DNA from: Jezberella montanilacus
GTDB lineage: Bacteria > Pseudomonadota > Gammaproteobacteria > Burkholderiales > Burkholderiaceae_B
Length of the DNA stretch: 64,000 nt
Assembly: GCF_003003055.1 (NCBI RefSeq)
Contig: NZ_PVTV01000017.1
Span: 1 to 64,000 of the forward strand
Direction: 5' to 3'
Shown: in pieces, positions 1-64,000 of the stretch
How the letters are laid out: each line of letters begins with the position of its first letter
How positions within the stretch are numbered: the stretch's first letter is position 1
The notes under the pieces: generated by a model
Told to the model about the DNA's origin: nothing
Databases searched by the model: none
What the model saw: only the letters and a program-made list of their open reading frames with translations
Made by a program: the position numbers and the translations under genes

Positions 1-26
1 TCGTCCGTAAATCGTGCTTTCTTCAT
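1..26 (-). CDS. IS3-family transposase OrfA, first codons only
   Basis: The ATG at 26-24 (minus strand) is followed by codons for M-K-K-A-R-F-T-D, the typical opening of IS407-group IS3 OrfA proteins, the helix-turn-helix half of the transposase. A good ribosome site (AAGGAG) lies five bases before the start. The gene runs off the left edge, so its integrity cannot be judged. Confidence 0.75.
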
Positions 27-95
27 CACTGCTCCTTGCTGTCAAGGAGCCATTGTCTCTAATTTCGCGTGGTCTGAAAATCCCAGGGCAGGTCA
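1..95 (-). mobile_element. End of an IS3-family insertion sequence
   Basis: Read leftward from position 95 the sequence begins TGACCTGCCCTGGGA, the style of terminal repeat seen in IS3-family (IS407-like) elements. It continues through a short leader with a strong AAGGAG ribosome site into the start of a transposase gene (positions 26-1). Only the end of the element is inside the window; its body lies to the left. Its terminal TGA supplies the stop codon of the truncated gene next to it. The same 11-base end recurs at 12,710-12,720. Confidence 0.8.
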
Positions 96-392
96 TATCT
101 GTTCATAGATTTCAGCGAGCCTGAAGATTGCCGATCTAGTTTGTGCGGACACCTTGCTAGGGCGACCGATACGCGGCCTGTCCAGCAGTCCTAGGATCCG
201 ATCCTGTTCAAACTCTGCAATATTATCGAGAACTCTTTGCTCAGGCATACCGACGGCTTGGGCGATCAAATTTGGGTGAATGCCTGCGACAAATTGCAGG
301 ACAAGCCATGCTCGTTTAGCGATACGTGTTGAGCCACTATTAGCCCAAATTTTTACTATTTCCGCTTCCGTTGGGCTCAAAACAAGTTTCAT
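93..392 (-). pseudogene. IS630-like transposase N-terminal fragment cut by an IS3 element
   Basis: About 99 residues remain. They form a helix-turn-helix region ending in a GLLDRPRIGRPSKV-type linker, the hallmark of the N-terminal domain of IS630-family transposases and related HTH proteins. Full-length IS630 transposases are around 340 residues and carry a DDE catalytic domain, which is absent here. The stop codon (93-95) is the first three bases of the neighbouring IS3 end, so the gene was truncated by that insertion. ATG at 392 is the probable start; an upstream TTG at 401 is less likely. It could still be expressed as a DNA-binding fragment. Confidence 0.75.
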
Positions 393-469
393 TTTGTACA
401 AAACTTATGCAATTAAGGGATGAACTCTCGATAGACTTTACTCCAGGTAACCTCACAGGGAGTTGCAAA

Positions 470-850
470 ATGCTTGATTGGGAAAAAGATCGTCGTAAAC
501 GCCTTCCACGCCAATATGATTCAGATGCGTTACCCGCTACCGGATCTTGGGCAGATCAAAAAAGATGGGCTGATGAGTATGGTCAAAAAAGGCACAATTC
601 CTTACAAAGATCAACAACTGCAACTCATCGCGTCGACTTGAAATCCCATTGGATATCTCAACTAAGTCTTTATTTGAAGTGCCTCAAATCAGTCGATTTT
701 CATAAAAAATACCCGGAACACCAGTTGGAAATCATAGGTATTGTTCGAAAACTGATTAGTTCCTTATCAGCGTCAGGCAGCCGATTAGAGGCTTCCGTGC
801 AAAAAGAAATCGACGAGGCAAAACGTATTATTTCTAACTTCCGTCACTAA
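470..850 (+). CDS. Hypothetical protein, 126 aa
   Basis: I do not recognise the family. The reading frame is open further upstream, but ATG 470 follows a clear ribosome site (CAGGGAG, seven bases away) and is preferred. The product is very basic at its N-terminus (WEKDRRKRLPRQYD), has a Trp-rich stretch (GSWADQKRWADEYG) and a helical C-terminal half. No signal peptide or membrane segment is visible. It stands alone between the truncated transposase and the next pair of genes. Confidence 0.55.
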   Translation: MLDWEKDRRKRLPRQYDSDALPATGSWADQKRWADEYGQKRHNSLQRSTTATHRVDLKSHWISQLSLYLKCLKSVDFHKKYPEHQLEIIGIVRKLISSLSASGSRLEASVQKEIDEAKRIISNFRH

Positions 851-1016
851 GTTGCGTTCTCGGTGAATTTCGTAATTTACTAAAACTCTATTTCGATTTT
901 TGCAAGCATTAGTGTGTCATGGCGATTTATTTTTTCAAGGCTCGTGTCTTGAGACAGGGGCCTATTAGAGTTTTACTAATTCTACTTGCCATTTGACATA
1001 AGCACTTGAGAACAAA

Positions 1017-1457
1017 ATGACCGCACAATTTACCGAGGTACTGCATTACAAAGGTGAGCAGATGTCGCTGCGAACGCAACCTTTGTCGGAATATTTGTAT
1101 CTGATGGATACGACGCCTGATTTCAAGCGCAAGTCGACGGCCTGTTGGCGACGTTACGTCGGTAAATGGGAAATCCTTTTAGATCGTCTCTACTTAGTCG
1201 GGATTCACGCCACCTATACAGATGGTACTGCCGTCACCTTAGATAGTCTTTTCCCCGGCTTTCCAGAAAGGGTATTTGCGCACTGGTATTCAGGCGTATT
1301 GAGTATCCCTCAGGGAGCGATGACACAATATGTGCATATGGGCTACCTGAGCACTTACGAGCGGGATCTATTCATCGCCGTTGAAAATGGTGTGGTCGTA
1401 GACACGCAATTGCGCATCAATAATGTCTCGTTGGGCGAGGGTGACAACATTGCTTAA
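1017..1457 (+). CDS. Conserved hypothetical protein, 146 aa
   Basis: A soluble protein with no transmembrane segment, rich in aromatic residues (CWRRYVGKWEILLDRLYL near residues 43-60, FAHWYSG near 88-94). The pattern recalls small uncharacterised proteins found on proteobacterial islands, but I cannot assign a family with certainty. Its end overlaps the start region of the next gene, so the two are probably co-transcribed and translationally coupled. The start is ATG 1017. Confidence 0.6.
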   Translation: MTAQFTEVLHYKGEQMSLRTQPLSEYLYLMDTTPDFKRKSTACWRRYVGKWEILLDRLYLVGIHATYTDGTAVTLDSLFPGFPERVFAHWYSGVLSIPQGAMTQYVHMGYLSTYERDLFIAVENGVVVDTQLRINNVSLGEGDNIA

Positions 1458-2055
1458 CTGGGTCCTTTATCTCGAAATATATTTGACAGTTGGGTTTGTT
1501 GTTTGCTCTGCCTTTATTGGCACTCATTTATTTGTAAATCGACACAAATCAACGGTTTTTGATTACATGCGCCGTTCGACTAATCGTGAGTGGACTCATT
1601 TTTTGTGTGACTTCTTTGAGGATTTCTTCATTCCCGCTGTTGCGTTGGCTCTGGTTTGGGTGGTTTGGCCGATACCGATCGGCCTGAAAATCAAAAGCAT
1701 GGTTTTTAAAAAACCACCTCCGTTAAAGCCAAGAAGGCTTGTCGAGGTAAAAGAGTTCATCCTGAATGAGGCTGAATTAATCAGAGAAGTGACGATTGAG
1801 GAGGTTGAAAGAACCAACTTCATTCATGATCCGATGGAGGCTGTGCCGAACGTCCCGTTCGGTCATTCCAATGCCCTTTGGCTAGCGCTAAGGGATTCGA
1901 TTCAACCCAATGAAACGCTGTGGGAGTTTGAATCAGAGCGGTCTGAACTCAAGGGAGTTCACTCCATGTGGGGTTATGCGATCAAGGGCGATGGCAGAGT
2001 GGATCGGTTTATGACAACAGGTTGGAAGATAAAAATTGAGGTAGGTTCAGGGTAG
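1423..2055 (+). CDS. Hypothetical membrane protein, about 200-210 aa
   Basis: Two hydrophobic segments are visible near residues 10-35 and 68-88, followed by a long hydrophilic C-terminal part that begins with a Pro-rich basic linker (KKPPPLKPRR). This suggests a membrane-anchored protein with a cytoplasmic tail. The start is uncertain: ATG 1423 overlaps the previous gene by 35 bases and has no good ribosome site, while GTG 1441 or TTG 1450 lie near a GGGCGAGG stretch. The family is not recognised. It likely works with the 146-aa protein encoded just before it. Confidence 0.5.
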   Translation: MSRWARVTTLLNWVLYLEIYLTVGFVVCSAFIGTHLFVNRHKSTVFDYMRRSTNREWTHFLCDFFEDFFIPAVALALVWVVWPIPIGLKIKSMVFKKPPPLKPRRLVEVKEFILNEAELIREVTIEEVERTNFIHDPMEAVPNVPFGHSNALWLALRDSIQPNETLWEFESERSELKGVHSMWGYAIKGDGRVDRFMTTGWKIKIEVGSG

Positions 2056-2113
2056 TCCCGTAATCGAGCAGGCACTAGTTAGGTAAATTACTGATATTGC
2101 TTGAGTTTAGGTC

Positions 2114-3745
2114 TCAGAGGATGGTGGTCAAAAAACTAGCCGCCTGCTCGGTCAGCACAACTTCAACCGCCAGTTGTGCTCGGGTCAAGCCGACAAATAG
2201 TTTGCGTCGTGCTTTGTCGTCGAGTGTTCCAAAATCGATCTCCGTTAAGACAATGCCCGAGGCACTTTGACCTTTAAACCGGTAGACCGAGTCGACCAAC
2301 AGATCGCCAGTTGTCCAGATCGCATCGCCTGCAACCGAATACTTGCCTGTTGGTCGACGTAGCGTAAACGCACCCAATTGAGCGGTCTTGTTGAACTGCG
2401 AGTTAGTGAGGCCTTTCCAACTAATAATGGCGATATCGGCGAGGGCAATGCCGCGTTGCAATAAGTGTGTGACGGCTGCTTCGGTTTTAATTAGTAGGTC
2501 ACTGTCAGTCGTGTAGGTATAAAAATTAGGCAGTTCGCCGCGATAAAACGATCGCGATACGATGGGCTGTTCGGTCAAGCCTAGCGCATTAATCACCTTA
2601 CATACTGCTTTGGGTGTCCGAAAATTATCTAAGCAAGTGACGTTCACGACATCGCTGAGGTCGAACTCTTCTCTGTCGTAAAGCCTTTGCGCGTCGTCCT
2701 CAAGTAAATATATCTTGCCGTCATCGGTCAATTGGGGCAATAGGGCGGCCACCCAGGCCGGCTGAAAGTCTTGTCCCTCGTCAAGCACGATCAGTTGATA
2801 GCGCTTTTGCAGCTTGGGATCGGTCTCAACAGAGTCACAATATTGCGCGGCTAGCCGATCGTAATTGCCGGGGGCTGCGAAGTCAGGCTCACCCACTGTT
2901 TGTCGATAATGCTCGACGCAGAGTTCATGAAAACTTGCAACTTTAGCTTTGGTGGGTGCGATGTGACCAATGTGATCCGCCAGGCTGCGGTTGTAGCAAA
3001 CGTAGAGGCTAAGTTGGGATTTGTCAGCCGCATCTTGTAATAGTTTTAAGGCTAGTTGTGTTTTACCGGAACCGGCTGTGGCTTGTATTCGTATTAAGCC
3101 TGAGGGAGCAGATATGCGTGGTATCCACGTGGCCAGACCATCCGCTAAACGAAGTGTTGTAGTTCGGACTTGTTCACCCAAGACGCGCATATCCAGCGTG
3201 ACGTTAAATTCGTTACTAAAAAATCTTCTCAGGCTTTCAACGTCAACCCCAGAGTGCTCGGTCGCCATCATTTCTCTTGCGAGTGCCCCGAGTTGGTCGA
3301 ACCGGGTGGCATCAATAATGCGTTCTGGTGGTAGGGCAACGATTTGTTGGTTACCCATGACGTAATCCGGAAGGACGAGGCAATTTGTTACGTGAGTGTT
3401 TAATTTTGCTTTGCTTAGCCGATCGACCATTGCGGCAAACTGAATCTTGGTTTGTCGCCCAACATCGGTTGAACCGTCATGGTAGGCCTTAATCATTTGC
3501 CCATTGCCAATGGATACATCGCCAGCTTTGATTTCTACCAGTAAGACATTGCCGATGGGGGACAGCACCACGATATCAATTTCACCATGCTTGTCTCGGT
3601 CGTTATGCAGGGTGTGCCAGGAAACATTATGAAAGATCTCATAGCCGTCAGGCAAGGATGATTGCAGCCGATAAAGCACATCGAGCTCACGATCTCTGCC
3701 GCTGCGGTAGGTTGGTTTGGGGAGGTCAGGGACGAGGTGTGCCAT
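2114..3745 (-). CDS. NERD nuclease-related domain fused to an SF1 (UvrD-like) helicase
   Basis: The 543-residue protein starts with a NERD domain (about residues 15-120) carrying a PD-(D/E)XK-like core: D57 in EIDIVV, then E71-x-K73. An SF1 helicase core follows, with Walker A ATAGSGKT (222-229), motif II LDEGQDF (321-327), a motif V-like YRFKGQS (488-494) and motif VI VGLTRAQ (518-524). NERD-helicase fusions are known as DNA-processing proteins, often in defence islands; the substrate here is unknown. The gene is transcribed away from the WYL regulator gene, leaving 344 bases for two promoters. It is complete and has no accessory 2B domain of classical UvrD size. Confidence 0.85.
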   Translation of the reverse strand: MAHLVPDLPKPTYRSGRDRELDVLYRLQSSLPDGYEIFHNVSWHTLHNDRDKHGEIDIVVLSPIGNVLLVEIKAGDVSIGNGQMIKAYHDGSTDVGRQTKIQFAAMVDRLSKAKLNTHVTNCLVLPDYVMGNQQIVALPPERIIDATRFDQLGALAREMMATEHSGVDVESLRRFFSNEFNVTLDMRVLGEQVRTTTLRLADGLATWIPRISAPSGLIRIQATAGSGKTQLALKLLQDAADKSQLSLYVCYNRSLADHIGHIAPTKAKVASFHELCVEHYRQTVGEPDFAAPGNYDRLAAQYCDSVETDPKLQKRYQLIVLDEGQDFQPAWVAALLPQLTDDGKIYLLEDDAQRLYDREEFDLSDVVNVTCLDNFRTPKAVCKVINALGLTEQPIVSRSFYRGELPNFYTYTTDSDLLIKTEAAVTHLLQRGIALADIAIISWKGLTNSQFNKTAQLGAFTLRRPTGKYSVAGDAIWTTGDLLVDSVYRFKGQSASGIVLTEIDFGTLDDKARRKLFVGLTRAQLAVEVVLTEQAASFLTTIL

Positions 3746-4089
3746 GGGATTTCTGTAAAGTGGTCGCGATATTTAAGGATAGCCGTTTTGAGTGTCTCAT
3801 CCTATGAGTCACCTGTGAGGCGATTCGATACAAGGCCCTCAATCGTCGTCAATTTAAAGCGCTCGCCTGCCATGCCATACGGCTGTCATTTAGTCGGTCT
3901 GGCGATGACGGCGACCGTTACGGCAGAGCACAATACCGATGGTTTGCTTCAAGGTTTTTTAAAATAGTTACCGCTAGTGCTGCAAAAATAACATATAGTC
4001 AGTAGCATCTGGTGAGGCAGTAACTAACAATAATGACCCACAGGCGAGTCACTTCAGACAAACTCATGCCATCTGGCACGCGAGGATAA
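3746..4089 (+). other. Intergenic region between divergent NERD-helicase and WYL genes
   Basis: This 344-base stretch lies between two outward-facing genes and must hold both promoters. A 101-codon open frame covers part of it, but it overlaps the start of the helicase gene antisense, lacks a ribosome site and looks fortuitous. An AT-rich patch occurs at about 3950-3970, and the ribosome site GAGGA of the WYL gene lies at 4082-4086. I could not assign promoter boxes confidently. Confidence 0.4.
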
Positions 4090-5061
4090 ATGGATCGCAC
4101 AGAACGCTTCTATAAGATTCAAGCCATGCTGATGGCTAAACCCTCAGTCACAATGAAGCAAATGCAAGACACGCTTGAAGTATCGCGAGCGACGCTTAAT
4201 CGCGACTTAGCTTATATGCGTGATCGACTTGGTATCCCCTTCGCGTGGGATGCGGGCTTACGCGGTTATGCACTGACTCGGCAGCAGTCAGCGGATAAAA
4301 CGTTTGAATTGCCTGGCGTTTGGTTTAATCAGCAAGAGATCCATTCTTTACTCACTATGATTGAGCTGATCGCCAAGCTTGAACCAGGTGGGCTGCTGTT
4401 GCCGCATATTGAGCCCTTCAGGGCACGGCTAGAAGGATTGTTAGATCAAGGCGTTGGCGGCTCTAAAGAAGCAATGAATCGAATTCGAATTCTGCCTATG
4501 GCACAACGCCAAGTATCTAGTGACTATTTTCAATCAGTGACTCACGCCTTAGTGCAACGCAAACGCCTGGATATCAAGCACCACGCACGTCAGACCGGGC
4601 AGGATACTGATAGGCAGATATCCCCACAGCGGTTGGTGTACTACCGTGACAACTGGTATCTCGATGCCTATTGTCATCTGCGCGAAGATTTACGTAGCTT
4701 TTCTCTGGATGCCCTTAAAGGTGTGCACATCACTGAAAAAGCTGCCAAGAATGTCGACGAAGCCAAACTGCGTGAGGTGTTTGAAACAAGTTATGGCATT
4801 TTCTCAGGTAAGGATCATCACGTAGCCAAATTGAAGTTCACGCCCTTTAGAGCTCAGTGGGTTGCCCGCGAGGTCTGGCATCCAGAACAAGTCGGTAAAG
4901 TGGACGTCGACGGCAGTTACACACTTGAAGTCCCCTACGGTGAGGATTGGGAACTCATTCAAGACATTTTGCGTCAAGGCCCCGATGTTGAAGTATTAGC
5001 ACCAGCTGCACTAAAGAAGAAAGTCAAAGAGACCCTAAAACGCATGATGCGGCTTTATTGA
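4090..5061 (+). CDS. HTH-WYL domain transcriptional regulator
   Basis: Residues 1-65 form a DeoR-like winged helix-turn-helix (VTMKQMQDTLEVSRATLNRDL). A WYL domain spans about 145-215 with its name motif W189-Y190-L191 inside PQRLVYYRDNWYLDAYCH, and a WCX-type C-terminal domain spans about 245-320. Proteins of this layout bind DNA and sense a nucleic-acid ligand; several (CapW, BrxR) repress phage-defence operons. The gene sits between the NERD helicase and the DUF2130 gene, so it is the natural candidate regulator of the island. The palindromes upstream of the AAA+ gene are possible operators, which is inference only. Confidence 0.85.
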   Translation: MDRTERFYKIQAMLMAKPSVTMKQMQDTLEVSRATLNRDLAYMRDRLGIPFAWDAGLRGYALTRQQSADKTFELPGVWFNQQEIHSLLTMIELIAKLEPGGLLLPHIEPFRARLEGLLDQGVGGSKEAMNRIRILPMAQRQVSSDYFQSVTHALVQRKRLDIKHHARQTGQDTDRQISPQRLVYYRDNWYLDAYCHLREDLRSFSLDALKGVHITEKAAKNVDEAKLREVFETSYGIFSGKDHHVAKLKFTPFRAQWVAREVWHPEQVGKVDVDGSYTLEVPYGEDWELIQDILRQGPDVEVLAPAALKKKVKETLKRMMRLY

Positions 5062-5111
5062 GCGGTTCGGAAATTTATTGTTATCAATTTTTGATGGAGT
5101 AATTAGTCAAC

Positions 5112-6530
5112 ATGAATGAAATCAAATGCCCACATTGTGCTAAAGCTTTCAAGATCGATGAGGCTGGCTACGCGGATATCTTGAAACAAGTGCGGGACGA
5201 TGATTTCAACCATCAGTTGCACGAAAGACTCGAGCTGGCAGAGAAGAGTAAGCAGAGCGCCATTGAACTTGCCATGTCTCGAGCCGGTATAGAGTTGCAG
5301 AAAGCTGAGGTAGCTAAAGACAGCGTGATTCAAGACCTGAATGCTAAACTTGATGCAGCCCAATCGGCACAAAAGCTCGCCTTGGCAGAAGCCCTAAGCG
5401 CAGTCGAAAAACAACGTGACGAACTTACCTATAAGCTTGAGCAGGCTGCACTGGAGACGGCTACGGCGGTCCAGCTTGCTGAGGCAAAACGGGTAAGCGA
5501 ATTACAGCAGACTGCTGCAGCTAAGGATACCGAGATCCAAAGCCTGAGGGCTCAGCTTGGAACCCTCGAAATCAGGCAGAAGCTTGCCCTGACTGAGGCT
5601 ATTAGTGTGGTCGAAAAACAGCGCGACGAGGTGAGAAACAACCTCAAGCAGGCAGAGCTTGAAAAGCAACTGGTTGAACAAGCGTTAAAAAGTCAATACG
5701 AGACTCAGATCAAGGACCGAGATGACGCAATCGAACGTCTCAAGGACATGAAAGCGCGCTTATCAACGAAAATGGTAGGCGAAACGCTAGAACAGCATTG
5801 CGAAATCGAGTTCAACAAGATTCGCGCGACAGCGTTTCAGAGAGCCTATTTTGAGAAAGACAACGACACGCGTAGCGGCAGTAAAGGCGACTATATCTTT
5901 AAGGACTCTAATGAGGATGGGGTTGAAATTGTCTCGATCATGTTCGAAATGAAGAACGAGAGTGATCACACTGCTAATAAAAGTAAAAACGAAGATTTTC
6001 TTAAAGAGCTCGATAAAGATCGAAATGAGAAGGGTTGCGAGTATGCAGTCCTGGTCTCTATGCTAGAGGCCGAAAATGACCTCTACAACAGCGGGATCGT
6101 GGATGTGTCTCATCGCTATCCCAAGATGTATGTGGTGCGACCTCAGTTTTTTATCCCTATCATTACTCTGCTTCGTAATGCGGCGTTGAACTCACTGAAG
6201 TACAAGTCAGAGCTCGCCCAGATTAAGCTGCAAAGCATTGACATAACTAACTTTGAAACTGAGCTGAACAATTTCAAGACTGGATTTGCAAGAAATTACT
6301 CCCTCGCATCGAAGCACTTTGAGACCGCGATTTCGGAGATCGACAAGTCTATCGATCACTTGCAGAGAACAAAAGAAGCTTTACAAACAACGAGTAACCA
6401 CCTTCGTCTCGCGAATGATAAATCGCAGGCGGTAACAATCAAGAGACTCACGCGAGGTAATCCGACCATGACGCAGCGGTTTGCCGAATTACCTCCCGCA
6501 AATGAAAACCAGGACCCCGTTGACGATTGA
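5112..6530 (+). CDS. DUF2130 protein with N-terminal CxxC, coiled coil and nuclease-like domain
   Basis: The 472-residue protein opens with a zinc-ribbon-like C6-P-H-C9. A long coiled coil runs from about 30 to 215 and contains an internal repeat: residues 68-105 and 137-175 match closely around EKQRDE. The DUF2130 domain follows, with putative PD-(D/E)XK-like residues D260 (GSKGDYIF) and E279-M-K281 (MFEMKNE). DUF2130 proteins are predicted restriction-like nucleases often described as RmuC-like. The gene begins 50 bases after the WYL regulator on the same strand and is probably co-transcribed with it. Nuclease activity is inferred from motif layout, not known for this protein. Confidence 0.8.
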
Positions 6531-6633
6531 TTAATTTAGGTAGCATGCCTGCTTGCAAGTTCGTTTAACATTTTTTTCTCAGTCTCATCTAGTGATACAC
6601 CACTGGGCGCATAATGAGTTATCTCCCTCATCG

Positions 6634-6846
6634 ATGGCGCCCAACATGAACGAACCCCAAATCCCCAACGACGCACCTATCGTCTTTTTGTTGACGAAGG
6701 TAGAGATAAATTTGTCTGGCGTTGGGGGGCTTGAGCACCATCGGGCACATGATTCCGAGCTACTCTGGGCGATACTAGCAGCTATGGGTACATTGTCGAC
6801 CCTGCTCATTTTATCGACGTTTTATATTGCATCACGCTGGGGCTGA
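6634..6846 (+). CDS. Possible small membrane protein, about 70 aa
   Basis: An open frame from ATG 6634 (or ATG 6646) encodes a hydrophilic N-terminus and one clear hydrophobic segment near the C-terminus (LLWAILAAMGTLSTLLILSTFYIA). This is an orientation seen in small tail-anchored proteins. No convincing ribosome site precedes either ATG, and an antisense open frame covers the same bases, so it may be fortuitous. It lies between the DUF2130 gene and the AAA+ promoter. Confidence 0.3.
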   Translation: MAPNMNEPQIPNDAPIVFLLTKVEINLSGVGGLEHHRAHDSELLWAILAAMGTLSTLLILSTFYIASRWG

Positions 6847-6890
6847 AGCGGTAATCTTCCGTACTGATCAAGTAAGGAACCATTATTTGC

Positions 6891-6919
6891 TTGACAATTA
6901 AAGCTGTTTTTTGTACAAT
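6891..6919 (+). promoter_or_regulatory. Near-consensus sigma-70 promoter of the AAA+/DUF2779 gene set
   Basis: A -35 box TTGACA (6891-6896) and a -10 box TACAAT (6914-6919) are separated by exactly 17 bases, which is consensus apart from one position. It is the only strong promoter I find before the AAA+ gene and would give a leader of roughly 255 bases. The -35 box starts the 11-mer TTGACAATTAA, which also begins the two promoters in the 16.7-16.95 kb region. Confidence 0.75.
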
Positions 6920-6935
6920 TATTCTAATAAATTAT

Positions 6936-6948
6936 AACTTGTCAAGTT
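6936..6948 (+). promoter_or_regulatory. Palindrome just downstream of the promoter, candidate operator
   Basis: AACTTGTCAAGTT is a perfect 13-base palindrome centred about 20 bases after the -10 box. Its half CTTGACAA also appears as CTTGACAA at 6890-6897, overlapping the -35 box, so two related half-sites bracket the promoter. This is a typical place for a repressor site. The nearby WYL protein is the obvious candidate ligand, by inference. Confidence 0.45.
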
Positions 6949-7034
6949 AAAAATGTTACATATTTTTATGCGTAAATTTATGAATCCTTGGCAAGCAAAA
7001 TCAAGCATCCGCGTCAGGCACAAAGCCTGCATCG

Positions 7035-7132
7035 TCTTTTGAAACGTAACATTTTTCAAAAGAAATCCTGTCTTTTTAGGCATTAATCAACTTCCGCTTA
7101 GCGTTGCATTGCTGCAATCTTTTTAAAGATTG
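7035..7132 (+). promoter_or_regulatory. Structured leader of the AAA+ gene
   Basis: The leader contains a perfect 10-base-pair inverted repeat, TCTTTTGAAA (7035-7044) and TTTCAAAAGA (7054-7063), with a 9-base loop. A second inverted repeat, CAATCTTT (7115-7122) and AAAGATTG (7125-7132), has only two bases between its arms. No known riboswitch or leader-peptide pattern is recognised. The elements could be RNA hairpins controlling translation or protein-binding DNA palindromes. Confidence 0.45.
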
Positions 7133-7182
7133 ACGGCTTGTTGCATTCTTTTTTGCTTGTTAACTCACCTGAGGACAACATC

Positions 7183-9360
7183 ATGGCTACTCGTCGACGT
7201 AACAGTAAGTATTTTTTACAAACAACCGTAACTGCTACTGATATGGAGGATTTTTCGCCTGAGTTTGCCGATGCGTGTAAGCGTTGGGCATTACGAGCTT
7301 TGATCGACTTAGGTGGCCACGAGGGGATTGTTCAATCCAGTTTCTGCACTGAGCCTGGCCTCATGCGCGCACTGGGTCTTAATCAAGAGATGATCGAGAA
7401 CTACGAGCCTGAGCGCATGCTTGGTGCGCTTAAACAATTACACCGCGATGTCGTCAATCCAAAAACTGCTGACGAGTCTGGTAGCGCAGCAGCTGCTGCT
7501 AAGACGCTTTGTACACCGGACAGCGTCTTAATGCGCAATATTGACTGGTTAGGTAATCAAGTTTCGCTCACGTCAGATGAAAAGCAAATTTTGCTTCTGA
7601 GCGTTTTGGTGCGCCAAAATCCTTTTCTCGGGCAGGCCGTCGAAGCCTTGGGCTTCTTGTCAACGTCGCGTGCGAATTCTGTGTTGTCAGTACTACTTGA
7701 TATCTCTGTGCCTCGTGTGCTTCAGGCGCTATCGGAGGATTCAAGCTTGGTTCGGTCAGGTTTAATGTTTATCGACGACAGCGGCAATTTTGAGTTCAAT
7801 AATAAGGTCGTAATGCTGACGGGCTTAGATGGGCAATTAATGGTGGAGCAAAAAAATCTCTATTTTCTGTTTGCTTATAACTTTGTCGTGGCGCCCAAGC
7901 CCAAACTGACACTAGAGCAGTTTGACCACCTTGGGTCCAAGGTTAAGAATCTCAGTACTTTTCTGAGTGTTGCAGTGGCCGAAAAACAAAAGGGCGTCAA
8001 TATTCTTGTTTACGGTCCACCGGGCACAGGTAAAACCGAACTAGGTCGTGCATTAGCTAAAGAACTTAAGTTTCAGTTGTTTGAGGTTGCAGTAGAGGGC
8101 TGGCGAGGTAGCCACATCGCTGGTAAGGATCGCCTTGCTGGTTATCGGTTGTCTCAAATGATCTTGGCCAAGCGCAAAAACACTATGCTCGTTTTTGATG
8201 AGATTGAAGACATCACTCCACGAACAGAGGATGATGGTAATAGTCGCCGAGGCAATCGCTCTGGTCAAAAGGGTTTTCTCAATCAACTGTTGCAAGAGAA
8301 CCCAGTCCCAACGATCTGGATCACTAATAGCTTGCGTCCGCTGGATCCAGCTCATTTACGTCGGTTCGATTACTGCTTGTTGATGGATATCCCTCCCAAG
8401 AAAGTTCGTACCGCGATGTTGGCGGATTGTACAAAAGGGCTCGATGTTTCACTTGAGTGGTGCGAAAAAAAGGCCGCTAATGATGCGCTATCCCCAGCTG
8501 GTATGTCACGCGCCGCCAAGGTTGCGGGTGCGATGTTCAAAGGAGGAGCCAACACCTCTGTTGAAGCCTTGCTAGATGACGTCATTGATTCGGCGATGAA
8601 AGTTTTGTCAATTGACGCGCCACCTGCGAAAGCGAAAGCAGGTGCAGTCAAGTATCAGTTAGACGCCCTCAACGCAGACTGCGATCTAGGCGATGTTCTG
8701 GCGGGTCTGACCGAGACCGGGGAGGGACGCATTTGTTTATACGGGGTTCCCGGGACAGGTAAGTCGGCTTTTGCGAAGTACGTTGCTGACGTACTAGGTA
8801 AGCCAGCACTTATTAAACGTGCTTCAGATATCTTGGATCCTTATATTGGTCAGACCGAGTGCAATATGGCTGAGATGTTTTACCAAGCCGAGAAGGACGA
8901 TGCTGTGTTGATACTGGACGAAGCCGATAGTTTTCTGCGATCCCGCGAGGGCGCTAGGCGTGGTTGGGAAATAACAGCTGTCAACGAGATGCTCACCCAA
9001 ATGGAAGCATTTGGGGGCATCTTCTTTGCAACAACGAATTTGTTGGATCAACTTGATGCCGCTAGCTTGCGTCGTTTTGACATGAAGATCAATTTCGGAT
9101 TTCTCAAGCACGCTCAACGTCTCTCGTTGTGTCGCGAGGTGTGCAAATCAATTGGCTTGGAAATGTCATCCCGGGATGAGTCTCGCTTGGTCGAGCTAGA
9201 AAAGTTAACGCCAGGCGATTTTGAAAATGCCCTAAGGCAGTCTCGTCTGCGCCCCCTTCGCACGGTGGATGATTTGCTCAGTCGATTGAGTCAAGAGGTG
9301 AAGCTAAAAAATCTGAGCTCAGGGCGTCCAATCGGCTTTTTGGCGACCGGTACAGCCTAG
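7183..9360 (+). CDS. Tandem AAA+ ATPase, 725 aa
   Basis: Two complete AAA+ modules are visible. The first has Walker A GPPGTGKT (278-285), Walker B LVFDEIE (336-342) and RRFD (393-396). The second has Walker A GVPGTGKS (521-528), Walker B LILDEAD (576-582), sensor-1 ATTN (616-619) and RRFD (630-633). The N-terminal 270 residues are helical and unrecognised. The layout is that of Cdc48-like classic double AAA proteins, which remodel proteins or protein-DNA complexes. ATG 7183 is chosen because GAGGA lies seven bases upstream, although the frame is open to 7138. It leads a rightward set of four genes ending with the DUF2779 protein. Confidence 0.85.
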   Translation: MATRRRNSKYFLQTTVTATDMEDFSPEFADACKRWALRALIDLGGHEGIVQSSFCTEPGLMRALGLNQEMIENYEPERMLGALKQLHRDVVNPKTADESGSAAAAAKTLCTPDSVLMRNIDWLGNQVSLTSDEKQILLLSVLVRQNPFLGQAVEALGFLSTSRANSVLSVLLDISVPRVLQALSEDSSLVRSGLMFIDDSGNFEFNNKVVMLTGLDGQLMVEQKNLYFLFAYNFVVAPKPKLTLEQFDHLGSKVKNLSTFLSVAVAEKQKGVNILVYGPPGTGKTELGRALAKELKFQLFEVAVEGWRGSHIAGKDRLAGYRLSQMILAKRKNTMLVFDEIEDITPRTEDDGNSRRGNRSGQKGFLNQLLQENPVPTIWITNSLRPLDPAHLRRFDYCLLMDIPPKKVRTAMLADCTKGLDVSLEWCEKKAANDALSPAGMSRAAKVAGAMFKGGANTSVEALLDDVIDSAMKVLSIDAPPAKAKAGAVKYQLDALNADCDLGDVLAGLTETGEGRICLYGVPGTGKSAFAKYVADVLGKPALIKRASDILDPYIGQTECNMAEMFYQAEKDDAVLILDEADSFLRSREGARRGWEITAVNEMLTQMEAFGGIFFATTNLLDQLDAASLRRFDMKINFGFLKHAQRLSLCREVCKSIGLEMSSRDESRLVELEKLTPGDFENALRQSRLRPLRTVDDLLSRLSQEVKLKNLSSGRPIGFLATGTA

Positions 9361-9374
9361 GATGGTTAGTGATG

Positions 9375-9391
9375 GCGACAGAAATTGTCGC
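9375..9391 (+). repeat. Hairpin GCGACA-N5-TGTCGC before the 52-aa gene
   Basis: A six-base stem (9375-9380 with 9386-9391) with a five-base loop lies just after the AAA+ stop codon, in the leader of the next small gene. It has no following T-run, so it is not a normal terminator. An almost identical structure, with one more base pair, occurs at 14,254-14,272 before the propeller-like gene. Confidence 0.5.
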
Positions 9392-9457
9392 AACAATCCG
9401 TATCATTACTTTTCTCGCAGTTAGCTGTTTTTCCTTCAAACTTTTAAAGGATTTACT

Positions 9458-9616
9458 ATGCCTAAGCACAGCAATGTTTTGCCACTTGAGCAAGCTGGTC
9501 AAGGCCGTCAAAGCAGTTCATCCCGAGGACGCTTTTGCACACCCTATGTGCGCCTAGTAAAAGTAGGCCAACAAACAGTGGTTACGGCTGGCCGCCGAAA
9601 TCCACACGCGGCATAA
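9458..9616 (+). CDS. Small basic protein, 52 aa
   Basis: The frame begins at ATG 9458 behind a good ribosome site (AAAGGA, seven bases away) and ends TAA at 9614-9616. The product has a polar N-terminus with GRQSSSSRGRF and a C-terminal stretch VRLVKVGQQTVVTAGRRNP that looks like two beta strands. It is strongly basic and could bind nucleic acid or a partner protein. It lies between the AAA+ gene and another small gene in the same orientation. The family is not recognised; its reality rests on the ribosome site and context. Confidence 0.55.
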   Translation: MPKHSNVLPLEQAGQGRQSSSSRGRFCTPYVRLVKVGQQTVVTAGRRNPHAA

Positions 9617-9625
9617 AGTCAACGT

Positions 9626-9656
9626 GAAGGGATTCTGTAACTGTTGCAATCCCTTC
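9626..9656 (+). terminator. Hairpin between the two small genes, weak terminator or processing site
   Basis: GAAGGGATT (9626-9634) pairs perfectly with AATCCCTTC (9648-9656) around a 13-base loop. Only TTGCTT follows, so termination would be inefficient. It may attenuate transcription into the downstream 53-aa and DUF2779 genes, or stabilise a processed mRNA end. Confidence 0.4.
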
Positions 9657-9707
9657 TTGCTTCATCACGAAATTGCGTCAATTAACGATTCAACTTAGGA
9701 TAGCAAA

Positions 9708-9869
9708 ATGAAAGTTTACAAAGTGACTTACACAGCCTACGAAAAAGGCAGCTGCATGGTAGTGAGTGAAGGCGTCATGCCAGTCCACACAAGCTCGTCT
9801 TATGAAGCTGAGGAGACCGTAAAAGCAATGTTTAGTGGCCTAGAAGTGATAATCCGACATACAGACTAG
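9708..9869 (+). CDS. Small acidic protein, 53 aa
   Basis: ATG 9708 follows TTAGGATAG, an adequate ribosome site, and the frame ends TAG at 9867-9869. The sequence alternates hydrophobic and polar residues (MKVYKVTYTAYEKGSCMVV), then has a helix (YEAEETVKAMFSG) and a closing strand (LEVIIRH). That would suit a compact alpha/beta fold. The family is not recognised. It ends 54 bases before the DUF2779 gene and is likely co-transcribed with it. Confidence 0.55.
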   Translation: MKVYKVTYTAYEKGSCMVVSEGVMPVHTSSSYEAEETVKAMFSGLEVIIRHTD

Positions 9870-9923
9870 TGTCTATTGCAGTTGGGTTTAGTTTTTAAAT
9901 CTATTGATAAAAGGATTGACTTT

Positions 9924-11897
9924 ATGGCGAACCCTCGCTTTCTAACTAAGTCTCGCTTCAAACTGGCAGCAGAATGCCCGACCAAATTGTTCTACGCCAG
10001 CGAAAATAAGATATATCGAAGTCTTAAAAACGATGACAGTTTCTTGGCTATGCTTGCAGAGGGCGGTTTCCAGGTGGGCGAATTAGCTAAATGCTTCTAT
10101 CCGCACGGCGTCGAGGTGTCAGAAACTAGCAATGCTGAAGCCGTAGCTAAAACTAATGAACTTTTACAAGTCGAATCAATCGTGATTTTTGAAGCGGCGA
10201 TAGCATTTGAAAACCTGTTTATTCGTGTGGATATCCTCGTCAAGAACGGCAATCACTATGAATTGATTGAGGTCAAAGCTAAGTCGTACGATTCATACAA
10301 ACCCGACTTGGTTGGAACCAGGGGCGGCATAGTAAAAGGCATGCGTCCTTACATTGAAGATGTGGCCTTTCAATCTTATGTGTTTAAGCAGGCTTTTCCG
10401 CAAGCACAACTCGATAGTTTCTTGATGATGCCGGATAAGTCAGTGGCGGTCGACATCGACGGGTTAAATCAATACTTCAAACTAGTGCGTATGGACCAAC
10501 GCTCAAGAGTGATTGTGAATCCAGAGATCACTAATGTGGCTCTCGACCGTCGACTATTAGCGAAGGTCAATGTGGATAGTCTTGTTAATCGGGTGATGGA
10601 AGAGGGCGTGAGCACACCTCTGGGAATGGTGCCTGTAATTGACGCGATCAGACAATGGTCGCAAGCCTGTCTAGTCGGGGAAAAGATTGATCCTACGCCA
10701 GGTGGGCACTGCGGAAAATGTGAATTCAAGACTCGACCAGTCGATGTGCTAAGAAGTGGTTTGCACGAATGTTGGGCTGAAAAGTTCAACTTCACTCCTG
10801 AGGATTTCGCTAAAGGGACCGTGCTGGATTTATGGAACTTTCGCGGCAAGGATAGGATGATTAGCGAAGGCAGGGTTCGTATCCAAACCTTAGCCGAGCA
10901 TGATTTAAATATGAAAGACGGCGGCGAGATATTGAGTTGGACCGAGCGTCAGTGGATGCAAGCTCATGGGATCCCCAAGAATGAGGATAAGGGCGGCTTT
11001 TGGATAGCTGAAGCTCACATAAAGGCCGAAATGTCGAACTGGAAGTATCCCTATCATTTCATCGACTTTGAGACGAGTGCGGTGGCGATACCATTTCATA
11101 GAGGAATGAGGCCTTATGAACAAATCGCTTTTCAGTTTTCCCATCATATGATGCATGAAGACGGTCGCATTGAGCACGCGGGGCAGTTCTTACTAGCAGA
11201 GCCTGGTTTGTTTCCAAATTTTGAGTTCATCCGCGCATTAAAAGAAGAATTGGACAAAGACAACGGCACCGTATTTATGTGGAGCCATCATGAAAACACA
11301 ATATTGACGCGAATTGCCGAGCAACTTGAGAATTACTCAGATCGACCTTCTGACTGGGAAGCACTAAAAGCTTTTGCAGAGTCGCTACTTAAAACCGGCG
11401 ACCGCCCGATGTTTGACCTTTGTAAGTTGGCCACGGATGCGTATTATCACGTCGATACGAATGGACGCTCCTCTATTAAGATGGTCTTGCCTGCCGTGTT
11501 GAACTCAACGCCATCATTACAGGCTTTGTACGGCCGGCCAATTTATGGAGATGACACTGGTCGTTCTGATGGGATGCCGAGCCTGAATTACAAAAACTTT
11601 ACGTGGTGCAAAGCAACACCACAAGGGTCTGTCACGGACCCTTATGAACAGTTACGCCAATGGGGTAGTGAGCTACTTGGTGAAGAAGTGGCCGAAGGAG
11701 AAGATCCTGACGATCTTGTCATCGCCGAAGGCGGGGCTGCTGCCACTGCTTACCAACGGTTGCAGATGGAGAGTTTGTCGGCAATGACTCGCGACAAAAT
11801 CAAAAATGCCTTGCTCAGATATTGCGAGTTAGATACGCTTGCGATGGTAATGGTGGTGCAGGGATGGAACGCGTCGGTTCATCAGCAAATGTCTTAA
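9924..11897 (+). CDS. DUF2779 protein with Cas4-like nuclease head, 657 aa
   Basis: The N-terminal half resembles Cas4/RecB-type nucleases. It has an early cysteine C18 (AAECPTKLFY), D103 (RVDIL) and E116-V-K118 (ELIEVKAK) of a PD-(D/E)XK centre, then C263-x2-C266 (GHCGKCEF) and C283. These four cysteines are spaced like those that bind a 4Fe-4S cluster in Cas4 and AddB. The C-terminal half is DUF2779 and begins HFIDFET (D381, E383), resembling exonuclease motif I of DEDD proteins. ATG 9924 is chosen for the upstream AAAGGA. It is the last gene of the AAA+ set and probably acts on DNA or RNA ends. Both activities are motif-based inference. Confidence 0.8.
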   Translation: MANPRFLTKSRFKLAAECPTKLFYASENKIYRSLKNDDSFLAMLAEGGFQVGELAKCFYPHGVEVSETSNAEAVAKTNELLQVESIVIFEAAIAFENLFIRVDILVKNGNHYELIEVKAKSYDSYKPDLVGTRGGIVKGMRPYIEDVAFQSYVFKQAFPQAQLDSFLMMPDKSVAVDIDGLNQYFKLVRMDQRSRVIVNPEITNVALDRRLLAKVNVDSLVNRVMEEGVSTPLGMVPVIDAIRQWSQACLVGEKIDPTPGGHCGKCEFKTRPVDVLRSGLHECWAEKFNFTPEDFAKGTVLDLWNFRGKDRMISEGRVRIQTLAEHDLNMKDGGEILSWTERQWMQAHGIPKNEDKGGFWIAEAHIKAEMSNWKYPYHFIDFETSAVAIPFHRGMRPYEQIAFQFSHHMMHEDGRIEHAGQFLLAEPGLFPNFEFIRALKEELDKDNGTVFMWSHHENTILTRIAEQLENYSDRPSDWEALKAFAESLLKTGDRPMFDLCKLATDAYYHVDTNGRSSIKMVLPAVLNSTPSLQALYGRPIYGDDTGRSDGMPSLNYKNFTWCKATPQGSVTDPYEQLRQWGSELLGEEVAEGEDPDDLVIAEGGAAATAYQRLQMESLSAMTRDKIKNALLRYCELDTLAMVMVVQGWNASVHQQMS

Positions 11898-11934
11898 ATC
11901 CCTTAGTAACTACGATCAGACTACTTGCTTGTTG

Positions 11935-12032
11935 GGGGGTGCGGTGGAAAAGTTGGACTGGTTTATCCCGTAAGTCCGAGACTTTGTCGGCATTCTAAAG
12001 GACTGCATGATCCAAGGGATATATTGATACGC
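11935..12032 (-). repeat. IS3 remnant end, copy A of a direct repeat
   Basis: This segment matches 12,196-12,293 with about eight differences over 98 bases. It begins with GGGGGTGCGG followed by GGAAAAGTTGGACTGG, an IS3-style terminus. Read on the minus strand it encodes the last residues of an IS3 OrfB (SLGSCSPLECRQSLGL, then stop). It is the end of one decayed IS3 element whose remainder has been lost. Confidence 0.7.
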
Positions 12033-12177
12033 TTTTCAAGCTGACGCCGAGCTTCCCTAATCTAATCGCGTTGATCATCTGAGTTCGCCCAGAGGTTATG
12101 CCGACAAGAACGACTCTTTCCTTTGGATCGACGTATTCAACGGATACGTAGCAAACTTCAATATCGCCTTCAACCAC
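12033..12177 (-). pseudogene. Fragment of a host gene trapped between two IS3 ends
   Basis: On the minus strand an open frame reads VYVSVEYVDPKER-like sequence followed by VVLVGITSGRTQMINAIRL, then runs straight into IS3 copy A. The VGIT-x-GRTQ motif resembles a widespread uncharacterised family that I recall as uracil-DNA-glycosylase-like, but this is not certain. Only about 48 codons remain, so the gene was destroyed by the insertions. An overlapping minus-strand frame here has no coding character. Confidence 0.45.
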
Positions 12178-12195
12178 TCAATAGCCCGCAAATGC

Positions 12196-12293
12196 GGGGG
12201 TGCAGCGGAAAAGTTGGACTGGTTTATGCCGTAAGTCCAAGACTTTGTCGGTATTCTAAAGGACTGCATCATCCAAGGGATATCTTGATACGC
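12196..12293 (-). repeat. IS3 remnant end, copy B of a direct repeat
   Basis: This is the partner of the copy at 11,935-12,032, in the same orientation and 261 bases away. It forms the terminal part and OrfB C-terminus (EYRQSLGLTA, then stop) of the longer IS3 remnant to its right. Two same-facing ends imply two successive insertions or a tandem arrangement. Confidence 0.7.
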
Positions 12294-12717
12294 CTTTCGT
12301 TGTATCAATGAATATACGAATCAACGATCTGAATAAATTGCTCAATGGTTGTCGCCTGTCAGCTACGAGAGTAAAACAGCTATTTTTTCAGACGCCCAAA
12401 GAAGCCTTCACAAGCAGAGTTATCTGGTGAGCACCCTTTACGCGACATCGATCGAATTAGTTTGGCATCGCCCATCCGCGTTAACCAGCCTGGCCATCGA
12501 TAGTGAGCCCCGCGATCCGAATGGACGACCGGTTGATCACTATACTTTGCTACTATTTCGATGGTCGCATCCAGCATCGTGTTCACGTGATGGCGAGACG
12601 GACGTCTACACACTTGTCAGGGCCGCGCAGACGGGCCCAGTGATAAAAGTAAGAGCTGCAAGCAAGGCCAAGTTCGGCAAGGAGTTCTGGCACAGCATAC
12701 GTTTGTCTTAGGGCAGG
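12224..12717 (-). pseudogene. Decayed IS3-family transposase OrfB
   Basis: Minus-strand reading recovers an OrfB in pieces. An N-terminal piece (VPELLAELGLACSSYFYHW) comes first, then an internal deletion. A middle piece follows with HSDRGAHYRWPGW and SMSRKGCSPDNSACEGFFGRLK, the conserved IS3 catalytic-domain segment. The C-terminal piece is interrupted by a frameshift and three in-frame TGA codons, two of them where Trp is expected (RSW, IHW). It cannot encode an active transposase. Confidence 0.8.
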
Positions 12718-13946
12718 TCACGCTTGTGCCAAAGGCTTTGTATTAACTGTTCAACTGCCTGCTTTAAAACGTGGCGCTCAAGCATCGTGTTATGTCCGTT
12801 CTCTTGCGACAAATTCCCAACTGTCGTCGGCACATTTAAACCATAAGTTAAGTTAGTCCTAGTGCCATCCATCTGCACGTTAATGAATCGATGACCGTTT
12901 GTGTGAGCCTTAATAATGTTATTCATCAATTCTCGAATTATCCGCTGCCTCTGTGCGTCAGTCCTTTTCCTTTGACCCGAATGCACAACGCATCTATTGA
13001 AAGCCTCCCAATCTAGCCACACAAAAATCAATCCATGTTCCACACACCATTTAATCTTGGTTATGTGTTTGCACTGTATGTATTCCCAATTACCCTCATC
13101 CTTCGCTGGATAATGAAACGGACCTTGAATTTCAATGGCAATCTTAATGTTGTTCTCGAACAAGATTTGAAGGTCCAACTCCAGCCAGCTTCCATTATTG
13201 GAGATAGGTCTTTGTCCATGAAGTAGCCTGGGGGCGCCGTCCTGGCAGTTTGCATATATTGCGGCCAAGTCTCGATAAAGCACGGTCTCTGCCTGCGATT
13301 CACCAAACGTCCGAAGTTTCTCGCCCGCATCAAGATATTGAATTATGGACTTTACATAAAGAAGTATTTCTGTCGCTAATATACTACTTGGGCAAATTAC
13401 TAATTCTTGATTTAAATGTGCCTCGTCGACACCGAGAAATCTTCTCATACTGAGCATCGGTAGTCCACTGATCCAACCGAGCGGCGGACGGTTGTGATCT
13501 TGCACTCGCTCAATGTATAGAGTCTCTGAAAAGAGCTCAGCCTTAGGATGACGAATCTCCACGTTTACGTCATTGCTGACTACGCTCAAATTCAAAATAT
13601 CAAAGGATTGTTCCCCGTACTTTAGCTGTAAATATATGCAGCTCGTGTACAGTGGGTTACCTCCATTCCCAAAACCCTTGAGATGGCTTTTGTCTGCAGA
13701 CACACATATCCTTTCTGAAGATAAGCTATCTTTTATAAATTTGTAAAAAATCCACGCCGCAGCTAACCTACTCTCTAATTGCGTCACTCTAGCTTGATCG
13801 GGCTTTAGCTCCACTCGAGCGCCTTGACACTCCCATTCCTGCTGGTAACAATCTAACACAGAGGCGGGTGAAGCTGTTGATTCTGCGTGGTGCAGTTGAA
13901 ATTGCGCATACGAGTCATCTGTAAGATTTTGGTTATACCAGGCCAT
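12708..13946 (-). CDS. Predicted nuclease, 412 aa, C-terminus ending in an IS sequence
   Basis: Most of the protein is unrecognised. Residues about 250-315 (SWLELDLQILFENNIKIAIE, then QGPFHY and a lysine-rich helix, then GLIFVWL) follow the pattern of PD-(D/E)XK or Vsr-like endonucleases. Candidate catalytic residues are E256/D258, E272-x-Q274 and H278. The last residues DLP and the stop codon come from the IS3 end, so the natural C-terminus is probably lost. It may be a former defence or repair nuclease. Function is inferred from one motif region only. Confidence 0.55.
   Translation of the reverse strand: MAWYNQNLTDDSYAQFQLHHAESTASPASVLDCYQQEWECQGARVELKPDQARVTQLESRLAAAWIFYKFIKDSLSSERICVSADKSHLKGFGNGGNPLYTSCIYLQLKYGEQSFDILNLSVVSNDVNVEIRHPKAELFSETLYIERVQDHNRPPLGWISGLPMLSMRRFLGVDEAHLNQELVICPSSILATEILLYVKSIIQYLDAGEKLRTFGESQAETVLYRDLAAIYANCQDGAPRLLHGQRPISNNGSWLELDLQILFENNIKIAIEIQGPFHYPAKDEGNWEYIQCKHITKIKWCVEHGLIFVWLDWEAFNRCVVHSGQRKRTDAQRQRIIRELMNNIIKAHTNGHRFINVQMDGTRTNLTYGLNVPTTVGNLSQENGHNTMLERHVLKQAVEQLIQSLWHKRDLP
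12710..12720 (-). mobile_element. IS3 end identical to the end at the left edge
   Basis: TGACCTGCCCT reads leftward from 12,720, identical over 11 bases and in the same orientation as the IS end at 95-85. Immediately inside it lies the OrfB N-terminal fragment, so the original OrfA part is missing. The end supplies the last codons and stop of the nuclease gene to its right. Confidence 0.6.
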
Positions 13947-14016
13947 TCGCTACCCTCATTATATTTAGAAAGATAAAAAAACTAATAATGTCTTCACATC
14001 CTGACTGATCAGGCCG

Positions 14017-14160
14017 ATGGTAACAACAAAATGTTTTGTCTGGTTGACCTGTCTGGTTTTAACGGACGATGTTAATTTAGAAACGACGGCTCCGGTTGTT
14101 GAACTGCTTTTCCATCCAGGTACTTACTCAAGTGAGGATCTTGAGTACGGGCTTGTGTAA
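14017..14160 (+). CDS. Possible 47-aa peptide or gene fragment
   Basis: An open frame from ATG 14,017 to TAA 14,160 encodes a product ending APVVELLFHPGTYSSEDLEYGL. The VELLFHPG stretch recalls the C-terminal part of YdjC/ChbG-type deacetylases, so this could be a remnant rather than a gene. There is no good ribosome site. Evidence is weak. Confidence 0.25.
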   Translation: MVTTKCFVWLTCLVLTDDVNLETTAPVVELLFHPGTYSSEDLEYGLV

Positions 14161-14253
14161 GATCAATTTAGAAATTCAAGCGTGTGTTTATCATCAGGGT
14201 TGATACGAATCGACTCTGGCAACTGTCTAACCATACACAGAGTAGTACTTCGT

Positions 14254-14272
14254 CGCGACATAATCTGTCGCG
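14254..14272 (+). repeat. Hairpin CGCGACA-N5-TGTCGCG
   Basis: A perfect seven-base stem (14,254-14,260 with 14,266-14,272) with a five-base loop TAATC sits about 40 bases before the start of the propeller-like gene. Its core is the same as the hairpin at 9,375-9,391. Lack of a T-run and its place in a leader suggest a regulatory RNA element or protein-binding site rather than a terminator. Confidence 0.5.
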
Positions 14273-14312
14273 GCGGTCTGTCACCATCTAGCTTGAAAAA
14301 ATGGAGACAACT

Positions 14313-15671
14313 ATGAGCCCTTTGTTGCCGGACTTTGTTTTTCTTCCCAGTAACGGTGAACTTTATCTTTGTACCGTCTCGTCTGCAGGTGTGGTTCAGA
14401 CGCGTGTACTTGCGCCAGGCAACTCAGACGCGATCTACAAGATTTCGACAGATCAAAAGTTCTTCGCTTTTTTGGATTCTGCCAACAAACGCTTGGCAGT
14501 TTACGAGTTACTGAACGCCGAGCCTTGGCTGCAGCGCATCGTTCCGCCCACAAATTTGCCACGCGACTGTATCGCGTATGACTTTATTCTGCACGACGGG
14601 CAACTGCTCGTAGGCGGCAGAAGTCGTTCTCAAGAAAACATCTGGATGCTGGATTACACCTTGCCAGCGCAACCCGCGCGCGCCTGGACGGCACTTGAGG
14701 TGCCCGAACTCGTCCGTAATAACGGTAAGTCGATTGACCTGCTCTACGTACTAGACCGGACGCTGGTAGCTGTTGACAATGTCATCCGGCCGAAGTGGTT
14801 TGTGTTTTATCAATTGAACAAAGGTACTCTTCCGACACCAGTCGGTCTGCATCCAATTAGGGTAATGTCGGCCTTTGAAGGGATTCGCCACGGGGCCGAG
14901 AGTAATGCGTTGTATGCGCTTTTTTCAGCGGGTGCGGGGCAGCGGGGCGCTTCGTCGTATGTGCAGCTGTACTTTAAAGATGAAATCGCACAGAGTGTCG
15001 CTGCCGCGGACTTGAGTACGACCAGACTCGGTGGCAAGGCCAGTGTTAGCGCCGCAGATCTCGCAACGGCTAAGGGCAGCAGCATGGTGGCTGGTGACGC
15101 TTCAGTTATACGGATTCCGTCTCGTTCTACGTTGCGCCACGATCGCAATCGCACCTTGAACTGGCAGTTTTTTACGCCGATGGGTAATGATCACGACGAT
15201 GAGTTTGGTGATTGGAAAGCGAACACTGACTTTGACGTAGAGTTTCTGCCTTTTGTCTCGCGGGTTAGGCGTCGCAAAGAAATCCCGCCTGATCCAAAGG
15301 TACTAAAGCTCAAAGCAGCGCGTGCGAAGCGAAAAGAACTGTTAAGGCAGCTACCTGGCGCAAGCGTCTTTGCGATGATTTTTTGCAATGATTTTTTACT
15401 GTTGGCGATGGGTGAGCAGGGTGTCTGGGTTGCAAATACCACGCCGGTGCTGCGCGATCGTCGTATCGACCTCTCGGCTCGCTTCCGTCAAGTTGGCTCG
15501 GTTCAGTTAACCAAGGCTGTCGGCTTTGAAAAGCGAACTGACGAACAGGGCGGCGTGTTTGTGCTGGGCCAAACCAGCACTGAAGCTATTGCGCATGAAT
15601 GGCTGAGCCTTGAGCAAATTGTACTTAGCGCCAAAGCTCGCGCAAAGTCTCAGCGCTCGGCAGGCCCTTGA
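14313..15671 (+). CDS. Uncharacterised protein, probable beta-propeller, 452 aa
   Basis: No known family is recognised. The sequence consists of many short hydrophobic strands separated by turns (FVFLPSNGELYLCTV, KFFAFLDSANKRLAVYEL, QLLVGGRSRSQENIWMLD), the pattern of a beta-propeller. A charged, lysine-rich helical insert lies near residues 325-345. There is no signal peptide, so it is likely cytoplasmic. ATG 14,313 is preferred because GGAGA lies six bases before it; the in-frame ATG at 14,301 lacks a site. It stands alone, with the hairpin in its leader. Confidence 0.65.
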   Translation: MSPLLPDFVFLPSNGELYLCTVSSAGVVQTRVLAPGNSDAIYKISTDQKFFAFLDSANKRLAVYELLNAEPWLQRIVPPTNLPRDCIAYDFILHDGQLLVGGRSRSQENIWMLDYTLPAQPARAWTALEVPELVRNNGKSIDLLYVLDRTLVAVDNVIRPKWFVFYQLNKGTLPTPVGLHPIRVMSAFEGIRHGAESNALYALFSAGAGQRGASSYVQLYFKDEIAQSVAAADLSTTRLGGKASVSAADLATAKGSSMVAGDASVIRIPSRSTLRHDRNRTLNWQFFTPMGNDHDDEFGDWKANTDFDVEFLPFVSRVRRRKEIPPDPKVLKLKAARAKRKELLRQLPGASVFAMIFCNDFLLLAMGEQGVWVANTTPVLRDRRIDLSARFRQVGSVQLTKAVGFEKRTDEQGGVFVLGQTSTEAIAHEWLSLEQIVLSAKARAKSQRSAGP

Positions 15672-15814
15672 GTACGAAGCTAAGCGATCGGCATCTCAGC
15701 AGCTTGTGATTTTTTGGCGAGGTGAATTGAGCGAATGCCCTAGCGGGGTGAGTAAAGTAGTCGCTAGTCAAAGGTGGTGCTGTGAATCAGACGCGACTAC
15801 TTCACCTGGTTGAG

Positions 15815-16099
15815 CTATGCAGCTTTAGCCGCAGTACCTTTGGCGCGAATCACGTGGATTTTTGGTAAAGGTTTTATTTCGACGAGCGCGTTTGCGTTGG
15901 CGATTGCTTGCGCATAGACTTCGGCAACATCCCGGCCCGCTAGTAACTGTGCGATAACAAAATCGCGCTGGGTGGTTATGTTGGCAGGCATAAGTGCGCG
16001 ATTATTTTTAAAATAATCATACATTTCGTGTAGTGCTTGCTGTTCTTTTGCTGCAGCAGATTTTAAGACTGGCTTTTTCGTGCTTATCGTTTTTGTCAT
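15815..16099 (-). CDS. Small island protein, 94 aa, paralogue of the 88-aa protein
   Basis: The N-terminal 25 residues are basic and Ala-rich. The rest aligns without gaps to the protein encoded at 17,539-17,805: both share KEQ-x-A, then Y-x-K-x-NR, then LLAG, then V and N-x-N at identical spacing. The family is not recognised. Both proteins look helical and soluble. ATG 16,099 is preferred, with GGA about seven bases upstream. It lies downstream of the 91-aa gene on the same strand. Confidence 0.65.
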   Translation of the reverse strand: MTKTISTKKPVLKSAAAKEQQALHEMYDYFKNNRALMPANITTQRDFVIAQLLAGRDVAEVYAQAIANANALVEIKPLPKIHVIRAKGTAAKAA

Positions 16100-16259
16100 C
16101 GTCGCATCCAAAAAGTTGAAGGAACAAGATCATATAAAAAGGTCACGAAGAAAAATGTCGTGAACAACTTCGGTCGCAATTTATTATGTGGTTGTATAAA
16201 GAGTTTTTGGCAGTCTTTTAAAAATACGATGACTGCCATCTATTTGAAGTAGCGCTTAA

Positions 16260-16535
16260 TTAGCGCTTGCTATTGTTGCGAACGATTGGCAAGCGTGCAG
16301 CGTCTTCGCTCCACTTGTAGTAGTACACGCGATCTATTTTTTTAACAGATAATTGCGGCTCGGCAACGTACGCTAAGCGTTCAAGCTGATTGAGTACTTT
16401 ACGAGTAAAACTTTCAGGCAGCTCATCACGACGGTACACGGCTTCCAGCAATTCAGTCAGTCTGGTGTGCGAAATTTCGCTGTCTGGCCCTGGTATTAGA
16501 TTAATAAGATCCCAACAAAGACGATTTATTCCCAC
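16260..16535 (-). CDS. Small winged-helix-like protein, 91 aa
   Basis: The product begins MGINRLCWDLINLIPG and contains a helix-turn-helix-like stretch (HTRLTELLEAVYRR, then SFTRKVLNQLERLAYV), followed by a YYYKW strand. This could be a small DNA-binding regulator, but no family is recognised. It is transcribed leftward from the promoter at 16,732-16,760, which overlaps a large palindrome, so it may regulate itself. The 94-aa gene follows 160 bases downstream. Confidence 0.55.
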   Translation of the reverse strand: MGINRLCWDLINLIPGPDSEISHTRLTELLEAVYRRDELPESFTRKVLNQLERLAYVAEPQLSVKKIDRVYYYKWSEDAARLPIVRNNSKR

Positions 16536-16720
16536 AAGCGATTCCTTAAAATTTAGTCAAAAGCGCGACTTGACGCATAGTCCTTAGCAAAGGCAGCGCC
16601 GTGATTTTTAAGCAAACTAGATTGATGAGGTTAAAAGATGTAAAGCAACACGTTGCGTGTACAAAGGCTTGTTGTTTTATGAAGTATTTGTTTATCTTTT
16701 TTATTTTTTTAATCTTAATT

Positions 16721-16775
16721 ACTACACTGATAATGTAGTTTTTCACGAATTAATTGTCAAGATAATTCCGTGAAA
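16721..16775 (-). promoter_or_regulatory. Leftward promoter inside overlapping palindromes
   Basis: On the minus strand TTGACA (16,760-16,755) and TACATT (16,737-16,732) are 17 bases apart. The -35 box lies in the middle of a large inverted repeat, TTTCACGAATTA (16,741-16,752) and TAATTCCGTGAAA (16,763-16,775), which matches except for one extra base. The -10 box lies in a second one, ACTACA-N7-TGTAGT (16,721-16,739). This is the look of a tightly repressed promoter for the 91-aa gene. The -35 region again begins TTGACAATTAA. Confidence 0.6.
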
Positions 16776-16926
16776 TCCGGAGGTTACTGGCAGCAAAAAT
16801 TCTTTTCTTTTAGCGATATTTTTACAACGCGCACATTGTTTTTTGTCGCGCCTTTGACGCATAGTTTTGGCTGATGTCGTTGCGAACAAGCTGCAAAAAA
16901 ATGGGGCTACTTTGTCGTGAGATTCA

Positions 16927-16955
16927 TTGACAATTAAATCGCAAAATCTTACACT
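16927..16955 (+). promoter_or_regulatory. Rightward promoter of the small-protein cluster
   Basis: TTGACA (16,927-16,932) and TACACT (16,950-16,955) are 17 bases apart, giving a good sigma-70 promoter for the 75-aa and 88-aa genes with a leader of about 220 bases. The bases from the -35 box on read TTGACAATTAA, as at 6,891 and in the leftward promoter at 16,760. Confidence 0.6.
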
Positions 16956-17180
16956 TTCAATCCCAGTTCATTACACAAAATCAGCACACGATTTTGTCAC
17001 CAGCCGCTGTAATAGCGGGCCAACTACTTAAATAGTTTTTTTAATAACTCCGTTTGCGCTTAGCTGCTTAAGTACAGCTAGTGCGCGTTAACTTCGTCGA
17101 TAGCAAATGTTATTGCCGCGCTAAACCTTTTAGCGTGGTGCGGACCATTTTTTACTTAACTTGACTGTAAAAGGTAATTT

Positions 17181-17408
17181 ATGAAAAAAACTAAAGCGAT
17201 CAAAACATTTACAGTAACACGCGATTCGGTTAATGCTTGTGTTGTATTCACTTGGAATGGAAAGCAAGAAACGTTAGCCGATGCTTTACATACAATGCAA
17301 CACGTTTTTGCTTTTCCTGACAGCGTGCTTAATCAAGTCAAACAATTGAAAGCCGTTACGTTAGCGCCAAACAAAATGCAAGTTAAAAAATTTCCGCTAC
17401 ACAGTTAA
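17181..17408 (+). CDS. Small basic protein, 75 aa
   Basis: ATG 17,181 follows AAAGG at a good distance. The product is basic with a strand-rich first half (KTFTVTRDSVNACVVFTWNGKQ), then a helix (LADALHTMQHVF) and a lysine-rich tail. This is a compact soluble protein of unknown family. It is the first gene after the rightward promoter at 16,927 and lies 130 bases before the 88-aa gene. Confidence 0.55.
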   Translation: MKKTKAIKTFTVTRDSVNACVVFTWNGKQETLADALHTMQHVFAFPDSVLNQVKQLKAVTLAPNKMQVKKFPLHS

Positions 17409-17538
17409 ATTAAAAAACTGTCGTATCCCTCTGCAGTGCAATCACAAGCGCGTTTCCACCTTACTGCTAACCGTAGCCGTAGCAACTGTTAGTCAGCTTT
17501 CGTCTGCTGTATTCGCTCAATCTTTAAAAGGATCCGAA

Positions 17539-17805
17539 ATGGCTCAATCTCGTCGTGCAGTGTTAGCCTCAAAACGTTACTCCAAAAAAACTAAAGAACA
17601 AGTTGCTCGCGAAATTCGGTGGGAATATTACAAAGCAAACAGGAATCGTTTAATAGACGATGTTGTGCAATACAGCGAAATAATTTTGCAAATGTTGCTT
17701 GCCGGCGTAGAAGTAGAAATTGCTTTTTTGCCTTATGTCAAAAATGTTAATGTTGTTAGTCCACAAATACTGCCCGCACACAACAGCCAACATAAAGCCG
17801 CGTGA
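17539..17805 (+). CDS. Small island protein, 88 aa, paralogue of the 94-aa protein
   Basis: ATG 17,539 follows AAAGGATCC, a clear ribosome site. The N-terminal third is very basic (RRAVLASKRYSKKTKEQ). From KEQ-x-A onward it aligns without gaps to the protein encoded leftward at 15,815-16,099, sharing Y-x-K-x-NR, LLAG and N-x-N. Its function is unknown. It is the last island gene before the metabolic genes begin at 17.9 kb. Confidence 0.65.
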   Translation: MAQSRRAVLASKRYSKKTKEQVAREIRWEYYKANRNRLIDDVVQYSEIILQMLLAGVEVEIAFLPYVKNVNVVSPQILPAHNSQHKAA

Positions 17806-17894
17806 AAAATCAGCTACATGAATCGCTAGTTTTGTAGACACTAGGTTCAGCCTTAAACTCAGCAGAGCTTATTCGACAGGAGCGGGTGTTAAAA

Positions 17895-18770
17895 ATGATC
17901 ATTACAGATTCACAAGTGCATATATGGGAAGCTCATCGGCCTGATCGTCCCTGGCCTGCCGAAGAGATCGCAAAAAAAGTATTCGTCGCAGCTGAGGGTG
18001 CACGACCCCATCGAGAGGAGCCCGTTAGTGCGGAGGAGATGCTTAGTGTCATGAATAGTGCACAGGTATCTCGCGCAATTATTGTTCCTCCGTCTCCTGT
18101 TGGCGACAATAATTTGTCTGCTCTAGAGGCTGCTGCTCGGTATCCCGACCGCTATGCTGTCATGGGTCGCTTTGATCCCAGTGCGCCGGACGCACGCAAT
18201 CTTTTGCAAGGCTGGTTGGCGCAACCACAGATGCTTGGCATTCGCATGACCTTTCACAAACCAAAATGGGCTAGTTGGCTGGATGATGAGTCGATTGATT
18301 GGTTTTGGGCGGATTGTGAGAAGCTTGGGATTCCCCTCATGCTGTTGATACCTGGGCGCATGGATGTCATCGACAAGCTGGCCTCTCGGCATCCTGATTT
18401 AAAACTGATTCTTGATCATATGGGTCGACTGAGTGGGAAAAGAGATGACGACTGTTTTGCTGACCTTGACGTGATGCTCAAACTCGCAAAACACCCCAAC
18501 GTCTCAGTAAAGGCATCTTCAGCACCTTGCTACAGCACTCAGCCGTATCCCTACAAAAATATCGAACCTTATTTGCGTCAGATTTTTGAGGCCTTTGGCC
18601 CCACGCGCACAATGTGGGGATCTGACTTCTCAAGACTTCCCTGCCCTTATACTGAGTGCGTGAATCATTTTCTTCAGGAGCTGAGTTTCTTGCGAGGCGA
18701 TGATCTGAGCTGGGTAATGAGCAGAGCGATTTCCGATATTCTCAAATGGCCAGAACCAAAAACATCATGA
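17895..18770 (+). CDS. Amidohydrolase-family (PDC lactonase-like) protein
   Basis: The protein is an amidohydrolase-2 TIM-barrel hydrolase related to 2-pyrone-4,6-dicarboxylate and sugar lactonases. It opens with DSQVHIW (the metal-binding region, with Gln in place of the first His of a usual H-x-H). It has LILDHMGR near residue 170 and MWGSDFSR near 240, where the conserved Asp lies. Such enzymes open lactones or related esters in aromatic and sugar catabolism. ATG 17,895 is chosen, though GTG 17,886 is possible. It overlaps the Bug receptor gene by four bases (ATGA), so the two form an operon and probably act on one substrate. Confidence 0.8.
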   Translation: MIITDSQVHIWEAHRPDRPWPAEEIAKKVFVAAEGARPHREEPVSAEEMLSVMNSAQVSRAIIVPPSPVGDNNLSALEAAARYPDRYAVMGRFDPSAPDARNLLQGWLAQPQMLGIRMTFHKPKWASWLDDESIDWFWADCEKLGIPLMLLIPGRMDVIDKLASRHPDLKLILDHMGRLSGKRDDDCFADLDVMLKLAKHPNVSVKASSAPCYSTQPYPYKNIEPYLRQIFEAFGPTRTMWGSDFSRLPCPYTECVNHFLQELSFLRGDDLSWVMSRAISDILKWPEPKTS

Positions 18771-19774
18771 TAATTTTAAAAGCAACATTCTTAATACGCT
18801 TGTCAGCTAGACTGCTTTTGACTGGCGGCCTAGCTGTATTTTTCATTTCAGCCAACTGCTCTGCAGCCACGGGAGACGATTATCCGAATAAGCCGATCCA
18901 TCTGATTATTCCTTTCCCACCCGGTGGTGCAGTAGACATCTTGGGCCGATTAATTGGCCAGAGTCTGTCAGAGCAATTTAATCAATCCGTCATTATCGAA
19001 AACCGACCCGGCGCGAATGGCAATATCGCCATGGAGGCACTCGCCAAAATGCCTGCGGACGGTTACTCACTGTTAATTGGCGGCAACGGCATTGCTACCA
19101 ATAGTCTGCTGTACCCCAGCTCAACTTATCGTATGCCTCAAGACTTCTCAACGCTTGGTTATGTTGGGCGTGCGCCGCTAATAATGGTTGTGCCCGAGCA
19201 AGCACCTTATCAGTCACTTGGGGACGTCATTACTGCAGCTAAGAAAAATCCAGGTGCCGTAACATTCGCCTCTGCGGGAAGCGGGAGTTCAGCTCATTTA
19301 GGGGCTGAGCTTTTGAGCTACGCCACCAAAATTGAGCTCACACATATTGCCTACAAGGGCGGCGCGCCAGCTATTGTTGATCTTGTCGGCAATCGTGTGT
19401 CCTTCATGTTGCTTGATCTCGCGCAAGCCTTGCCTCAGTTACAAACTGGTCGCTTACGAGCGATCGTAGTTGGTACCCCCGAAAAATTAGATGTACTTCC
19501 GAAGGTCCCGAGCATGACTGATGCTGGCTATCACCAGATTGAGGCAACCGTCTGGTGGGGGCTAATCGGTCCGGCAAATATCCCTGAGGCAATTGCAAAC
19601 AAAATAAATGCTGGCCTGAATCGTGCGCTGACGGACACTGCCATCGTCAAGAAACTAACAGAGTTCGGCGTGACGCCAAAACCGGGCACAACCCAGCAAT
19701 TTCGTAGCTTTATTTTGAGTGAAATTAACAAATGGTCTGCAGTGATGAAAAACGTCAAAATGAAAGAAGATTAA
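18767..19774 (+). CDS. Bug-type tripartite tricarboxylate transporter receptor
   Basis: A signal peptide (about residues 1-33, ending ANCSA) is followed by the Bug/TctC fold signatures DYPNKPIHLIIPFPPGG, VIIENRPGANG and HIAYKGGAPAIVDLVGN. These periplasmic proteins bind carboxylates or amides and deliver them to a TctAB-type permease, which is not in this window. The start overlaps the stop of the amidohydrolase gene (ATGA), implying coupled translation. Many Bug paralogues work with distant permeases. The ligand is unknown. Confidence 0.85.
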   Translation: MIILKATFLIRLSARLLLTGGLAVFFISANCSAATGDDYPNKPIHLIIPFPPGGAVDILGRLIGQSLSEQFNQSVIIENRPGANGNIAMEALAKMPADGYSLLIGGNGIATNSLLYPSSTYRMPQDFSTLGYVGRAPLIMVVPEQAPYQSLGDVITAAKKNPGAVTFASAGSGSSAHLGAELLSYATKIELTHIAYKGGAPAIVDLVGNRVSFMLLDLAQALPQLQTGRLRAIVVGTPEKLDVLPKVPSMTDAGYHQIEATVWWGLIGPANIPEAIANKINAGLNRALTDTAIVKKLTEFGVTPKPGTTQQFRSFILSEINKWSAVMKNVKMKED

Positions 19775-19782
19775 TACTCGTT

Positions 19783-19810
19783 GCCGAGGTATAAGGTGTT
19801 GCGCCTCGGC
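19783..19810 (+). terminator. Hairpin between convergent genes
   Basis: GCCGAGG (19,783-19,789) pairs with CCTCGGC (19,804-19,810) around a 14-base loop, just after the Bug receptor stop and before the end of the convergent SRAP gene. No strong T-run follows on either strand, so it may be a weak or Rho-assisted terminator. Confidence 0.4.
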
Positions 19811-19853
19811 GAAAACCAAAGAGATCTCAGCTAATCCAAGCGCTCTCAGCTAA

Positions 19854-20501
19854 TCAGTTGATGGCGCTTTTTAATTCAAGCGCTTCAGCAGGACACTGCC
19901 TAATCAGCGCCGCTATGTCTGACGGGGTCCCTTTAAGCCAGGCCTCATAGCTGTCAGGATTCAAAATCACCACCATGCGTTTTTCGTCTTGTGGCTTGTG
20001 CAATAGCTTAAATATTGAATGGTCATTAGCGTTAACGGTCAGCATGGTGTAGCTCTCGACCCAGCCGGTAGGCGAACGCCACGCCGACCATAGTCCGGCA
20101 ATACCCATTGGCTCGCCATCAGCCCTCGATACTTCAGCCGCGACGGCCTTACCCGACCGCCAGTCTGGCTCAAACACAGATATCGCTGGGATGATGCAAC
20201 GTTGCGCTTTTCTCCAGGCATCTCTAAACGTAGGCTTTTCAGCAATCGTTTCGCTTCGAGCATTGAAAGTGCCACGGACTTTACCGTCCTTTGACCAGTG
20301 CGGGATTAAGCCCCAGTGGCCGGAGACGGCCTCGCGATCGGGGACAGCTTCATCGCCAACATCAGCGTGCGGGTGCGGGCGGATGAAAAGACCTTCATAG
20401 CCTGGCCACATGTCGGGCTTGCAAATGGTTGTCAGTGGCCCAAGCCCAAAGATGTTGCGTAACTGATTGATATGAGTGACAGGTTTGTAGTGGCTACACA
20501 T
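19854..20501 (-). CDS. yedK: SOS response-associated peptidase (SRAP, YedK/HMCES)
   Basis: The initiator Met is followed by Cys2, the residue that, after Met removal, forms a thiazolidine crosslink to abasic sites in single-stranded DNA. Other SRAP landmarks are present: FNARSE (79-84), E111 in the VFEPDW stretch, and LLHKPQDEKRMVVIL (167-181), the His-containing active-site loop. Length (215 aa) is normal. It protects abasic sites during replication. The first 30 codons are duplicated upstream at 21,463-21,551, beyond a toxin-antitoxin cassette. Confidence 0.9.
   Translation of the reverse strand: MCSHYKPVTHINQLRNIFGLGPLTTICKPDMWPGYEGLFIRPHPHADVGDEAVPDREAVSGHWGLIPHWSKDGKVRGTFNARSETIAEKPTFRDAWRKAQRCIIPAISVFEPDWRSGKAVAAEVSRADGEPMGIAGLWSAWRSPTGWVESYTMLTVNANDHSIFKLLHKPQDEKRMVVILNPDSYEAWLKGTPSDIAALIRQCPAEALELKSAIN
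20413..20501 (-). repeat. Direct repeat flanking the MNT-HEPN cassette, copy in intact yedK
   Basis: These 89 bases (first 30 codons of yedK) match 21,463-21,551 at all but about four positions, in the same orientation and exactly 1,050 bases apart. Sequence on either side is unrelated. Confidence 0.85.
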
Positions 20502-20730
20502 ATTCGCTTGTGATTCGACTCATCAGGCTATTTGTTTTATTTTGTAACACGGTATCGTTTAGCGATCGAATGGGATTGAAGTGAATTAAGGGGCAGAATA
20601 TTATTCGTTTGTTTTCGACTATTTCAGTATTCAGTTGGCAAACTTGTCACAGGGCCTTAAAATGAGACCGCGCGCGTTAGGGTCTTGTCCATGACAAGAC
20701 AGATAATTTTCGTTACCTTACTTGTCATCC

Positions 20731-21081
20731 ATGTCAAATTCAATCATCGATTCTGCTACGAAGGGCGCAGCTAGTGCGTTCTGGGATAAGCTCGTGCAGC
20801 ATTTCGAGGTTAGTCGCACTTTGCTTTTTGGTAGCCGCGCTCGAAATACACATTCAGACGAAAGTGATGCTGACATTGCTGTGATACTACGTGGTGTAGT
20901 CGGTAAATTTATTGAAACAAAGTTTGTAATGGATGATTTAGCGTACGAAGTACTTTTAGATACAGGTGTGCGAATCCAACCACTACCAATTTGGCAAGAA
21001 GAGTGGGATCATCCCGAGCTTTACTCTAATCCTCTGCTGATCCGTAATATTCAAAAAGACGGCATACTAATTGACCGCTAA
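20731..21081 (+). CDS. MNT-type nucleotidyltransferase antitoxin
   Basis: The 116-residue protein has the minimal nucleotidyltransferase signature GSRAR (34-38) followed by SDADIAV with D46 and D48. Such MNT proteins pair with HEPN proteins and in studied cases neutralise them by AMPylation. ATG 20,731 is used; an in-frame TTG lies nine bases upstream and neither has a clear ribosome site. The HEPN gene overlaps its 3' end by 11 bases. Confidence 0.85.
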   Translation: MSNSIIDSATKGAASAFWDKLVQHFEVSRTLLFGSRARNTHSDESDADIAVILRGVVGKFIETKFVMDDLAYEVLLDTGVRIQPLPIWQEEWDHPELYSNPLLIRNIQKDGILIDR

Positions 21082-21454
21082 CGAGCTTTTTGACAAAGCT
21101 ACAACAGCGCTCAGTTCTGCTCAGTTGCTGTTGCAAGCTGGTGATTTCGATGGCACTTGTAATCGGGCGTATTACGCGATGTTCGACGCAGCTCGTGCTG
21201 CGTTATTGATTGCTGACGGAAATGAAAGTGCTCTAGCAATAAAAACGCATAGCGGTCTGATCGCGGCGTTCAGCCTTCGACTAGTCAAGACGGGTAGGGT
21301 TACGCTTGCTTTAGGCAAATCGTTTAATAAAGTAGAAGATCTTAGATTAGTCGCTGACTACAAAGGCGATCCAGTCGAGATTGAGCAGGCACAATGGGCA
21401 GTCAATGAGGCTAAGGTCTTTGTTGATGCGCTGAGATTGTTGTCAGTAGTTTAA
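21071..21454 (+). CDS. HEPN-domain (UPF0332-like) toxin partner
   Basis: The 127-residue all-helical protein contains the NRAYYAMFDAARAAL core and KTHSGLIAAF segment of the HEPN family once called UPF0332. These proteins are typically RNases or AMPylation targets in toxin-antitoxin pairs. The start is a TTG at 21,071, inside the end of the MNT gene, which implies coupled translation at a lower level than the antitoxin. The classical R-x4-6-H motif is not obvious, so catalytic competence is uncertain. Confidence 0.8.
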   Translation: MTANELFDKATTALSSAQLLLQAGDFDGTCNRAYYAMFDAARAALLIADGNESALAIKTHSGLIAAFSLRLVKTGRVTLALGKSFNKVEDLRLVADYKGDPVEIEQAQWAVNEAKVFVDALRLLSVV

Positions 21455-21462
21455 GAAGTATA

Positions 21463-21551
21463 TCGGGCTTGCCAATGATTGTCAGTGGCCCAAGCCCAAA
21501 GATGTTGCGTAACTGATTGATATGAGTGACAGGTTTGTAGTGACTGCACAT
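21463..21551 (-). pseudogene. Duplicated first 30 codons of yedK
   Basis: On the minus strand this copy has the start codon and Cys2 of yedK and continues to the KPD codons, after which it runs into unrelated sequence. It forms the far end of the direct repeat around the MNT-HEPN genes and is not functional as SRAP. Confidence 0.85.
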
Positions 21552-21662
21552 AGTTGATCTAGCGGTTTTTAACAATTAGGTAGCAAACTCCATGATAATC
21601 TGACGAGTGCCTGTTTGATTCGGGCAGACAGCAAGGTTCAATCAGATTTCAACGAGGATCTT

Positions 21663-21977
21663 ATGAAGCTCTTTCAAACAACACTCTCTGCCGTCGCCGT
21701 CATGTTGTTCGCCACGACTACCTATGCGCAAACCACTGGTATGGTCAGAGACAGATTGATTGATAAAGCACAGACCACCTGCAGCACAAAGCAGCGAGCC
21801 GAACGTCCTGCCTCAGTCAGCGATGCTGCCATTGCGTCTTTCTGCAAATGTAACGGGACCTTTATCGCTGACAAACTGACCAATGATCAAGCCATGGCGA
21901 TGCGTGGTACCGATAAAACGATTGATCCCGTGCTTCTGGCAGCGGCAAATCAAGCGTGCGAGTCAAAGCTGAAATAA
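21663..21977 (+). CDS. Small secreted protein, 104 aa
   Basis: A signal peptide is evident (MKLFQTTLSAVAVMLFATTT, cleavage after YA). The mature part is about 80 residues with four cysteines (TTCSTKQ, FCKCNG and ACESKL), suggesting disulphides in the periplasm. ATG 21,663 follows GAGGA and is preferred to an upstream in-frame start. The family is not recognised. It lies alone between the toxin-antitoxin region and the MBL-fold gene. Confidence 0.65.
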   Translation: MKLFQTTLSAVAVMLFATTTYAQTTGMVRDRLIDKAQTTCSTKQRAERPASVSDAAIASFCKCNGTFIADKLTNDQAMAMRGTDKTIDPVLLAAANQACESKLK

Positions 21978-22133
21978 ATCTCTCCGGCACAGTGACAGCT
22001 GGGGATTTGATACAAGAAGAAACGAATATTATGTCTAGCTTTCAGGTCGCAAACATTCTCGACTGTTAGTTGATTGTTTTTTCCTGTGTTACCCAGTAAG
22101 CTTAAAAGAAATTAAATAAGGCTTGGGGACATC

Positions 22134-23357
22134 ATGCTAAAAAAAATCGCCTATTCGTTTTTATTCTTGTTTCTGTGCGCGCAATCAGCTTTTGCAGCGT
22201 CTGCAGTCAATCCGGTTGAATTGACTTGGATGTCGATTGCCAATTGGTACATCAAGATTGGTGATACAAAAATCATGATGGATGCGTACATCACACGCGT
22301 CCCCGGGCCTCCGTTCTTTTATGCCCCAAAGAATCTCCCTGAAGATCCCTATGCGTTCACCACAAAATCTTATGGCGTCGACACAGCCTCAATCAAAAAA
22401 GTAAAGGATGCAGTGCTTGGCAAAGGCGCCTTGGATTACATGATGGTTGGACATAGCCATTTTGACCACAGCTGGGATGCCCCCATGTGGTCTAAGTTGA
22501 CTGGGGCAAAAATGATTGGTGGTGTATCCACTTGTCTTCAAGCTGAGGCACAGGGCGTCAAAACCAGCCAATGTCAGAGTGTCAGTGGTGGCGAAAAAAT
22601 CGCGCTAAATGACAATACGGATGTGTATGTAGTGCGTTTTAATCATAGTGGTAACAATAAAAACCCCATTCAACATTTCGCACGAGAGCTCTATCAACCC
22701 CCAACGCCTGATGCCAAAGGTCAATACCGCGCCGGGGTAGGTGAAGACTATCCAAACGGCGGCGGTAACAGAGCCTACTTATTTGTGGTCAACACTGACA
22801 AAGGCAAAGTCAGTTTCTTTATCAACAGTTCTGCCAGTGCCTACGATCTGGATAAAGATATTATTGTCGACGGTGTTAATTATGGTTCGCCAATCGAAGA
22901 TTTAAAAATGGCGATGAAGGCTGCTGGTCTTGATAAGGTTGATGTCTGGATCGGTGCCGGTGGTAAACCGGTGGCCGAACTCGTTGTACCTGTGCTTCAT
23001 CCAAAAGTGTATATCCCTCATCACTGGGACGGTCTCTTTAACTCTTTCTGGAAAGGCATCCCTTATCCTTATAAAGATAACGACCTCGCCGATTACCTGA
23101 AACGTGAAGCGATTGAGCTGATTCCGCAAAAGCAATACTTTGATTCCTACTCGCTGAGTGCGACGGGTACGCATCTAACAGCCAACCATAGCGTGAAAGC
23201 GAAACTCGGTTTTCATGATGAGCAGAAATTCAGTGCGACGATGCTCAATTCAATTAAACATATGGCTTCAACTACTGCGGGCGATGATTGTGGCGAGACT
23301 GTGATCCGGCCCTCAATTTTGAGTATTATTCTGGCTCTAAACCTATTCATTAAATAA
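22134..23357 (+). CDS. Periplasmic metallo-beta-lactamase-fold hydrolase
   Basis: A signal peptide (residues 1-21, ending AFA) precedes an MBL-fold domain. The metal-binding motif is H107-S-H109-F-D-H112, and further ligand candidates lie around FNHSGN and PHHWDG. The protein is 407 residues, larger than beta-lactamases, with an insertion rich in Pro and Tyr near 55-80. The activity is likely hydrolysis of an ester, lactone or phosphoester in the periplasm; the substrate is unknown. It is monocistronic, ahead of katG. Confidence 0.75.
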   Translation: MLKKIAYSFLFLFLCAQSAFAASAVNPVELTWMSIANWYIKIGDTKIMMDAYITRVPGPPFFYAPKNLPEDPYAFTTKSYGVDTASIKKVKDAVLGKGALDYMMVGHSHFDHSWDAPMWSKLTGAKMIGGVSTCLQAEAQGVKTSQCQSVSGGEKIALNDNTDVYVVRFNHSGNNKNPIQHFARELYQPPTPDAKGQYRAGVGEDYPNGGGNRAYLFVVNTDKGKVSFFINSSASAYDLDKDIIVDGVNYGSPIEDLKMAMKAAGLDKVDVWIGAGGKPVAELVVPVLHPKVYIPHHWDGLFNSFWKGIPYPYKDNDLADYLKREAIELIPQKQYFDSYSLSATGTHLTANHSVKAKLGFHDEQKFSATMLNSIKHMASTTAGDDCGETVIRPSILSIILALNLFIK

Positions 23358-23551
23358 GGCTACATAAAAGGTTTAACCTTATTCTGTCAGCGTTTAGCCG
23401 ATATTCATTTTCAACGTGGTTTGCTATCTGTCTCTTGGCGTACATAGCCCGGACTGTCTATCTGCGATGATCGAATTAACACGATTAAACGTGTTACAAC
23501 AAATCAGCAAGAGAAAACGTAGACAAATCACCTCTGTCTGATGTTTCTTGA

Positions 23552-25744
<2,193 letters not shown>

Positions 25745-25785
25745 CAGTCTGGTAGATTAATGAGTGACCTGACGACTTTGCAAAA

Positions 25786-25809
25786 GGACGAGCCTGTTTG
25801 TGCTCGTCC
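25786..25809 (-). terminator. Terminator between convergent katG and CoA-transferase genes
   Basis: GGACGAGC (25,786-25,793) and GCTCGTCC (25,802-25,809) form a perfect eight-base stem with an eight-base loop. On the minus strand it is followed by TTTTGC, fitting an intrinsic terminator for the leftward genes. It may also help end katG transcription. Confidence 0.65.
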
Positions 25810-25814
25810 AACGA

Positions 25815-27050
25815 CTAGCTTTGAGAACAAAAAATAACCTTTTGCTCGATCAGTTCATCAATTTGAGTTGCGCTGTAATCCAACTCATCTCTGAGAACAT
25901 CTCTCGTATTTTCTCCAAAATTTGGACCTGAATGAAGAATCTCACCAGGTGTTGAACTGAGCTTAGGCACAACGCCTGGATGCGTTAAGGGCCCAAGCAC
26001 AGGATGCTCAACTTGTGGGAGCATATCTCTTGCCTGAAAATGCGGGTCAGCAAAGATATCCGGCATGGTGTAGACCCTTGAAACTGGGACTTCTGCCTCT
26101 AACAATTGACGCTCGATTTCTACGCCGTCATGCTGTGCTGTCCAGGCCGATACCATTTCATTGCAAAATGCGATGTTCTGTCCGCGAACCCTGATGGAAC
26201 TCATCTTAGGGTGATCGATGAGTTCAGGTTGACCCATGACAGCGATCAAGCGTTTAAAGGTCGCGTCGCTGTTTGCTGCGATCAATACATAGCCACCATC
26301 TTTGGTTAGGTACAAGCTATTGGGCGCCATATTGGGCAAGTTAGAGCCAACCCGGTTCGGCACAAAGTCAATGGTCTTAAACGCAGGGACGTAGGCCTCC
26401 ATTTGTGAAAAAGCAGCTTCATAGAGGGCCACGTCCACCACTTGGCCGCGGCCAGTTTTGCCTCTGCTTAAGAGCGCCATGGAGGTGCCGTAGCATGCAT
26501 ACACGGCACTTAAATAATCAGTAGTTGCCAACGCCACACGGGCAGGGGGTCTGTCGGGATCGCCTGTCAGGTTTCTCACGCCGGCAAATGCTTCACAAAT
26601 TGCACCGTAACCTGGTCGATCTTTATAGGGACCCGTTTGACCATAACCACTTATTCTGACCATCACAAGGCCCGGGTTCTCTTGAGACAAACTCTCATAA
26701 TCCAGACCTAATCTTTCCATGACGCCTGGTCTGAAGTTCTCTACTAATACATCGCATTTCAAGGCTAACTCTCGGACAATTTTTCGACCCTCTACCGTCT
26801 TCAGGTCAACGGCAATTGCCCGCTTATTTCTCAACAGGGTGGCTGCATAAAGAGAGATGTCACCAGAATGCTTGCCCATACTTCGCATGGGATCACCTCC
26901 CGGTGGTTCAACTTTAATGACATCAGCGCCAAAATCGGCAAGCATGCGCGCGCAGGCGGGGCCAGCAATAGTCGAACACAATTCCAGTACCTTATAACCA
27001 ACTAAGGGGCCAGAGTGCACAGGCGAATCTAACGGTTCAGTTGAAGACAT
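25815..27050 (-). CDS. CaiB/BaiF family (class III) CoA-transferase
   Basis: The family signatures are present: VLELCSTIAGPACARMLADFGADVIKVEPPGGDP and DVLVENFRPGVMERLGLDY, with the likely catalytic Asp at about 178 (LATTDYLSA). The enzyme moves CoA between carboxylic acids. It lies 11 bases after a Bug receptor gene and downstream of a carboxyltransferase gene. The set probably activates an imported organic acid as its CoA ester and then carboxylates or decarboxylates it. The specific acid cannot be read from sequence. Confidence 0.9.
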   Translation of the reverse strand: MSSTEPLDSPVHSGPLVGYKVLELCSTIAGPACARMLADFGADVIKVEPPGGDPMRSMGKHSGDISLYAATLLRNKRAIAVDLKTVEGRKIVRELALKCDVLVENFRPGVMERLGLDYESLSQENPGLVMVRISGYGQTGPYKDRPGYGAICEAFAGVRNLTGDPDRPPARVALATTDYLSAVYACYGTSMALLSRGKTGRGQVVDVALYEAAFSQMEAYVPAFKTIDFVPNRVGSNLPNMAPNSLYLTKDGGYVLIAANSDATFKRLIAVMGQPELIDHPKMSSIRVRGQNIAFCNEMVSAWTAQHDGVEIERQLLEAEVPVSRVYTMPDIFADPHFQARDMLPQVEHPVLGPLTHPGVVPKLSSTPGEILHSGPNFGENTRDVLRDELDYSATQIDELIEQKVIFCSQS

Positions 27051-27061
27051 ACAGTCTCAAT

Positions 27062-28069
27062 TCAATTTTTTGTGGAGCCGGGGATGTTCAGATCACTGAC
27101 GATTTCTTTCACACTTGCGAATTCTTGGTCGTAATACTCGATTGCCTCTTTATTTGGCAAAAAGTGAGAACGACTTTGATTTCTTTCCATCGTTTCTAGC
27201 CACTCCTTACTTTGAGTCAGGCGTTTAAAAATGTTTTCCCAGTATGTGATTTGCTCTGGTTTTAGTCCTTGAGGCCCCAATATCCCGAGTGTCGAATGAA
27301 AGTCTGAATCGACGCCGCTTTCACGCCAAGTCGGGGTGTTGCTAAAGACACCACCGAGGCGTTTTTCAGCACTCACGGCTAGCAGTCGGATTTTGCCTGC
27401 TTGCAACATTGACACGACATTGGGTGTGGTTGCCGCAACTAACTCAATATGACCACCCATCGCGGCAAGAATCGAATCTGATGATGAGCGGAAGGGGACC
27501 ACTACAATTTTTGTAATGTCTACCCCAGCGGCTTTCAATCCTTTTGCAGTGCCGACGTGGATATGGTTCCCAAGGCTGGTCGCCACGGCAATTCGCAAAC
27601 TGGCAGGATCTTCTTTTAATTTTTTGATGACCTGTGCAAAATCTTTAATCGGAGAATCTGCTCGAACCGCTAACACCAAGTACTCGTCTTGCAAGATGGC
27701 GATTGGGGTCAAATCCCTGCTTGGCAAGATGTCTAAATTGCCAAGCAAATAATTCGAAATATAACCAGTCGTATTGGTAGTCAGGTAGTGTGCATCGCCA
27801 GGCTTTTGTCTCAGTACATCAAAGGCGATTTTTCCATTACCACCCCCTTTATTGATGACCACCATCTGATTTTTTGAATATTTATTTTGTTCAAAAAAAT
27901 GCTGAAGTAGCCGACCAACCTGATCTAAGGCGCCACCAGGGCCGGCGGGCACAACAAATTCAATTGTTTGCGCCGGAGACCAATCCGCACCCAGCACAGG
28001 AGCAGGGCTTAGACCGACAAGGGATAAAAAGCCAGAAAAACATAGGATACGGAATAATCTTTTAACCAT
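27062..28069 (-). CDS. Bug-type periplasmic solute receptor
   Basis: A signal peptide (about residues 1-27, ending APVLGA) precedes a Bug/TctC fold with IEFVVPAGPGGALDQVGRLL and MVVINKGGGNGKIAFDVL. The latter is a variant of the usual IVENRPGA motif, with Lys in place of Arg and Pro. ATG 28,069 is preferred to an upstream start because AGAGGTG precedes it. It lies between the CoA-transferase and carboxyltransferase genes, so it is the likely importer component for their substrate. Confidence 0.85.
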   Translation of the reverse strand: MVKRLFRILCFSGFLSLVGLSPAPVLGADWSPAQTIEFVVPAGPGGALDQVGRLLQHFFEQNKYSKNQMVVINKGGGNGKIAFDVLRQKPGDAHYLTTNTTGYISNYLLGNLDILPSRDLTPIAILQDEYLVLAVRADSPIKDFAQVIKKLKEDPASLRIAVATSLGNHIHVGTAKGLKAAGVDITKIVVVPFRSSSDSILAAMGGHIELVAATTPNVVSMLQAGKIRLLAVSAEKRLGGVFSNTPTWRESGVDSDFHSTLGILGPQGLKPEQITYWENIFKRLTQSKEWLETMERNQSRSHFLPNKEAIEYYDQEFASVKEIVSDLNIPGSTKN

Positions 28070-28099
28070 GTATTCACCTCTTTTTATTCTGGATAACAA

Positions 28100-29665
28100 T
28101 CAGGGTCGAACACCAGCCTTAAATTTCGGTCCTACTTGTGTTTTTAGCCGGAACTGCGCTGCTTCAATAAATTGGCATAAATAGGGCCGAGTTTGTCTGG
28201 GATCGATTAAGTCCTCAACCGCAAATGCTTCGGCTGTTCTGAAAGGGGAAGACAGGCTTCTGAGTTCAGCTTCAATTTCAGCCTCTTTGGCTTTTGGATC
28301 TGGAGCGTTATCAATTTCTTTTCTGTAGGCTGCCTTGACCCCGCCTTCAATTGGCAACGAACCCCAGACTGCAGAGGGCCATGCGATTTTGAAATTCAAT
28401 CCAGCGCGATCAATAACGCTACCACCTGCCACCCCAAAACATTTTCTGATCAACACACTATAAATGGGCACGGTCGCTTGCGCCAACGCATAGCGTTGTT
28501 GAATACCAAATCTCATAATGGCTTGTGATTCCGATTCAACACCGATTAATAGACCAGGTACATCAACAAAGAAAATCAAAGGGATATTGAATGAATCACA
28601 CAGCTCAATAAAATGAGTCTGCTTTCTTGCGGCTTTGACATCAACAATGCCACCAAACATGGGGTTGTTGGCAACAATGCCAACGACATAGCCATTCATT
28701 CGTGCAAGGGTCGTAATAACGGCTTTACCGAACCCTGCCTGAATTTCAAAACCAGAATCCTTATCTACAACCATAGCAATCAGGTTTTTCATGTTGTAGG
28801 CCTGTCGCTCAGACCGCGGCACAATCGACAAAAGCTTTTCCTCGCATCGATCAACTGGATCGGTGCTTGGTATATGGGGCGGCAGCTCCCAGGCGTTTTG
28901 AGGCATAAAGGATAGAAACCGTTTAATCTGATTTAAACAGTCCTCTTCATTTTCAGCGACGTTATCGATCGTGCCAGCCGTTTCAGCTGCGATTTTATGG
29001 CCGCCGAGTTCGTTCTTGTGTAATTTTTGTCCAAAAGCACGTTCTACCACTGGTGGGCCAGCAGCAAAAATCTGGCTCGTATCTTTCACCATAATCGACC
29101 AATGGGCCAGCATTGCACGACCCGCAGGACCGCCTGCAACAGTGCCCATCACGGCGCTCACCACTGGGACCACACCCATTAGCTGCGCAGACCTTTCAAA
29201 CCCGTCTTGCCCATAACCCGGGATAACGGTGTACCCCTTACGCTTAACGGTATTAACGGTGCCGCCGGTGCCATCAATCAGATTGACTAGGGGGATGCGG
29301 TATTCGAAGGCAAGGTCCTCGATAAAACCGCCTTGCCCGCCTTTTCGTCGGTCGCTGCCAAAACCGGTACCTGCTCTGATGGTGTAGTCTTCCCCGCCCA
29401 CTGCAACCGGTCGGTCATTGATCTTGCCCAAACCCATCACATAGGGGGCTGGTTCAAAAGACACTAATTGTTCTTTGTCGTAAACGGCTTTGCCTGCCAG
29501 CTTTCCGACTTCGCGAAAAGATCCGGTATCCAGCAATTTGGTAATGCGTTCTCTAACTGTTAGCTTGCCATGATCGTGTTGTCGCTTTACCGCCTCTTCG
29601 CCACCGCATTTTTCTGCTAAAGCGTGACGCAGCTGAATCGCTTCAACTTCTTTTAACCAAGTCAT
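28100..29665 (-). CDS. Acyl-CoA carboxylase carboxyltransferase subunit
   Basis: The 521-residue protein belongs to the PccB/MmdA family, which transfers CO2 between biotin and an acyl-CoA. It has tandem crotonase-like halves with Gly-rich oxyanion-hole stretches (LIDGTGGTVN, VMGTVAGGPAGRAM; FVDVPGLLIGVESE, CFGVAGGSV). The divergent biotin carrier and biotin carboxylase genes 600 bases away supply the other subunits. Propionyl-CoA-type, methylmalonyl-CoA decarboxylase-type or branched-chain activity cannot be separated by eye. Confidence 0.9.
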   Translation of the reverse strand: MTWLKEVEAIQLRHALAEKCGGEEAVKRQHDHGKLTVRERITKLLDTGSFREVGKLAGKAVYDKEQLVSFEPAPYVMGLGKINDRPVAVGGEDYTIRAGTGFGSDRRKGGQGGFIEDLAFEYRIPLVNLIDGTGGTVNTVKRKGYTVIPGYGQDGFERSAQLMGVVPVVSAVMGTVAGGPAGRAMLAHWSIMVKDTSQIFAAGPPVVERAFGQKLHKNELGGHKIAAETAGTIDNVAENEEDCLNQIKRFLSFMPQNAWELPPHIPSTDPVDRCEEKLLSIVPRSERQAYNMKNLIAMVVDKDSGFEIQAGFGKAVITTLARMNGYVVGIVANNPMFGGIVDVKAARKQTHFIELCDSFNIPLIFFVDVPGLLIGVESESQAIMRFGIQQRYALAQATVPIYSVLIRKCFGVAGGSVIDRAGLNFKIAWPSAVWGSLPIEGGVKAAYRKEIDNAPDPKAKEAEIEAELRSLSSPFRTAEAFAVEDLIDPRQTRPYLCQFIEAAQFRLKTQVGPKFKAGVRP

Positions 29666-29707
29666 CGTGAGTACTCCTTAATCAATAGCTTTATTTATTT
29701 TGTGTTG

Positions 29708-30193
29708 TCAGCGTATTTGGGCGTAAAAATTCAGAGATTTTTTCAAGGTCATTTTTAAACGCTGAAACTCGTCAGCACCGAGATGGTTCGATAGCTCTAG
29801 CTCAGCTTTCTTAATTGATTTATGGAGCTTCTTCATATAGTCAATGCCCTGATCTGTGAAGGTGACAACCCGCTTCCGTTGATCGTTCTGGTCAATGATT
29901 TGTTTGATCAATCCAGCGGCTTCTAACTCGCGAACTGTCTTAGATACCGCCTGTTTACTGACCCCCATCTTTTTTGATAATTCGGTCAGCGAGGTTCCGT
30001 TGAGGTCAATAAACGGCAAAGCAAAGCCAGTATAGGCATTGAAGGGATAGCCGGCATTTTCTTGCAGGTCAAGCTTCACTCTTGCTAAAAATCCCCTTCT
30101 CGCCAAAAGCAGAAGGCGCGGTAATCCATTTTGTCTCGATTCTTGAAGTTTTAGATTCACGTTTTTGTTCTGAAATACTGATAATATTGACAA
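29708..30193 (-). CDS. MarR-family transcriptional regulator
   Basis: The 161-residue protein has a winged helix-turn-helix (TSLTELSKKMGVSKQAVSKTVRELEAAG) followed by the wing (DQNDQRKRVVTFTDQG). MarR proteins usually repress a divergent operon until a ligand, often aromatic or a CoA ester, is bound. It lies between the carboxyltransferase gene (same strand) and the biotin carrier gene (opposite strand), which are its probable targets. Confidence 0.85.
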   Translation of the reverse strand: MSILSVFQNKNVNLKLQESRQNGLPRLLLLARRGFLARVKLDLQENAGYPFNAYTGFALPFIDLNGTSLTELSKKMGVSKQAVSKTVRELEAAGLIKQIIDQNDQRKRVVTFTDQGIDYMKKLHKSIKKAELELSNHLGADEFQRLKMTLKKSLNFYAQIR

Positions 30194-30225
30194 CTATGTT
30201 GACTAATTTATGAAACTTTGTCAAC
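30187..30225 (+). promoter_or_regulatory. Candidate MarR operator with repeated half-sites
   Basis: The divergent gap has TTGACAAC (30,187-30,194), GTTGAC (30,198-30,203) and GTCAAC (30,220-30,225). The last two form an inverted repeat and the first overlaps the start region of the MarR gene. Such clustered half-sites are expected for autoregulation and control of the divergent biotin genes. Confidence 0.4.
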
Positions 30226-30263
30226 GATAAATACAGCCCCTGTATTGACTAAAGGAGACAGCC

Positions 30264-30485
30264 ATGGGATCAATAGACGTCAAAGCCGAAATATCGGGAT
30301 CGATCTGGAAGGTACTTGTGAGTGAGGGTGAACAAGTGACGGCCGGGGATACGCTGCTTATTATTGAATCCATGAAGATGGAGATCCCGGTTGAAGCACC
30401 TCAAGATGGCATCGTTGAACATTTGCATGTGAAAGAAACCGACACCATTGAAGAAGAGCAGGTTCTCGTTTCAATTAAATATTAA
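30264..30485 (+). CDS. Stand-alone biotin carboxyl carrier protein, 73 aa
   Basis: A single biotinyl domain with the biotinylation site ESMKM (K38; the common form is EAMKM) and the paired Gly turns of the fold (AEISGSIWKV, EAPQDGIVEHL). It carries carboxybiotin between the biotin carboxylase encoded next and the carboxyltransferase at 28.1-29.7 kb. AAAGGAG precedes the start. In most acyl-CoA carboxylases this domain is fused to the carboxylase; here it is separate. Confidence 0.9.
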   Translation: MGSIDVKAEISGSIWKVLVSEGEQVTAGDTLLIIESMKMEIPVEAPQDGIVEHLHVKETDTIEEEQVLVSIKY

Positions 30486-30507
30486 CTCTCTGTCGGCTCG
30501 TATTGAG

Positions 30508-31857
30508 ATGAAAAAAAAGATAACAAAAATCCTCATTGCAAACAGGGGAGAGATCGCAGTTCGTATTATTAAGACATGTCAGAAAATGGATATCCAGACT
30601 GTTCAGGTTTATTCCGATGCGGATGAAAATAGCCTTGCCGTCAAATTAGCGGATGAAACAGTCAATATCGGCCCTGGGCCTGCCTTACAGAGCTACTTTA
30701 ATATTGAAAAAATAATATCTGTGGCTAAACAACACGCCGTGGATGCCATTCACCCTGGCTATGGGTTTTTGTCTGAGAAAGCCGAATTTGCAATGGCCTG
30801 TCTAGAAGCGGGCATTAGTTTTATCGGCCCTCATCCTGAGACCCTGATCGATATGGGGGATAAAGCCAGAGCTAAATTAATTGCTCAGCAAGCTGGGGTT
30901 CCGGTATCACCTGGTTCAACGGGAGAAATCCTCAATTCAGACGACGCCATAAAAATCGCGAATTCAATTGGCTATCCTGTCATCATCAAAGCTAGCGCTG
31001 GCGGCGGTGGCCGTGGGATGAAAGTCTTTTATGACGAGCAGGAAATACGCAGGAATTATGAAGGACTGGCAACAGAGGCGTTGCGATCTTTTGCTAACTC
31101 AGCGCTGTATGTCGAAAAATATTTTGAAAATATTAGACACATCGAGGTGCAGGTTCTTTGCGATCAAGAGGATATCTACGTTCTCGGTGAACGAGATTGC
31201 AGCATCCAGCGTAAAAATCAAAAATTAATAGAAGAATGTCCAGCAGTCATCTTGACTTCAGACGTGAGCGCTTTGATTTACGAGGCTTCAAAGAGAATTT
31301 GTGCGGAGGCGAAATATTTGAACGTTGGTACGATTGAGTACCTATACGATCTCAATACGTCTAAATTTTATTTTTTAGAAATGAATACTCGCATACAAGT
31401 CGAGCATCCGGTCACAGAGATGTGCTTCAATTTCGATCTGGTAGAGGCTCAAATAAAAGTTGCAAGCGGAGAAAAACTAGGGCTCGATCAAAATAGTCTG
31501 ATTAGTCACGGTCACTCCATTGAATGCCGCATTAATGCTGAAAATCCAGACAAAAAATTCATGCCTTCGCCGGGCACTATTATAAAATTAAAGTGGCCAA
31601 CTCTCGAGGGTGTCAGGATCGATTCTCATGTTTTTGAAGGCTACACGATTCCTATTTACTACGATTCATTAATTGCAAAAATAATATGCTGGTCTCATTC
31701 GCGAGACGAAGCAATCGAATTGATGAAGCAGGCACTTGGTGAGCTTCAAATCGAGGGGATTAAGACGACTGCTAGCTTTCATGAGTCCGTCATGGCCGAT
31801 GCTAGCTTTGGCGCTAATCAGTACGATACGCGGTTTTTAAACCGTTTTTTTGAGTGA
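30508..31857 (+). CDS. Biotin carboxylase (AccC-like)
   Basis: The 449-residue ATP-grasp enzyme has ILIANRGEIAVRII, HPGYGFLSEKAEFA, the Gly-rich loop GGGGRGMKV and EMNTRIQVEHPVTEM, all standard for biotin carboxylases. It charges biotin on the carrier protein with bicarbonate and ATP. The start is placed at ATG 30,508, immediately before KKKITKILIANRGE. The frame is open farther upstream but overlaps the carrier gene. It is specific to this catabolic locus and distinct from the housekeeping accC, which would sit by accB. Confidence 0.9.
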   Translation: MKKKITKILIANRGEIAVRIIKTCQKMDIQTVQVYSDADENSLAVKLADETVNIGPGPALQSYFNIEKIISVAKQHAVDAIHPGYGFLSEKAEFAMACLEAGISFIGPHPETLIDMGDKARAKLIAQQAGVPVSPGSTGEILNSDDAIKIANSIGYPVIIKASAGGGGRGMKVFYDEQEIRRNYEGLATEALRSFANSALYVEKYFENIRHIEVQVLCDQEDIYVLGERDCSIQRKNQKLIEECPAVILTSDVSALIYEASKRICAEAKYLNVGTIEYLYDLNTSKFYFLEMNTRIQVEHPVTEMCFNFDLVEAQIKVASGEKLGLDQNSLISHGHSIECRINAENPDKKFMPSPGTIIKLKWPTLEGVRIDSHVFEGYTIPIYYDSLIAKIICWSHSRDEAIELMKQALGELQIEGIKTTASFHESVMADASFGANQYDTRFLNRFFE

Positions 31858-31931
31858 GTTGTGCCAAAATGAATACAACTGCGAGGGTTAGGGTTCAGTT
31901 TTGGTGAGTTTTACATCTCAGGAAGCGCTGT

Positions 31932-32351
31932 ATGTCTCAAACCACTAAGTACATGAGCACTCGATTTTTGATTGTTGATCACTCAGCCGTGATGCGTCGT
32001 ATGATCAAACACTCTCTAAAAGAGGCCGGCTATACCGTCACGGATGAAACAGACAACTGTTTGAACGCAATCCGGAAACTTCAGCAAAAATCTCATGACT
32101 TTGTGATTGCTGAATTGAATGCACCTCATATGGATGGCTTGATGTTACTTCACACGATCCGCAGCGATCCTGAATTGGCTAACACGCCCGTTATCATTAT
32201 TTCAGCCACTAGCAGAAAGGACGATGTTCTTGCTGCGGCAAAAGCTGGTGCCAATGGCTACGTGGTCAAACCATTCTCTATCAGTATATTAGCCAGAAAA
32301 ATTATCCGTGTTTTGGATAAAATGACTCTTGCTGCCAACCAGCAAACTTGA
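31932..32351 (+). CDS. CheY-like receiver protein with Glu at the phosphorylation site
   Basis: The 139-residue protein is a single receiver domain closely following CheY: FLIVDHSAVMRRMI, then FVIAELNAPHMDG, then SAT and VVKPF. Two acidic-pocket residues differ. The second Asp of the usual DD pair is His17, and the phospho-accepting Asp is Glu61. The switch Ser91 and Lys113 remain. Asp-to-Glu at this site often mimics the phosphorylated state, so this may be a constitutively active or phosphate-independent output. No kinase or chemotaxis gene is nearby. Confidence 0.8.
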   Translation: MSQTTKYMSTRFLIVDHSAVMRRMIKHSLKEAGYTVTDETDNCLNAIRKLQQKSHDFVIAELNAPHMDGLMLLHTIRSDPELANTPVIIISATSRKDDVLAAAKAGANGYVVKPFSISILARKIIRVLDKMTLAANQQT

Positions 32352-32419
32352 CTGATCAAGCCCATTTTCGATTGTCTTTAAAGGGCAAGAATTGCCTGGC
32401 GCGATGCTCAGGCAAGTGC

Positions 32420-32830
32420 TTAATGTTTGGGCCGAAGCAAAGCAGCACCGGCCCTTGCCACGAGGCTGCGAGGCGCAAACCTCAAGGAGTTCGCCATCAG
32501 CCAATTTTTAAAACCGATGATGTGAGTTGGTTGCGAACTAGTAAGTGCTTTGATGGCTTCTATGGCGACGTGCTCAGCTGAAATAGTCTTCGAAAATACG
32601 GCTGTGCTCTTGACTGAATCGTCGCTCAGTTTATCGATGAAGCCAGTCTCAACAGCTGGAGGGCAGAGCGCCGCAATATGAATCCCACGGCCTCGATACT
32701 CGCCCCAGAGTGCCTCGCTAAAACTGAGAACAAACGCTTTGAAAGCAAACTCATTGCTTCAGGTGTTTGGTCCGGGTATTGCCAAATACCTGCACTAGTC
32801 TCTCAGCACAGGCGAGACGTTCTGGCGCAA
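32420..32830 (-). pseudogene. Decayed short-chain dehydrogenase/reductase gene
   Basis: Minus-strand reading gives the C-terminal half of an SDR protein: KAFVLSFSEALWGEYRGRGI, IAALCPPAVETGF and so on to a TAA at 32,422-32,420. Upstream, near the Y-x3-K active site, the frame has a stop and a shift, and the Rossmann half is missing. It was probably an oxidoreductase of the YdfG-like type. It fills most of the 561-base gap. Confidence 0.75.
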
Positions 32831-32912
32831 AACGTTGTCCAGTTTCCCGGCTCATGTGTATCTGCGTTAAAGTAAGCACACAAAAATTAGCCATAAAATA
32901 CGGGAGCCAGAC

Positions 32913-33779
32913 GTGCGTACTAACCTAAAAATTACAGCCAACGGTGTCGAACTCGATGCGTGGTTTTACACACCCGACTCGGCTCAAGGACCTTTTCCTA
33001 CAATCGTGATGAGCCACGGGTTTGGTGCAGTCAAAGAGATGTCTCTGGATCAAACCGCTGAGGTGTTTGTCAATGCGGGCTTTGCCTGTGTAGTCTATGA
33101 TCATCGCAATACGGGATCGAGTGCAGGTGAGCCCCGCTTTGAGCTTGACCCCTGGCAGCAGATCGCAGACATGCGCGATGTGATCACTTGGGCCGTGATG
33201 CAACGGCAAGTTGATTCAAGTCGAATTGGCTTGTGGGGCACAAGTTACTCAGGTGGGCACGTGCTGGTGGTCGCTGCGACTGACAGAAGGGTGAAATGTG
33301 TCGTATCTCAAGTCCCAACCGTCAGCGGTTACAAAAATACATTGAGAGCGACCCCCACCGATAAGCTTGACGCCATACTTGACGCGATGAATGAAGATCG
33401 CATTGATCGCGCAAAAGGCTTACCCCCTAAACTCGTGGCGATTTCGGTTGAGGGCTCTGAAAGCTACGAATGGAGTGCGGTTGCAGGCGTTGGGACCACC
33501 TATGTGAATTCAGTCACCTTACGCACACTCGATCTGCGCATGGCTTATGAGCCGGGGATTTACATACCGCGTATCGCGCCGACACCGCTCTTGATGATTA
33601 TCGCTGATCACGACATGCGTTGCCCAACCGATGACCAGCTTGCCGCGTTTGAGACTGCACGCGAGCCAAAAAAGCTACATATGTTCAAAGGCGGTCATTA
33701 TCAGCCGTATAACGTGCGGCTGGCTGAATGTTCAGGGCTAGCAAAAGACTGGTTCACTGAACATCTCATCACCCGATAA
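32913..33779 (+). CDS. Alpha/beta hydrolase (S15/DLH-like), 288 aa
   Basis: The alpha/beta-hydrolase fold shows an oxyanion-hole HGFG (35-38), the nucleophile elbow GTSYSGG with Ser111, an acid candidate in IADHD and a His in GGHYQPY near the C-terminus. The SY-x-G elbow resembles X-Pro dipeptidyl-peptidase/CocE-type esterases. It has no signal peptide and stands alone. The substrate is unknown, probably a small ester or amide. Confidence 0.8.
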   Translation: MRTNLKITANGVELDAWFYTPDSAQGPFPTIVMSHGFGAVKEMSLDQTAEVFVNAGFACVVYDHRNTGSSAGEPRFELDPWQQIADMRDVITWAVMQRQVDSSRIGLWGTSYSGGHVLVVAATDRRVKCVVSQVPTVSGYKNTLRATPTDKLDAILDAMNEDRIDRAKGLPPKLVAISVEGSESYEWSAVAGVGTTYVNSVTLRTLDLRMAYEPGIYIPRIAPTPLLMIIADHDMRCPTDDQLAAFETAREPKKLHMFKGGHYQPYNVRLAECSGLAKDWFTEHLITR

Positions 33780-33817
33780 CGCGATTGAATGAGCCGGCAT
33801 GCCAACGAAGCCGCCGT

Positions 33818-34036
33818 TTAATAGTGCGGCGGTAGTTCGTCGCGTAAGCTCGGCAGCTGTGTGTTGCCTTCTTGCGGGGTCTGCCTTCTTAAAACACTGA
33901 TTTCGCGAGCGAGAGATTCGATTTGTTCTTGTTGCCTGAAGACCGTCTGGTTTAACTGATCCAGCATGTCATCGGCCAGTATCAGCTTGACCTCGAGGTC
34001 AGTCAAGCGCTTGTCGATGTCTTGCTCGGTCGTCAT
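33818..34036 (-). CDS. slyX: SlyX family protein
   Basis: A 72-residue coiled-coil protein with the SlyX pattern (RLTDLEVKLILADDMLDQLNQ) and a Pro-rich C-terminal PSLRDELPPHY tail, the family's usual ending. The function of SlyX is unknown. Its ATG overlaps the stop codon of the J-domain gene (TAATG), so the two are co-translated. Confidence 0.9.
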   Translation of the reverse strand: MTTEQDIDKRLTDLEVKLILADDMLDQLNQTVFRQQEQIESLAREISVLRRQTPQEGNTQLPSLRDELPPHY

Positions 34037-35094
34037 TAGATAAGTTCTTCTTGCTCACGCAACCAGCGTTTAAGCCCGATGCGTGTTGACATATTTACCA
34101 TGTCAGCTTTGAGATCGGTAATGTTGCTCAGTAAATCCAGTTGCGTCTTTTTAAGATGGGATTTCAGTGAAGGTGCTGTGATCGAGACAGCGGAGGGAAG
34201 CACGAATTCCGCAACGGTCTCAATTTCTATGTCTCGCAAAGCGCGTTTGAGTAGTTGGATGCGATGCTCAAGCAGACTGATCAGTGCAGGTATTTTTTCT
34301 ACTGAAAGACTAGCCGTGATTTGTTGCTCGGTAAGATTCGCCTTGGTTTGCAATTGCAATAACGTAAATAAATCGTGCTGCTCATAGGCCGTGTTGGCTT
34401 CGCTCATGAGGCTCGTTTTGTAGATGCGCTTAACGGGATCTGCTTCACGGTCTGGATGCAAAGCGCTGGCAAGTTGACGATAAATCGCTCTTAGGCTTGC
34501 CTTCGTATCGAAATCATCCTCGGCAACACCATTTTCGATAGCCGACTTGCCAGCTCTCTTACGACGTTTTTCTTTTGCCTTTTCGCGGGCTTCTGCCTGT
34601 TTGCGCATACGCTCGATGCTAGCGTGAAGCACATCGTCGACGTTCTCGAACTCATCCTCATCGTCAAGTTCTTCGCCCATCATTTGCTCGAAATACGATC
34701 TTGCCTCGTCCGCTTGGGATTTTTCGAGCTCAGCCAAAGTTTCTTCACTGTGCTTATCGTGCAAGAGCCGCATTTCATCATCGCCCTTCAGGGCGAATTC
34801 TTTTGCTGTTCGGCAAATGATGCGTTTAATTTGACGCAGCTGTTTCGCCGTTAACCCTTCCACTGAGAGTTTCTCGTCCAGCATAATAATCGTGGCACGT
34901 TTAAGCCCAGCCTGGCGCACTTGCAGGGGCCTAACAATACCCCAGAAAGTCACGCGATGTTGATCAACCAGCGCACGCAGGGCAGACGTTTTGTCGGCTA
35001 AAGACTTAGCCTCGTCTACCAACGCCGCAAACTCATGTTGTTCAGTGCTAAGGGGGCTCGATTCTTGTCGAGTGACGACGATGTCGCTATTCAT
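34036..35094 (-). CDS. J-domain-like protein, 352 aa
   Basis: A J-domain signature lies unusually in the middle of the protein: LRAIYRQLASALHPDREADP, with H213-P-D215. An acidic stretch precedes it (GEELDDEDEFENVDD, about 140-154), then a basic linker (KAKEKRRKRAGK). HPD lets J proteins stimulate DnaK ATP hydrolysis. The flanking regions are helical and unrecognised. It is the first gene of the pair with slyX. Confidence 0.75.
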   Translation of the reverse strand: MNSDIVVTRQESSPLSTEQHEFAALVDEAKSLADKTSALRALVDQHRVTFWGIVRPLQVRQAGLKRATIIMLDEKLSVEGLTAKQLRQIKRIICRTAKEFALKGDDEMRLLHDKHSEETLAELEKSQADEARSYFEQMMGEELDDEDEFENVDDVLHASIERMRKQAEAREKAKEKRRKRAGKSAIENGVAEDDFDTKASLRAIYRQLASALHPDREADPVKRIYKTSLMSEANTAYEQHDLFTLLQLQTKANLTEQQITASLSVEKIPALISLLEHRIQLLKRALRDIEIETVAEFVLPSAVSITAPSLKSHLKKTQLDLLSNITDLKADMVNMSTRIGLKRWLREQEELI

Positions 35095-35199
35095 TCATGT
35101 GTAGTGAGTAAACTAGTGCAGTAAAGCCCAACACTATACTTGACGAATCGGGTCATCTTGTTGACAGTGGCAGTATTCTTTGTCGATCAACTTAAGTTT

Positions 35200-35787
35200 T
35201 TACGCGACGAGGCCGAGGGCGCCAAGGGTGCCACCAATGGCTAGCAGCCAAAACATATTGACTCTGCCATCAATAATCAGGATGGCCGTCACGCCAGTAG
35301 TAGCCCAGAGTCGCCAATCACTAAGCGTTGCAGTGTTTGCCGTGGCTAAGAGCCAGCCGGATGCAATCAACATGGCAATGACAGTCGGGCTCATCCCTTG
35401 CTTGAAAGCCTTAACAGCCCTCAATTCTTGATTGCGTGATAACCACTTAGTGGCAAAAAACATCATGCTACAGCTAGGTAACAAGATACCGATTAAGGAG
35501 AGCAGGGCGATGCCTGGTGCATACAGATAGCCGCCAGCGTTCATTCCGATGTTCCAGCCAAGCAGGGCAATAAATAAGACATTAGGGCCAGGCGCAGCTT
35601 GAGCCAGCACGACTGATGCATTGAATTGACTGTCTGTCAGCCATTGTTGTTGAGTGACTAAATAGCGATGCAGTTCAGATACCAAACCAAGGGGGCCGCC
35701 GATCGAAGCCACTGAATACGCAAGCAGGTGTTTAACCAGATCGATCCAATCACCCCAGTTCATGACGATTTTTAGAGAACTATTCAC
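35200..35787 (-). CDS. Chromate transporter, second half-size subunit
   Basis: This hydrophobic 195-residue protein belongs to the CHR family and contains the conserved QAAPGPN-type motif (VVLAQAAPGPNVLFIALLG). Short CHR proteins are encoded in pairs that together correspond to full-length ChrA and export chromate or a related anion. It overlaps its partner gene by four bases. Confidence 0.85.
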   Translation of the reverse strand: MNSSLKIVMNWGDWIDLVKHLLAYSVASIGGPLGLVSELHRYLVTQQQWLTDSQFNASVVLAQAAPGPNVLFIALLGWNIGMNAGGYLYAPGIALLSLIGILLPSCSMMFFATKWLSRNQELRAVKAFKQGMSPTVIAMLIASGWLLATANTATLSDWRLWATTGVTAILIIDGRVNMFWLLAIGGTLGALGLVA

Positions 35788-36350
35788 GCTGGAATCTTTT
35801 TATAGGCGAGTACGCTGCCCACTCCGCCTAGAACGGCCAGCACTAAGATTGAGTGCCAATGCAGCCAGGCGATGGTTGTAAAGCCTGTAAAAGCCAGCAT
35901 GGCGCAAACACGGATTCCCAGTGGGTTTTTTTTCAGCGCAGTAAGCAACTTGATTCCAGTCGCCATAATGAAACCTGCCGCCACCGCGCCCATTGCCCGT
36001 AAGGCTTGAGTGACTTGTGGCTGATCGCCAAACTGGGCATACAGGATGCCCAGCAGGACGATTGTGACGGAAGGTGCCGCCAACATCCCAGCTGCGGCGA
36101 CGACCGAACCGCGCCAGCCGAAATATTTAGCACCCACCATAATGCTGAGGTTCATGGCGGGCGGACCTGGCATGGTGCGTGCGACTGCCCATTCCTGAAC
36201 AAACTCTTCACGCGTCATCCACTGTTTTTGTTCAACTAACGCTCTCTCCATGAAGGCGAGAACACCGCCAAAGCCCTGCAAGGCCAAGCGAGTAAAAGAA
36301 AAAAACAGATCACCAAGTGATTTGGGGACTGGATGCTGGGGTTGGTTCAT
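35784..36350 (-). CDS. Chromate transporter, first half-size subunit
   Basis: This 188-residue CHR-family membrane protein carries the conserved FTRLALQGFGGVLAFME and ARTMPGPPAMNLSI stretches. It is translated first and coupled to the second subunit. The pair probably forms an antiparallel heterodimer in the inner membrane. The true substrate may be sulphate or another oxyanion rather than chromate. Confidence 0.85.
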   Translation of the reverse strand: MNQPQHPVPKSLGDLFFSFTRLALQGFGGVLAFMERALVEQKQWMTREEFVQEWAVARTMPGPPAMNLSIMVGAKYFGWRGSVVAAAGMLAAPSVTIVLLGILYAQFGDQPQVTQALRAMGAVAAGFIMATGIKLLTALKKNPLGIRVCAMLAFTGFTTIAWLHWHSILVLAVLGGVGSVLAYKKIPA

Positions 36351-36371
36351 TCCAACAATACTAAAATTAGC

Positions 36372-36512
36372 TTATTGTCCTGAGGCGGATTGATAAATCA
36401 CCCACCCCAAGGTCAGTGCCGACGGCACAATCATGATCAACATGATCGTCCAAATACCGCTGCCAGACGCGTGCTGGGTATGGGTGTCGTGCGAGTGATC
36501 AGCATTGCTCAT
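36372..36512 (-). CDS. His-rich single-span membrane protein, 46 aa
   Basis: The minus-strand frame from ATG 36,512 to TAA 36,372 has a strong ribosome site (GGAG, seven bases away). The product has a His-rich N-terminus (NADHSHDTHTQHASG) and one transmembrane helix (IWTIMLIMIVPSALTLGWVIY). Its histidines could bind a metal. It sits just upstream of the chromate transporter pair on the same strand and may be co-transcribed. The family is not recognised. Confidence 0.6.
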   Translation of the reverse strand: MSNADHSHDTHTQHASGSGIWTIMLIMIVPSALTLGWVIYQSASGQ

Positions 36513-36644
36513 GTTTCAGCTCCGTAAATTTGTGTATCGATTGAATTAATTCTTAACACTGACATCTTAGCAAACCGCCGCGGTAAGAAAGTCATCTACT
36601 GGCATAGAATGTTGGTTGCTTGACTTGCGCCACACTGACCACGA

Positions 36645-37061
36645 ATGCCTGTTGCTGCTCAACTTTGCCCTTGCGGGTCCGTGTCTCCTAAAAAAGTGCC
36701 GAAGACATTTGAACAATGCTGCGGTTGCTACATCAACGCTTTTGACACAACGCCGGCTCCCGATGCGCTTTCATTGATGCGATCACGTTACACCGCCTAT
36801 GTTCTCGATAACGAGGCATATCTGCTTGCGACGTGGGCTAGCGAACACCGGCCGGCGAGCGTGAGTAGTGATGAAAAACTCAAGTGGCTAGACTTAACTG
36901 TGAAGAAGTATCAACGGTATGACGAGAATTCTTCAACAGTAGAATTCGTGGCGCGTTACAGGCAAGATGGCAAAGGTGGCAGGCTGCATGAGACCAGTCG
37001 TTTTGTGCGTCGTGCGGGCCGCTGGTATTACTTGGACGGTCGAGAACGTGATCCCCTCTAA
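36645..37061 (+). CDS. ychJ: YchJ family protein (UPF0225)
   Basis: The 138-residue protein has an N-terminal SEC-C-like zinc motif (CPCGS at 8-12, then CCGC at 25-28) and the YchJ core (ALSLMRSRYTAYVLDN, then WYYLDGRE at the C-terminus). Function is unknown; the fold is NTF2-like with a zinc-binding head. It overlaps the DMT transporter start by 14 bases. Confidence 0.9.
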   Translation: MPVAAQLCPCGSVSPKKVPKTFEQCCGCYINAFDTTPAPDALSLMRSRYTAYVLDNEAYLLATWASEHRPASVSSDEKLKWLDLTVKKYQRYDENSSTVEFVARYRQDGKGGRLHETSRFVRRAGRWYYLDGRERDPL

Positions 37062-37905
37062 GCAGCCACTATACGGGGTGTTGTTTATCCTGATATCCAC
37101 CTTGCTTTTTGCAAGCCACGACGGGATCACGAAATATTTAACACTCACTTATCCTGCCATCATGATCATCTGGGCGCGTTTTGCGATACAGACGGTTTTG
37201 ACAGCTGGTGTCTTCGTCCCCAAAATGGGCGCTCGTATTTTGTACTCAAAACAGTACAAAATTCAGTTGATGAGAGGCGTGTGTATGCTGATGTCGAGCA
37301 TGTTCTTTGTGCTTGGGCTCAGATATGTGCCGGTCGGCGAAGCGACGTCAGTTGTGTTTCTCGCTCCCCTTATTGTGACCTGGTACTCGGGCAAGGTTCT
37401 TGGCGAAAAAATCCAGATGGGTCAGTGGGTTGCAGTGACCGGCGGGTTACTTGGTGTATTGATCATCGTGCGGCCGGGTAGCGCATTGTTCACGCCTGCA
37501 ATTCTTTTGCCGATGGCAGCTGCTTTTGCCATGGCTGGTTTTCAAATACTCACACGTCGTGTGCTCACGACTGATCACATGATCGCAACTAATTTTTTGA
37601 CAAGCCTGGTGTGTACTGTTTTACTGAGTGTAGTGGTTTGGTATTTTTGGCAAACGCCTGGCCTAGGTGCATTAAGCTTGATGATAATCGGCAGTTCACT
37701 GGCAATGGCTGGGCATTTGTTGTTGACTCATGCTTACCGCCTCGGCTCTGTGGCCTCTTTAGCTCCGTTTAGTTATTCGCAAATTATTTTTGCGACCTTG
37801 ATTGGTTTTCTATTCTTCGGTTACACCCCAGACGTGGCAACAAGAGTTGGGATGGCAATCATCATGCTCAGCGGGGCAGGCCTGATCTGGTGGCAGCGGC
37901 GTTGA
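37048..37905 (+). CDS. EamA/DMT-family transporter
   Basis: About ten transmembrane helices in two EamA repeats are visible (PLYGVLFILISTLLFASHDG starts the first; FTPAILLPMAAAFAMAGFQI starts the second). The family exports small metabolites such as amino acids. GTG 37,048 is chosen so that the protein starts just before the first helix; longer starts would run deep into ychJ. The substrate is unknown. Confidence 0.85.
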   Translation: MIPSKQPLYGVLFILISTLLFASHDGITKYLTLTYPAIMIIWARFAIQTVLTAGVFVPKMGARILYSKQYKIQLMRGVCMLMSSMFFVLGLRYVPVGEATSVVFLAPLIVTWYSGKVLGEKIQMGQWVAVTGGLLGVLIIVRPGSALFTPAILLPMAAAFAMAGFQILTRRVLTTDHMIATNFLTSLVCTVLLSVVVWYFWQTPGLGALSLMIIGSSLAMAGHLLLTHAYRLGSVASLAPFSYSQIIFATLIGFLFFGYTPDVATRVGMAIIMLSGAGLIWWQRR

Positions 37906-37921
37906 CAACAACAGGTGATTT

Positions 37922-39181
37922 TTGAATAGCAACAGAAACCACGCGCTAGGTATGGCGGTGATCTGTCTGGGTGCATCCATTGCGCCGTTGGATTTCTCAG
38001 TCAATATCGCTTTTCCTGCCATGACACAGGCGTTTAGTCTGGATACGCAGGGTATACGGTGGGTCGCCATTTGTTACATGTTGAGTTACGGCGGCTTGAT
38101 GTTGCTCTTCGGCTCAATCGGCGACCGCGTTGGCCATTTGAAGATATTTCGCTGGGGTTTAATGCTTGGCGCCTTGGCCTTTTTATTGTGTGCTGTTGCC
38201 CCCAGTTTTAGACTTTTGCTTGTTGGTCGCGTGATTCAGGGGGTCGCAACCGCCTTGACAGTATCGTGTGCGCCCGCCTTGGTGTTGCGCTTGTTTGCTG
38301 ATCATCGACGTACTTGGGCTTTATCGCGTTTTGGTGCTTATTTCGCTTTGGCAGCGGCCATCGCCCCTGTTATGGGCGGCTTGATGACTGGGTTAATGGG
38401 CTGGCCCGGCGTGTATTGGTTTCGCATACCGCTTATTGTGTTCGCTTGGTTTTCGCTGCGCTATGTGAATTTGTCTGAACATGACGATGAAACGAGGCAA
38501 CGGCACGACGTCAATTTCTCCGCCTGGTCTGTGCTATCACAAGTGGCCTCGCAAAATAACAATTTTCTCTGGATCAATATTTCTAGCTTTGTTGTCCAGT
38601 GGTCGGTGTTTACGGTTCCCTTGCTAGTGCCTTATTTCTGTGTGCAGCAATTGGGCTGGACTTACCTCCAGTGTGGGTTGTTACTGGGTCTCTGGGCCTC
38701 GGGGACTGTGGCTGGTTCTTTTCTCGCACCGAGGTTTACCCAAGCAACCAAGGTTGAACTCGTGGCCTATCTATCCGCCTGGATAACGTCACTCTCAGTC
38801 TGTTCGATAGCATTGTGGTCTCAAGACGCCTCAATTCTGTTGATTGGTGGTTCGTTGCTGTCTTGCGGTCTTGGTTTAGGCGTGTACCAGGTTGCTTATG
38901 CGGACCTGGTTGTGGCAGCCTTGCCTCGCAGTTCGAGGGGGGTAGCCGGTAGTCTCACCCAAGTCACTCGTACGATTGGCGTGATTGTCGGCGCCTTTAC
39001 TTGGTTATGGATTTTCTCTCAGCTGTTGCCTGAGACTAAGAGTGACGGCCACGACAGTCCCCAGGCCTTTATGCTCGGGTTTCGGGCCGTCTTTCTGATT
39101 AGCCCAGCGTTCGCAGTTGCTTTTCTGGCGATAAGCGCGCTGAAGCCGGGTTTGTGGTTTAAAGAAGAAGCGGCAAGCTAG
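37922..39181 (+). CDS. MFS transporter (DHA2-like)
   Basis: The 419-residue protein has about 12 hydrophobic helices, the LDFSVNIAFPAM opening typical of drug:H+ antiporters of the DHA2 type, and the loop motif GDRVGHLK between helices 2 and 3. It starts at TTG 37,922 with AGGTGA upstream, 17 bases after the DMT gene, so the two exporters are probably co-transcribed. Its end overlaps the convergent oxidoreductase gene by four bases. Confidence 0.85.
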   Translation: MNSNRNHALGMAVICLGASIAPLDFSVNIAFPAMTQAFSLDTQGIRWVAICYMLSYGGLMLLFGSIGDRVGHLKIFRWGLMLGALAFLLCAVAPSFRLLLVGRVIQGVATALTVSCAPALVLRLFADHRRTWALSRFGAYFALAAAIAPVMGGLMTGLMGWPGVYWFRIPLIVFAWFSLRYVNLSEHDDETRQRHDVNFSAWSVLSQVASQNNNFLWINISSFVVQWSVFTVPLLVPYFCVQQLGWTYLQCGLLLGLWASGTVAGSFLAPRFTQATKVELVAYLSAWITSLSVCSIALWSQDASILLIGGSLLSCGLGLGVYQVAYADLVVAALPRSSRGVAGSLTQVTRTIGVIVGAFTWLWIFSQLLPETKSDGHDSPQAFMLGFRAVFLISPAFAVAFLAISALKPGLWFKEEAAS

Positions 39182-40515
39182 CGAAACATCGTCTCCATTT
39201 CTAGTCGGACGCGCACAGCCTCTTTCGTTTGATCTATGTCGATATCCGCCCATTTAACGGTCTGGCCTGCAGGCACATCATTTTTTAGTCTGACATGATG
39301 AGCGAGCCCGATGGGCAGAGCACCTAGCTTTAGAGAATCTGCAGCGGGCATGACTTTACCGTAGACCGTGTAACCGCCTTCGCCGTCCAGCGTTTCGCCA
39401 GCCTTCAGGGCGCGTTTTGCGGTCGCCGCAACGTCGCCGTGAAAACCAGAAGTGGCGCCCGTTGCTTCTTGCCGGCAGGCAATGCTCGCCACAGATGTGC
39501 CAAGTTCTAAACCGATCAAGTGATAAGGTTTGTACATGGCCGCGTAGCGCCCACTCGCATCGGTTTTCAGACCGTATTGCGAAAAACAGCTTTTGACGTA
39601 ATCCGTTGGCGCTTCGAACACCACATACACGCCCCAGCGCAGATCCCGAAAGACGGGTCTGCCGTCTCGTTCGATCGACGAAACTACCTCGACATTACCC
39701 TTGTGTGACAAGATGCCACCATCTGCCACTGGCCGCAAAATGTGGGGAAGATCATCAACGCCGCAAGGCGGGAACAACAGCCCATCAGCGGGCGGCCGTA
39801 AATCGCATGCGTTCGATACTGCCGCCATTTCAAGTGCCGATTTGGTGCCGTCCAGAAACGAGTTGAACATCTGGGCATTGAAGTCACCCGACCCCACTTG
39901 CTCGTCACTGAACCCGTAATGACCCCAAACGGTATCGGGGGTTGATTGATGGTAAACCGGCAAGTATTTAGTGCCTTTGCCGGCGCAGACAACCTCAAAC
40001 CCTGTGGATCTCGCCCAGTCGACCATCTCTGCAATCAAGGCGGGTTGATCGCCTGACGCCATCGAATAAATAATGCCTGCTTCAGCGGCTTTTTTTGCTA
40101 GATAGGGACCCGCCAGTACGTCTGCTTCAACGTTGACCATGATGATGTGCTTGCCATGCTTGCAGCATAACAAGGCGTGATGGATACCCGCAGCCGGGCT
40201 GCCTGTTGCGTCAATCACAATATCAACGTGATCGCTGGCAATCATCGCATCTGCGTCATCAGTGATGAACGTGGCACCGGTGTTGCGTGCCTGATCCCAG
40301 GATTGTGCGCCATACTGCTCAGCAGCCCAGCCCACCTTCTTCAACGCTTCGCGCGCCCGGTCAGGCGATAGATCAGCCAAGCCCACCAAATGGACGCCGG
40401 GCGTCCGTGGTATCTGAGATAAATACATTGATCCGAATTTGCCTGCACCAATCAGACCAACTTTGACTGAATTACCTGCTGCGGCTCTACTTTTTAATTT
40501 TGCAAAGAGGGACAT
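39178..40515 (-). CDS. Homoserine-dehydrogenase-like oxidoreductase with SAF domain (COG4091)
   Basis: A Rossmann nucleotide-binding motif GAGKFG (23-28) opens a dehydrogenase domain (to about residue 330). A C-terminal SAF domain follows (AKRALKAGETLDGEGGYTVYG, then LKNDVPAGQTVKW). Members of this group are annotated as predicted homoserine dehydrogenases and occur in sugar-acid and amino-acid catabolic loci. The substrate is not established here. It is the last gene of a leftward metabolic group with asparaginase-like, MmgE/PrpD and Bug genes. Confidence 0.75.
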   Translation of the reverse strand: MSLFAKLKSRAAAGNSVKVGLIGAGKFGSMYLSQIPRTPGVHLVGLADLSPDRAREALKKVGWAAEQYGAQSWDQARNTGATFITDDADAMIASDHVDIVIDATGSPAAGIHHALLCCKHGKHIIMVNVEADVLAGPYLAKKAAEAGIIYSMASGDQPALIAEMVDWARSTGFEVVCAGKGTKYLPVYHQSTPDTVWGHYGFSDEQVGSGDFNAQMFNSFLDGTKSALEMAAVSNACDLRPPADGLLFPPCGVDDLPHILRPVADGGILSHKGNVEVVSSIERDGRPVFRDLRWGVYVVFEAPTDYVKSCFSQYGLKTDASGRYAAMYKPYHLIGLELGTSVASIACRQEATGATSGFHGDVAATAKRALKAGETLDGEGGYTVYGKVMPAADSLKLGALPIGLAHHVRLKNDVPAGQTVKWADIDIDQTKEAVRVRLEMETMFR

Positions 40516-40604
40516 GCTATCTCCTTAGGTTGAATGTATATTGATCGATTGTTTGTCTCGATCTTGGTGTGCTGTCTGACAAGGTTTTAGTTCTGTTAAT
40601 ACTT

Positions 40605-41609
40605 TCAATACATATCAAAAATTCTTTGAATTTCACTCAATTCATTTGTTTTGCTCAAAGCCAGGGCAAGCAGAATGCGAGCTTTTTGGGGATTGAGATT
40701 ATCGGCTTGCAAAAAGCCTGCTGCACGGTTGTGACTGGGACCAAAAACTCGACCAGAACCAGCTCTAGACGATAAAACCACACGAACGCCCTGAGCAGCA
40801 GCTTCTTTCATCGCGGCCATATCATCCGGTCCCAACAGGCCAGGTGCAAAGGCTGCACCGACAATACCTTTAGCACCCGCTGCGACAAAGGCCCGAATAG
40901 CGGTCCCGTCACTGCCTGCATAGCTATACGAAATATCTACTCGCGGCATCGCATCCATGCCGTCTAAGGCAAATTCTGTATGAGGGTAGGTTGTTCTAAC
41001 CGGTTTGCGGTAGAACACGACGCGATCACCATCCGCATGCCCAAGTGCACCAAAGTCGGGCGCTTTAAACGTTTGCAAGCGGCCGTTCGAGGTTTTTGTG
41101 ACTTCTCTAGCTGCGTGAATTTCATCGTTCAGGCAAACCAGCACGCCAAGACCACGCGCTTCAGGGCAGGCTGCCACGCGCACAGCGTTATAAATGTTCA
41201 TGCCCGCATCGGTCGATAAGGCGCTGGCAGGGCGTTGAGAGCCCGTCACGACGACGGGTACGTCAACAGTCAGTGTCAGACTCAGCGCATAAGCGGTTTC
41301 TTCCATCGCAGATGTACCGTGCAAAATGACAATGCCTGATAGCGCGGGGTACTGCTTAACCAGATTTTCGATTGTTTGTGCGAGGCGTTTCCAGTGGGGG
41401 AACGAAATCGCGGTCGATAACAACGCCTCAAAGGGGACAGGGATGATGTCAGCGACTTCGTTTCCCTGAGGGAACATGGCCATCATTTCGTTTGCGTCGA
41501 GACGTGTGCCCGTTGCGCTGTACTCAAAGAGGTCCAGTTCGCCCAAACCACTAATTGAGGTGATGGTGCCGCCTGTGCTGATCACGGCAACGCTTGGCTT
41601 GTTATTCAT
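40605..41609 (-). CDS. Asparaginase-family protein with altered active-site Asp
   Basis: The fold signatures of type I/II L-asparaginase are present: TGGTI (12-16) with its catalytic Thr, HGTSAMEETA (97-106), and NDEIHAAREVTKT with Lys172. The second motif normally reads HGTDT; here Ser100 replaces the Asp that grips the substrate amino group, and Ala101 follows. This argues for a substrate other than L-asparagine, perhaps lacking an alpha-amino group. No signal peptide is seen. Neighbouring genes suggest catabolic use. Confidence 0.8.
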   Translation of the reverse strand: MNNKPSVAVISTGGTITSISGLGELDLFEYSATGTRLDANEMMAMFPQGNEVADIIPVPFEALLSTAISFPHWKRLAQTIENLVKQYPALSGIVILHGTSAMEETAYALSLTLTVDVPVVVTGSQRPASALSTDAGMNIYNAVRVAACPEARGLGVLVCLNDEIHAAREVTKTSNGRLQTFKAPDFGALGHADGDRVVFYRKPVRTTYPHTEFALDGMDAMPRVDISYSYAGSDGTAIRAFVAAGAKGIVGAAFAPGLLGPDDMAAMKEAAAQGVRVVLSSRAGSGRVFGPSHNRAAGFLQADNLNPQKARILLALALSKTNELSEIQRIFDMY

Positions 41610-41768
41610 ACAGTCAGTCCGGTCGCTTGTTGATTAATAGGTGTCGTTAATGAATAGACATGCTTCTGATTTTATACGCCTGCGTGCTTGCACACTGCTT
41701 TTGCTGGAAGTGAGGCTTCAGTCCCACTATAAAGCGCGGGACTCAAGCACCTGGGTAACGCTGGTTGT

Positions 41769-43166
41769 TCAATGTTGCGTCAGCAGTTGCGCCAACTGGC
41801 TGGCACTGGTCAACTCCTCCATGCCCAGCACGGCATCGCGTAATTGCGCAACCTGAGACGCAGGCAGGGCATGCGAGGCAAGTTTCTCAAACTTAGCAAT
41901 CACGTCGGCATCGCTTGAAAAATTCCGTTCACTGCCGCGCGCGTATTCTTTTGTGCATGTGAGCGTTTCACCGCTCTTGAGTACAACTTCAACCCGAACC
42001 ATATGGCGAAACTTGGCGCCGCGGCTGGTAATGTCGGCATCATGATAGACCTCGACTTTTTCTGCCAGTGCCATACGGGCTGGATCGGACACGATGCTGT
42101 CACTGAATTGCTCAACAAAACAATCACCTTCCAGCAAATAGGTCGCAACACAGAAGGGCAGATTAAGCTGAGCAGAAGTCAGACCCTGAGGTTGATATTT
42201 CCAGCCCACATGATCCATGGTCACTTGTGAGCCGTGCACTTTGATGCGATCAATATCATAGGGACTGAAAGGTTGCTGGGCTTGCAGATCCCGAATCGCA
42301 TCCAGCGTTGTATGGTTGCTGCCGACGCAGGAATAGAATTTGAGTGCGATAGCCATGGTCTGCCAGACCTCACCAAAGCCCGCTGTCAGTTCGCTCAGAT
42401 CAAAGCGATCGGTAGAGCGTGAGAAGGTCGTGCAAAAGCCGCCATACTCAGACTCCAGCACGTTGACGATGCCGGTCAGACCACCTTGGGCAAACAGTGC
42501 ACCATACAGACCGCTCTGCGAGGCACGACCCGCATGCATACGTTTAACCATGGCACCGTATTGCGCGGCCATCAGGCCCGCAGCCTGTGTGCCGGCAATG
42601 CCCAGCGCATGAACGGTCTGTTCAACATCCAGTCCCAGCCCGCGTGCAGCGCCTGCGGCAGCCGAGAAGACGCCGAGTGTTGCGCCCGAATGCCAACCCT
42701 GACCGATATGCTCAGGTCCCATACAAAGGCCTACACGTGGTCCGATTTCGTAACCTGCAACTGCGGCAGTCAGAAAATCTCGCCCACTCATATTTTGATG
42801 CGTTTCTGCCAGAGACATCAGTGCAGGCAAGACCACGGCACCAACGTGCAACACGCCCGCACGATGGACATCGTCGAGTTCAAAACCCTGAACTTCCGTG
42901 CCATTGACCAGCGCAGCGTGCGGCGCAGATAAGCGAAACTTGGTGCCCCAGATGGCGCAATCGCGTGTCTGATCAACGCGCGTCAGGGTGTCTTGCAAAA
43001 TCCTGCACCATTGAAGATGCGAGCCATACAGCGCACAGCCTAGCGAATCGAGAATCAGTAACTTGATGCGCGCACGGACTTCAGCGGGTATGGCTTCGTA
43101 TCGCAGGCCAGAAACAAATTTAGCAATACCTAGTGTGTATGGATTGTCTTGTGACGCTTCGCTCAT
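41769..43166 (-). CDS. MmgE/PrpD family protein
   Basis: This 465-residue member of the 2-methylcitrate dehydratase-like family has the usual opening (AKFVSGLRYEAIPAEVRARIKLLILDSLGCALYG) and the central FELDDVHRAGVLHVGAVV, AGYEIGPRVG and KRMHAGRASQSG segments. Family enzymes dehydrate or isomerise tricarboxylates; many Burkholderiales paralogues are of unknown specificity. It lies ten bases after the Bug receptor gene, so it probably processes the imported acid. Confidence 0.9.
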   Translation of the reverse strand: MSEASQDNPYTLGIAKFVSGLRYEAIPAEVRARIKLLILDSLGCALYGSHLQWCRILQDTLTRVDQTRDCAIWGTKFRLSAPHAALVNGTEVQGFELDDVHRAGVLHVGAVVLPALMSLAETHQNMSGRDFLTAAVAGYEIGPRVGLCMGPEHIGQGWHSGATLGVFSAAAGAARGLGLDVEQTVHALGIAGTQAAGLMAAQYGAMVKRMHAGRASQSGLYGALFAQGGLTGIVNVLESEYGGFCTTFSRSTDRFDLSELTAGFGEVWQTMAIALKFYSCVGSNHTTLDAIRDLQAQQPFSPYDIDRIKVHGSQVTMDHVGWKYQPQGLTSAQLNLPFCVATYLLEGDCFVEQFSDSIVSDPARMALAEKVEVYHDADITSRGAKFRHMVRVEVVLKSGETLTCTKEYARGSERNFSSDADVIAKFEKLASHALPASQVAQLRDAVLGMEELTSASQLAQLLTQH

Positions 43167-43176
43167 GTTGACTCCT

Positions 43177-44139
43177 TTAGTCCATCTGGATTCGACCGTC
43201 TCGAATCACAGTGTGCATGCGTTGATATTCGGATTGAATATGTGCGGCAAACTCAGCTGATGAGCCGCCAATGGCCTCTGCGCCTTCGCTGACAAGCTGG
43301 GCGCGAACGGATTCTTGCGTGAGCACGCGGGTGCTGGCTGCCTGAATCTTGCTGAGAATGTCTTGAGGTGTTCCGGCCGGGGCAAGCAAGCCATACCAGG
43401 AGCCAGCCTGATAGTCGGGAAGTCCAGCCTCGGCAAGGGTGGGGACCTCAGGCAGCAAGGGCGCACGATGTTTGCCTGTCACGGCCAGCGCGCGCAGCTT
43501 GCCCGCCTGGATTTGTGGGATGATGGCAACAATGCTGCTGAACATCAGATCCACACGTCCGACCAGCAGGTCATTGAGCGCCGGTGCGAGCCCCTTGTAG
43601 GGGACGTGCACCAGATCGACTCCGGACTGCGTTGTGAACATGACGGCTGCAATATGTGCTGAGCTGCCATTGCCATTGGAGGCGAAGTTGATTTTGCCGG
43701 GGTCTTTTTTAGCTAGCGCAATGAGTGAGCGGACATCGGTTGCTGCAAATGCCGGATAAACCACCAGCACGGAAGGCGCCGAGGCAATCAGGATAATCGG
43801 TTCAAAATCCTTGATCGGATCATAGGGAAGCTTTGAGAAAAGGTTAGGGTTGACCGACAGACTGCCGACACCGCCCAGAAATAGGGTGTAGCCATCGGCC
43901 GCACTGCGCGCGGCAGTCTCGGCCCCCACCGCACCGCCTGCGCCAGGCCTATTTTCTACAATGACGGATTGCTTGAGTTCGACACCCAGCTGCTGTGCAA
44001 CGACACGGGCGACTGCGTCATTGCCACCCCCCGTGGCAAAAGGGACGATCAGACGAATTGGTTTGTTCGGGTAATCTTGCGCCTCGCAATTCAGGCCAAG
44101 CAGACAGAGAATGAGCAGAAATAGCCGTTGCAAAATCAT
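43177..44139 (-). CDS. Bug-type periplasmic solute receptor
   Basis: A short signal peptide (MILQRLFLLILCLLGLNCEA) precedes the Bug/TctC fold: QDYPNKPIRLIVPFATGGGND, IVENRPGAGGAVGAE and HVPYKGLAPALNDLLVG. It is the first gene of the leftward metabolic group and probably captures the carboxylate or amide used by the MmgE/PrpD, asparaginase-like and SAF-oxidoreductase enzymes. No TctAB permease is in the window. Confidence 0.9.
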   Translation of the reverse strand: MILQRLFLLILCLLGLNCEAQDYPNKPIRLIVPFATGGGNDAVARVVAQQLGVELKQSVIVENRPGAGGAVGAETAARSAADGYTLFLGGVGSLSVNPNLFSKLPYDPIKDFEPIILIASAPSVLVVYPAFAATDVRSLIALAKKDPGKINFASNGNGSSAHIAAVMFTTQSGVDLVHVPYKGLAPALNDLLVGRVDLMFSSIVAIIPQIQAGKLRALAVTGKHRAPLLPEVPTLAEAGLPDYQAGSWYGLLAPAGTPQDILSKIQAASTRVLTQESVRAQLVSEGAEAIGGSSAEFAAHIQSEYQRMHTVIRDGRIQMD

Positions 44140-44268
44140 TATGCTTGATGAAAACAGAGTGAAACCGAGTGTTCAATGAAGTCGGCTATGATACTTCGCC
44201 TGTCATTTTTGTCTAGGATAACTCGCTTTAACAGTTAAACGCACTGTGCGGCGCCTTTGGGATTTTCT

Positions 44269-45048
44269 ATGAGTCAAATTTGTTATTGGTTGCTTCGTCA
44301 ACAGAATCAACTGTTAGTTTCAATCGATGACAATGGGGTGGCGATGTTTCCCCGCGCTCGAGCAGACGAGTTCGGCGGTTTGGTAGATCCCATTCTGGTT
44401 GGGCATTACCAGGGTGATCCGTGCTATGCCAGCGAATTTACTGATTTGCCAGCACATATCGCGGGTCAGTTAACGCCAGTGCGTAGTCTGTTTAGCATGG
44501 CTGGCCCTGAAGTTTTCGCTTTAGCGGGTCGCGCCACCCAACTGATGGATTGGAAGAAAAATCATCGTTTTTGTGGTCATTGCTCTACGCCGACTCAGGT
44601 CAAATCCACCGAGTTTGCGACAGAGTGCCCCGCCTGTGGCCTAGTTTGCTACCCGCGCATTTCACCTGCCATCATGGTGCTGATACGCCGCGGCAAAAAT
44701 GAGTTGTTGCTTGGCCGTAGCCCTCACTTCAAGCCTGGCATGTTCAGTGCACTGGCTGGTTTTGTTGAGGCTGGCGAATCCTTAGAAGAATGCGCCCGCA
44801 GGGAAGTCAGAGAGGAGGTCGGTGTCGAGATAGGCGAAATGGAGTACTTTCAAAGCCAGTCTTGGCCTTTCCCCAACTCGTTGATGATTGCCTTCTTTGC
44901 AGAGTACGTTAGCGGAGAAATCACGCCGGACCCCGCAGAAATCGAGGATGCGGCTTGGTTTAGTATCGATGATTTGCCTACCTTGCCGGATCGCGTCAGT
45001 ATCGCCCGGCGCTTGATTGACGAAGCGATTGCTCGCAGCAGGGTTTAA
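44269..45048 (+). CDS. nudC: NAD(+) diphosphatase / deNADding enzyme NudC
   Basis: The zinc-binding cysteines C102-x2-C105 and C120-x2-C123 precede a complete Nudix box beginning G164 (GFVEAGESLEECARREVREE) and the NudC-specific QSQSWPFPNSLM. The last motif is usually SQPWPFP, so one Pro is Ser here. The enzyme cleaves NAD(H) and removes NAD caps from RNA. ATG 44,269 gives 259 residues, the normal length. Confidence 0.92.
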   Translation: MSQICYWLLRQQNQLLVSIDDNGVAMFPRARADEFGGLVDPILVGHYQGDPCYASEFTDLPAHIAGQLTPVRSLFSMAGPEVFALAGRATQLMDWKKNHRFCGHCSTPTQVKSTEFATECPACGLVCYPRISPAIMVLIRRGKNELLLGRSPHFKPGMFSALAGFVEAGESLEECARREVREEVGVEIGEMEYFQSQSWPFPNSLMIAFFAEYVSGEITPDPAEIEDAAWFSIDDLPTLPDRVSIARRLIDEAIARSRV

Positions 45049-45078
45049 GCTCAAACCAAGTATTGATTAAAACGTGTA

Positions 45079-45105
45079 TTGAAATCGCGATGATCATCCT
45101 TATCT
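45079..45105 (+). promoter_or_regulatory. Candidate heat-shock (sigma-32) promoter of clpB
   Basis: TTGAAA (45,079-45,084) and CCTTATCT (45,098-45,105) are 13 bases apart, matching the sigma-32 pattern CTTGAA then CCCCATNT only in part. The place, about 50 bases before clpB, is right for a heat-shock promoter. Confidence 0.4.
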
Positions 45106-45155
45106 AAGGATTATCCGATTCAGGCGCTTTGCCTGCCCAATAAAGGGATATCACT

Positions 45156-47744
45156 ATGCGTTTTGACAAACTGACAACCAAGTTTCAACAAGCACTGGCT
45201 GATGCGCAGACCTTGGCGGCGCATAATGATCATCAATACATTGAGCCCGTTCATGTGCTGATGGCGCTTATTCAAGATGCTGACAGCGGCGCTGGCAGCC
45301 TCCTTTCGAGGTCTGGCGTGGCTGTTGCTCGCCTTATCCCTGCACTTGAGTCCGCCCTCAAAAGTCTGCCGCAGGTTAAAGGCGGTGACAAAACGATTCA
45401 AATCGGGCGCGACCTTCAAAATCTCTTTACTCAAGTAGAAAAAGAAGCCACCAAACGCGGCGATACCTATATCCCGAGTGAGTTGTTTTTGCTCGCACTG
45501 GCCGATGACAAAGGCGCTGCAGGACGTGTATTGAAAGAGAACGGTTTACAACGCAAGGCGCTTGAGGCGGCCATTGATGCAGTGCGCGGGGGGGAAGCGG
45601 TTACGGATCAAGAAGGCGAGTCTAAACGCCAAGCACTCGAAAAATACACGATGGATCTGACCGAACGAGCCCGTGAAGGCAAGCTTGACCCCGTGATTGG
45701 TCGCGACGATGAGATTCGTCGCACGATCCAGATTTTGCAACGCCGTACCAAAAATAATCCAGTTCTCATTGGCGAGCCTGGCGTGGGTAAGACCGCCATA
45801 GTCGAAGGTTTAGCTCAACGCATCGTCAACGATGAAGTCCCTGAGTCCTTGCGTGGCAAGAGAGTCTTGTCGCTGGATATGGCAAGCCTGCTTGCTGGCG
45901 CTAAGTTTAGGGGTGAGTTCGAAGAACGCCTTAAATCGGTACTGAAAGAGCTCGCTCTCGAAGAAGGCAGAGTGATTGTATTCATCGATGAGTTGCACAC
46001 CATGGTGGGTGCAGGTAAGGCCGAAGGCGCGATGGACGCCGGCAATATGCTCAAACCTGCGCTGGCACGCGGGGAACTGCATTGTATTGGTGCGACAACC
46101 CTTGATGAGTATCGAAAGTACGTCGAGAAAGACGCGGCACTTGAGCGTCGTTTTCAGAAAGTGATGGTCAACGAACCCAATGTTGAGTCCACCATCGCTA
46201 TTTTGCGTGGGCTTCAGGAACGCTATGAATTGCATCATGGCGTTCAGATTACTGATCCTGCTATTGTTGCCGCAGCTGAGTTGTCTAATCGCTACATTAC
46301 GGATCGCTTTCTACCGGATAAAGCAATCGACCTGATTGATGAGGCGGCCGCCCGAATCCGCATGGAGATTGACTCAAAGCCAGAAGTCATGGACAAGCTT
46401 GATCGCCGTATTATTCAGCTGAAAATTGAACGCGAAGCGGTCAAAAAAGAGACAGATGATGCCTCGAAGCGTCGCTTGCAGATCATCGAAGAAGAGCTCG
46501 AAAAGCTACAACGCGAATACAACGATTTTGAAGTCATCTGGAAGCGGGAAAAAGCAGCGGTCCAGGGCACACAGTCCATTAAAGAAGAAATCGAGCGCGC
46601 ACGCGCAGACATGGCCGAACTTCAACGCAAAGGGCAATTCGATAAATTGGCCGAAATCCAGTATGGCAAATTGCCAGAGCTTGAGGCGCGTTTGAAAGCA
46701 GCCGAGGTCTCGCATGACGCAGCTGATGAGAAGCCACGGTTATTGCGAACACAAGTTGGGGCTGAAGAAATCGCAGAGGTCGTCTCTCGGGCGACTGGTA
46801 TTCCTGTTTCAAAAATGATGATGGGCGAGCGCGACAAATTACTGAAAATGGAAGATCGTCTGCACAGCCGCGTTGTCGGGCAGGATGAAGCGGTCGGGCT
46901 TGTCGCCGACGCGATCAGAAGGTCTCGAGCCGGCCTTTCAGATCCATCCCGGCCCTACGGTTCGTTTCTATTCCTTGGCCCGACCGGTGTGGGGAAGACC
47001 GAACTGACCAAAGCGTTGGCGGATTTCCTTTTCGATTCAGATGAGCACATGATTCGCATCGATATGAGCGAATTCATGGAGAAACACTCTGTCGCTCGTT
47101 TGATTGGCGCGCCGCCTGGTTACGTCGGTTACGAAGAAGGTGGATACCTGACCGAAGCGGTTCGTCGTAAGCCCTACAGCGTGGTGCTTTTGGATGAGGT
47201 TGAAAAAGCGCATCCTGATGTTTTTAACGTTTTGTTGCAGGTTTTGGATGATGGTCGACTGACCGATGGGCAAGGCCGCACCGTTGATTTCCGCAATACC
47301 GTGATCGTGATGACCTCCAATTTGGGGTCGCAACAGATACAGCACATGAGCGGTCAGCCCTATGAGGCAGTAAAGGAAGTCGTCTGGGAAGAAATCAAAC
47401 AGCATTTCAGGCCTGAATTTCTCAACCGGATTGACGAGGTTGTTGTCTTTCATGCGCTGGATAAAGCACATATCGAGAAGATCGCGGGTATTCAGGTTGA
47501 GCGCCTGGCCAAGCGGATGGCCGCTCAGGATATGGTGTTAGAGGTCAGTGATGCCGCCTTGGCTGAGCTAGCTCGGGGAGGATTTGATCCTGTCTTCGGT
47601 GCAAGACCCTTGAAGCGCGCCATTCAGCAAATGCTTGAGAATCCGATCGCTAAACTCATTTTGCAGGGTAACTTTGGGCCGAATGATGTGGTGCCAGTCG
47701 ACTATCGGGACGGAAAATTCGTTTTCTCCAGAACCTTGCAGTAG
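45156..47744 (+). CDS. clpB: ATP-dependent disaggregase ClpB
   Basis: The 862-residue chaperone has the N domain ([20 protein letters not shown]), a first AAA+ module with Walker A from about residue 206 (GEPGVGKT), the long coiled-coil M domain (about 400-530), and a second AAA+ module with Walker A from about 608 (GPTGVGKT). With DnaK it dissolves protein aggregates. The presence of the M domain and absence of a ClpP-binding loop separate it from ClpA. Confidence 0.97.
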
Positions 47745-47842
47745 TTATTTGGTGTCATCGCGCGGCATAAACACCACTACAATAGTGAGGTTTATTTAAC
47801 CATGCAAAATAATTTGTAGCCAAGCGCTGCGAAGTACCCGCG

Positions 47843-48847
47843 ATGACAACTGAAGAGACTCAGCCCAACCCATCAGTGCGCAGTCTTGACACATCGATTG
47901 TCACCTGTGTTGTGCCCGCTTATAACGAGCACGATAACCTGAGTTTATTGCTTCCAACCCTGCAGGCGATGTTAACTGCCGCTTGTCCAAACTGGGAAAT
48001 CATCGTTGTTGATGATGGCAGTAAAGACAAAACAGCTGATTTAATGCTCGTTTGGTCTAAAAACCCTGGTTTTCGTTACGTTCAACTCTCGCGTAACTTC
48101 GGCAAAGAGCCAGCCATTACTGCAGGGCTTGAGGCTGCCCGTGGTGATCTGGTTCTCATTCTCGACGCGGATTTGCAGCACCCACCAGAACTGATCCCCT
48201 CCATGTTGCAAAGGTGGGTAGCTGGGCGCGATATGGTTTACGCCGTCAGAGAGCACAGAGATGACGAAAGCTGGGGCAAGCGACACGGATCTAAATGGTT
48301 TTATCGCCTGCTTTCTATTTCAGGCGATGTAGATGTGCCCTCGGATGCTGGCGACTTTCGCCTGATGGACAGGAAGGTCGTCGACGCGCTGCTCAGACTT
48401 CCTGAGCGTAACCGGTTCATGAAAGGCCTGTACGCGTGGGTTGGTTTTGATTCAGAAGCGATTCCCTACACGCCGGCGTCAAGACAGCACGGCGAGTCAC
48501 GATTCAATGCGTTTAAATTATTCAGTCTGGCACTTGCTGGTTTAACGGCTTTTACCACCTGGCCTTTGCGCGTTTTGAGCTTGGTCGGATTTTTTGTATC
48601 GATCTGTTCCTTCTCTTACGGGATATATATTATTTTTGAGGATTGGTTTTTTGGGAATCCGGTCAGTGGATGGCCTACGATCGTCACCATTCTGTGTTTC
48701 TTTAGTGGTTTGAACATGTTGGCGTTGGGAATTGTCGGCGAATATATCGCGGGGATTTTCAAAGAAGTCAAAGGACGACCCCTGTACTTAGTCAAACGCG
48801 ATCAAGGCGATATTTACCGTCGTGATCCTTCAAGTGACGCAAGTTGA
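47843..48847 (+). CDS. Membrane-bound glycosyltransferase family 2 (GtrB/ArnC-like)
   Basis: A GT-A domain with DDGSKDKT (57-64) and the metal-binding DAD at 108-110 is followed by two C-terminal transmembrane helices (about 248-272 and 285-311). This layout fits enzymes that load a sugar onto polyprenyl phosphate, such as dolichyl-phosphate-mannose or undecaprenyl-phosphate-sugar synthases. It overlaps the deacetylase gene by four bases, and the two probably modify an envelope lipid-linked sugar. Confidence 0.88.
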   Translation: MTTEETQPNPSVRSLDTSIVTCVVPAYNEHDNLSLLLPTLQAMLTAACPNWEIIVVDDGSKDKTADLMLVWSKNPGFRYVQLSRNFGKEPAITAGLEAARGDLVLILDADLQHPPELIPSMLQRWVAGRDMVYAVREHRDDESWGKRHGSKWFYRLLSISGDVDVPSDAGDFRLMDRKVVDALLRLPERNRFMKGLYAWVGFDSEAIPYTPASRQHGESRFNAFKLFSLALAGLTAFTTWPLRVLSLVGFFVSICSFSYGIYIIFEDWFFGNPVSGWPTIVTILCFFSGLNMLALGIVGEYIAGIFKEVKGRPLYLVKRDQGDIYRRDPSSDAS

Positions 48848-49671
48848 CTGTGACCACGTCTATTGGTATCTGTGCTGATGATTTTGGTCTTGAAACCGGT
48901 ATCAACGAGGGCATCTTAGCGCTTGTTGCTCAGGGTCGGCTCAGTGCTGTCAGTTGTCTGGCGCAAGGCCAATATTTTTCTCGAGACTCAGCGGCCCTGG
49001 CCTCCATGGATGTGGATATTGGCTTGCACCTGAATTTTACCGAAGCCCTTACCGGTTCAGATCTTTCTCTGCCTGTACCCCGACTGATTTTGCAAGCGTA
49101 TTCACATGCTTTATCAACTGCCCGCATTCGTGCGCAAATCGATCAACAGCTTGATCGATTTGATGCGCTTGTTGGTCGCAGCCCTGATTTTGTAGACGGG
49201 CACGAACACGTTCACCAATTACCCGTGATCAGAGACGCGCTGTTGACCGCACTGAAACACCGTTACCCAAAGCAAGCGATCTGGCTCAGAAGTACGAGGC
49301 CAGCTCGACTTAGCCACGCCTTGCCCCGTGCTCAGCGAGTTAAAGCACATCTTATTGCGGCCCTCGGAGCAAAAGCGTTGCGTTCACAGGCTCAACAATT
49401 TGGATTTCAGATGAATACCGATTTTGTTGGCGTTTACGACTTTTCAAGGCCTCACCCGCTTTATCTAAAGATGCTTAATGACTGGTTGAGTCAGGCATCA
49501 ACCGGAACATTGTTGATGTCACACCCCGCCACAGGCGTCGACGTAGCGGACAGATACGGTGTGGATCGTGTCGCAGAATACCAAGTGTTGAGCAGCGATG
49601 GCTTTGCCACGTTGCTCGGGCAGCTTGATCTAAAGATCACTCGTTTATCGAGTTTGAATCTTGCTGCTTAG
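48844..49671 (+). CDS. YdjC/ChbG/HpnK-type carbohydrate deacetylase
   Basis: The family motifs are [16 protein letters not shown] with D12-D13, GLHLNFTE with H62, and [11 protein letters not shown] with H120, H122 and H124. These metal-dependent enzymes remove acetyl groups from amino sugars. The start is a TTG at 48,844 overlapping the stop of the glycosyltransferase; GTG 48,850 is an alternative. The pairing suggests a deacetylation step acting on a lipid-linked aminosugar. The 3' end overlaps convergent queH by 35 bases. Confidence 0.85.
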
Positions 49672-50347
49672 CGCGCTCAAGTTCCGTGACACCAATCTCG
49701 TCCCGACCGTAAAACTTAACACCTAACTCAATCCGGTCACGGCCTTGCGATCGTCGGTGACGGTTGGTATCACGTAGCGAATAGACGCAGCCACAATATT
49801 CTTGTTGATAGAACTGTTCGCGTTTGCTGATTTCAATCATTCTCTGCGAGCCGCCGTGCTTGCGCCAGTTGTAAGTCCAGTAGAGAAGATCTTCGTAACG
49901 ACCGGCTGCGCGTTCGCCGCAGCCATTAATTTGATTCATGTCTTTCCAGCGCGAAATCCCTAGCGAGCTTGATATCGTGTCAAACCCGTGCTCATGGGCA
50001 TACAAGGCGGTACGCTCAAAACGCATATCAAAGCACTTCGTGCAACGCTCACCCCTTTCGGGCTCGTTTTCAAATCCCTTGATCCGGTCGAACCAATTGT
50101 CGACGTCATAATCGGCGTCAATCATTTCAATGCCATGTTGTTCGGCAAAACGAATATTTTCGTTTTTACGTATCTCGTATTCTTTTACTGGATGAATGTT
50201 AGGGTTGTAGAAAAAAATCGAATAGTTGATGCCAGCTTCGAGCATGGCTTCCATGACCTCACCGGAGCAAGGCGCGCAGCATGAGTGCAGCAACACCTTG
50301 TTGCGGCCTTCGGGCAGGGACATCGTTGGGCGTAAGGGTTTATCCAT
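49637..50347 (-). CDS. queH: Epoxyqueuosine reductase QueH
   Basis: This 236-residue DUF208 protein has C23-C24-x2-C27 (HSCCAPC), C102-x2-C105 (RCTKC), C143 and C185-x-C187 (YCGC), the cysteines that bind metals and a 4Fe-4S cluster. It reduces epoxyqueuosine to queuosine in tRNA. It is the non-homologous replacement for QueG. The convergent overlap with the deacetylase gene affects only its last residues. Confidence 0.92.
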
Positions 50348-50371
50348 AATTTGTATTTTAATTTGAGATCC

Positions 50372-53167
50372 TCACTTTGTCTCAAAGACACTTTGCCATA
50401 ACGCTTGAATCGATTTGCGTTCGAAAGCGAGCTCAGTTTGCGGGACGCGCGCCTTGTCTGCGCCTTGCAAACGCAACACATGTTGTCGATGTCGCAATGA
50501 GCGATAACTGTTTGCGCCGATTGTGGCGAGTTTTGTGTCAATCAACCCGTAATCACCCGCCAGATTAAGTAAGCCAATATTCCCAAGATTTTCAAGCAGC
50601 GCTGGATACTGAGAGGCGTATAAAAGCACTAAGTACTGTGTGACAAACTCTAAATCAACCATGCCGCCTGAGTCATGTTTGATGTCAAACTGGTCGCTAC
50701 GATTGGGATGCCCCGCGGTAATCTTGTCTCGCATCGCCAGAATCTCTCGCCTAAGATCAGCCGGATCACGTCGCCTCATCAGTATTTTTCGACGAACATC
50801 CTCAAACTTAGCGCCCACCTCAAGATCTCCCGCGCAGAAACGTGCCCGAGTGATAGCTTGATGCTCCCAGACCCAGGCATGTTCTTGCTCGTAGTTCTCA
50901 AAAGCTTGAACCGATACTGCCAGCAGCCCAGCCTCTCCATCGGGCCTCAGTCTCAAGTCGACTTCGTACATCCGACCCGACGAAGTCAGCGTCGATATCC
51001 AGGAGGTTAGGCGCCGGCTGAGTTTCGCGTATTGTTCTTGTGCGTGCTCTCGTTGATCGTCATAGAGATAAACCAGATCGAGGTCGGATGAGTAGCCGAA
51101 CTCCTTTCCACCCAGTTTGCCGTAAGCAATGACCGCCAAGCGGGGCTGGATTGGCGTGTCATTTACTCCCGGGTTTACCACGAGGGGCCACGCTCGCGTG
51201 ATCGATTCTTGCAACAATAGGTCAGCTAAAGAAGAGAGTTGATCCGATAAGTGCTCAACCGAAAAAAGACCTTCGAGATCTTGGGCAAGTAGCTGAAAGC
51301 TGATCTGATGTTGTAGGTCGCGCATCAAATTCATTTGTTGCTCGACGTCTGGTTGCCCATCGATCAACTTACACGAATCCAGGTCTTTTTTTAAAGTTCC
51401 TCGAGTTTTTTCAAAATCGATTGGCTCCATCATGCTTTGCCAAGAGATCAAGCTATCAAGCACCACTGGGTGTCTTAAGAGATACTGCGCCGCCCACGGA
51501 CTGGCTGCCATCATTCGAGCCATCCTGTTCAGTGCACCTGGATATTCAGCGAGTAACGCCAAGTATGAACTTCTTTGTGCCACGGTTTCCAGAAAATCCA
51601 GCATCTTGTAGATGGTGGCGAGTGGTTGACTGGTTTGTGCACACGCCGCTAAGGTGCTCATTAAAATTGAGTCCACTCTTTGCTGGTTCTGTGCAGATAA
51701 GGCTCGAATGCGGTGACCTTCTAAAAAAATACTAAGACGAGCTGAGAGCTCATCACGTTGTTCAGAAAATCGAGTGATTGCAGCGCTCAGTTGTTGCGAA
51801 AACTGACGATGTGACTCTTTCTTTTGGCTATTGTCGTCGGACACGCCAGCGGGCAGGGTGGGTTCGTTGCTTTCACCAAGTCCCGCCAGACGAAAGGCTT
51901 GTTTGAACAACGTAGCAACGAAGTGTCGATGCCTATCGAGGGTGGCCCAGAATTCCTGACTCGACATGCCCATTGCTCGTGCGAGCGCCTCACGCAAATC
52001 AGGATCTTGGGGTAACAAGTGAGTTTGCGCGTCCTCGCGATATTGCAATACATGCTCGGTTTTACGTAAAAACCGATAGGCAAGTTCCAGCTGCAGCGCA
52101 ATATCGGGGGCGAGCAGCCCCGTCGATACCTGTTGAGCAATCGCGGCTAACAAGTTGCGCTCTTGCAAAACTGGCATACGACCGCCGCGGATCAGTTGTG
52201 TCAGTTGCACAACAAACTCGATTTCCCGGATTCCTCCATCCCCGAGTTTGATATTTGATGTGATGTCTACTCCGTGTCGCCCCGTGGCTCGGCGCTCCCA
52301 ATCCTGTCTGATCTGCTCTCGCAGCGAGCGAAGGGCGGCTAACGCATCGAAATCAAAGTACTTTCGATAGACAAATGGCAGGCGCATGCTTTCAAGGTTT
52401 TTGACAGTTTCAAGAGAATTGCTATTTTTAAATGCCTTTGCAGGGATGACATCAGCCTTTAACCAAGCGTAGCGCTCCCACTCACGACCCTGCGTAAACA
52501 AGTACTGTTCGAAGGCATTAAGGCTCCAAGCTAACGGGCCCGAGTCTCCATCTGGCCTTAGTCGTAAATCTGTTCTGAAAACTTGCCCATCGCCGTCAAA
52601 TTCAGAAATGATGGGCAACATCATTCGTATCAGTTTGACGTAAAACTCATGATTACTTATTTTTCTGGGGCCAGCGGTTTCACCCTCTTCGCCGTACAAC
52701 ATAATGAGATCAATATCTGAAGAGACATTTAATTCGCCTCCTCCGAGTTTGCCCATCCCGATAAGGATCAGTTCTTGAGGCAAGTTTGACGTTGGGTCAA
52801 TAGGCTCACCCCAACGGTTAGCGAGCTCAGTCGCAGCTGTTTGATAGGATTGTTGGACGGCCAGTTGAGCCAGACGGGTCATGGCGCCGGTCACTTCTTC
52901 TAATGACGCAAGTCCGGCAAGATCACGAACCATAGCAAGAAAAAACACGCGTTGACGCAGCTGTCGAAGCACTTTTCGGCATTGCTCAAGACTGAGGACT
53001 CCGTCAGAGACTGGCTGACCCGATAATTCGATGAACCACGAATCAATAACGTGATGGTTCAACTGTGTTTGTGCATGCATATCGAGCCAGCGCACAAAGT
53101 CAGGATTGCCCAGCGCTAAACGGCGCAGTGTGCCTGACCAAGACATCGCATTGTCTACAATCGCCAT
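50372..53167 (-). CDS. glnE: Glutamine synthetase adenylyltransferase/deadenylase
   Basis: The 931-residue protein has two nucleotidyltransferase modules. The N-terminal adenylyl-removing domain carries [20 protein letters not shown] and the C-terminal adenylylating domain [20 protein letters not shown]. It switches glutamine synthetase activity in response to PII and glutamine. Length is normal for the family. It lies divergent from yhdP. Confidence 0.95.
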
Positions 53168-53302
53168 GATCTCGCTTGTTTCATGAACCTAGGTGGCTGA
53201 ATGCACACACAAGTTGGGTTATAAGTGAGTGTAGACATAAATTGCCTTGCCCAATGCGCGAGTTCAAGGCCCATTGAGTATTTACGATGAAAAGACACGA
53301 TT

Positions 53303-56300
53303 TTGTTGGTACTTAGAAGAATACTACGCGCGTTTGTCGTGCTTTTTGTCGCCGCTTATTTCCTATCGGTCGGGGTCATGCTCGGTGTCCGGTATTTGGT
53401 GCTTCCTCATGTTGATCGGTGGCGCCCAGAAATCGAAGCTCAGTTGTCGAGTTTGTTGCACTCAACAGTCCAGATAGACGATATTTCGGCGAGCTGGTCA
53501 GGCCTGCATCCCGCACTTTCCTTGACGCAATTTAGAGTCCTTGACCAGCATGGCCAAGAACTTCTTAAGGTACCAAGCCTTTATGGAGTGGTGTCCTGGA
53601 CAAGTCTGCTCTCTGGCACGCCGACTTTTGTCCATCTTCAAATCGATGGGCTCAGCGTTGCTGCAGTCAAAAGGCTTGACGGAACACTCGCACTGGTCGG
53701 CCTGGATATGCCACCCTTGCATGAGGATCAAGTTAATCACCCCTTGAACATCCCGGCCGTGAACTGGATGTTGAATCAGCGTCACATTGAACTCAGAAAG
53801 GCTGGTTTTGTTTTGACTGACGAGTCCAGACCGGGAGCGTCGCTTGCGTTATCCGACATCACGGTGATGATACACAACAGTCTTTTCAAACATGAACTGA
53901 CGCTAAGTGCTCAGATCCCTGCATCGCTGGGCGGGCGGGCCTTGTTTCAGATGCGAGCCGATCAGATGTTTTCTCCATTTGTGCCGACAATCGGACGGAA
54001 AATCGAGTTCTATGGTGAGTTAGATCGATTTCTTCCCAGCGGTTTGCAGCCGTGGCTCGATATACCTCTCGTAACCGGGACGTATGGCGCTCGTGCCTGG
54101 GTCGAGTTTCGCGATGGGCGGCTAGCAGAGACCACGATTGATCTGGTCGGTCAGAACGCAACTGGAGCAATCGGCTCATCGACACTAGCAGCTCAACAAA
54201 TAAAAGTCAGGCTAAAAGGTTTGTTGGCAGATATTCTTCCTGAGGTGATCTCTCCGCTCTTGGTCGTTAGCTCTGATCATAAGAGGGGGGTGCGCGTCAC
54301 TGCTGCCTTACAAGGAGCAGCGTTGACGAGCACGCTGTTTGAGCCAAATCAACTCGACATTGGTCAGTTGGATGTGGCAGCCACTGTCAACGCTACGCAC
54401 GAAGCTGGGTTGGCAATTGAATTTGATAAGCTATCTGTGCATAACAGCTCTTCAGAATTTAGCTTGCAAGGTAGATGGCGGGCAGGTGGTGTGCTGGGTT
54501 TAGGCTACGCCGATGTGACAGGATTTATCCAAAGACTGGATGCAACTTACCTGTATCGCTATTTGCCTACTTTGGTCGGTGCTGAAAGCCGAACCTGGTT
54601 GCACCAAGCCTTTACCTCTGGCGACTTTGTAGAATCAAAAATCAAGCTTTTCGGAGATCTTTCGTATTTTCCGTTTAACGATTGCGGCAATTTCGGTCAG
54701 TTCAGCGTAGACGGACGACTCAAAAATATCACTCTGGATTACGCGCCGCCGACAAAGTCAATTGCTGGATGGCCTGTTATCGAGCAGGTGAATGGCAAAT
54801 TTAAGTTTGAGCGTTTAGGGTTGGCTGTCACGGCTGAATCAGGATATCTGCATTCGGGCCGCGAGGACAGGATCAAAATTACAAATGGTACGGCTAGCAT
54901 TGCAGATCTGTACTATGACCCCTTGTTAAAGCTGCACTTTGAAACCAATGGGTCGGGGCAAACTTATTTAGATACGCTTGCGCAAACGCCTTTAGCTGAC
55001 CGGTTTGGTGAAGGTCTTGCAGATGTCAGACTGACGGGCCAACTTGAGATTCCGGTTGATCTGGTCGTAGATCTCGTTCATCCAGAACAGGTCGACGCCA
55101 GAGGATACGTGGCGCTTCAGAACGAGTCTTTGACCCTATCGAAAGATTTACCGGTTATCGATGACATCAGCGGACGAGTGGACTTTGCTGGTGAGACGAT
55201 TACGTTCTCTGGTGTACGAGCCCAGATGCTTGATGGCAACATACTTGTCGATGGCAGTTTTGACCATGACAATGGGGTGGTTCAAATATCAGGTGACTTA
55301 GGGGCTGCCGCGATTAATAAACTTGCCGGCCTGGCAACGCAAGATCTCGTGAAGGGCTCTCTGCAATACAAGGGTTTAATGAAGTTAAATGCGACCGGTG
55401 GGATAGATGCAACGGTCAATACCAATATGAAAGGACTTGCACTCAACTTACCACAGCCTTTAACTAAAGATGTTGAGCAAGAGGTGCCTCTGGAGATCAG
55501 GTTTGGCGGGACGCGCAGAGCAGCTGATCAGCGCAAGTCACTCAGTTTTTCGTATGGATCAAATCTCAAAGGACGCTTTGAGCGGACGCGAATGAGACGA
55601 GGTTCGTCCCTGTTCGACCGCGGTCTGATTACATACGATTTGGTCGGCAACATGCCTGAAACAGGTCTGGCGATTGATGTCGCGTTGCCTAGTTTTGATT
55701 GGGACAACTGGGAAAGCCTGACAGCATTAGCCAGCCCTGCCAAAGAGGGTAACAAGTCCGGCACAAACGCGGTGCTGCCGCCCCTCGTGAAGGCAAGATT
55801 GCTAGCTAGACACTTTACTTTGGGTGATATCGGGTTTAGTGATTTGGATCTCAATTTGAGCCATAACAGTGACTCGGCACTCTGGTCGGCGCAGCTAAAG
55901 TCTCGCGAATCCGACGGTGTCATTGATTGGTTGCAGGGCACCACCGCGACACCGGGGAAAGTCACTGCAAAGTTATCTCGTCTCGTGTTTGGCAGTGCGG
56001 CTGAGGTTGTCAAAACGGATACAGATCCAAGCGCTACGAACACGAGTGCTGCTGAGGTCACTCTTGATGACAGTCGGTTCTCAGATATTCCTTCAATTGA
56101 TTTGACGATTGATGATTTAACCCTTTATGGGAACAGGTTAGGTCAGATTCGATTTAAAGGATCCAACAAAGAACGCGGAAAAAAATGGAACATTGATCAA
56201 TTGCATATTGTTAATCCTTACGCGACCTTTGACGCGAGTGGCGATTTGCAAATGACGACTGCTGAGCGCGGTGTCAGGCTAACAACTAAGATTGAAATCA

Positions 56301-56941
56301 ACGACGTTGGCAAACTATCTGACTATATGGGCTACCCCGATAAAATTAAGGAGGGACAAGGGGTGATCAATGCAGATGTGCACTGGCGTAACTTCCCCTG
56401 GGTCTTTGATTACGAGGGGTTATCTGGCAACGCCGAAGCCAGTCTGAAAAATGGTGTGTTCGAACATCTCAACTCGCGCAGTGCCAGATTGCTTGAATTG
56501 CTTTCTGTGCAATCACTGCAACGATTATTCAGTCTGAATTTCAAACCAGGAACGGTTTTTCAAAACGGCTATCCATGGAATTCAATTGCCGCTAAATTTG
56601 TGATTACCAATGGCGTCGTGTCTACCAGCGATTTGACCATCGCCTCACCCGTTGCAAATATCTTGTTAGTGGGCAAGTCCGATCTCAAAGAGCGAATTTG
56701 GGATATGCAAGCTGACGTGAAGCCAGTCTTTGATATGAGTGGTACCGCATTGGCAACGGGGTTTGTGGTGAATCCCTTCATCGGGATTGGCGCCTTAGTG
56801 ACGCAGTATATTTTGCGTAACCCGATCGAGAAGGCCTTTACTGCACAATACAAAGTGACGGGATTTTGGGATGACCCCAAGTTAGAACCATTGGGTGGCG
56901 GCGCTTCCCCTGCGAAGGCGGAAGTGTCCCCTGTCCGATAA
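53303..56941 (+). CDS. yhdP: YhdP/AsmA-like envelope lipid-transport protein
   Basis: The 1,212-residue protein has one N-terminal membrane anchor (LLRAFVVLFVAAYFLSVGVML region), a DUF3971 segment and an AsmA-like C-terminal region. The remainder is repetitive beta-structure, predicted to form a bridge for phospholipids between inner and outer membranes. The start is a TTG at 53,303 or 53,306 with a weak ribosome site. Its stop lies one base from the stop of convergent rho. Confidence 0.9.
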   Translation: MLVLRRILRAFVVLFVAAYFLSVGVMLGVRYLVLPHVDRWRPEIEAQLSSLLHSTVQIDDISASWSGLHPALSLTQFRVLDQHGQELLKVPSLYGVVSWTSLLSGTPTFVHLQIDGLSVAAVKRLDGTLALVGLDMPPLHEDQVNHPLNIPAVNWMLNQRHIELRKAGFVLTDESRPGASLALSDITVMIHNSLFKHELTLSAQIPASLGGRALFQMRADQMFSPFVPTIGRKIEFYGELDRFLPSGLQPWLDIPLVTGTYGARAWVEFRDGRLAETTIDLVGQNATGAIGSSTLAAQQIKVRLKGLLADILPEVISPLLVVSSDHKRGVRVTAALQGAALTSTLFEPNQLDIGQLDVAATVNATHEAGLAIEFDKLSVHNSSSEFSLQGRWRAGGVLGLGYADVTGFIQRLDATYLYRYLPTLVGAESRTWLHQAFTSGDFVESKIKLFGDLSYFPFNDCGNFGQFSVDGRLKNITLDYAPPTKSIAGWPVIEQVNGKFKFERLGLAVTAESGYLHSGREDRIKITNGTASIADLYYDPLLKLHFETNGSGQTYLDTLAQTPLADRFGEGLADVRLTGQLEIPVDLVVDLVHPEQVDARGYVALQNESLTLSKDLPVIDDISGRVDFAGETITFSGVRAQMLDGNILVDGSFDHDNGVVQISGDLGAAAINKLAGLATQDLVKGSLQYKGLMKLNATGGIDATVNTNMKGLALNLPQPLTKDVEQEVPLEIRFGGTRRAADQRKSLSFSYGSNLKGRFERTRMRRGSSLFDRGLITYDLVGNMPETGLAIDVALPSFDWDNWESLTALASPAKEGNKSGTNAVLPPLVKARLLARHFTLGDIGFSDLDLNLSHNSDSALWSAQLKSRESDGVIDWLQGTTATPGKVTAKLSRLVFGSAAEVVKTDTDPSATNTSAAEVTLDDSRFSDIPSIDLTIDDLTLYGNRLGQIRFKGSNKERGKKWNIDQLHIVNPYATFDASGDLQMTTAERGVRLTTKIEINDVGKLSDYMGYPDKIKEGQGVINADVHWRNFPWVFDYEGLSGNAEASLKNGVFEHLNSRSARLLELLSVQSLQRLFSLNFKPGTVFQNGYPWNSIAAKFVITNGVVSTSDLTIASPVANILLVGKSDLKERIWDMQADVKPVFDMSGTALATGFVVNPFIGIGALVTQYILRNPIEKAFTAQYKVTGFWDDPKLEPLGGGASPAKAEVSPVR

Positions 56942-56942
56942 G

Positions 56943-58199
56943 TTACTTCTTCATCATGTCGAAGAATTCGGCATTATTTTTTGTTGAACGCATCTTGTCG
57001 AGGATGAACTCCATCGATTCGACTTCTTCCATGCCGTGTATGAATTTGCGCAACACCCAAACTTTCTGAAGCAAGTCCGGTTTGATTAATAACTCTTCGC
57101 GACGGGTGCCGGATTTGTTCAAGTTAATAGCAGGATAGACTCGTTTCTCGGCAAGTTTGCGCTCAAGATGAATTTCGGAGTTGCCTGTACCTTTGAACTC
57201 TTCATAAATCACTTCGTCCATGCGGCTACCGGTTTCAATCAGCGCTGTGCCAATGATCGTGAGTGACCCGCCTTCTTCCAGATTTCTTGCGGCACCGAAG
57301 AAACGCTTAGGCCGCTGCAAAGCATTGGCGTCAACACCGCCAGTCAGTACTTTGCCAGAGGCCGGTACCACCGTGTTGTAGGCGCGAGCCAAACGCGTAA
57401 TGGAATCAAGCAGGATGACCACATCTTTTTTCATTTCGACCAAGCGTTTTGCTCGTTCGATGACCATTTCGGCGACTTGCACGTGACGGGTGGCGGGTTC
57501 ATCAAACGTAGAAGCGACTACTTCACCGCGCACGGTTCGTTGCATCTCAGTGACTTCTTCCGGCCGCTCGTCAACCAGCATAACGATCATTACTGAATCC
57601 GGAAAGTTAGTAGTAATCGCGTGTGCAATATGCTGCATCATTACTGTTTTGCCCGATTTTGGGCTTGCCACGATCAACCCGCGTTGACCTTTGCCGATTG
57701 GAGCAAATATGTCGAGAATCCGTCCTGTCAGGTTTTCTTCACTTTTAATGTCTCTTTCAAGAGGCATTACCTTGTCTGGATGCAAAGGTGTCAAGTTCTC
57801 GAACATGATGCGATGTTTCATCGCCTCAGGGGCAAAGCCGTTGACTTTATCGACTTTAACTAAAGCAAAGTAGCGTTCACCTTCTTTTGGTGTGCGAACT
57901 TCACCCTCAATAGAATCCCCTGTATGAAGATTAAAACGACGTATTTGCGAGGGAGAAATATAAATATCGTCAGTGCTCGCCAAATACGAAGTGTCGGGTG
58001 AGCGTAAAAATCCAAAACCGTCCGGCAGGACTTCAAGAACGCCATCACCGAATATTTGCTCACCGAGTTTGGCGCGCCGCTTCATGATGGTGAACATGAG
58101 TTCTTGTTTGCGCAACCGGTTTGCGTTTTCGATTTCTAGCCCGGCGGCCATTTCTAGTAGCTGCGAAACGTGCAGCGCCTTTAGTTCGTTAAGGTGCAT
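56943..58199 (-). CDS. rho: Transcription termination factor Rho
   Basis: The 418-residue helicase has the N-terminal helix bundle ([18 protein letters not shown]), the cold-shock-like RNA-binding domain ([16 protein letters not shown]), Walker A ASPKSGKT and the Rho-specific [25 protein letters not shown] region. It is normal in length, without the long insertions seen in some lineages. It lies downstream of trxA on the same strand, a common bacterial order. Confidence 0.97.
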
Positions 58200-58259
58200 T
58201 GATATGAGTCAAAAAAATCGTACGGTGGGAGGGAATTAACTCGAAGAAATAAAAGGGTG

Positions 58260-58280
58260 GCGGGCCTCGGACGGACCCGC
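58260..58280 (-). terminator. GC-rich hairpin between trxA and rho
   Basis: On the minus strand GCGGG pairs with CCCGC around an inner CC/GG with one bulged base, and is followed by CACCCTTTTATTT. It lies after trxA and before rho and could be a trxA terminator or a rho leader attenuator. Confidence 0.4.
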
Positions 58281-58296
58281 GCGCGGTACTGTTGCT

Positions 58297-58623
58297 TTAA
58301 ATCGCGCTTTTGAGCCAGTCAGTGAGTTGTGACTTGGACAAAGCCCCAACCTTGGTCGCCGCAACTTGTCCGTCTTTGAACAACATCAAAGTAGGGATGC
58401 CACGGATATTGAATTTTGCCGCAGTTTCCTGATTTTCGTCAACGTTTACCTTGGCAATTTTCACCTGGCCTGAAAACTCTGTTGCGAGTTCTTCCAGGAT
58501 TGGGGCAATTGCTTTGCAAGGGCCACACCACGCAGCCCAGTAGTCAACTAAAACCGGACCAGACGACTTTAAGACGTCAGCTTCGAAGCTAATGTCGCTG
58601 ACGTGTTGAATGTTTTCGCTCAT
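58297..58623 (-). CDS. trxA: Thioredoxin
   Basis: The 108-residue protein has the redox site W32-C33-G-P-C36 and the cis-Pro loop GIPTLMLF. It is the general disulphide reductant of the cytoplasm. A good ribosome site (AGAGAACAATC region) precedes ATG 58,623. It is likely transcribed ahead of rho. Confidence 0.96.
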
Positions 58624-58805
58624 GATTGTTCTCTGCCTAACATAACTGCAAACAAATTATTACGCTAATTCAGCAGATTAGAGCATAACATTGGTCACAG
58701 AGGTTAAAAATCATGTAAGCGGCGCTACGTAGAATGGGACAATAGCGACTAGATGTGGGTTTTACGTAAAATGCAGTGCTTTTTCCATAGAATTTTGGGG
58801 ATAAC

Positions 58806-60767
58806 TTGAGTAAGACGTCCTACAACGAATCATCCATCCGGGTCCTGAAAGGTCTCGAGCCAGTTAGACAGCGCCCGGGTATGTACACTCGGACTGAAAG
58901 CCCGTTGCACATTATTCAAGAAGTCATTGATAACGCGGCAGATGAGGCGCTCGCCGGATTTGGCAAGCATATTCAAGTGACCCTGCAAAATGACGGTAGT
59001 GTAAGCGTCGAGGACGATGGCCGCGGTATACCCGTTGGGCTCCATCCGGAAGAAAAAGCACCCGTAGCCGAACTGGTGTTTACCCGACTTCACGCAGGGG
59101 GCAAGTTCGACAAAAAAGACGGCGGAGCCTACGCGTTTTCTGGTGGCCTTCACGGCGTTGGCGTATCTGTCACCAACGCACTGTCGAAGCGTCTTGAGTT
59201 GGTGATCTGGCGTGACGGCGGTGCTCACCGAATGGAGTTCGCCGACGGTGCCGTGACCGTGCCTCTTGCCTCGGTTGCTGAGTTAGCTCGAAAAAAATCA
59301 GGGACTCGCGTCCGCGTCTGGCCAGACCAGAGCTTTTTTGATTCTGCCTCAATTCCGCTCGCTGAGCTAACACATTTACTGCGAAGCAAAGCAGTGTTGA
59401 TGGCAGGCGTTAAGGTGTCGTTACATGTCGAAAAAACGGGTGAGACACGTGTCTGGCAATATGAAGACGGGTTGGCAGGCTACCTGACAGAGGCCATGAC
59501 TGGGATCGAGCTGAGGGTTCCCCTGTTTCAAGGTGAACAGTTTGCGCTTGCAGATGACGACTCTTTTGCATTGGGCGAGGGCGCGCAATGGGTTGTGGCG
59601 TGGTCGGACGAAGGAAGCGTGATTCGGGAATCTTATGTGAACCTGATCCCGACCCCAGCCGGGGGCACCCATGAATCCGGTCTGCGCGAGGGCCTGTTCA
59701 ACGCGGTTAAAGCCTTCGCCGAGTTGCATGGACTGATGCCTAAAGGGGTCAAACTCTTACCTGATGACGTTTTTGCGAGAACGAGTTTTGTTTTATCAGC
59801 CAAAGTATTGGATCCTCAGTTTCAAGGGCAAATAAAAGAGCGTTTGAACAGCAGGGATGCTGTTCGTCTAGTCGGTGGTTATGTCCGGACTTCGCTTGAA
59901 CTCTGGCTGAGCTCAAATGTCGAATATGGCAAAAAGCTAGCTGAGCTGGCAATCAGACAAGCTCAGGCTCGCGCAAAATCGGCTCAAAAAGTTGAGAAGC
60001 GCAAGAGCTCAGGCGTCGCGGTTCTGCCAGGGAAGCTGACGGATTGCGAGTCGACCGATGTGCTTCGTACCGAAGTCTTTCTTGTCGAGGGCGACTCGGC
60101 TGGCGGGTCTGCCAAAATGGGGCGAGATAAAGAGTTTCAGGCAATCCTTCCGCTCAGAGGTAAAGTACTCAACGCTTGGGAAGTCGATCGTGACAGGCTG
60201 TTTGCTAACAATGAAATTCACGACATTGCAGTTGCGATAGGAGTCGATCCACACGGACCTACTGACCAGCCCGATCTGTCAGGTTTGCGCTACGGGCGAG
60301 TTTGTATTTTGTCTGATGCTGATGTGGACGGTTCTCATATTCAAGTATTGTTGTTGACACTGTTCTACAAACATTTCCCCAGATTGGTTGAGCTCGGCCA
60401 CGTGTACATCGCTCGACCGCCATTATTTCGGGTGGATGTCCCCGCTGTGGGCAAACGGCCAGCCAGAAAAATATATTGCCTGGATGCTGGCGAGCTTGAA
60501 GCGCTCGAGGATAAATTGCGTAAAGAAAATGTTCGCGAAGGGTCTTGGAGCATCAGTCGGTTCAAGGGACTTGGTGAAATGAATCCTGAGCAACTGTGGG
60601 ATACCACTATGAACCCTGATACACGACGCATGTTGCCAGTGGCTTATGGCGAAATGGATTCTGCTGAGACGACGCGCATGTTTGATATGTTGATGGGTAA
60701 AGGAGAGTCCGGACAACGTCGTAGTTGGATCGAAGAGAAAGGCAATCTCGCCGAGTTGGATATTTAG
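58806..60767 (+). CDS. parE: DNA topoisomerase IV subunit B
   Basis: The 653-residue GHKL ATPase has IQEVIDNAADEALAGFG, VEDDGRGIPVG and GGLHGVGVSVTNALS, followed by the TOPRIM signatures EGDSAGGSA and DADVDGSHI. It is parE rather than gyrB by its shorter length and its position next to parC. The start is TTG 58,806 behind TGGGGATAAC. It unlinks daughter chromosomes with ParC. Confidence 0.95.
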   Translation: MSKTSYNESSIRVLKGLEPVRQRPGMYTRTESPLHIIQEVIDNAADEALAGFGKHIQVTLQNDGSVSVEDDGRGIPVGLHPEEKAPVAELVFTRLHAGGKFDKKDGGAYAFSGGLHGVGVSVTNALSKRLELVIWRDGGAHRMEFADGAVTVPLASVAELARKKSGTRVRVWPDQSFFDSASIPLAELTHLLRSKAVLMAGVKVSLHVEKTGETRVWQYEDGLAGYLTEAMTGIELRVPLFQGEQFALADDDSFALGEGAQWVVAWSDEGSVIRESYVNLIPTPAGGTHESGLREGLFNAVKAFAELHGLMPKGVKLLPDDVFARTSFVLSAKVLDPQFQGQIKERLNSRDAVRLVGGYVRTSLELWLSSNVEYGKKLAELAIRQAQARAKSAQKVEKRKSSGVAVLPGKLTDCESTDVLRTEVFLVEGDSAGGSAKMGRDKEFQAILPLRGKVLNAWEVDRDRLFANNEIHDIAVAIGVDPHGPTDQPDLSGLRYGRVCILSDADVDGSHIQVLLLTLFYKHFPRLVELGHVYIARPPLFRVDVPAVGKRPARKIYCLDAGELEALEDKLRKENVREGSWSISRFKGLGEMNPEQLWDTTMNPDTRRMLPVAYGEMDSAETTRMFDMLMGKGESGQRRSWIEEKGNLAELDI

Positions 60768-60776
60768 GGCACGCGA

Positions 60777-63095
60777 ATGAATGATGTTGTACAACCCGAT
60801 CTGTTTGATCAGGGTGAACCGAATGAATCAAGCGAAACGATAACGCTCGGTAAATATGCTGAGCAAGCTTACTTAGACTATGCAGTTTCTGTCGTTCGGG
60901 GTCGAGCCTTGCCCGACGTTGGCGACGGACAGAAGCCCGTCCAGCGCCGGATTCTTTATGCCATGCAGGCCATGGGACTTCAATCGGGCTCGCGTCCGGT
61001 TAAATCGGCGAGGGTAGTGGGTGATGTGCTTGGTAAGTATCATCCACACGGGGACCAGGCGGCTTATGAGGCCCTAGTCCGAATGGCACAAAGTTTTACT
61101 TTGCGCTACCCGCTGATTGATGGTCAGGGCAATTTCGGTTCGCGCGACGGCGATAATGCTGCAGCGATGCGATACACCGAGGCGCGGTTGACGCCTTTCG
61201 CCCGAGTCCTGCTCGACGAACTCGACGAAGGCACGGTTGATTTTGTACCCAACTACGATGGCAGTCATCAAGAACCCTCGATGTTGCCAGCGCGTTTACC
61301 GGTCATGTTACTCAATGGCGCCTCAGGCATAGCGGTTGGTATGGCCACTGAAATCGTGTCGCATAATCTAAGAGAAGTGGCGCAAGCTTGTGTTGCATTG
61401 ATCAAGCAACCAAAGCTGACAGAAACCGAGTTGCTAGAGATCATTCCGGGGCCCGATTTCGCTGGTGGCGGTCAAATTATTACCGCGGCTGAGGACATAG
61501 CGCTTGTTTATCAAACAGGCAGGGGTTCGATCAAAGCTCGCGCGCGCTGGCAATTTGAGGAAATGGCCCGAGGTCAATGGCAATTAGTCGTGAATGAGTT
61601 ACCACCTGGCGCCTCGTGCCAGCGAGTATTGGAAGAAATCGAAGACTTAACCAACCCCAAGGTTAAAACAGGAAAAAAAACATTAACGCCCGAGCAACAA
61701 CAAACCAAGACACAAATGCTGGCATTGCTCGATGCCGTGCGCGACGAGTCAGGCAAAGATGCCGGCGTACGCCTGGTCTTTGAACCTAAAACTTCAAAAA
61801 TTGATCGGGATGAATTTGTCACGACATTGCTCGCTCAAACCAGCATGGAGACCAATGTCTCGGTTAATTTGGTTTGTATCGGAACCGACGGACGTCCAAG
61901 ACAAAAACCCCTGCGGGATGCGCTGCTTGAGTGGATAGATTTTAGACTGGCAACGGTTTTAAGAAGGACCCGTTTCAGGCTGGATAAAGTCATCGATCGC
62001 ATTCACGTCCTTGAAGGCAGAATGTTGGTCTATCTGAATGTCGACGAAGTCATTCAGACGATTCGTGAATCCGATGAGCCCAGACCCGCGTTGATGGCCA
62101 GATTCAATTTAAGCGAGCGCCAAGCGGACGATATTTTAGATATGCGTCTTCGGCAGTTGGCTAAGCTCGAAGGCTTTAAGATCGAACAAGAGCTCAAAGA
62201 CAAAAAGGGCGAGCAAGCGCGTTTGCAAGAGTTGGTTGAGCAACCGGCCGCACTCAAACGCCTGGTCGTTAAAGAAATCGAAGCGGATGCGAAACAATAT
62301 GGGGATGACAGACGCACCCTGATAAAAGTCGCTGAGCGAGCTATCCGTGAAGTCAAGGTAATCGATGAACCCGTGACTGTGATCGTTTCGCACAAAGGCT
62401 GGTTGCGCTCAAGGCAAGGTCATGGTCATGATGCGACGCAATTTGCTTTCAAGAGTGGCGATGATTGCTATGGCGTATTCGAATGCCGAAGCACAGATTC
62501 GCTGATCGCGATGGGTGATAACGGCAGAGTCTATTCCGTTGCTGTCGCGGGTTTGCCCTCTGCTCGGGGTGATGGCGCACCCGTTACATCAATGATTGAT
62601 CTGACACCTGGAAGCCGAATTGAGCATATGGTGGCCTCTGCGCCTGATCAACGATGGCTCTTGACCACTCGGCAGGGCTTCGGGTTTTCGGTCAAATTGG
62701 TCGATATGACGACTCGTCAGCGTGCCGGTAAACAGTTCGTCTCTCTAGAAGCTGGTGATACGCTGTTGAGGCCATCCCCTATTTCAGAAGCAGCTGTGCA
62801 AGTCGCTTTTCTCTCTGAAAAAGGTAAATTGCTCGTGATCGGATTGGATGAAGTGAAAGCACTGTCAGGGGGTGGCAGGGGTACCATCTTGATCGCAATC
62901 GATTCGCCTGACTCCTTGTCGCAATGCGTTCCCATCTCAGAAAAAGGGTTGCGAGCAACGGGTGTTTATCGCAATAAACAAATTGAAGATGTTCTGTCAG
63001 GCGCCAGTCTTGCTGGCTACGTTTCTAAACGCGCCAGAAAAGGTAAGCTACTTGATGTTCGCCCTAAAAATCCGATCCTATCCCCGGTTTTCTGA
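60777..63095 (+). CDS. parC: DNA topoisomerase IV subunit A
   Basis: The 772-residue protein begins with the DNA-breakage domain ([19 protein letters not shown]) and has the catalytic Tyr within [14 protein letters not shown]. It has a short C-terminal beta-pinwheel lacking the GyrA-box. It begins ten bases after parE and is in one operon with it. Confidence 0.95.
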
Positions 63096-63144
63096 GCTTC
63101 TCAATGCTATAGATCGTCAAATTAAAAAAACAGGTTAGTTTTCA

Positions 63145-64000
63145 ATGTCCTTTCAAATTACGATTCAACCAAGTCAACACCAGTTCAAAGCTGAGTCGAG
63201 CCAGTCGGTTCTCGATGCAGCACTCGCAGCCGGAATTGTGTTGCCCTATAGCTGCAAAAGCGGGGCATGTTCAACCTGCCGTGGCAAAGTGGTGTCCGGC
63301 AGTTACGAAGCTGGTTCAAATCCGGCTCAGGTATTGAGTTCGGAGGATATCGAAGCCGGGTTTACGCTATTTTGTCAGGCTAAGCCTACATCCGACTTGG
63401 TGATTGAGTCTCGCGAGGTGAGATTCGCCACAGATATTCAAATAAGAAAATTACCTGTTCGTTTGACCGCAATGGCGCAGGTTGCGCCAGATGTCAAAAT
63501 TCTGACATTACAGTTACCCGCGACCGAGACGTTTCGTTTTTACGCTGGACAATACGTCGAACTCCTACTGAAAGACGGTAAGCGCCGGAGCTACTCAATG
63601 GCCAACGCTCCGCATTCAGCAGCTGCCCTTGAATTACATATCCGTCATATGCCGGGTGGCTTGTTCACAGACCACGTTTTTGGCACCGGTGCAACACAGA
63701 TGAAAGAGCGCGAAATATTGCGTTTCGAGGGGCCATTTGGTTCTTTCTTTTTGCGGGAAGACTCTTCCAAACCCATCATCATGGTGGCGAGCGGCACAGG
63801 CTTCGCACCCATTAAGTCAATCATTGAGCACATGGTACATGAAGGGATTAAACGACCGGTCACGCTATATTGGGGTGGTCGCCGTCCTGTTGACCTATAC
63901 CTCGGTGAACTTGCAAAAACTTGGTCTAATGATCTGGCTGATTTCACCTATATCCCAGTTGTTTCTGACGCGCTTGAAGGCGATAACTGGACTGGTCGCA
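63145..64000 (+). CDS. 2Fe-2S ferredoxin-NAD(P)H reductase (AscD-like), partial
   Basis: The frame runs from ATG 63,145 off the right edge. The first 90 residues are a plant-type ferredoxin domain with C37, C42, C45 and C77. An FAD-binding segment (RRSYSMANAP) and the start of the NAD-binding domain (IMVASGTGFAPIKSI) follow. This layout is shared by CDP-6-deoxy-glucoseen reductases and oxygenase reductases. It passes electrons from NAD(P)H to an unknown partner. Confidence 0.85.
   Translation, partial: MSFQITIQPSQHQFKAESSQSVLDAALAAGIVLPYSCKSGACSTCRGKVVSGSYEAGSNPAQVLSSEDIEAGFTLFCQAKPTSDLVIESREVRFATDIQIRKLPVRLTAMAQVAPDVKILTLQLPATETFRFYAGQYVELLLKDGKRRSYSMANAPHSAAALELHIRHMPGGLFTDHVFGTGATQMKEREILRFEGPFGSFFLREDSSKPIIMVASGTGFAPIKSIIEHMVHEGIKRPVTLYWGGRRPVDLYLGELAKTWSNDLADFTYIPVVSDALEGDNWTGR

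Follow-up and report, generated by a model that had tools for sequence, protein, structure and literature searches.

In IetAS, one of the described systems closest to the locus considered here, a subtilisin-like protease, IetS, is encoded adjacent to IetA. Cas4-like nucleases are defined by one N-terminal and three later cysteines together with a D, E-x-K, Q motif, and DEDD 3'-5' exonucleases by D-x-E, a third acid and YxxxD. A PD-(D/E)XK-like DUF83 domain and an RNase H-like 3'-5' exonuclease domain have already been described for PF11074 and COG2251 (accessible part of PMC3985635), and BREX loci recruit auxiliary nucleases (accessible part of PMC12839542). In this same part, the former paper does not mention a pairing of the tandem AAA+ ATPase described below (AAA2) with DUF2779 or TM0106 nucleases; six papers of the collection searched contain the word DUF2779, and the latter paper is not one of them. 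An AAA2-DUF2779 module is likewise not described in the accessible parts of PMC3985635, PMC12839542 and PMC4012209, nor among the matches listed from the literature searched, a collection with no preprints and few subscription papers. None of the models applied from PADLOC 2023, NCBIfam and Pfam names the association. An earlier sequence-only reading had matched the locus to no named system.

The window, a stretch of 64,000 nucleotides of Jezberella montanilacus, starts at base 1 of its contig. Profile searches and motif reading found all the large genes named by the sequence-only reading where it had placed them (Table 1).

Table 1. Features of the locus, with positions in the window and supporting matches
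Feature	Position	Strand	Basis
NERD + SF1 (UvrD-type) helicase	2114-3745	-	PF08378 8e-10, PF13538 8e-9
WYL/WCX regulator	4090-5061	+	match 1e-18
DUF2130 coiled-coil protein	5112-6530	+	PF09903, 5e-90
Promoter-like site + inverted repeat	6890-6946	+	candidate operator
AAA2 (tandem AAA+ ATPase, ~725 aa)	~7183-9360	+	PF00004 1e-44, two stretches
Two tiny ORFs	9458-9616, 9708-9869	+	both open, inside the AAA2-DUF2779 gap
DUF2779 protein, long form, 657 aa	~9924-11897	+	PF11074 6e-25
SRAP (YedK-like) gene	19854-20501	-	PF02586 5e-37

A survey of 32 genomes of the genus divides the six-gene set into residents (NERD helicase, WYL and DUF2130) and accessory cargo (AAA2 and the long DUF2779 gene, each in 2 of the 32). 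WYL is present in 23; in the 22 genomes besides that of the window, its best match has 65-86% identity. The helicase, which is divergent from WYL in the window, adjoins it in 9 of 22 other WYL regions of the genus (9 of 18 in one set of regions, at 72-77% identity). DUF2130 occurs in 16 genomes and has only one other match among the annotated AAA2/DUF2779 loci (L234); it is genus-resident and not itself a conserved partner. In 6 of 18 regions of the genus, and also in L241 and L242, SRAP lies close to WYL. AAA2 and the long DUF2779 gene are cargo of a variable interval whose edges are resident genes of the genus, WYL on the left and SRAP on the right.

In both AAA+ modules of AAA2, Walker A, Walker B and the paired arginines are intact, and they are preceded by a helical N-terminal region. 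The predicted model has a pLDDT of 81 and an uncertain overall arrangement (pTM 0.58); its 50 listed PDB matches are p97, Cdc48, Rix7, NVL and DRG1, with E-values from 8e-19 to 1e-16. AAA2 shares with Cdc48/p97, Rix7 and NVL the double AAA+ fold, its two modules each carrying Walker A/B and arginine fingers, but identity in the listed matches is 17-23%, the alignments cover AAA2 only partly, and its 75 bits, far short of the CDC48 model's cut-off of 803, set it apart from Cdc48 orthologues. AAA2 is predicted to be a Cdc48-like double-ring AAA+ ATPase. The second ring contains an aromatic sequence, YIG, that resembles a pore loop, an indication that AAA2 pulls on protein. Its second AAA+ module also resembles models of IetA (PADLOC 6e-37; NCBIfam IteA 5e-35); however, AAA2 differs in its two AAA+ modules and its N-terminal region, its 121 bits fall below the IteA cut-off of 510, and the matches listed for the ten proteins of the window that were scanned include no subtilisin-like peptidase of the IetS type.

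The downstream protein matches PF11074 with 88 bits, above the gathering score of 23. It carries a set of Cas4-type residues (C18, C263, C266, C283, D103, E116, K118 and Q150) that, in an alignment of 60 rows, is kept in 17-18 of 18 long and 41-42 of 42 short DUF2779 rows. A second, DEDD-type set (D381, E383, E457, Y633 and D637) is kept in 17-18 of the 18 long rows, the DxE / E / YxxxD pattern being common to nearly all 60; E457 probably supplies the third acid. Judged by these residues, the long DUF2779 protein is a putative fusion of a Cas4-like four-cysteine PD-(D/E)XK domain to a DEDD-type RNase H-fold exonuclease domain. Foldseek matches of its model (pLDDT 70) are weak, all with E above 0.01, and include Cas4, MGME1, AddAB and RNase T; the best is 7mi4 (Cas4/Cas1/Cas2; E 0.014, probability 0.87), with E-values similar to this Cas4 match for HincII and spliceosomal proteins. 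The DUF2779 profile has no match among PDB sequences. The related TM0106/COG2251 RecB-like nucleases are also encoded near AAA2 (L023 and L328), and the TM0106 protein of L023 has its own SF1-type helicase part.

The association of AAA2 with DUF2779 is genuine and recurrent. In an order-level sample of 399 genomes (AAA2 at E <= 1e-60, DUF2779 at E <= 0.001; the window's own genome is included here and in the class-level sample), AAA2 is found in 37, DUF2779 in 44 and both in 16, against 4.1 expected (hypergeometric p 8e-8, for genomes that are not phylogenetically independent); by their coordinates, the two genes lie within about 10 kb of each other in 12 of these 16. A class-level sample of 369 genomes gives AAA2 in 25, DUF2779 in 24 and both in 7, against 1.6 expected (p 4e-4), with the pair within 10 kb in six of the seven, or five without the window's own genome. 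The loci compared took in L031-L054 from one set of 80, L252-L259 from another of 30, and 15 of 17 plasmid records. Contiguous runs on one strand, with the genes -34 to 107 bp apart, occur in seven loci (L024 of Rhodoferax, L025 of Diaphorobacter, L033, L114, L141, L142 and L143), and divergent arrangements in four (L148, L149, L174 and L328). On a tree of DUF2779 proteins of at least 300 aa, drawn up without L250 (read in two frames) and the L328 gene, AAA2 linkage is scattered (16 of 60 rows, 9 changes), as is DUF2779 linkage on a tree of AAA2 proteins of at least 450 aa (17 of 69 rows, 12 changes), in which one clade of 12 rows has neither WYL within 3 kb nor DUF2779 within 8 kb. Viral AAA2 proteins also exist (L252-L255) and stand outside that tree.

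The explanation that we prefer, with a probability of roughly one half, is that AAA2 and DUF2779 form a defence module in which AAA2 licenses an exchangeable effector, here the Cas4-type nuclease fused to a DEDD exonuclease. AAA2 would recognise or remodel a protein of the phage or of a phage-DNA complex, and this remodelling would release or load the partner nuclease; its PD-(D/E)XK domain could then cut DNA, which the 3'-5' exonuclease domain might degrade further. Defence is the likely outcome of the pair. We infer co-expression of the two genes here, physical partnership of their products, the trigger and DNA as the target.

A reading that we regard as possible without favouring it is that AAA2 and the long DUF2779 gene are separate defence genes that reside in one hotspot, the nuclease working alone or as an accessory of PglZ/BrxL-type systems that are absent here, and AAA2 having had another partner. 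Since AAA2 lies within 8 kb of only one of the 18 rows of the long DUF2779 clade, namely that of the window, the exact pair seen here could have come together by chance within a defence island. The gap between the two genes is 563 bp (9361-9923), whereas the contiguous loci have -34 to 107 bp. Long relatives also adjoin PglZ/BrxL genes: the nearest relative of the window nuclease (L246, 61% identity) follows PglZ and BrxL genes, and in L251 a long DUF2779 gene has a WYL gene on one side and, on the other, a BrxL gene and a weakly PglZ-like one. However, AAA2 linkage recurs in the sister clade of short DUF2779 proteins (15 of 42 rows), and strand and order in the window are the same as in the contiguous loci. 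Membership in BREX was considered and rejected: PglZ and BrxL have no match in the window's own genome.

Elsewhere, the gene directly downstream of AAA2 may be of another kind: Sir2 (L022), GIY-YIG (L173; below cut-off in L174), GmrSD (L176) or, below cut-off, PcfJ-like (L157) and PDDEXK_4 (L028). Genes that are not effector-like, for a secretion ATPase (L052) and an esterase-like protein (L177), also directly follow AAA2, and many AAA2 genes have no linked nuclease. Several loci have defence-type neighbours, including BREX (among them BREX-2), GmrSD, Sir2, HEPN and HipA genes, and the PADLOC candidates PDC-M27A/B are present in L024; beside long DUF2779 genes, the defence context consists of the PglZ/BrxL genes of L246 and L251 and an Mrr-type gene in L249. 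We tentatively extend the preferred reading to a whole family: AAA2 could be the constant part of a modular, mainly proteobacterial defence family, so far undescribed, in which a double-ring ATPase senses infection and drives a plugged-in effector (Cas4-DEDD nuclease, GIY-YIG, GmrSD, PD-(D/E)XK or Sir2), often with WYL, and the window may represent a change of plug in which the long DUF2779 lineage replaces the short one. Nucleases of the RecB/Cas4 and DEDD types are also common in DNA repair, and AAA2 and the nuclease could instead process damaged or replicating DNA as a repair or plasmid-maintenance module, as might be suggested by the SOS-response-associated SRAP gene at the right edge, the FtsZ-like and TPR genes that adjoin AAA2 in some loci, and the SbcCD-like neighbours at the long DUF2779 locus L249. 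Such a role seems improbable given the patchy distribution of both genes (37 and 44 of 399 genomes, with DUF2779 found in none of 14 control genomes) and the defence-type genes beside several loci.

That the NERD helicase, WYL, DUF2130, AAA2, the tiny proteins and DUF2779 all act as one functional unit, as first proposed, is very improbable: the genes do lie within 10 kb with the last ones on one strand, WYL is within 3 kb in 23 of 60 DUF2779 rows (11 bp from a short DUF2779 gene in the genus locus L242), in L174 a distance of 1.6 kb separates AAA2 from the resident WYL, and three more genomes of the genus (L243, L244 and L245) carry helicase copies (62-64%) close to short DUF2779 genes, but the helicase, WYL and DUF2130 occur mostly in genomes that have neither AAA2 nor the long DUF2779 gene, the tiny ORFs are unconserved, and the WYL-type palindrome is not found before AAA2. 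What stands of the proposed defence system is the recurrent AAA+/DUF2779 association, often with WYL and defence-type neighbours, and not the six-gene unit. The L174 locus belongs to the second genus genome with AAA2 (G023), and identity between its AAA2 protein and that of the window is only about 30%; in the window, AAA2 is 2.1 kb from WYL, and in L157 about 4.5 kb lie between AAA2 and a WYL gene that belongs to the same subfamily (53% identity). The palindrome in question precedes WYL in some genomes of the genus, and its absence before AAA2 led us to reject control of AAA2 by WYL through a shared operator.

A promoter-like site some 264 bp ahead of AAA2 is set within an 8-bp inverted repeat, CTTGACAA/TTGTCAAG (6890-6897 and 6939-6946, read by eye), and together the two form a candidate operator. 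The site, 6891-6919, matches the consensus at 11 of 12 positions, but such sites are overall no commoner than in shuffled sequence (13 versus 10.5, sd 3.5). The two tiny ORFs are indeed open, but as conserved partners they were rejected: they have no match in 72,556 plasmid records and no convincing match in the AAA2/DUF2779 loci compared, and the 53-aa ORF matched its own genome only out of the 32 of the genus. The bracketing IS remnants come down to faint matches on both sides, with HTH_29 just below cut-off and HTH_32 weaker still as the only matches of the left-flank ORF (93-401), and rve at E 0.03 as the only match on the right (12380-12613). A tRNA-borne island or one with flanking repeats was also discarded: no tRNA was found in the window, and the only repeats that the settings used gave within 4900-20600 are one direct repeat of 103 nt, local in extent, and two pairs of short inverted repeats.

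The genus-level survey separates cargo from resident genes in a supposed defence operon. If the preferred reading is true, a candidate defence ATPase with swappable effectors would be added to those known, and a function would be gained for DUF2779, a family of nucleases with few mentions in the literature. It also raises a testable question, namely whether a protein-remodelling AAA+ ring may gate a Cas4-type nuclease.

The tandem AAA+ ATPase gene (AAA2) and the gene for a Cas4-like/DEDD nuclease (DUF2779) are predicted to form an ATPase-plus-nuclease defence module, a known kind of system in a new variant. The co-occurrence survey proposed in the sequence-only reading bears out that the two travel together elsewhere. 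Searches with a profile from 12 AAA2 proteins (E <= 1e-60) and with PF11074 for DUF2779 (E <= 0.001) covered 399 genomes of the order, apparently one draw for both, and found AAA2 in 37, DUF2779 in 44 and both in 16 against 4.1 expected. By coordinates, the genes lie within ~10 kb of each other in 12 of these 16 genomes (G000, the organism's own, G126, G127, G246, G278, G296, G312, G315, G382, G387, G423 and G450), at 7-10 kb in G126, G315 and G387, and on separate contigs in G202, G225, G285 and G311. Seven of 369 genomes of the class, a sample sharing a few members with the first, hold both against 1.6 expected; the pair lies within 10 kb in G000, G529, G674, G682, G708 and G762 and on different contigs in G573. 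P-values for such co-occurrence assume independent genomes, which genomes are not. The linkage is scattered across both family trees and is not a single inheritance: it changes 9 times in the DUF2779 tree (16 of 60 rows linked) and 12 times in the AAA2 tree (17 of 69), both being quick searches with some long branches. At seven loci DUF2779 follows AAA2 on the same strand, -34 to 107 bp apart, and a WYL gene comes directly after the pair in neighbourhoods L024, L025, L142 and L143; L114, L142 and L143 stem from a single genus.

All five large genes named in the sequence-only reading were recovered intact by gene calls and domain scans. For AAA2 and DUF2779, sequence reading and alignment with relatives make the tabulated ATGs the most likely starts. 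Base 1 of the contig is the window start, and the left-hand surroundings lie outside the available sequence.

Features of the locus and its flanks in the window
Feature	Position	Strand
146-aa protein	1017-1457	+
NERD + SF1 helicase	2114-3745	-
Degenerate palindrome upstream of WYL	4003-4019	
WYL	4090-5061	+
DUF2130	5112-6530	+
AAA2, ATG at 7183	7183-9360	+
Tiny ORF	9458-9616	
Tiny ORF	9708-9869	
DUF2779, ATG at 9924	9924-11897	+
103-nt direct repeat, first copy	11935-12037	
103-nt direct repeat, second copy	12196-12298	
412-aa protein	12708-13946	-
SRAP	19854-20501	-

In PADLOC and NCBIfam, AAA2 has partial or generic matches, the best being IetA/IteA, which spans the second module. Its model (pLDDT 81, pTM 0.58) matches p97, Cdc48, Rix7 and NVL. 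The second ring carries YIG (W/Y-V-G in many relatives), placed, on our reading, where such enzymes have their pore loop. The DUF2779 protein has no match in PADLOC and in NCBIfam matches UU173_fam alone, scoring 18 bits where the cut-off is 225. Residues C18, D103, E116, K118, Q150, C263, C266, C283, D381, E383, E457, D498, Y633 and D637 are kept in nearly all 60 aligned rows, and a fold model of middling quality (pLDDT 70) weakly matches Cas4, MGME1, AddAB and RNase T. Within the RNase H-like proteins, an earlier study (PMC3985635) already assigns DUF2779 to the 3'-5' exonuclease clade; it also notes the family's DUF83 nuclease-like domain.

The direct repeat, 92% identical between copies, is directly downstream of the DUF2779 gene. 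The 412-aa protein has no Pfam or PADLOC match and a weak match to the RecX model in NCBIfam; by eye, we take its E-x-Q stretch and late W-L-D-W-E to resemble a Vsr-type PD-(D/E)XK nuclease. The 146-aa protein, without a Pfam match, has relatives in L157 (54% identity) and L174 (34%), two loci that also carry AAA2 and a WYL gene from the window's WYL subfamily. In L234, a long DUF2779 gene has a DUF2130 gene (62% identity to the window's) ~1.7 kb away, the only other DUF2130 match among the annotated comparison loci.

Genes other than DUF2779 also lie directly downstream of AAA2 on the same strand: Sir2 (L022), GIY-YIG (L173, 4e-10; L174, at 8e-4 only), GmrSD (L176, 3e-18), TPR (L163), a metallophosphatase-like protein (L252), a secretion ATPase (L052), an esterase-like protein (L177), a MavL-type macrodomain protein (L054, beside a short AAA2 piece) and, below the cut-off, a PcfJ-like protein (L157) and PDDEXK_4 (L028). 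The neighbours in L031, L172 and L156 have no Pfam match. The list is not all nucleases, and some of these genes are not effectors. Seventeen plasmid records carry AAA2, 15 of which were examined. AAA2 occurs with WYL and PD-(D/E)XK, ADP-ribosylglycohydrolase, HEPN, UvrD or helicase genes in alphaproteobacterial and Desulfosarcina loci (L326, L327, L329, L331), and with WYL and a divergent DUF2779 in L328; none of those partners adjoins it in L332, where there is only a helicase-domain gene divergently upstream, and L325 and L330 are records without annotation. An FtsZ/tubulin-like GTPase gene of one protein cluster adjoins or is near AAA2 in L024, L148, L149 and L153, an identity backed by Pfam in L024 and L148. 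A run of a ~400-470-aa protein, a ~650-aa protein and a large helicase recurs at AAA2 loci L027, L150, L331 and L024; in L024 the two proteins hit the PADLOC candidates PDC-M27A and PDC-M27B, and in L027 the helicase alone matches, weakly, PDC-M27C.

The window's DUF2779 protein belongs to a clade of 18 long rows (support 100; L030 is a shortened member), the other 42 rows being shorter. Of the 42 short rows, 15 have AAA2 within 8 kb; of the 18 long rows only 1 does, the window itself. Some long relatives keep other company. On viral contig L246, a DUF2779 gene 61% identical to the window's is preceded by an uncharacterised 414-aa gene, an HSP70-like gene, PglZ (977 bits in PADLOC, yet under the Pfam cut-off) and BrxL; in L251 a WYL gene stands on one side and a weakly PglZ-like gene with BrxL on the other, and in L249 the gene is flanked by SbcCD-like genes and by an Mrr-type restriction gene. 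So either AAA2 took up a nuclease of the other DUF2779 lineage or chance has placed two defence genes side by side. The rarity of the pairing and the company of the long relatives speak for chance, but PglZ and BrxL have no match in the organism's own genome, and uptake ranks somewhat ahead. The long-clade partner is unusual, and the function of the module is a prediction.

The wider proposal of one unit, adding the NERD helicase, WYL, DUF2130 and the tiny proteins, is not supported by a survey of 32 genus genomes, some incomplete, which identifies the first three as genus residents; membership of the tiny proteins is unproven. WYL is present in 23 genomes and DUF2130 in 16, the two sharing a contig ~15 to 42 kb apart in G004, G021 and G030. 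WYL regions were read in all 22 other WYL-bearing genomes. Among 18 of these, several ending early at contig ends, a NERD helicase (72-77% identical) stands divergently beside WYL in nine, separated from it by no more than two small ORFs, and SRAP is near WYL in six; of the remaining four (L174, L241, L242, L243) none has the helicase directly beside WYL, and L241 and L242 have SRAP near it. The window keeps the relatives' order of NERD helicase (-), WYL (+) and SRAP (-), with almost 15 kb, including DUF2130, AAA2, DUF2779 and other genes, between WYL and SRAP. This interval, empty in L308 and L311, has between one and three small ORFs in L309, L310, L312 and L324 and, in L242, a short DUF2779 gene separated from WYL by 11 bp; it is therefore variable. 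Its right-hand part in the window (14-19.8 kb) may have other origins. Rearrangement is also possible, because genes beyond SRAP in the relatives have no counterpart seen in the window except common receptor genes, which we take to be Bug-type.

Counting the window, 28 of 64 AAA2 loci have, within 7 kb, a WYL gene that clusters with the window's, by the first gene caller used. Among the best 12 of 17 matches, four genus copies share 76-84% identity with the window's WYL, those of L157, L163 and L215 (the first two also with AAA2) 41-53%, and the other five ~20-24%. A palindrome like TATCACCTGGTGAGCCA, a candidate WYL operator, occurs ~70-120 bp upstream of WYL in about half of 20 aligned genus stretches and is degenerate in the window.

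AAA2 is found in two of the 32 genomes, the own and G023 (E <= 1e-30), and long DUF2779 likewise in two, the own and G003. AAA2 and the resident WYL are 2.1 kb apart in the window and 1.6 kb apart in G023 (L174), yet the two AAA2 proteins are only ~30% identical, which points either to a hotspot at this site or to a role of WYL for AAA2. Seven further genus genomes carry short DUF2779 genes; in three of them (L243, L244 and L245) a NERD helicase with 62-64% identity to the window's is 108-1031 bp away. From this distribution of residents and cargo, it follows that the parts are shuffled within the genus and that the window's combination is not fixed.
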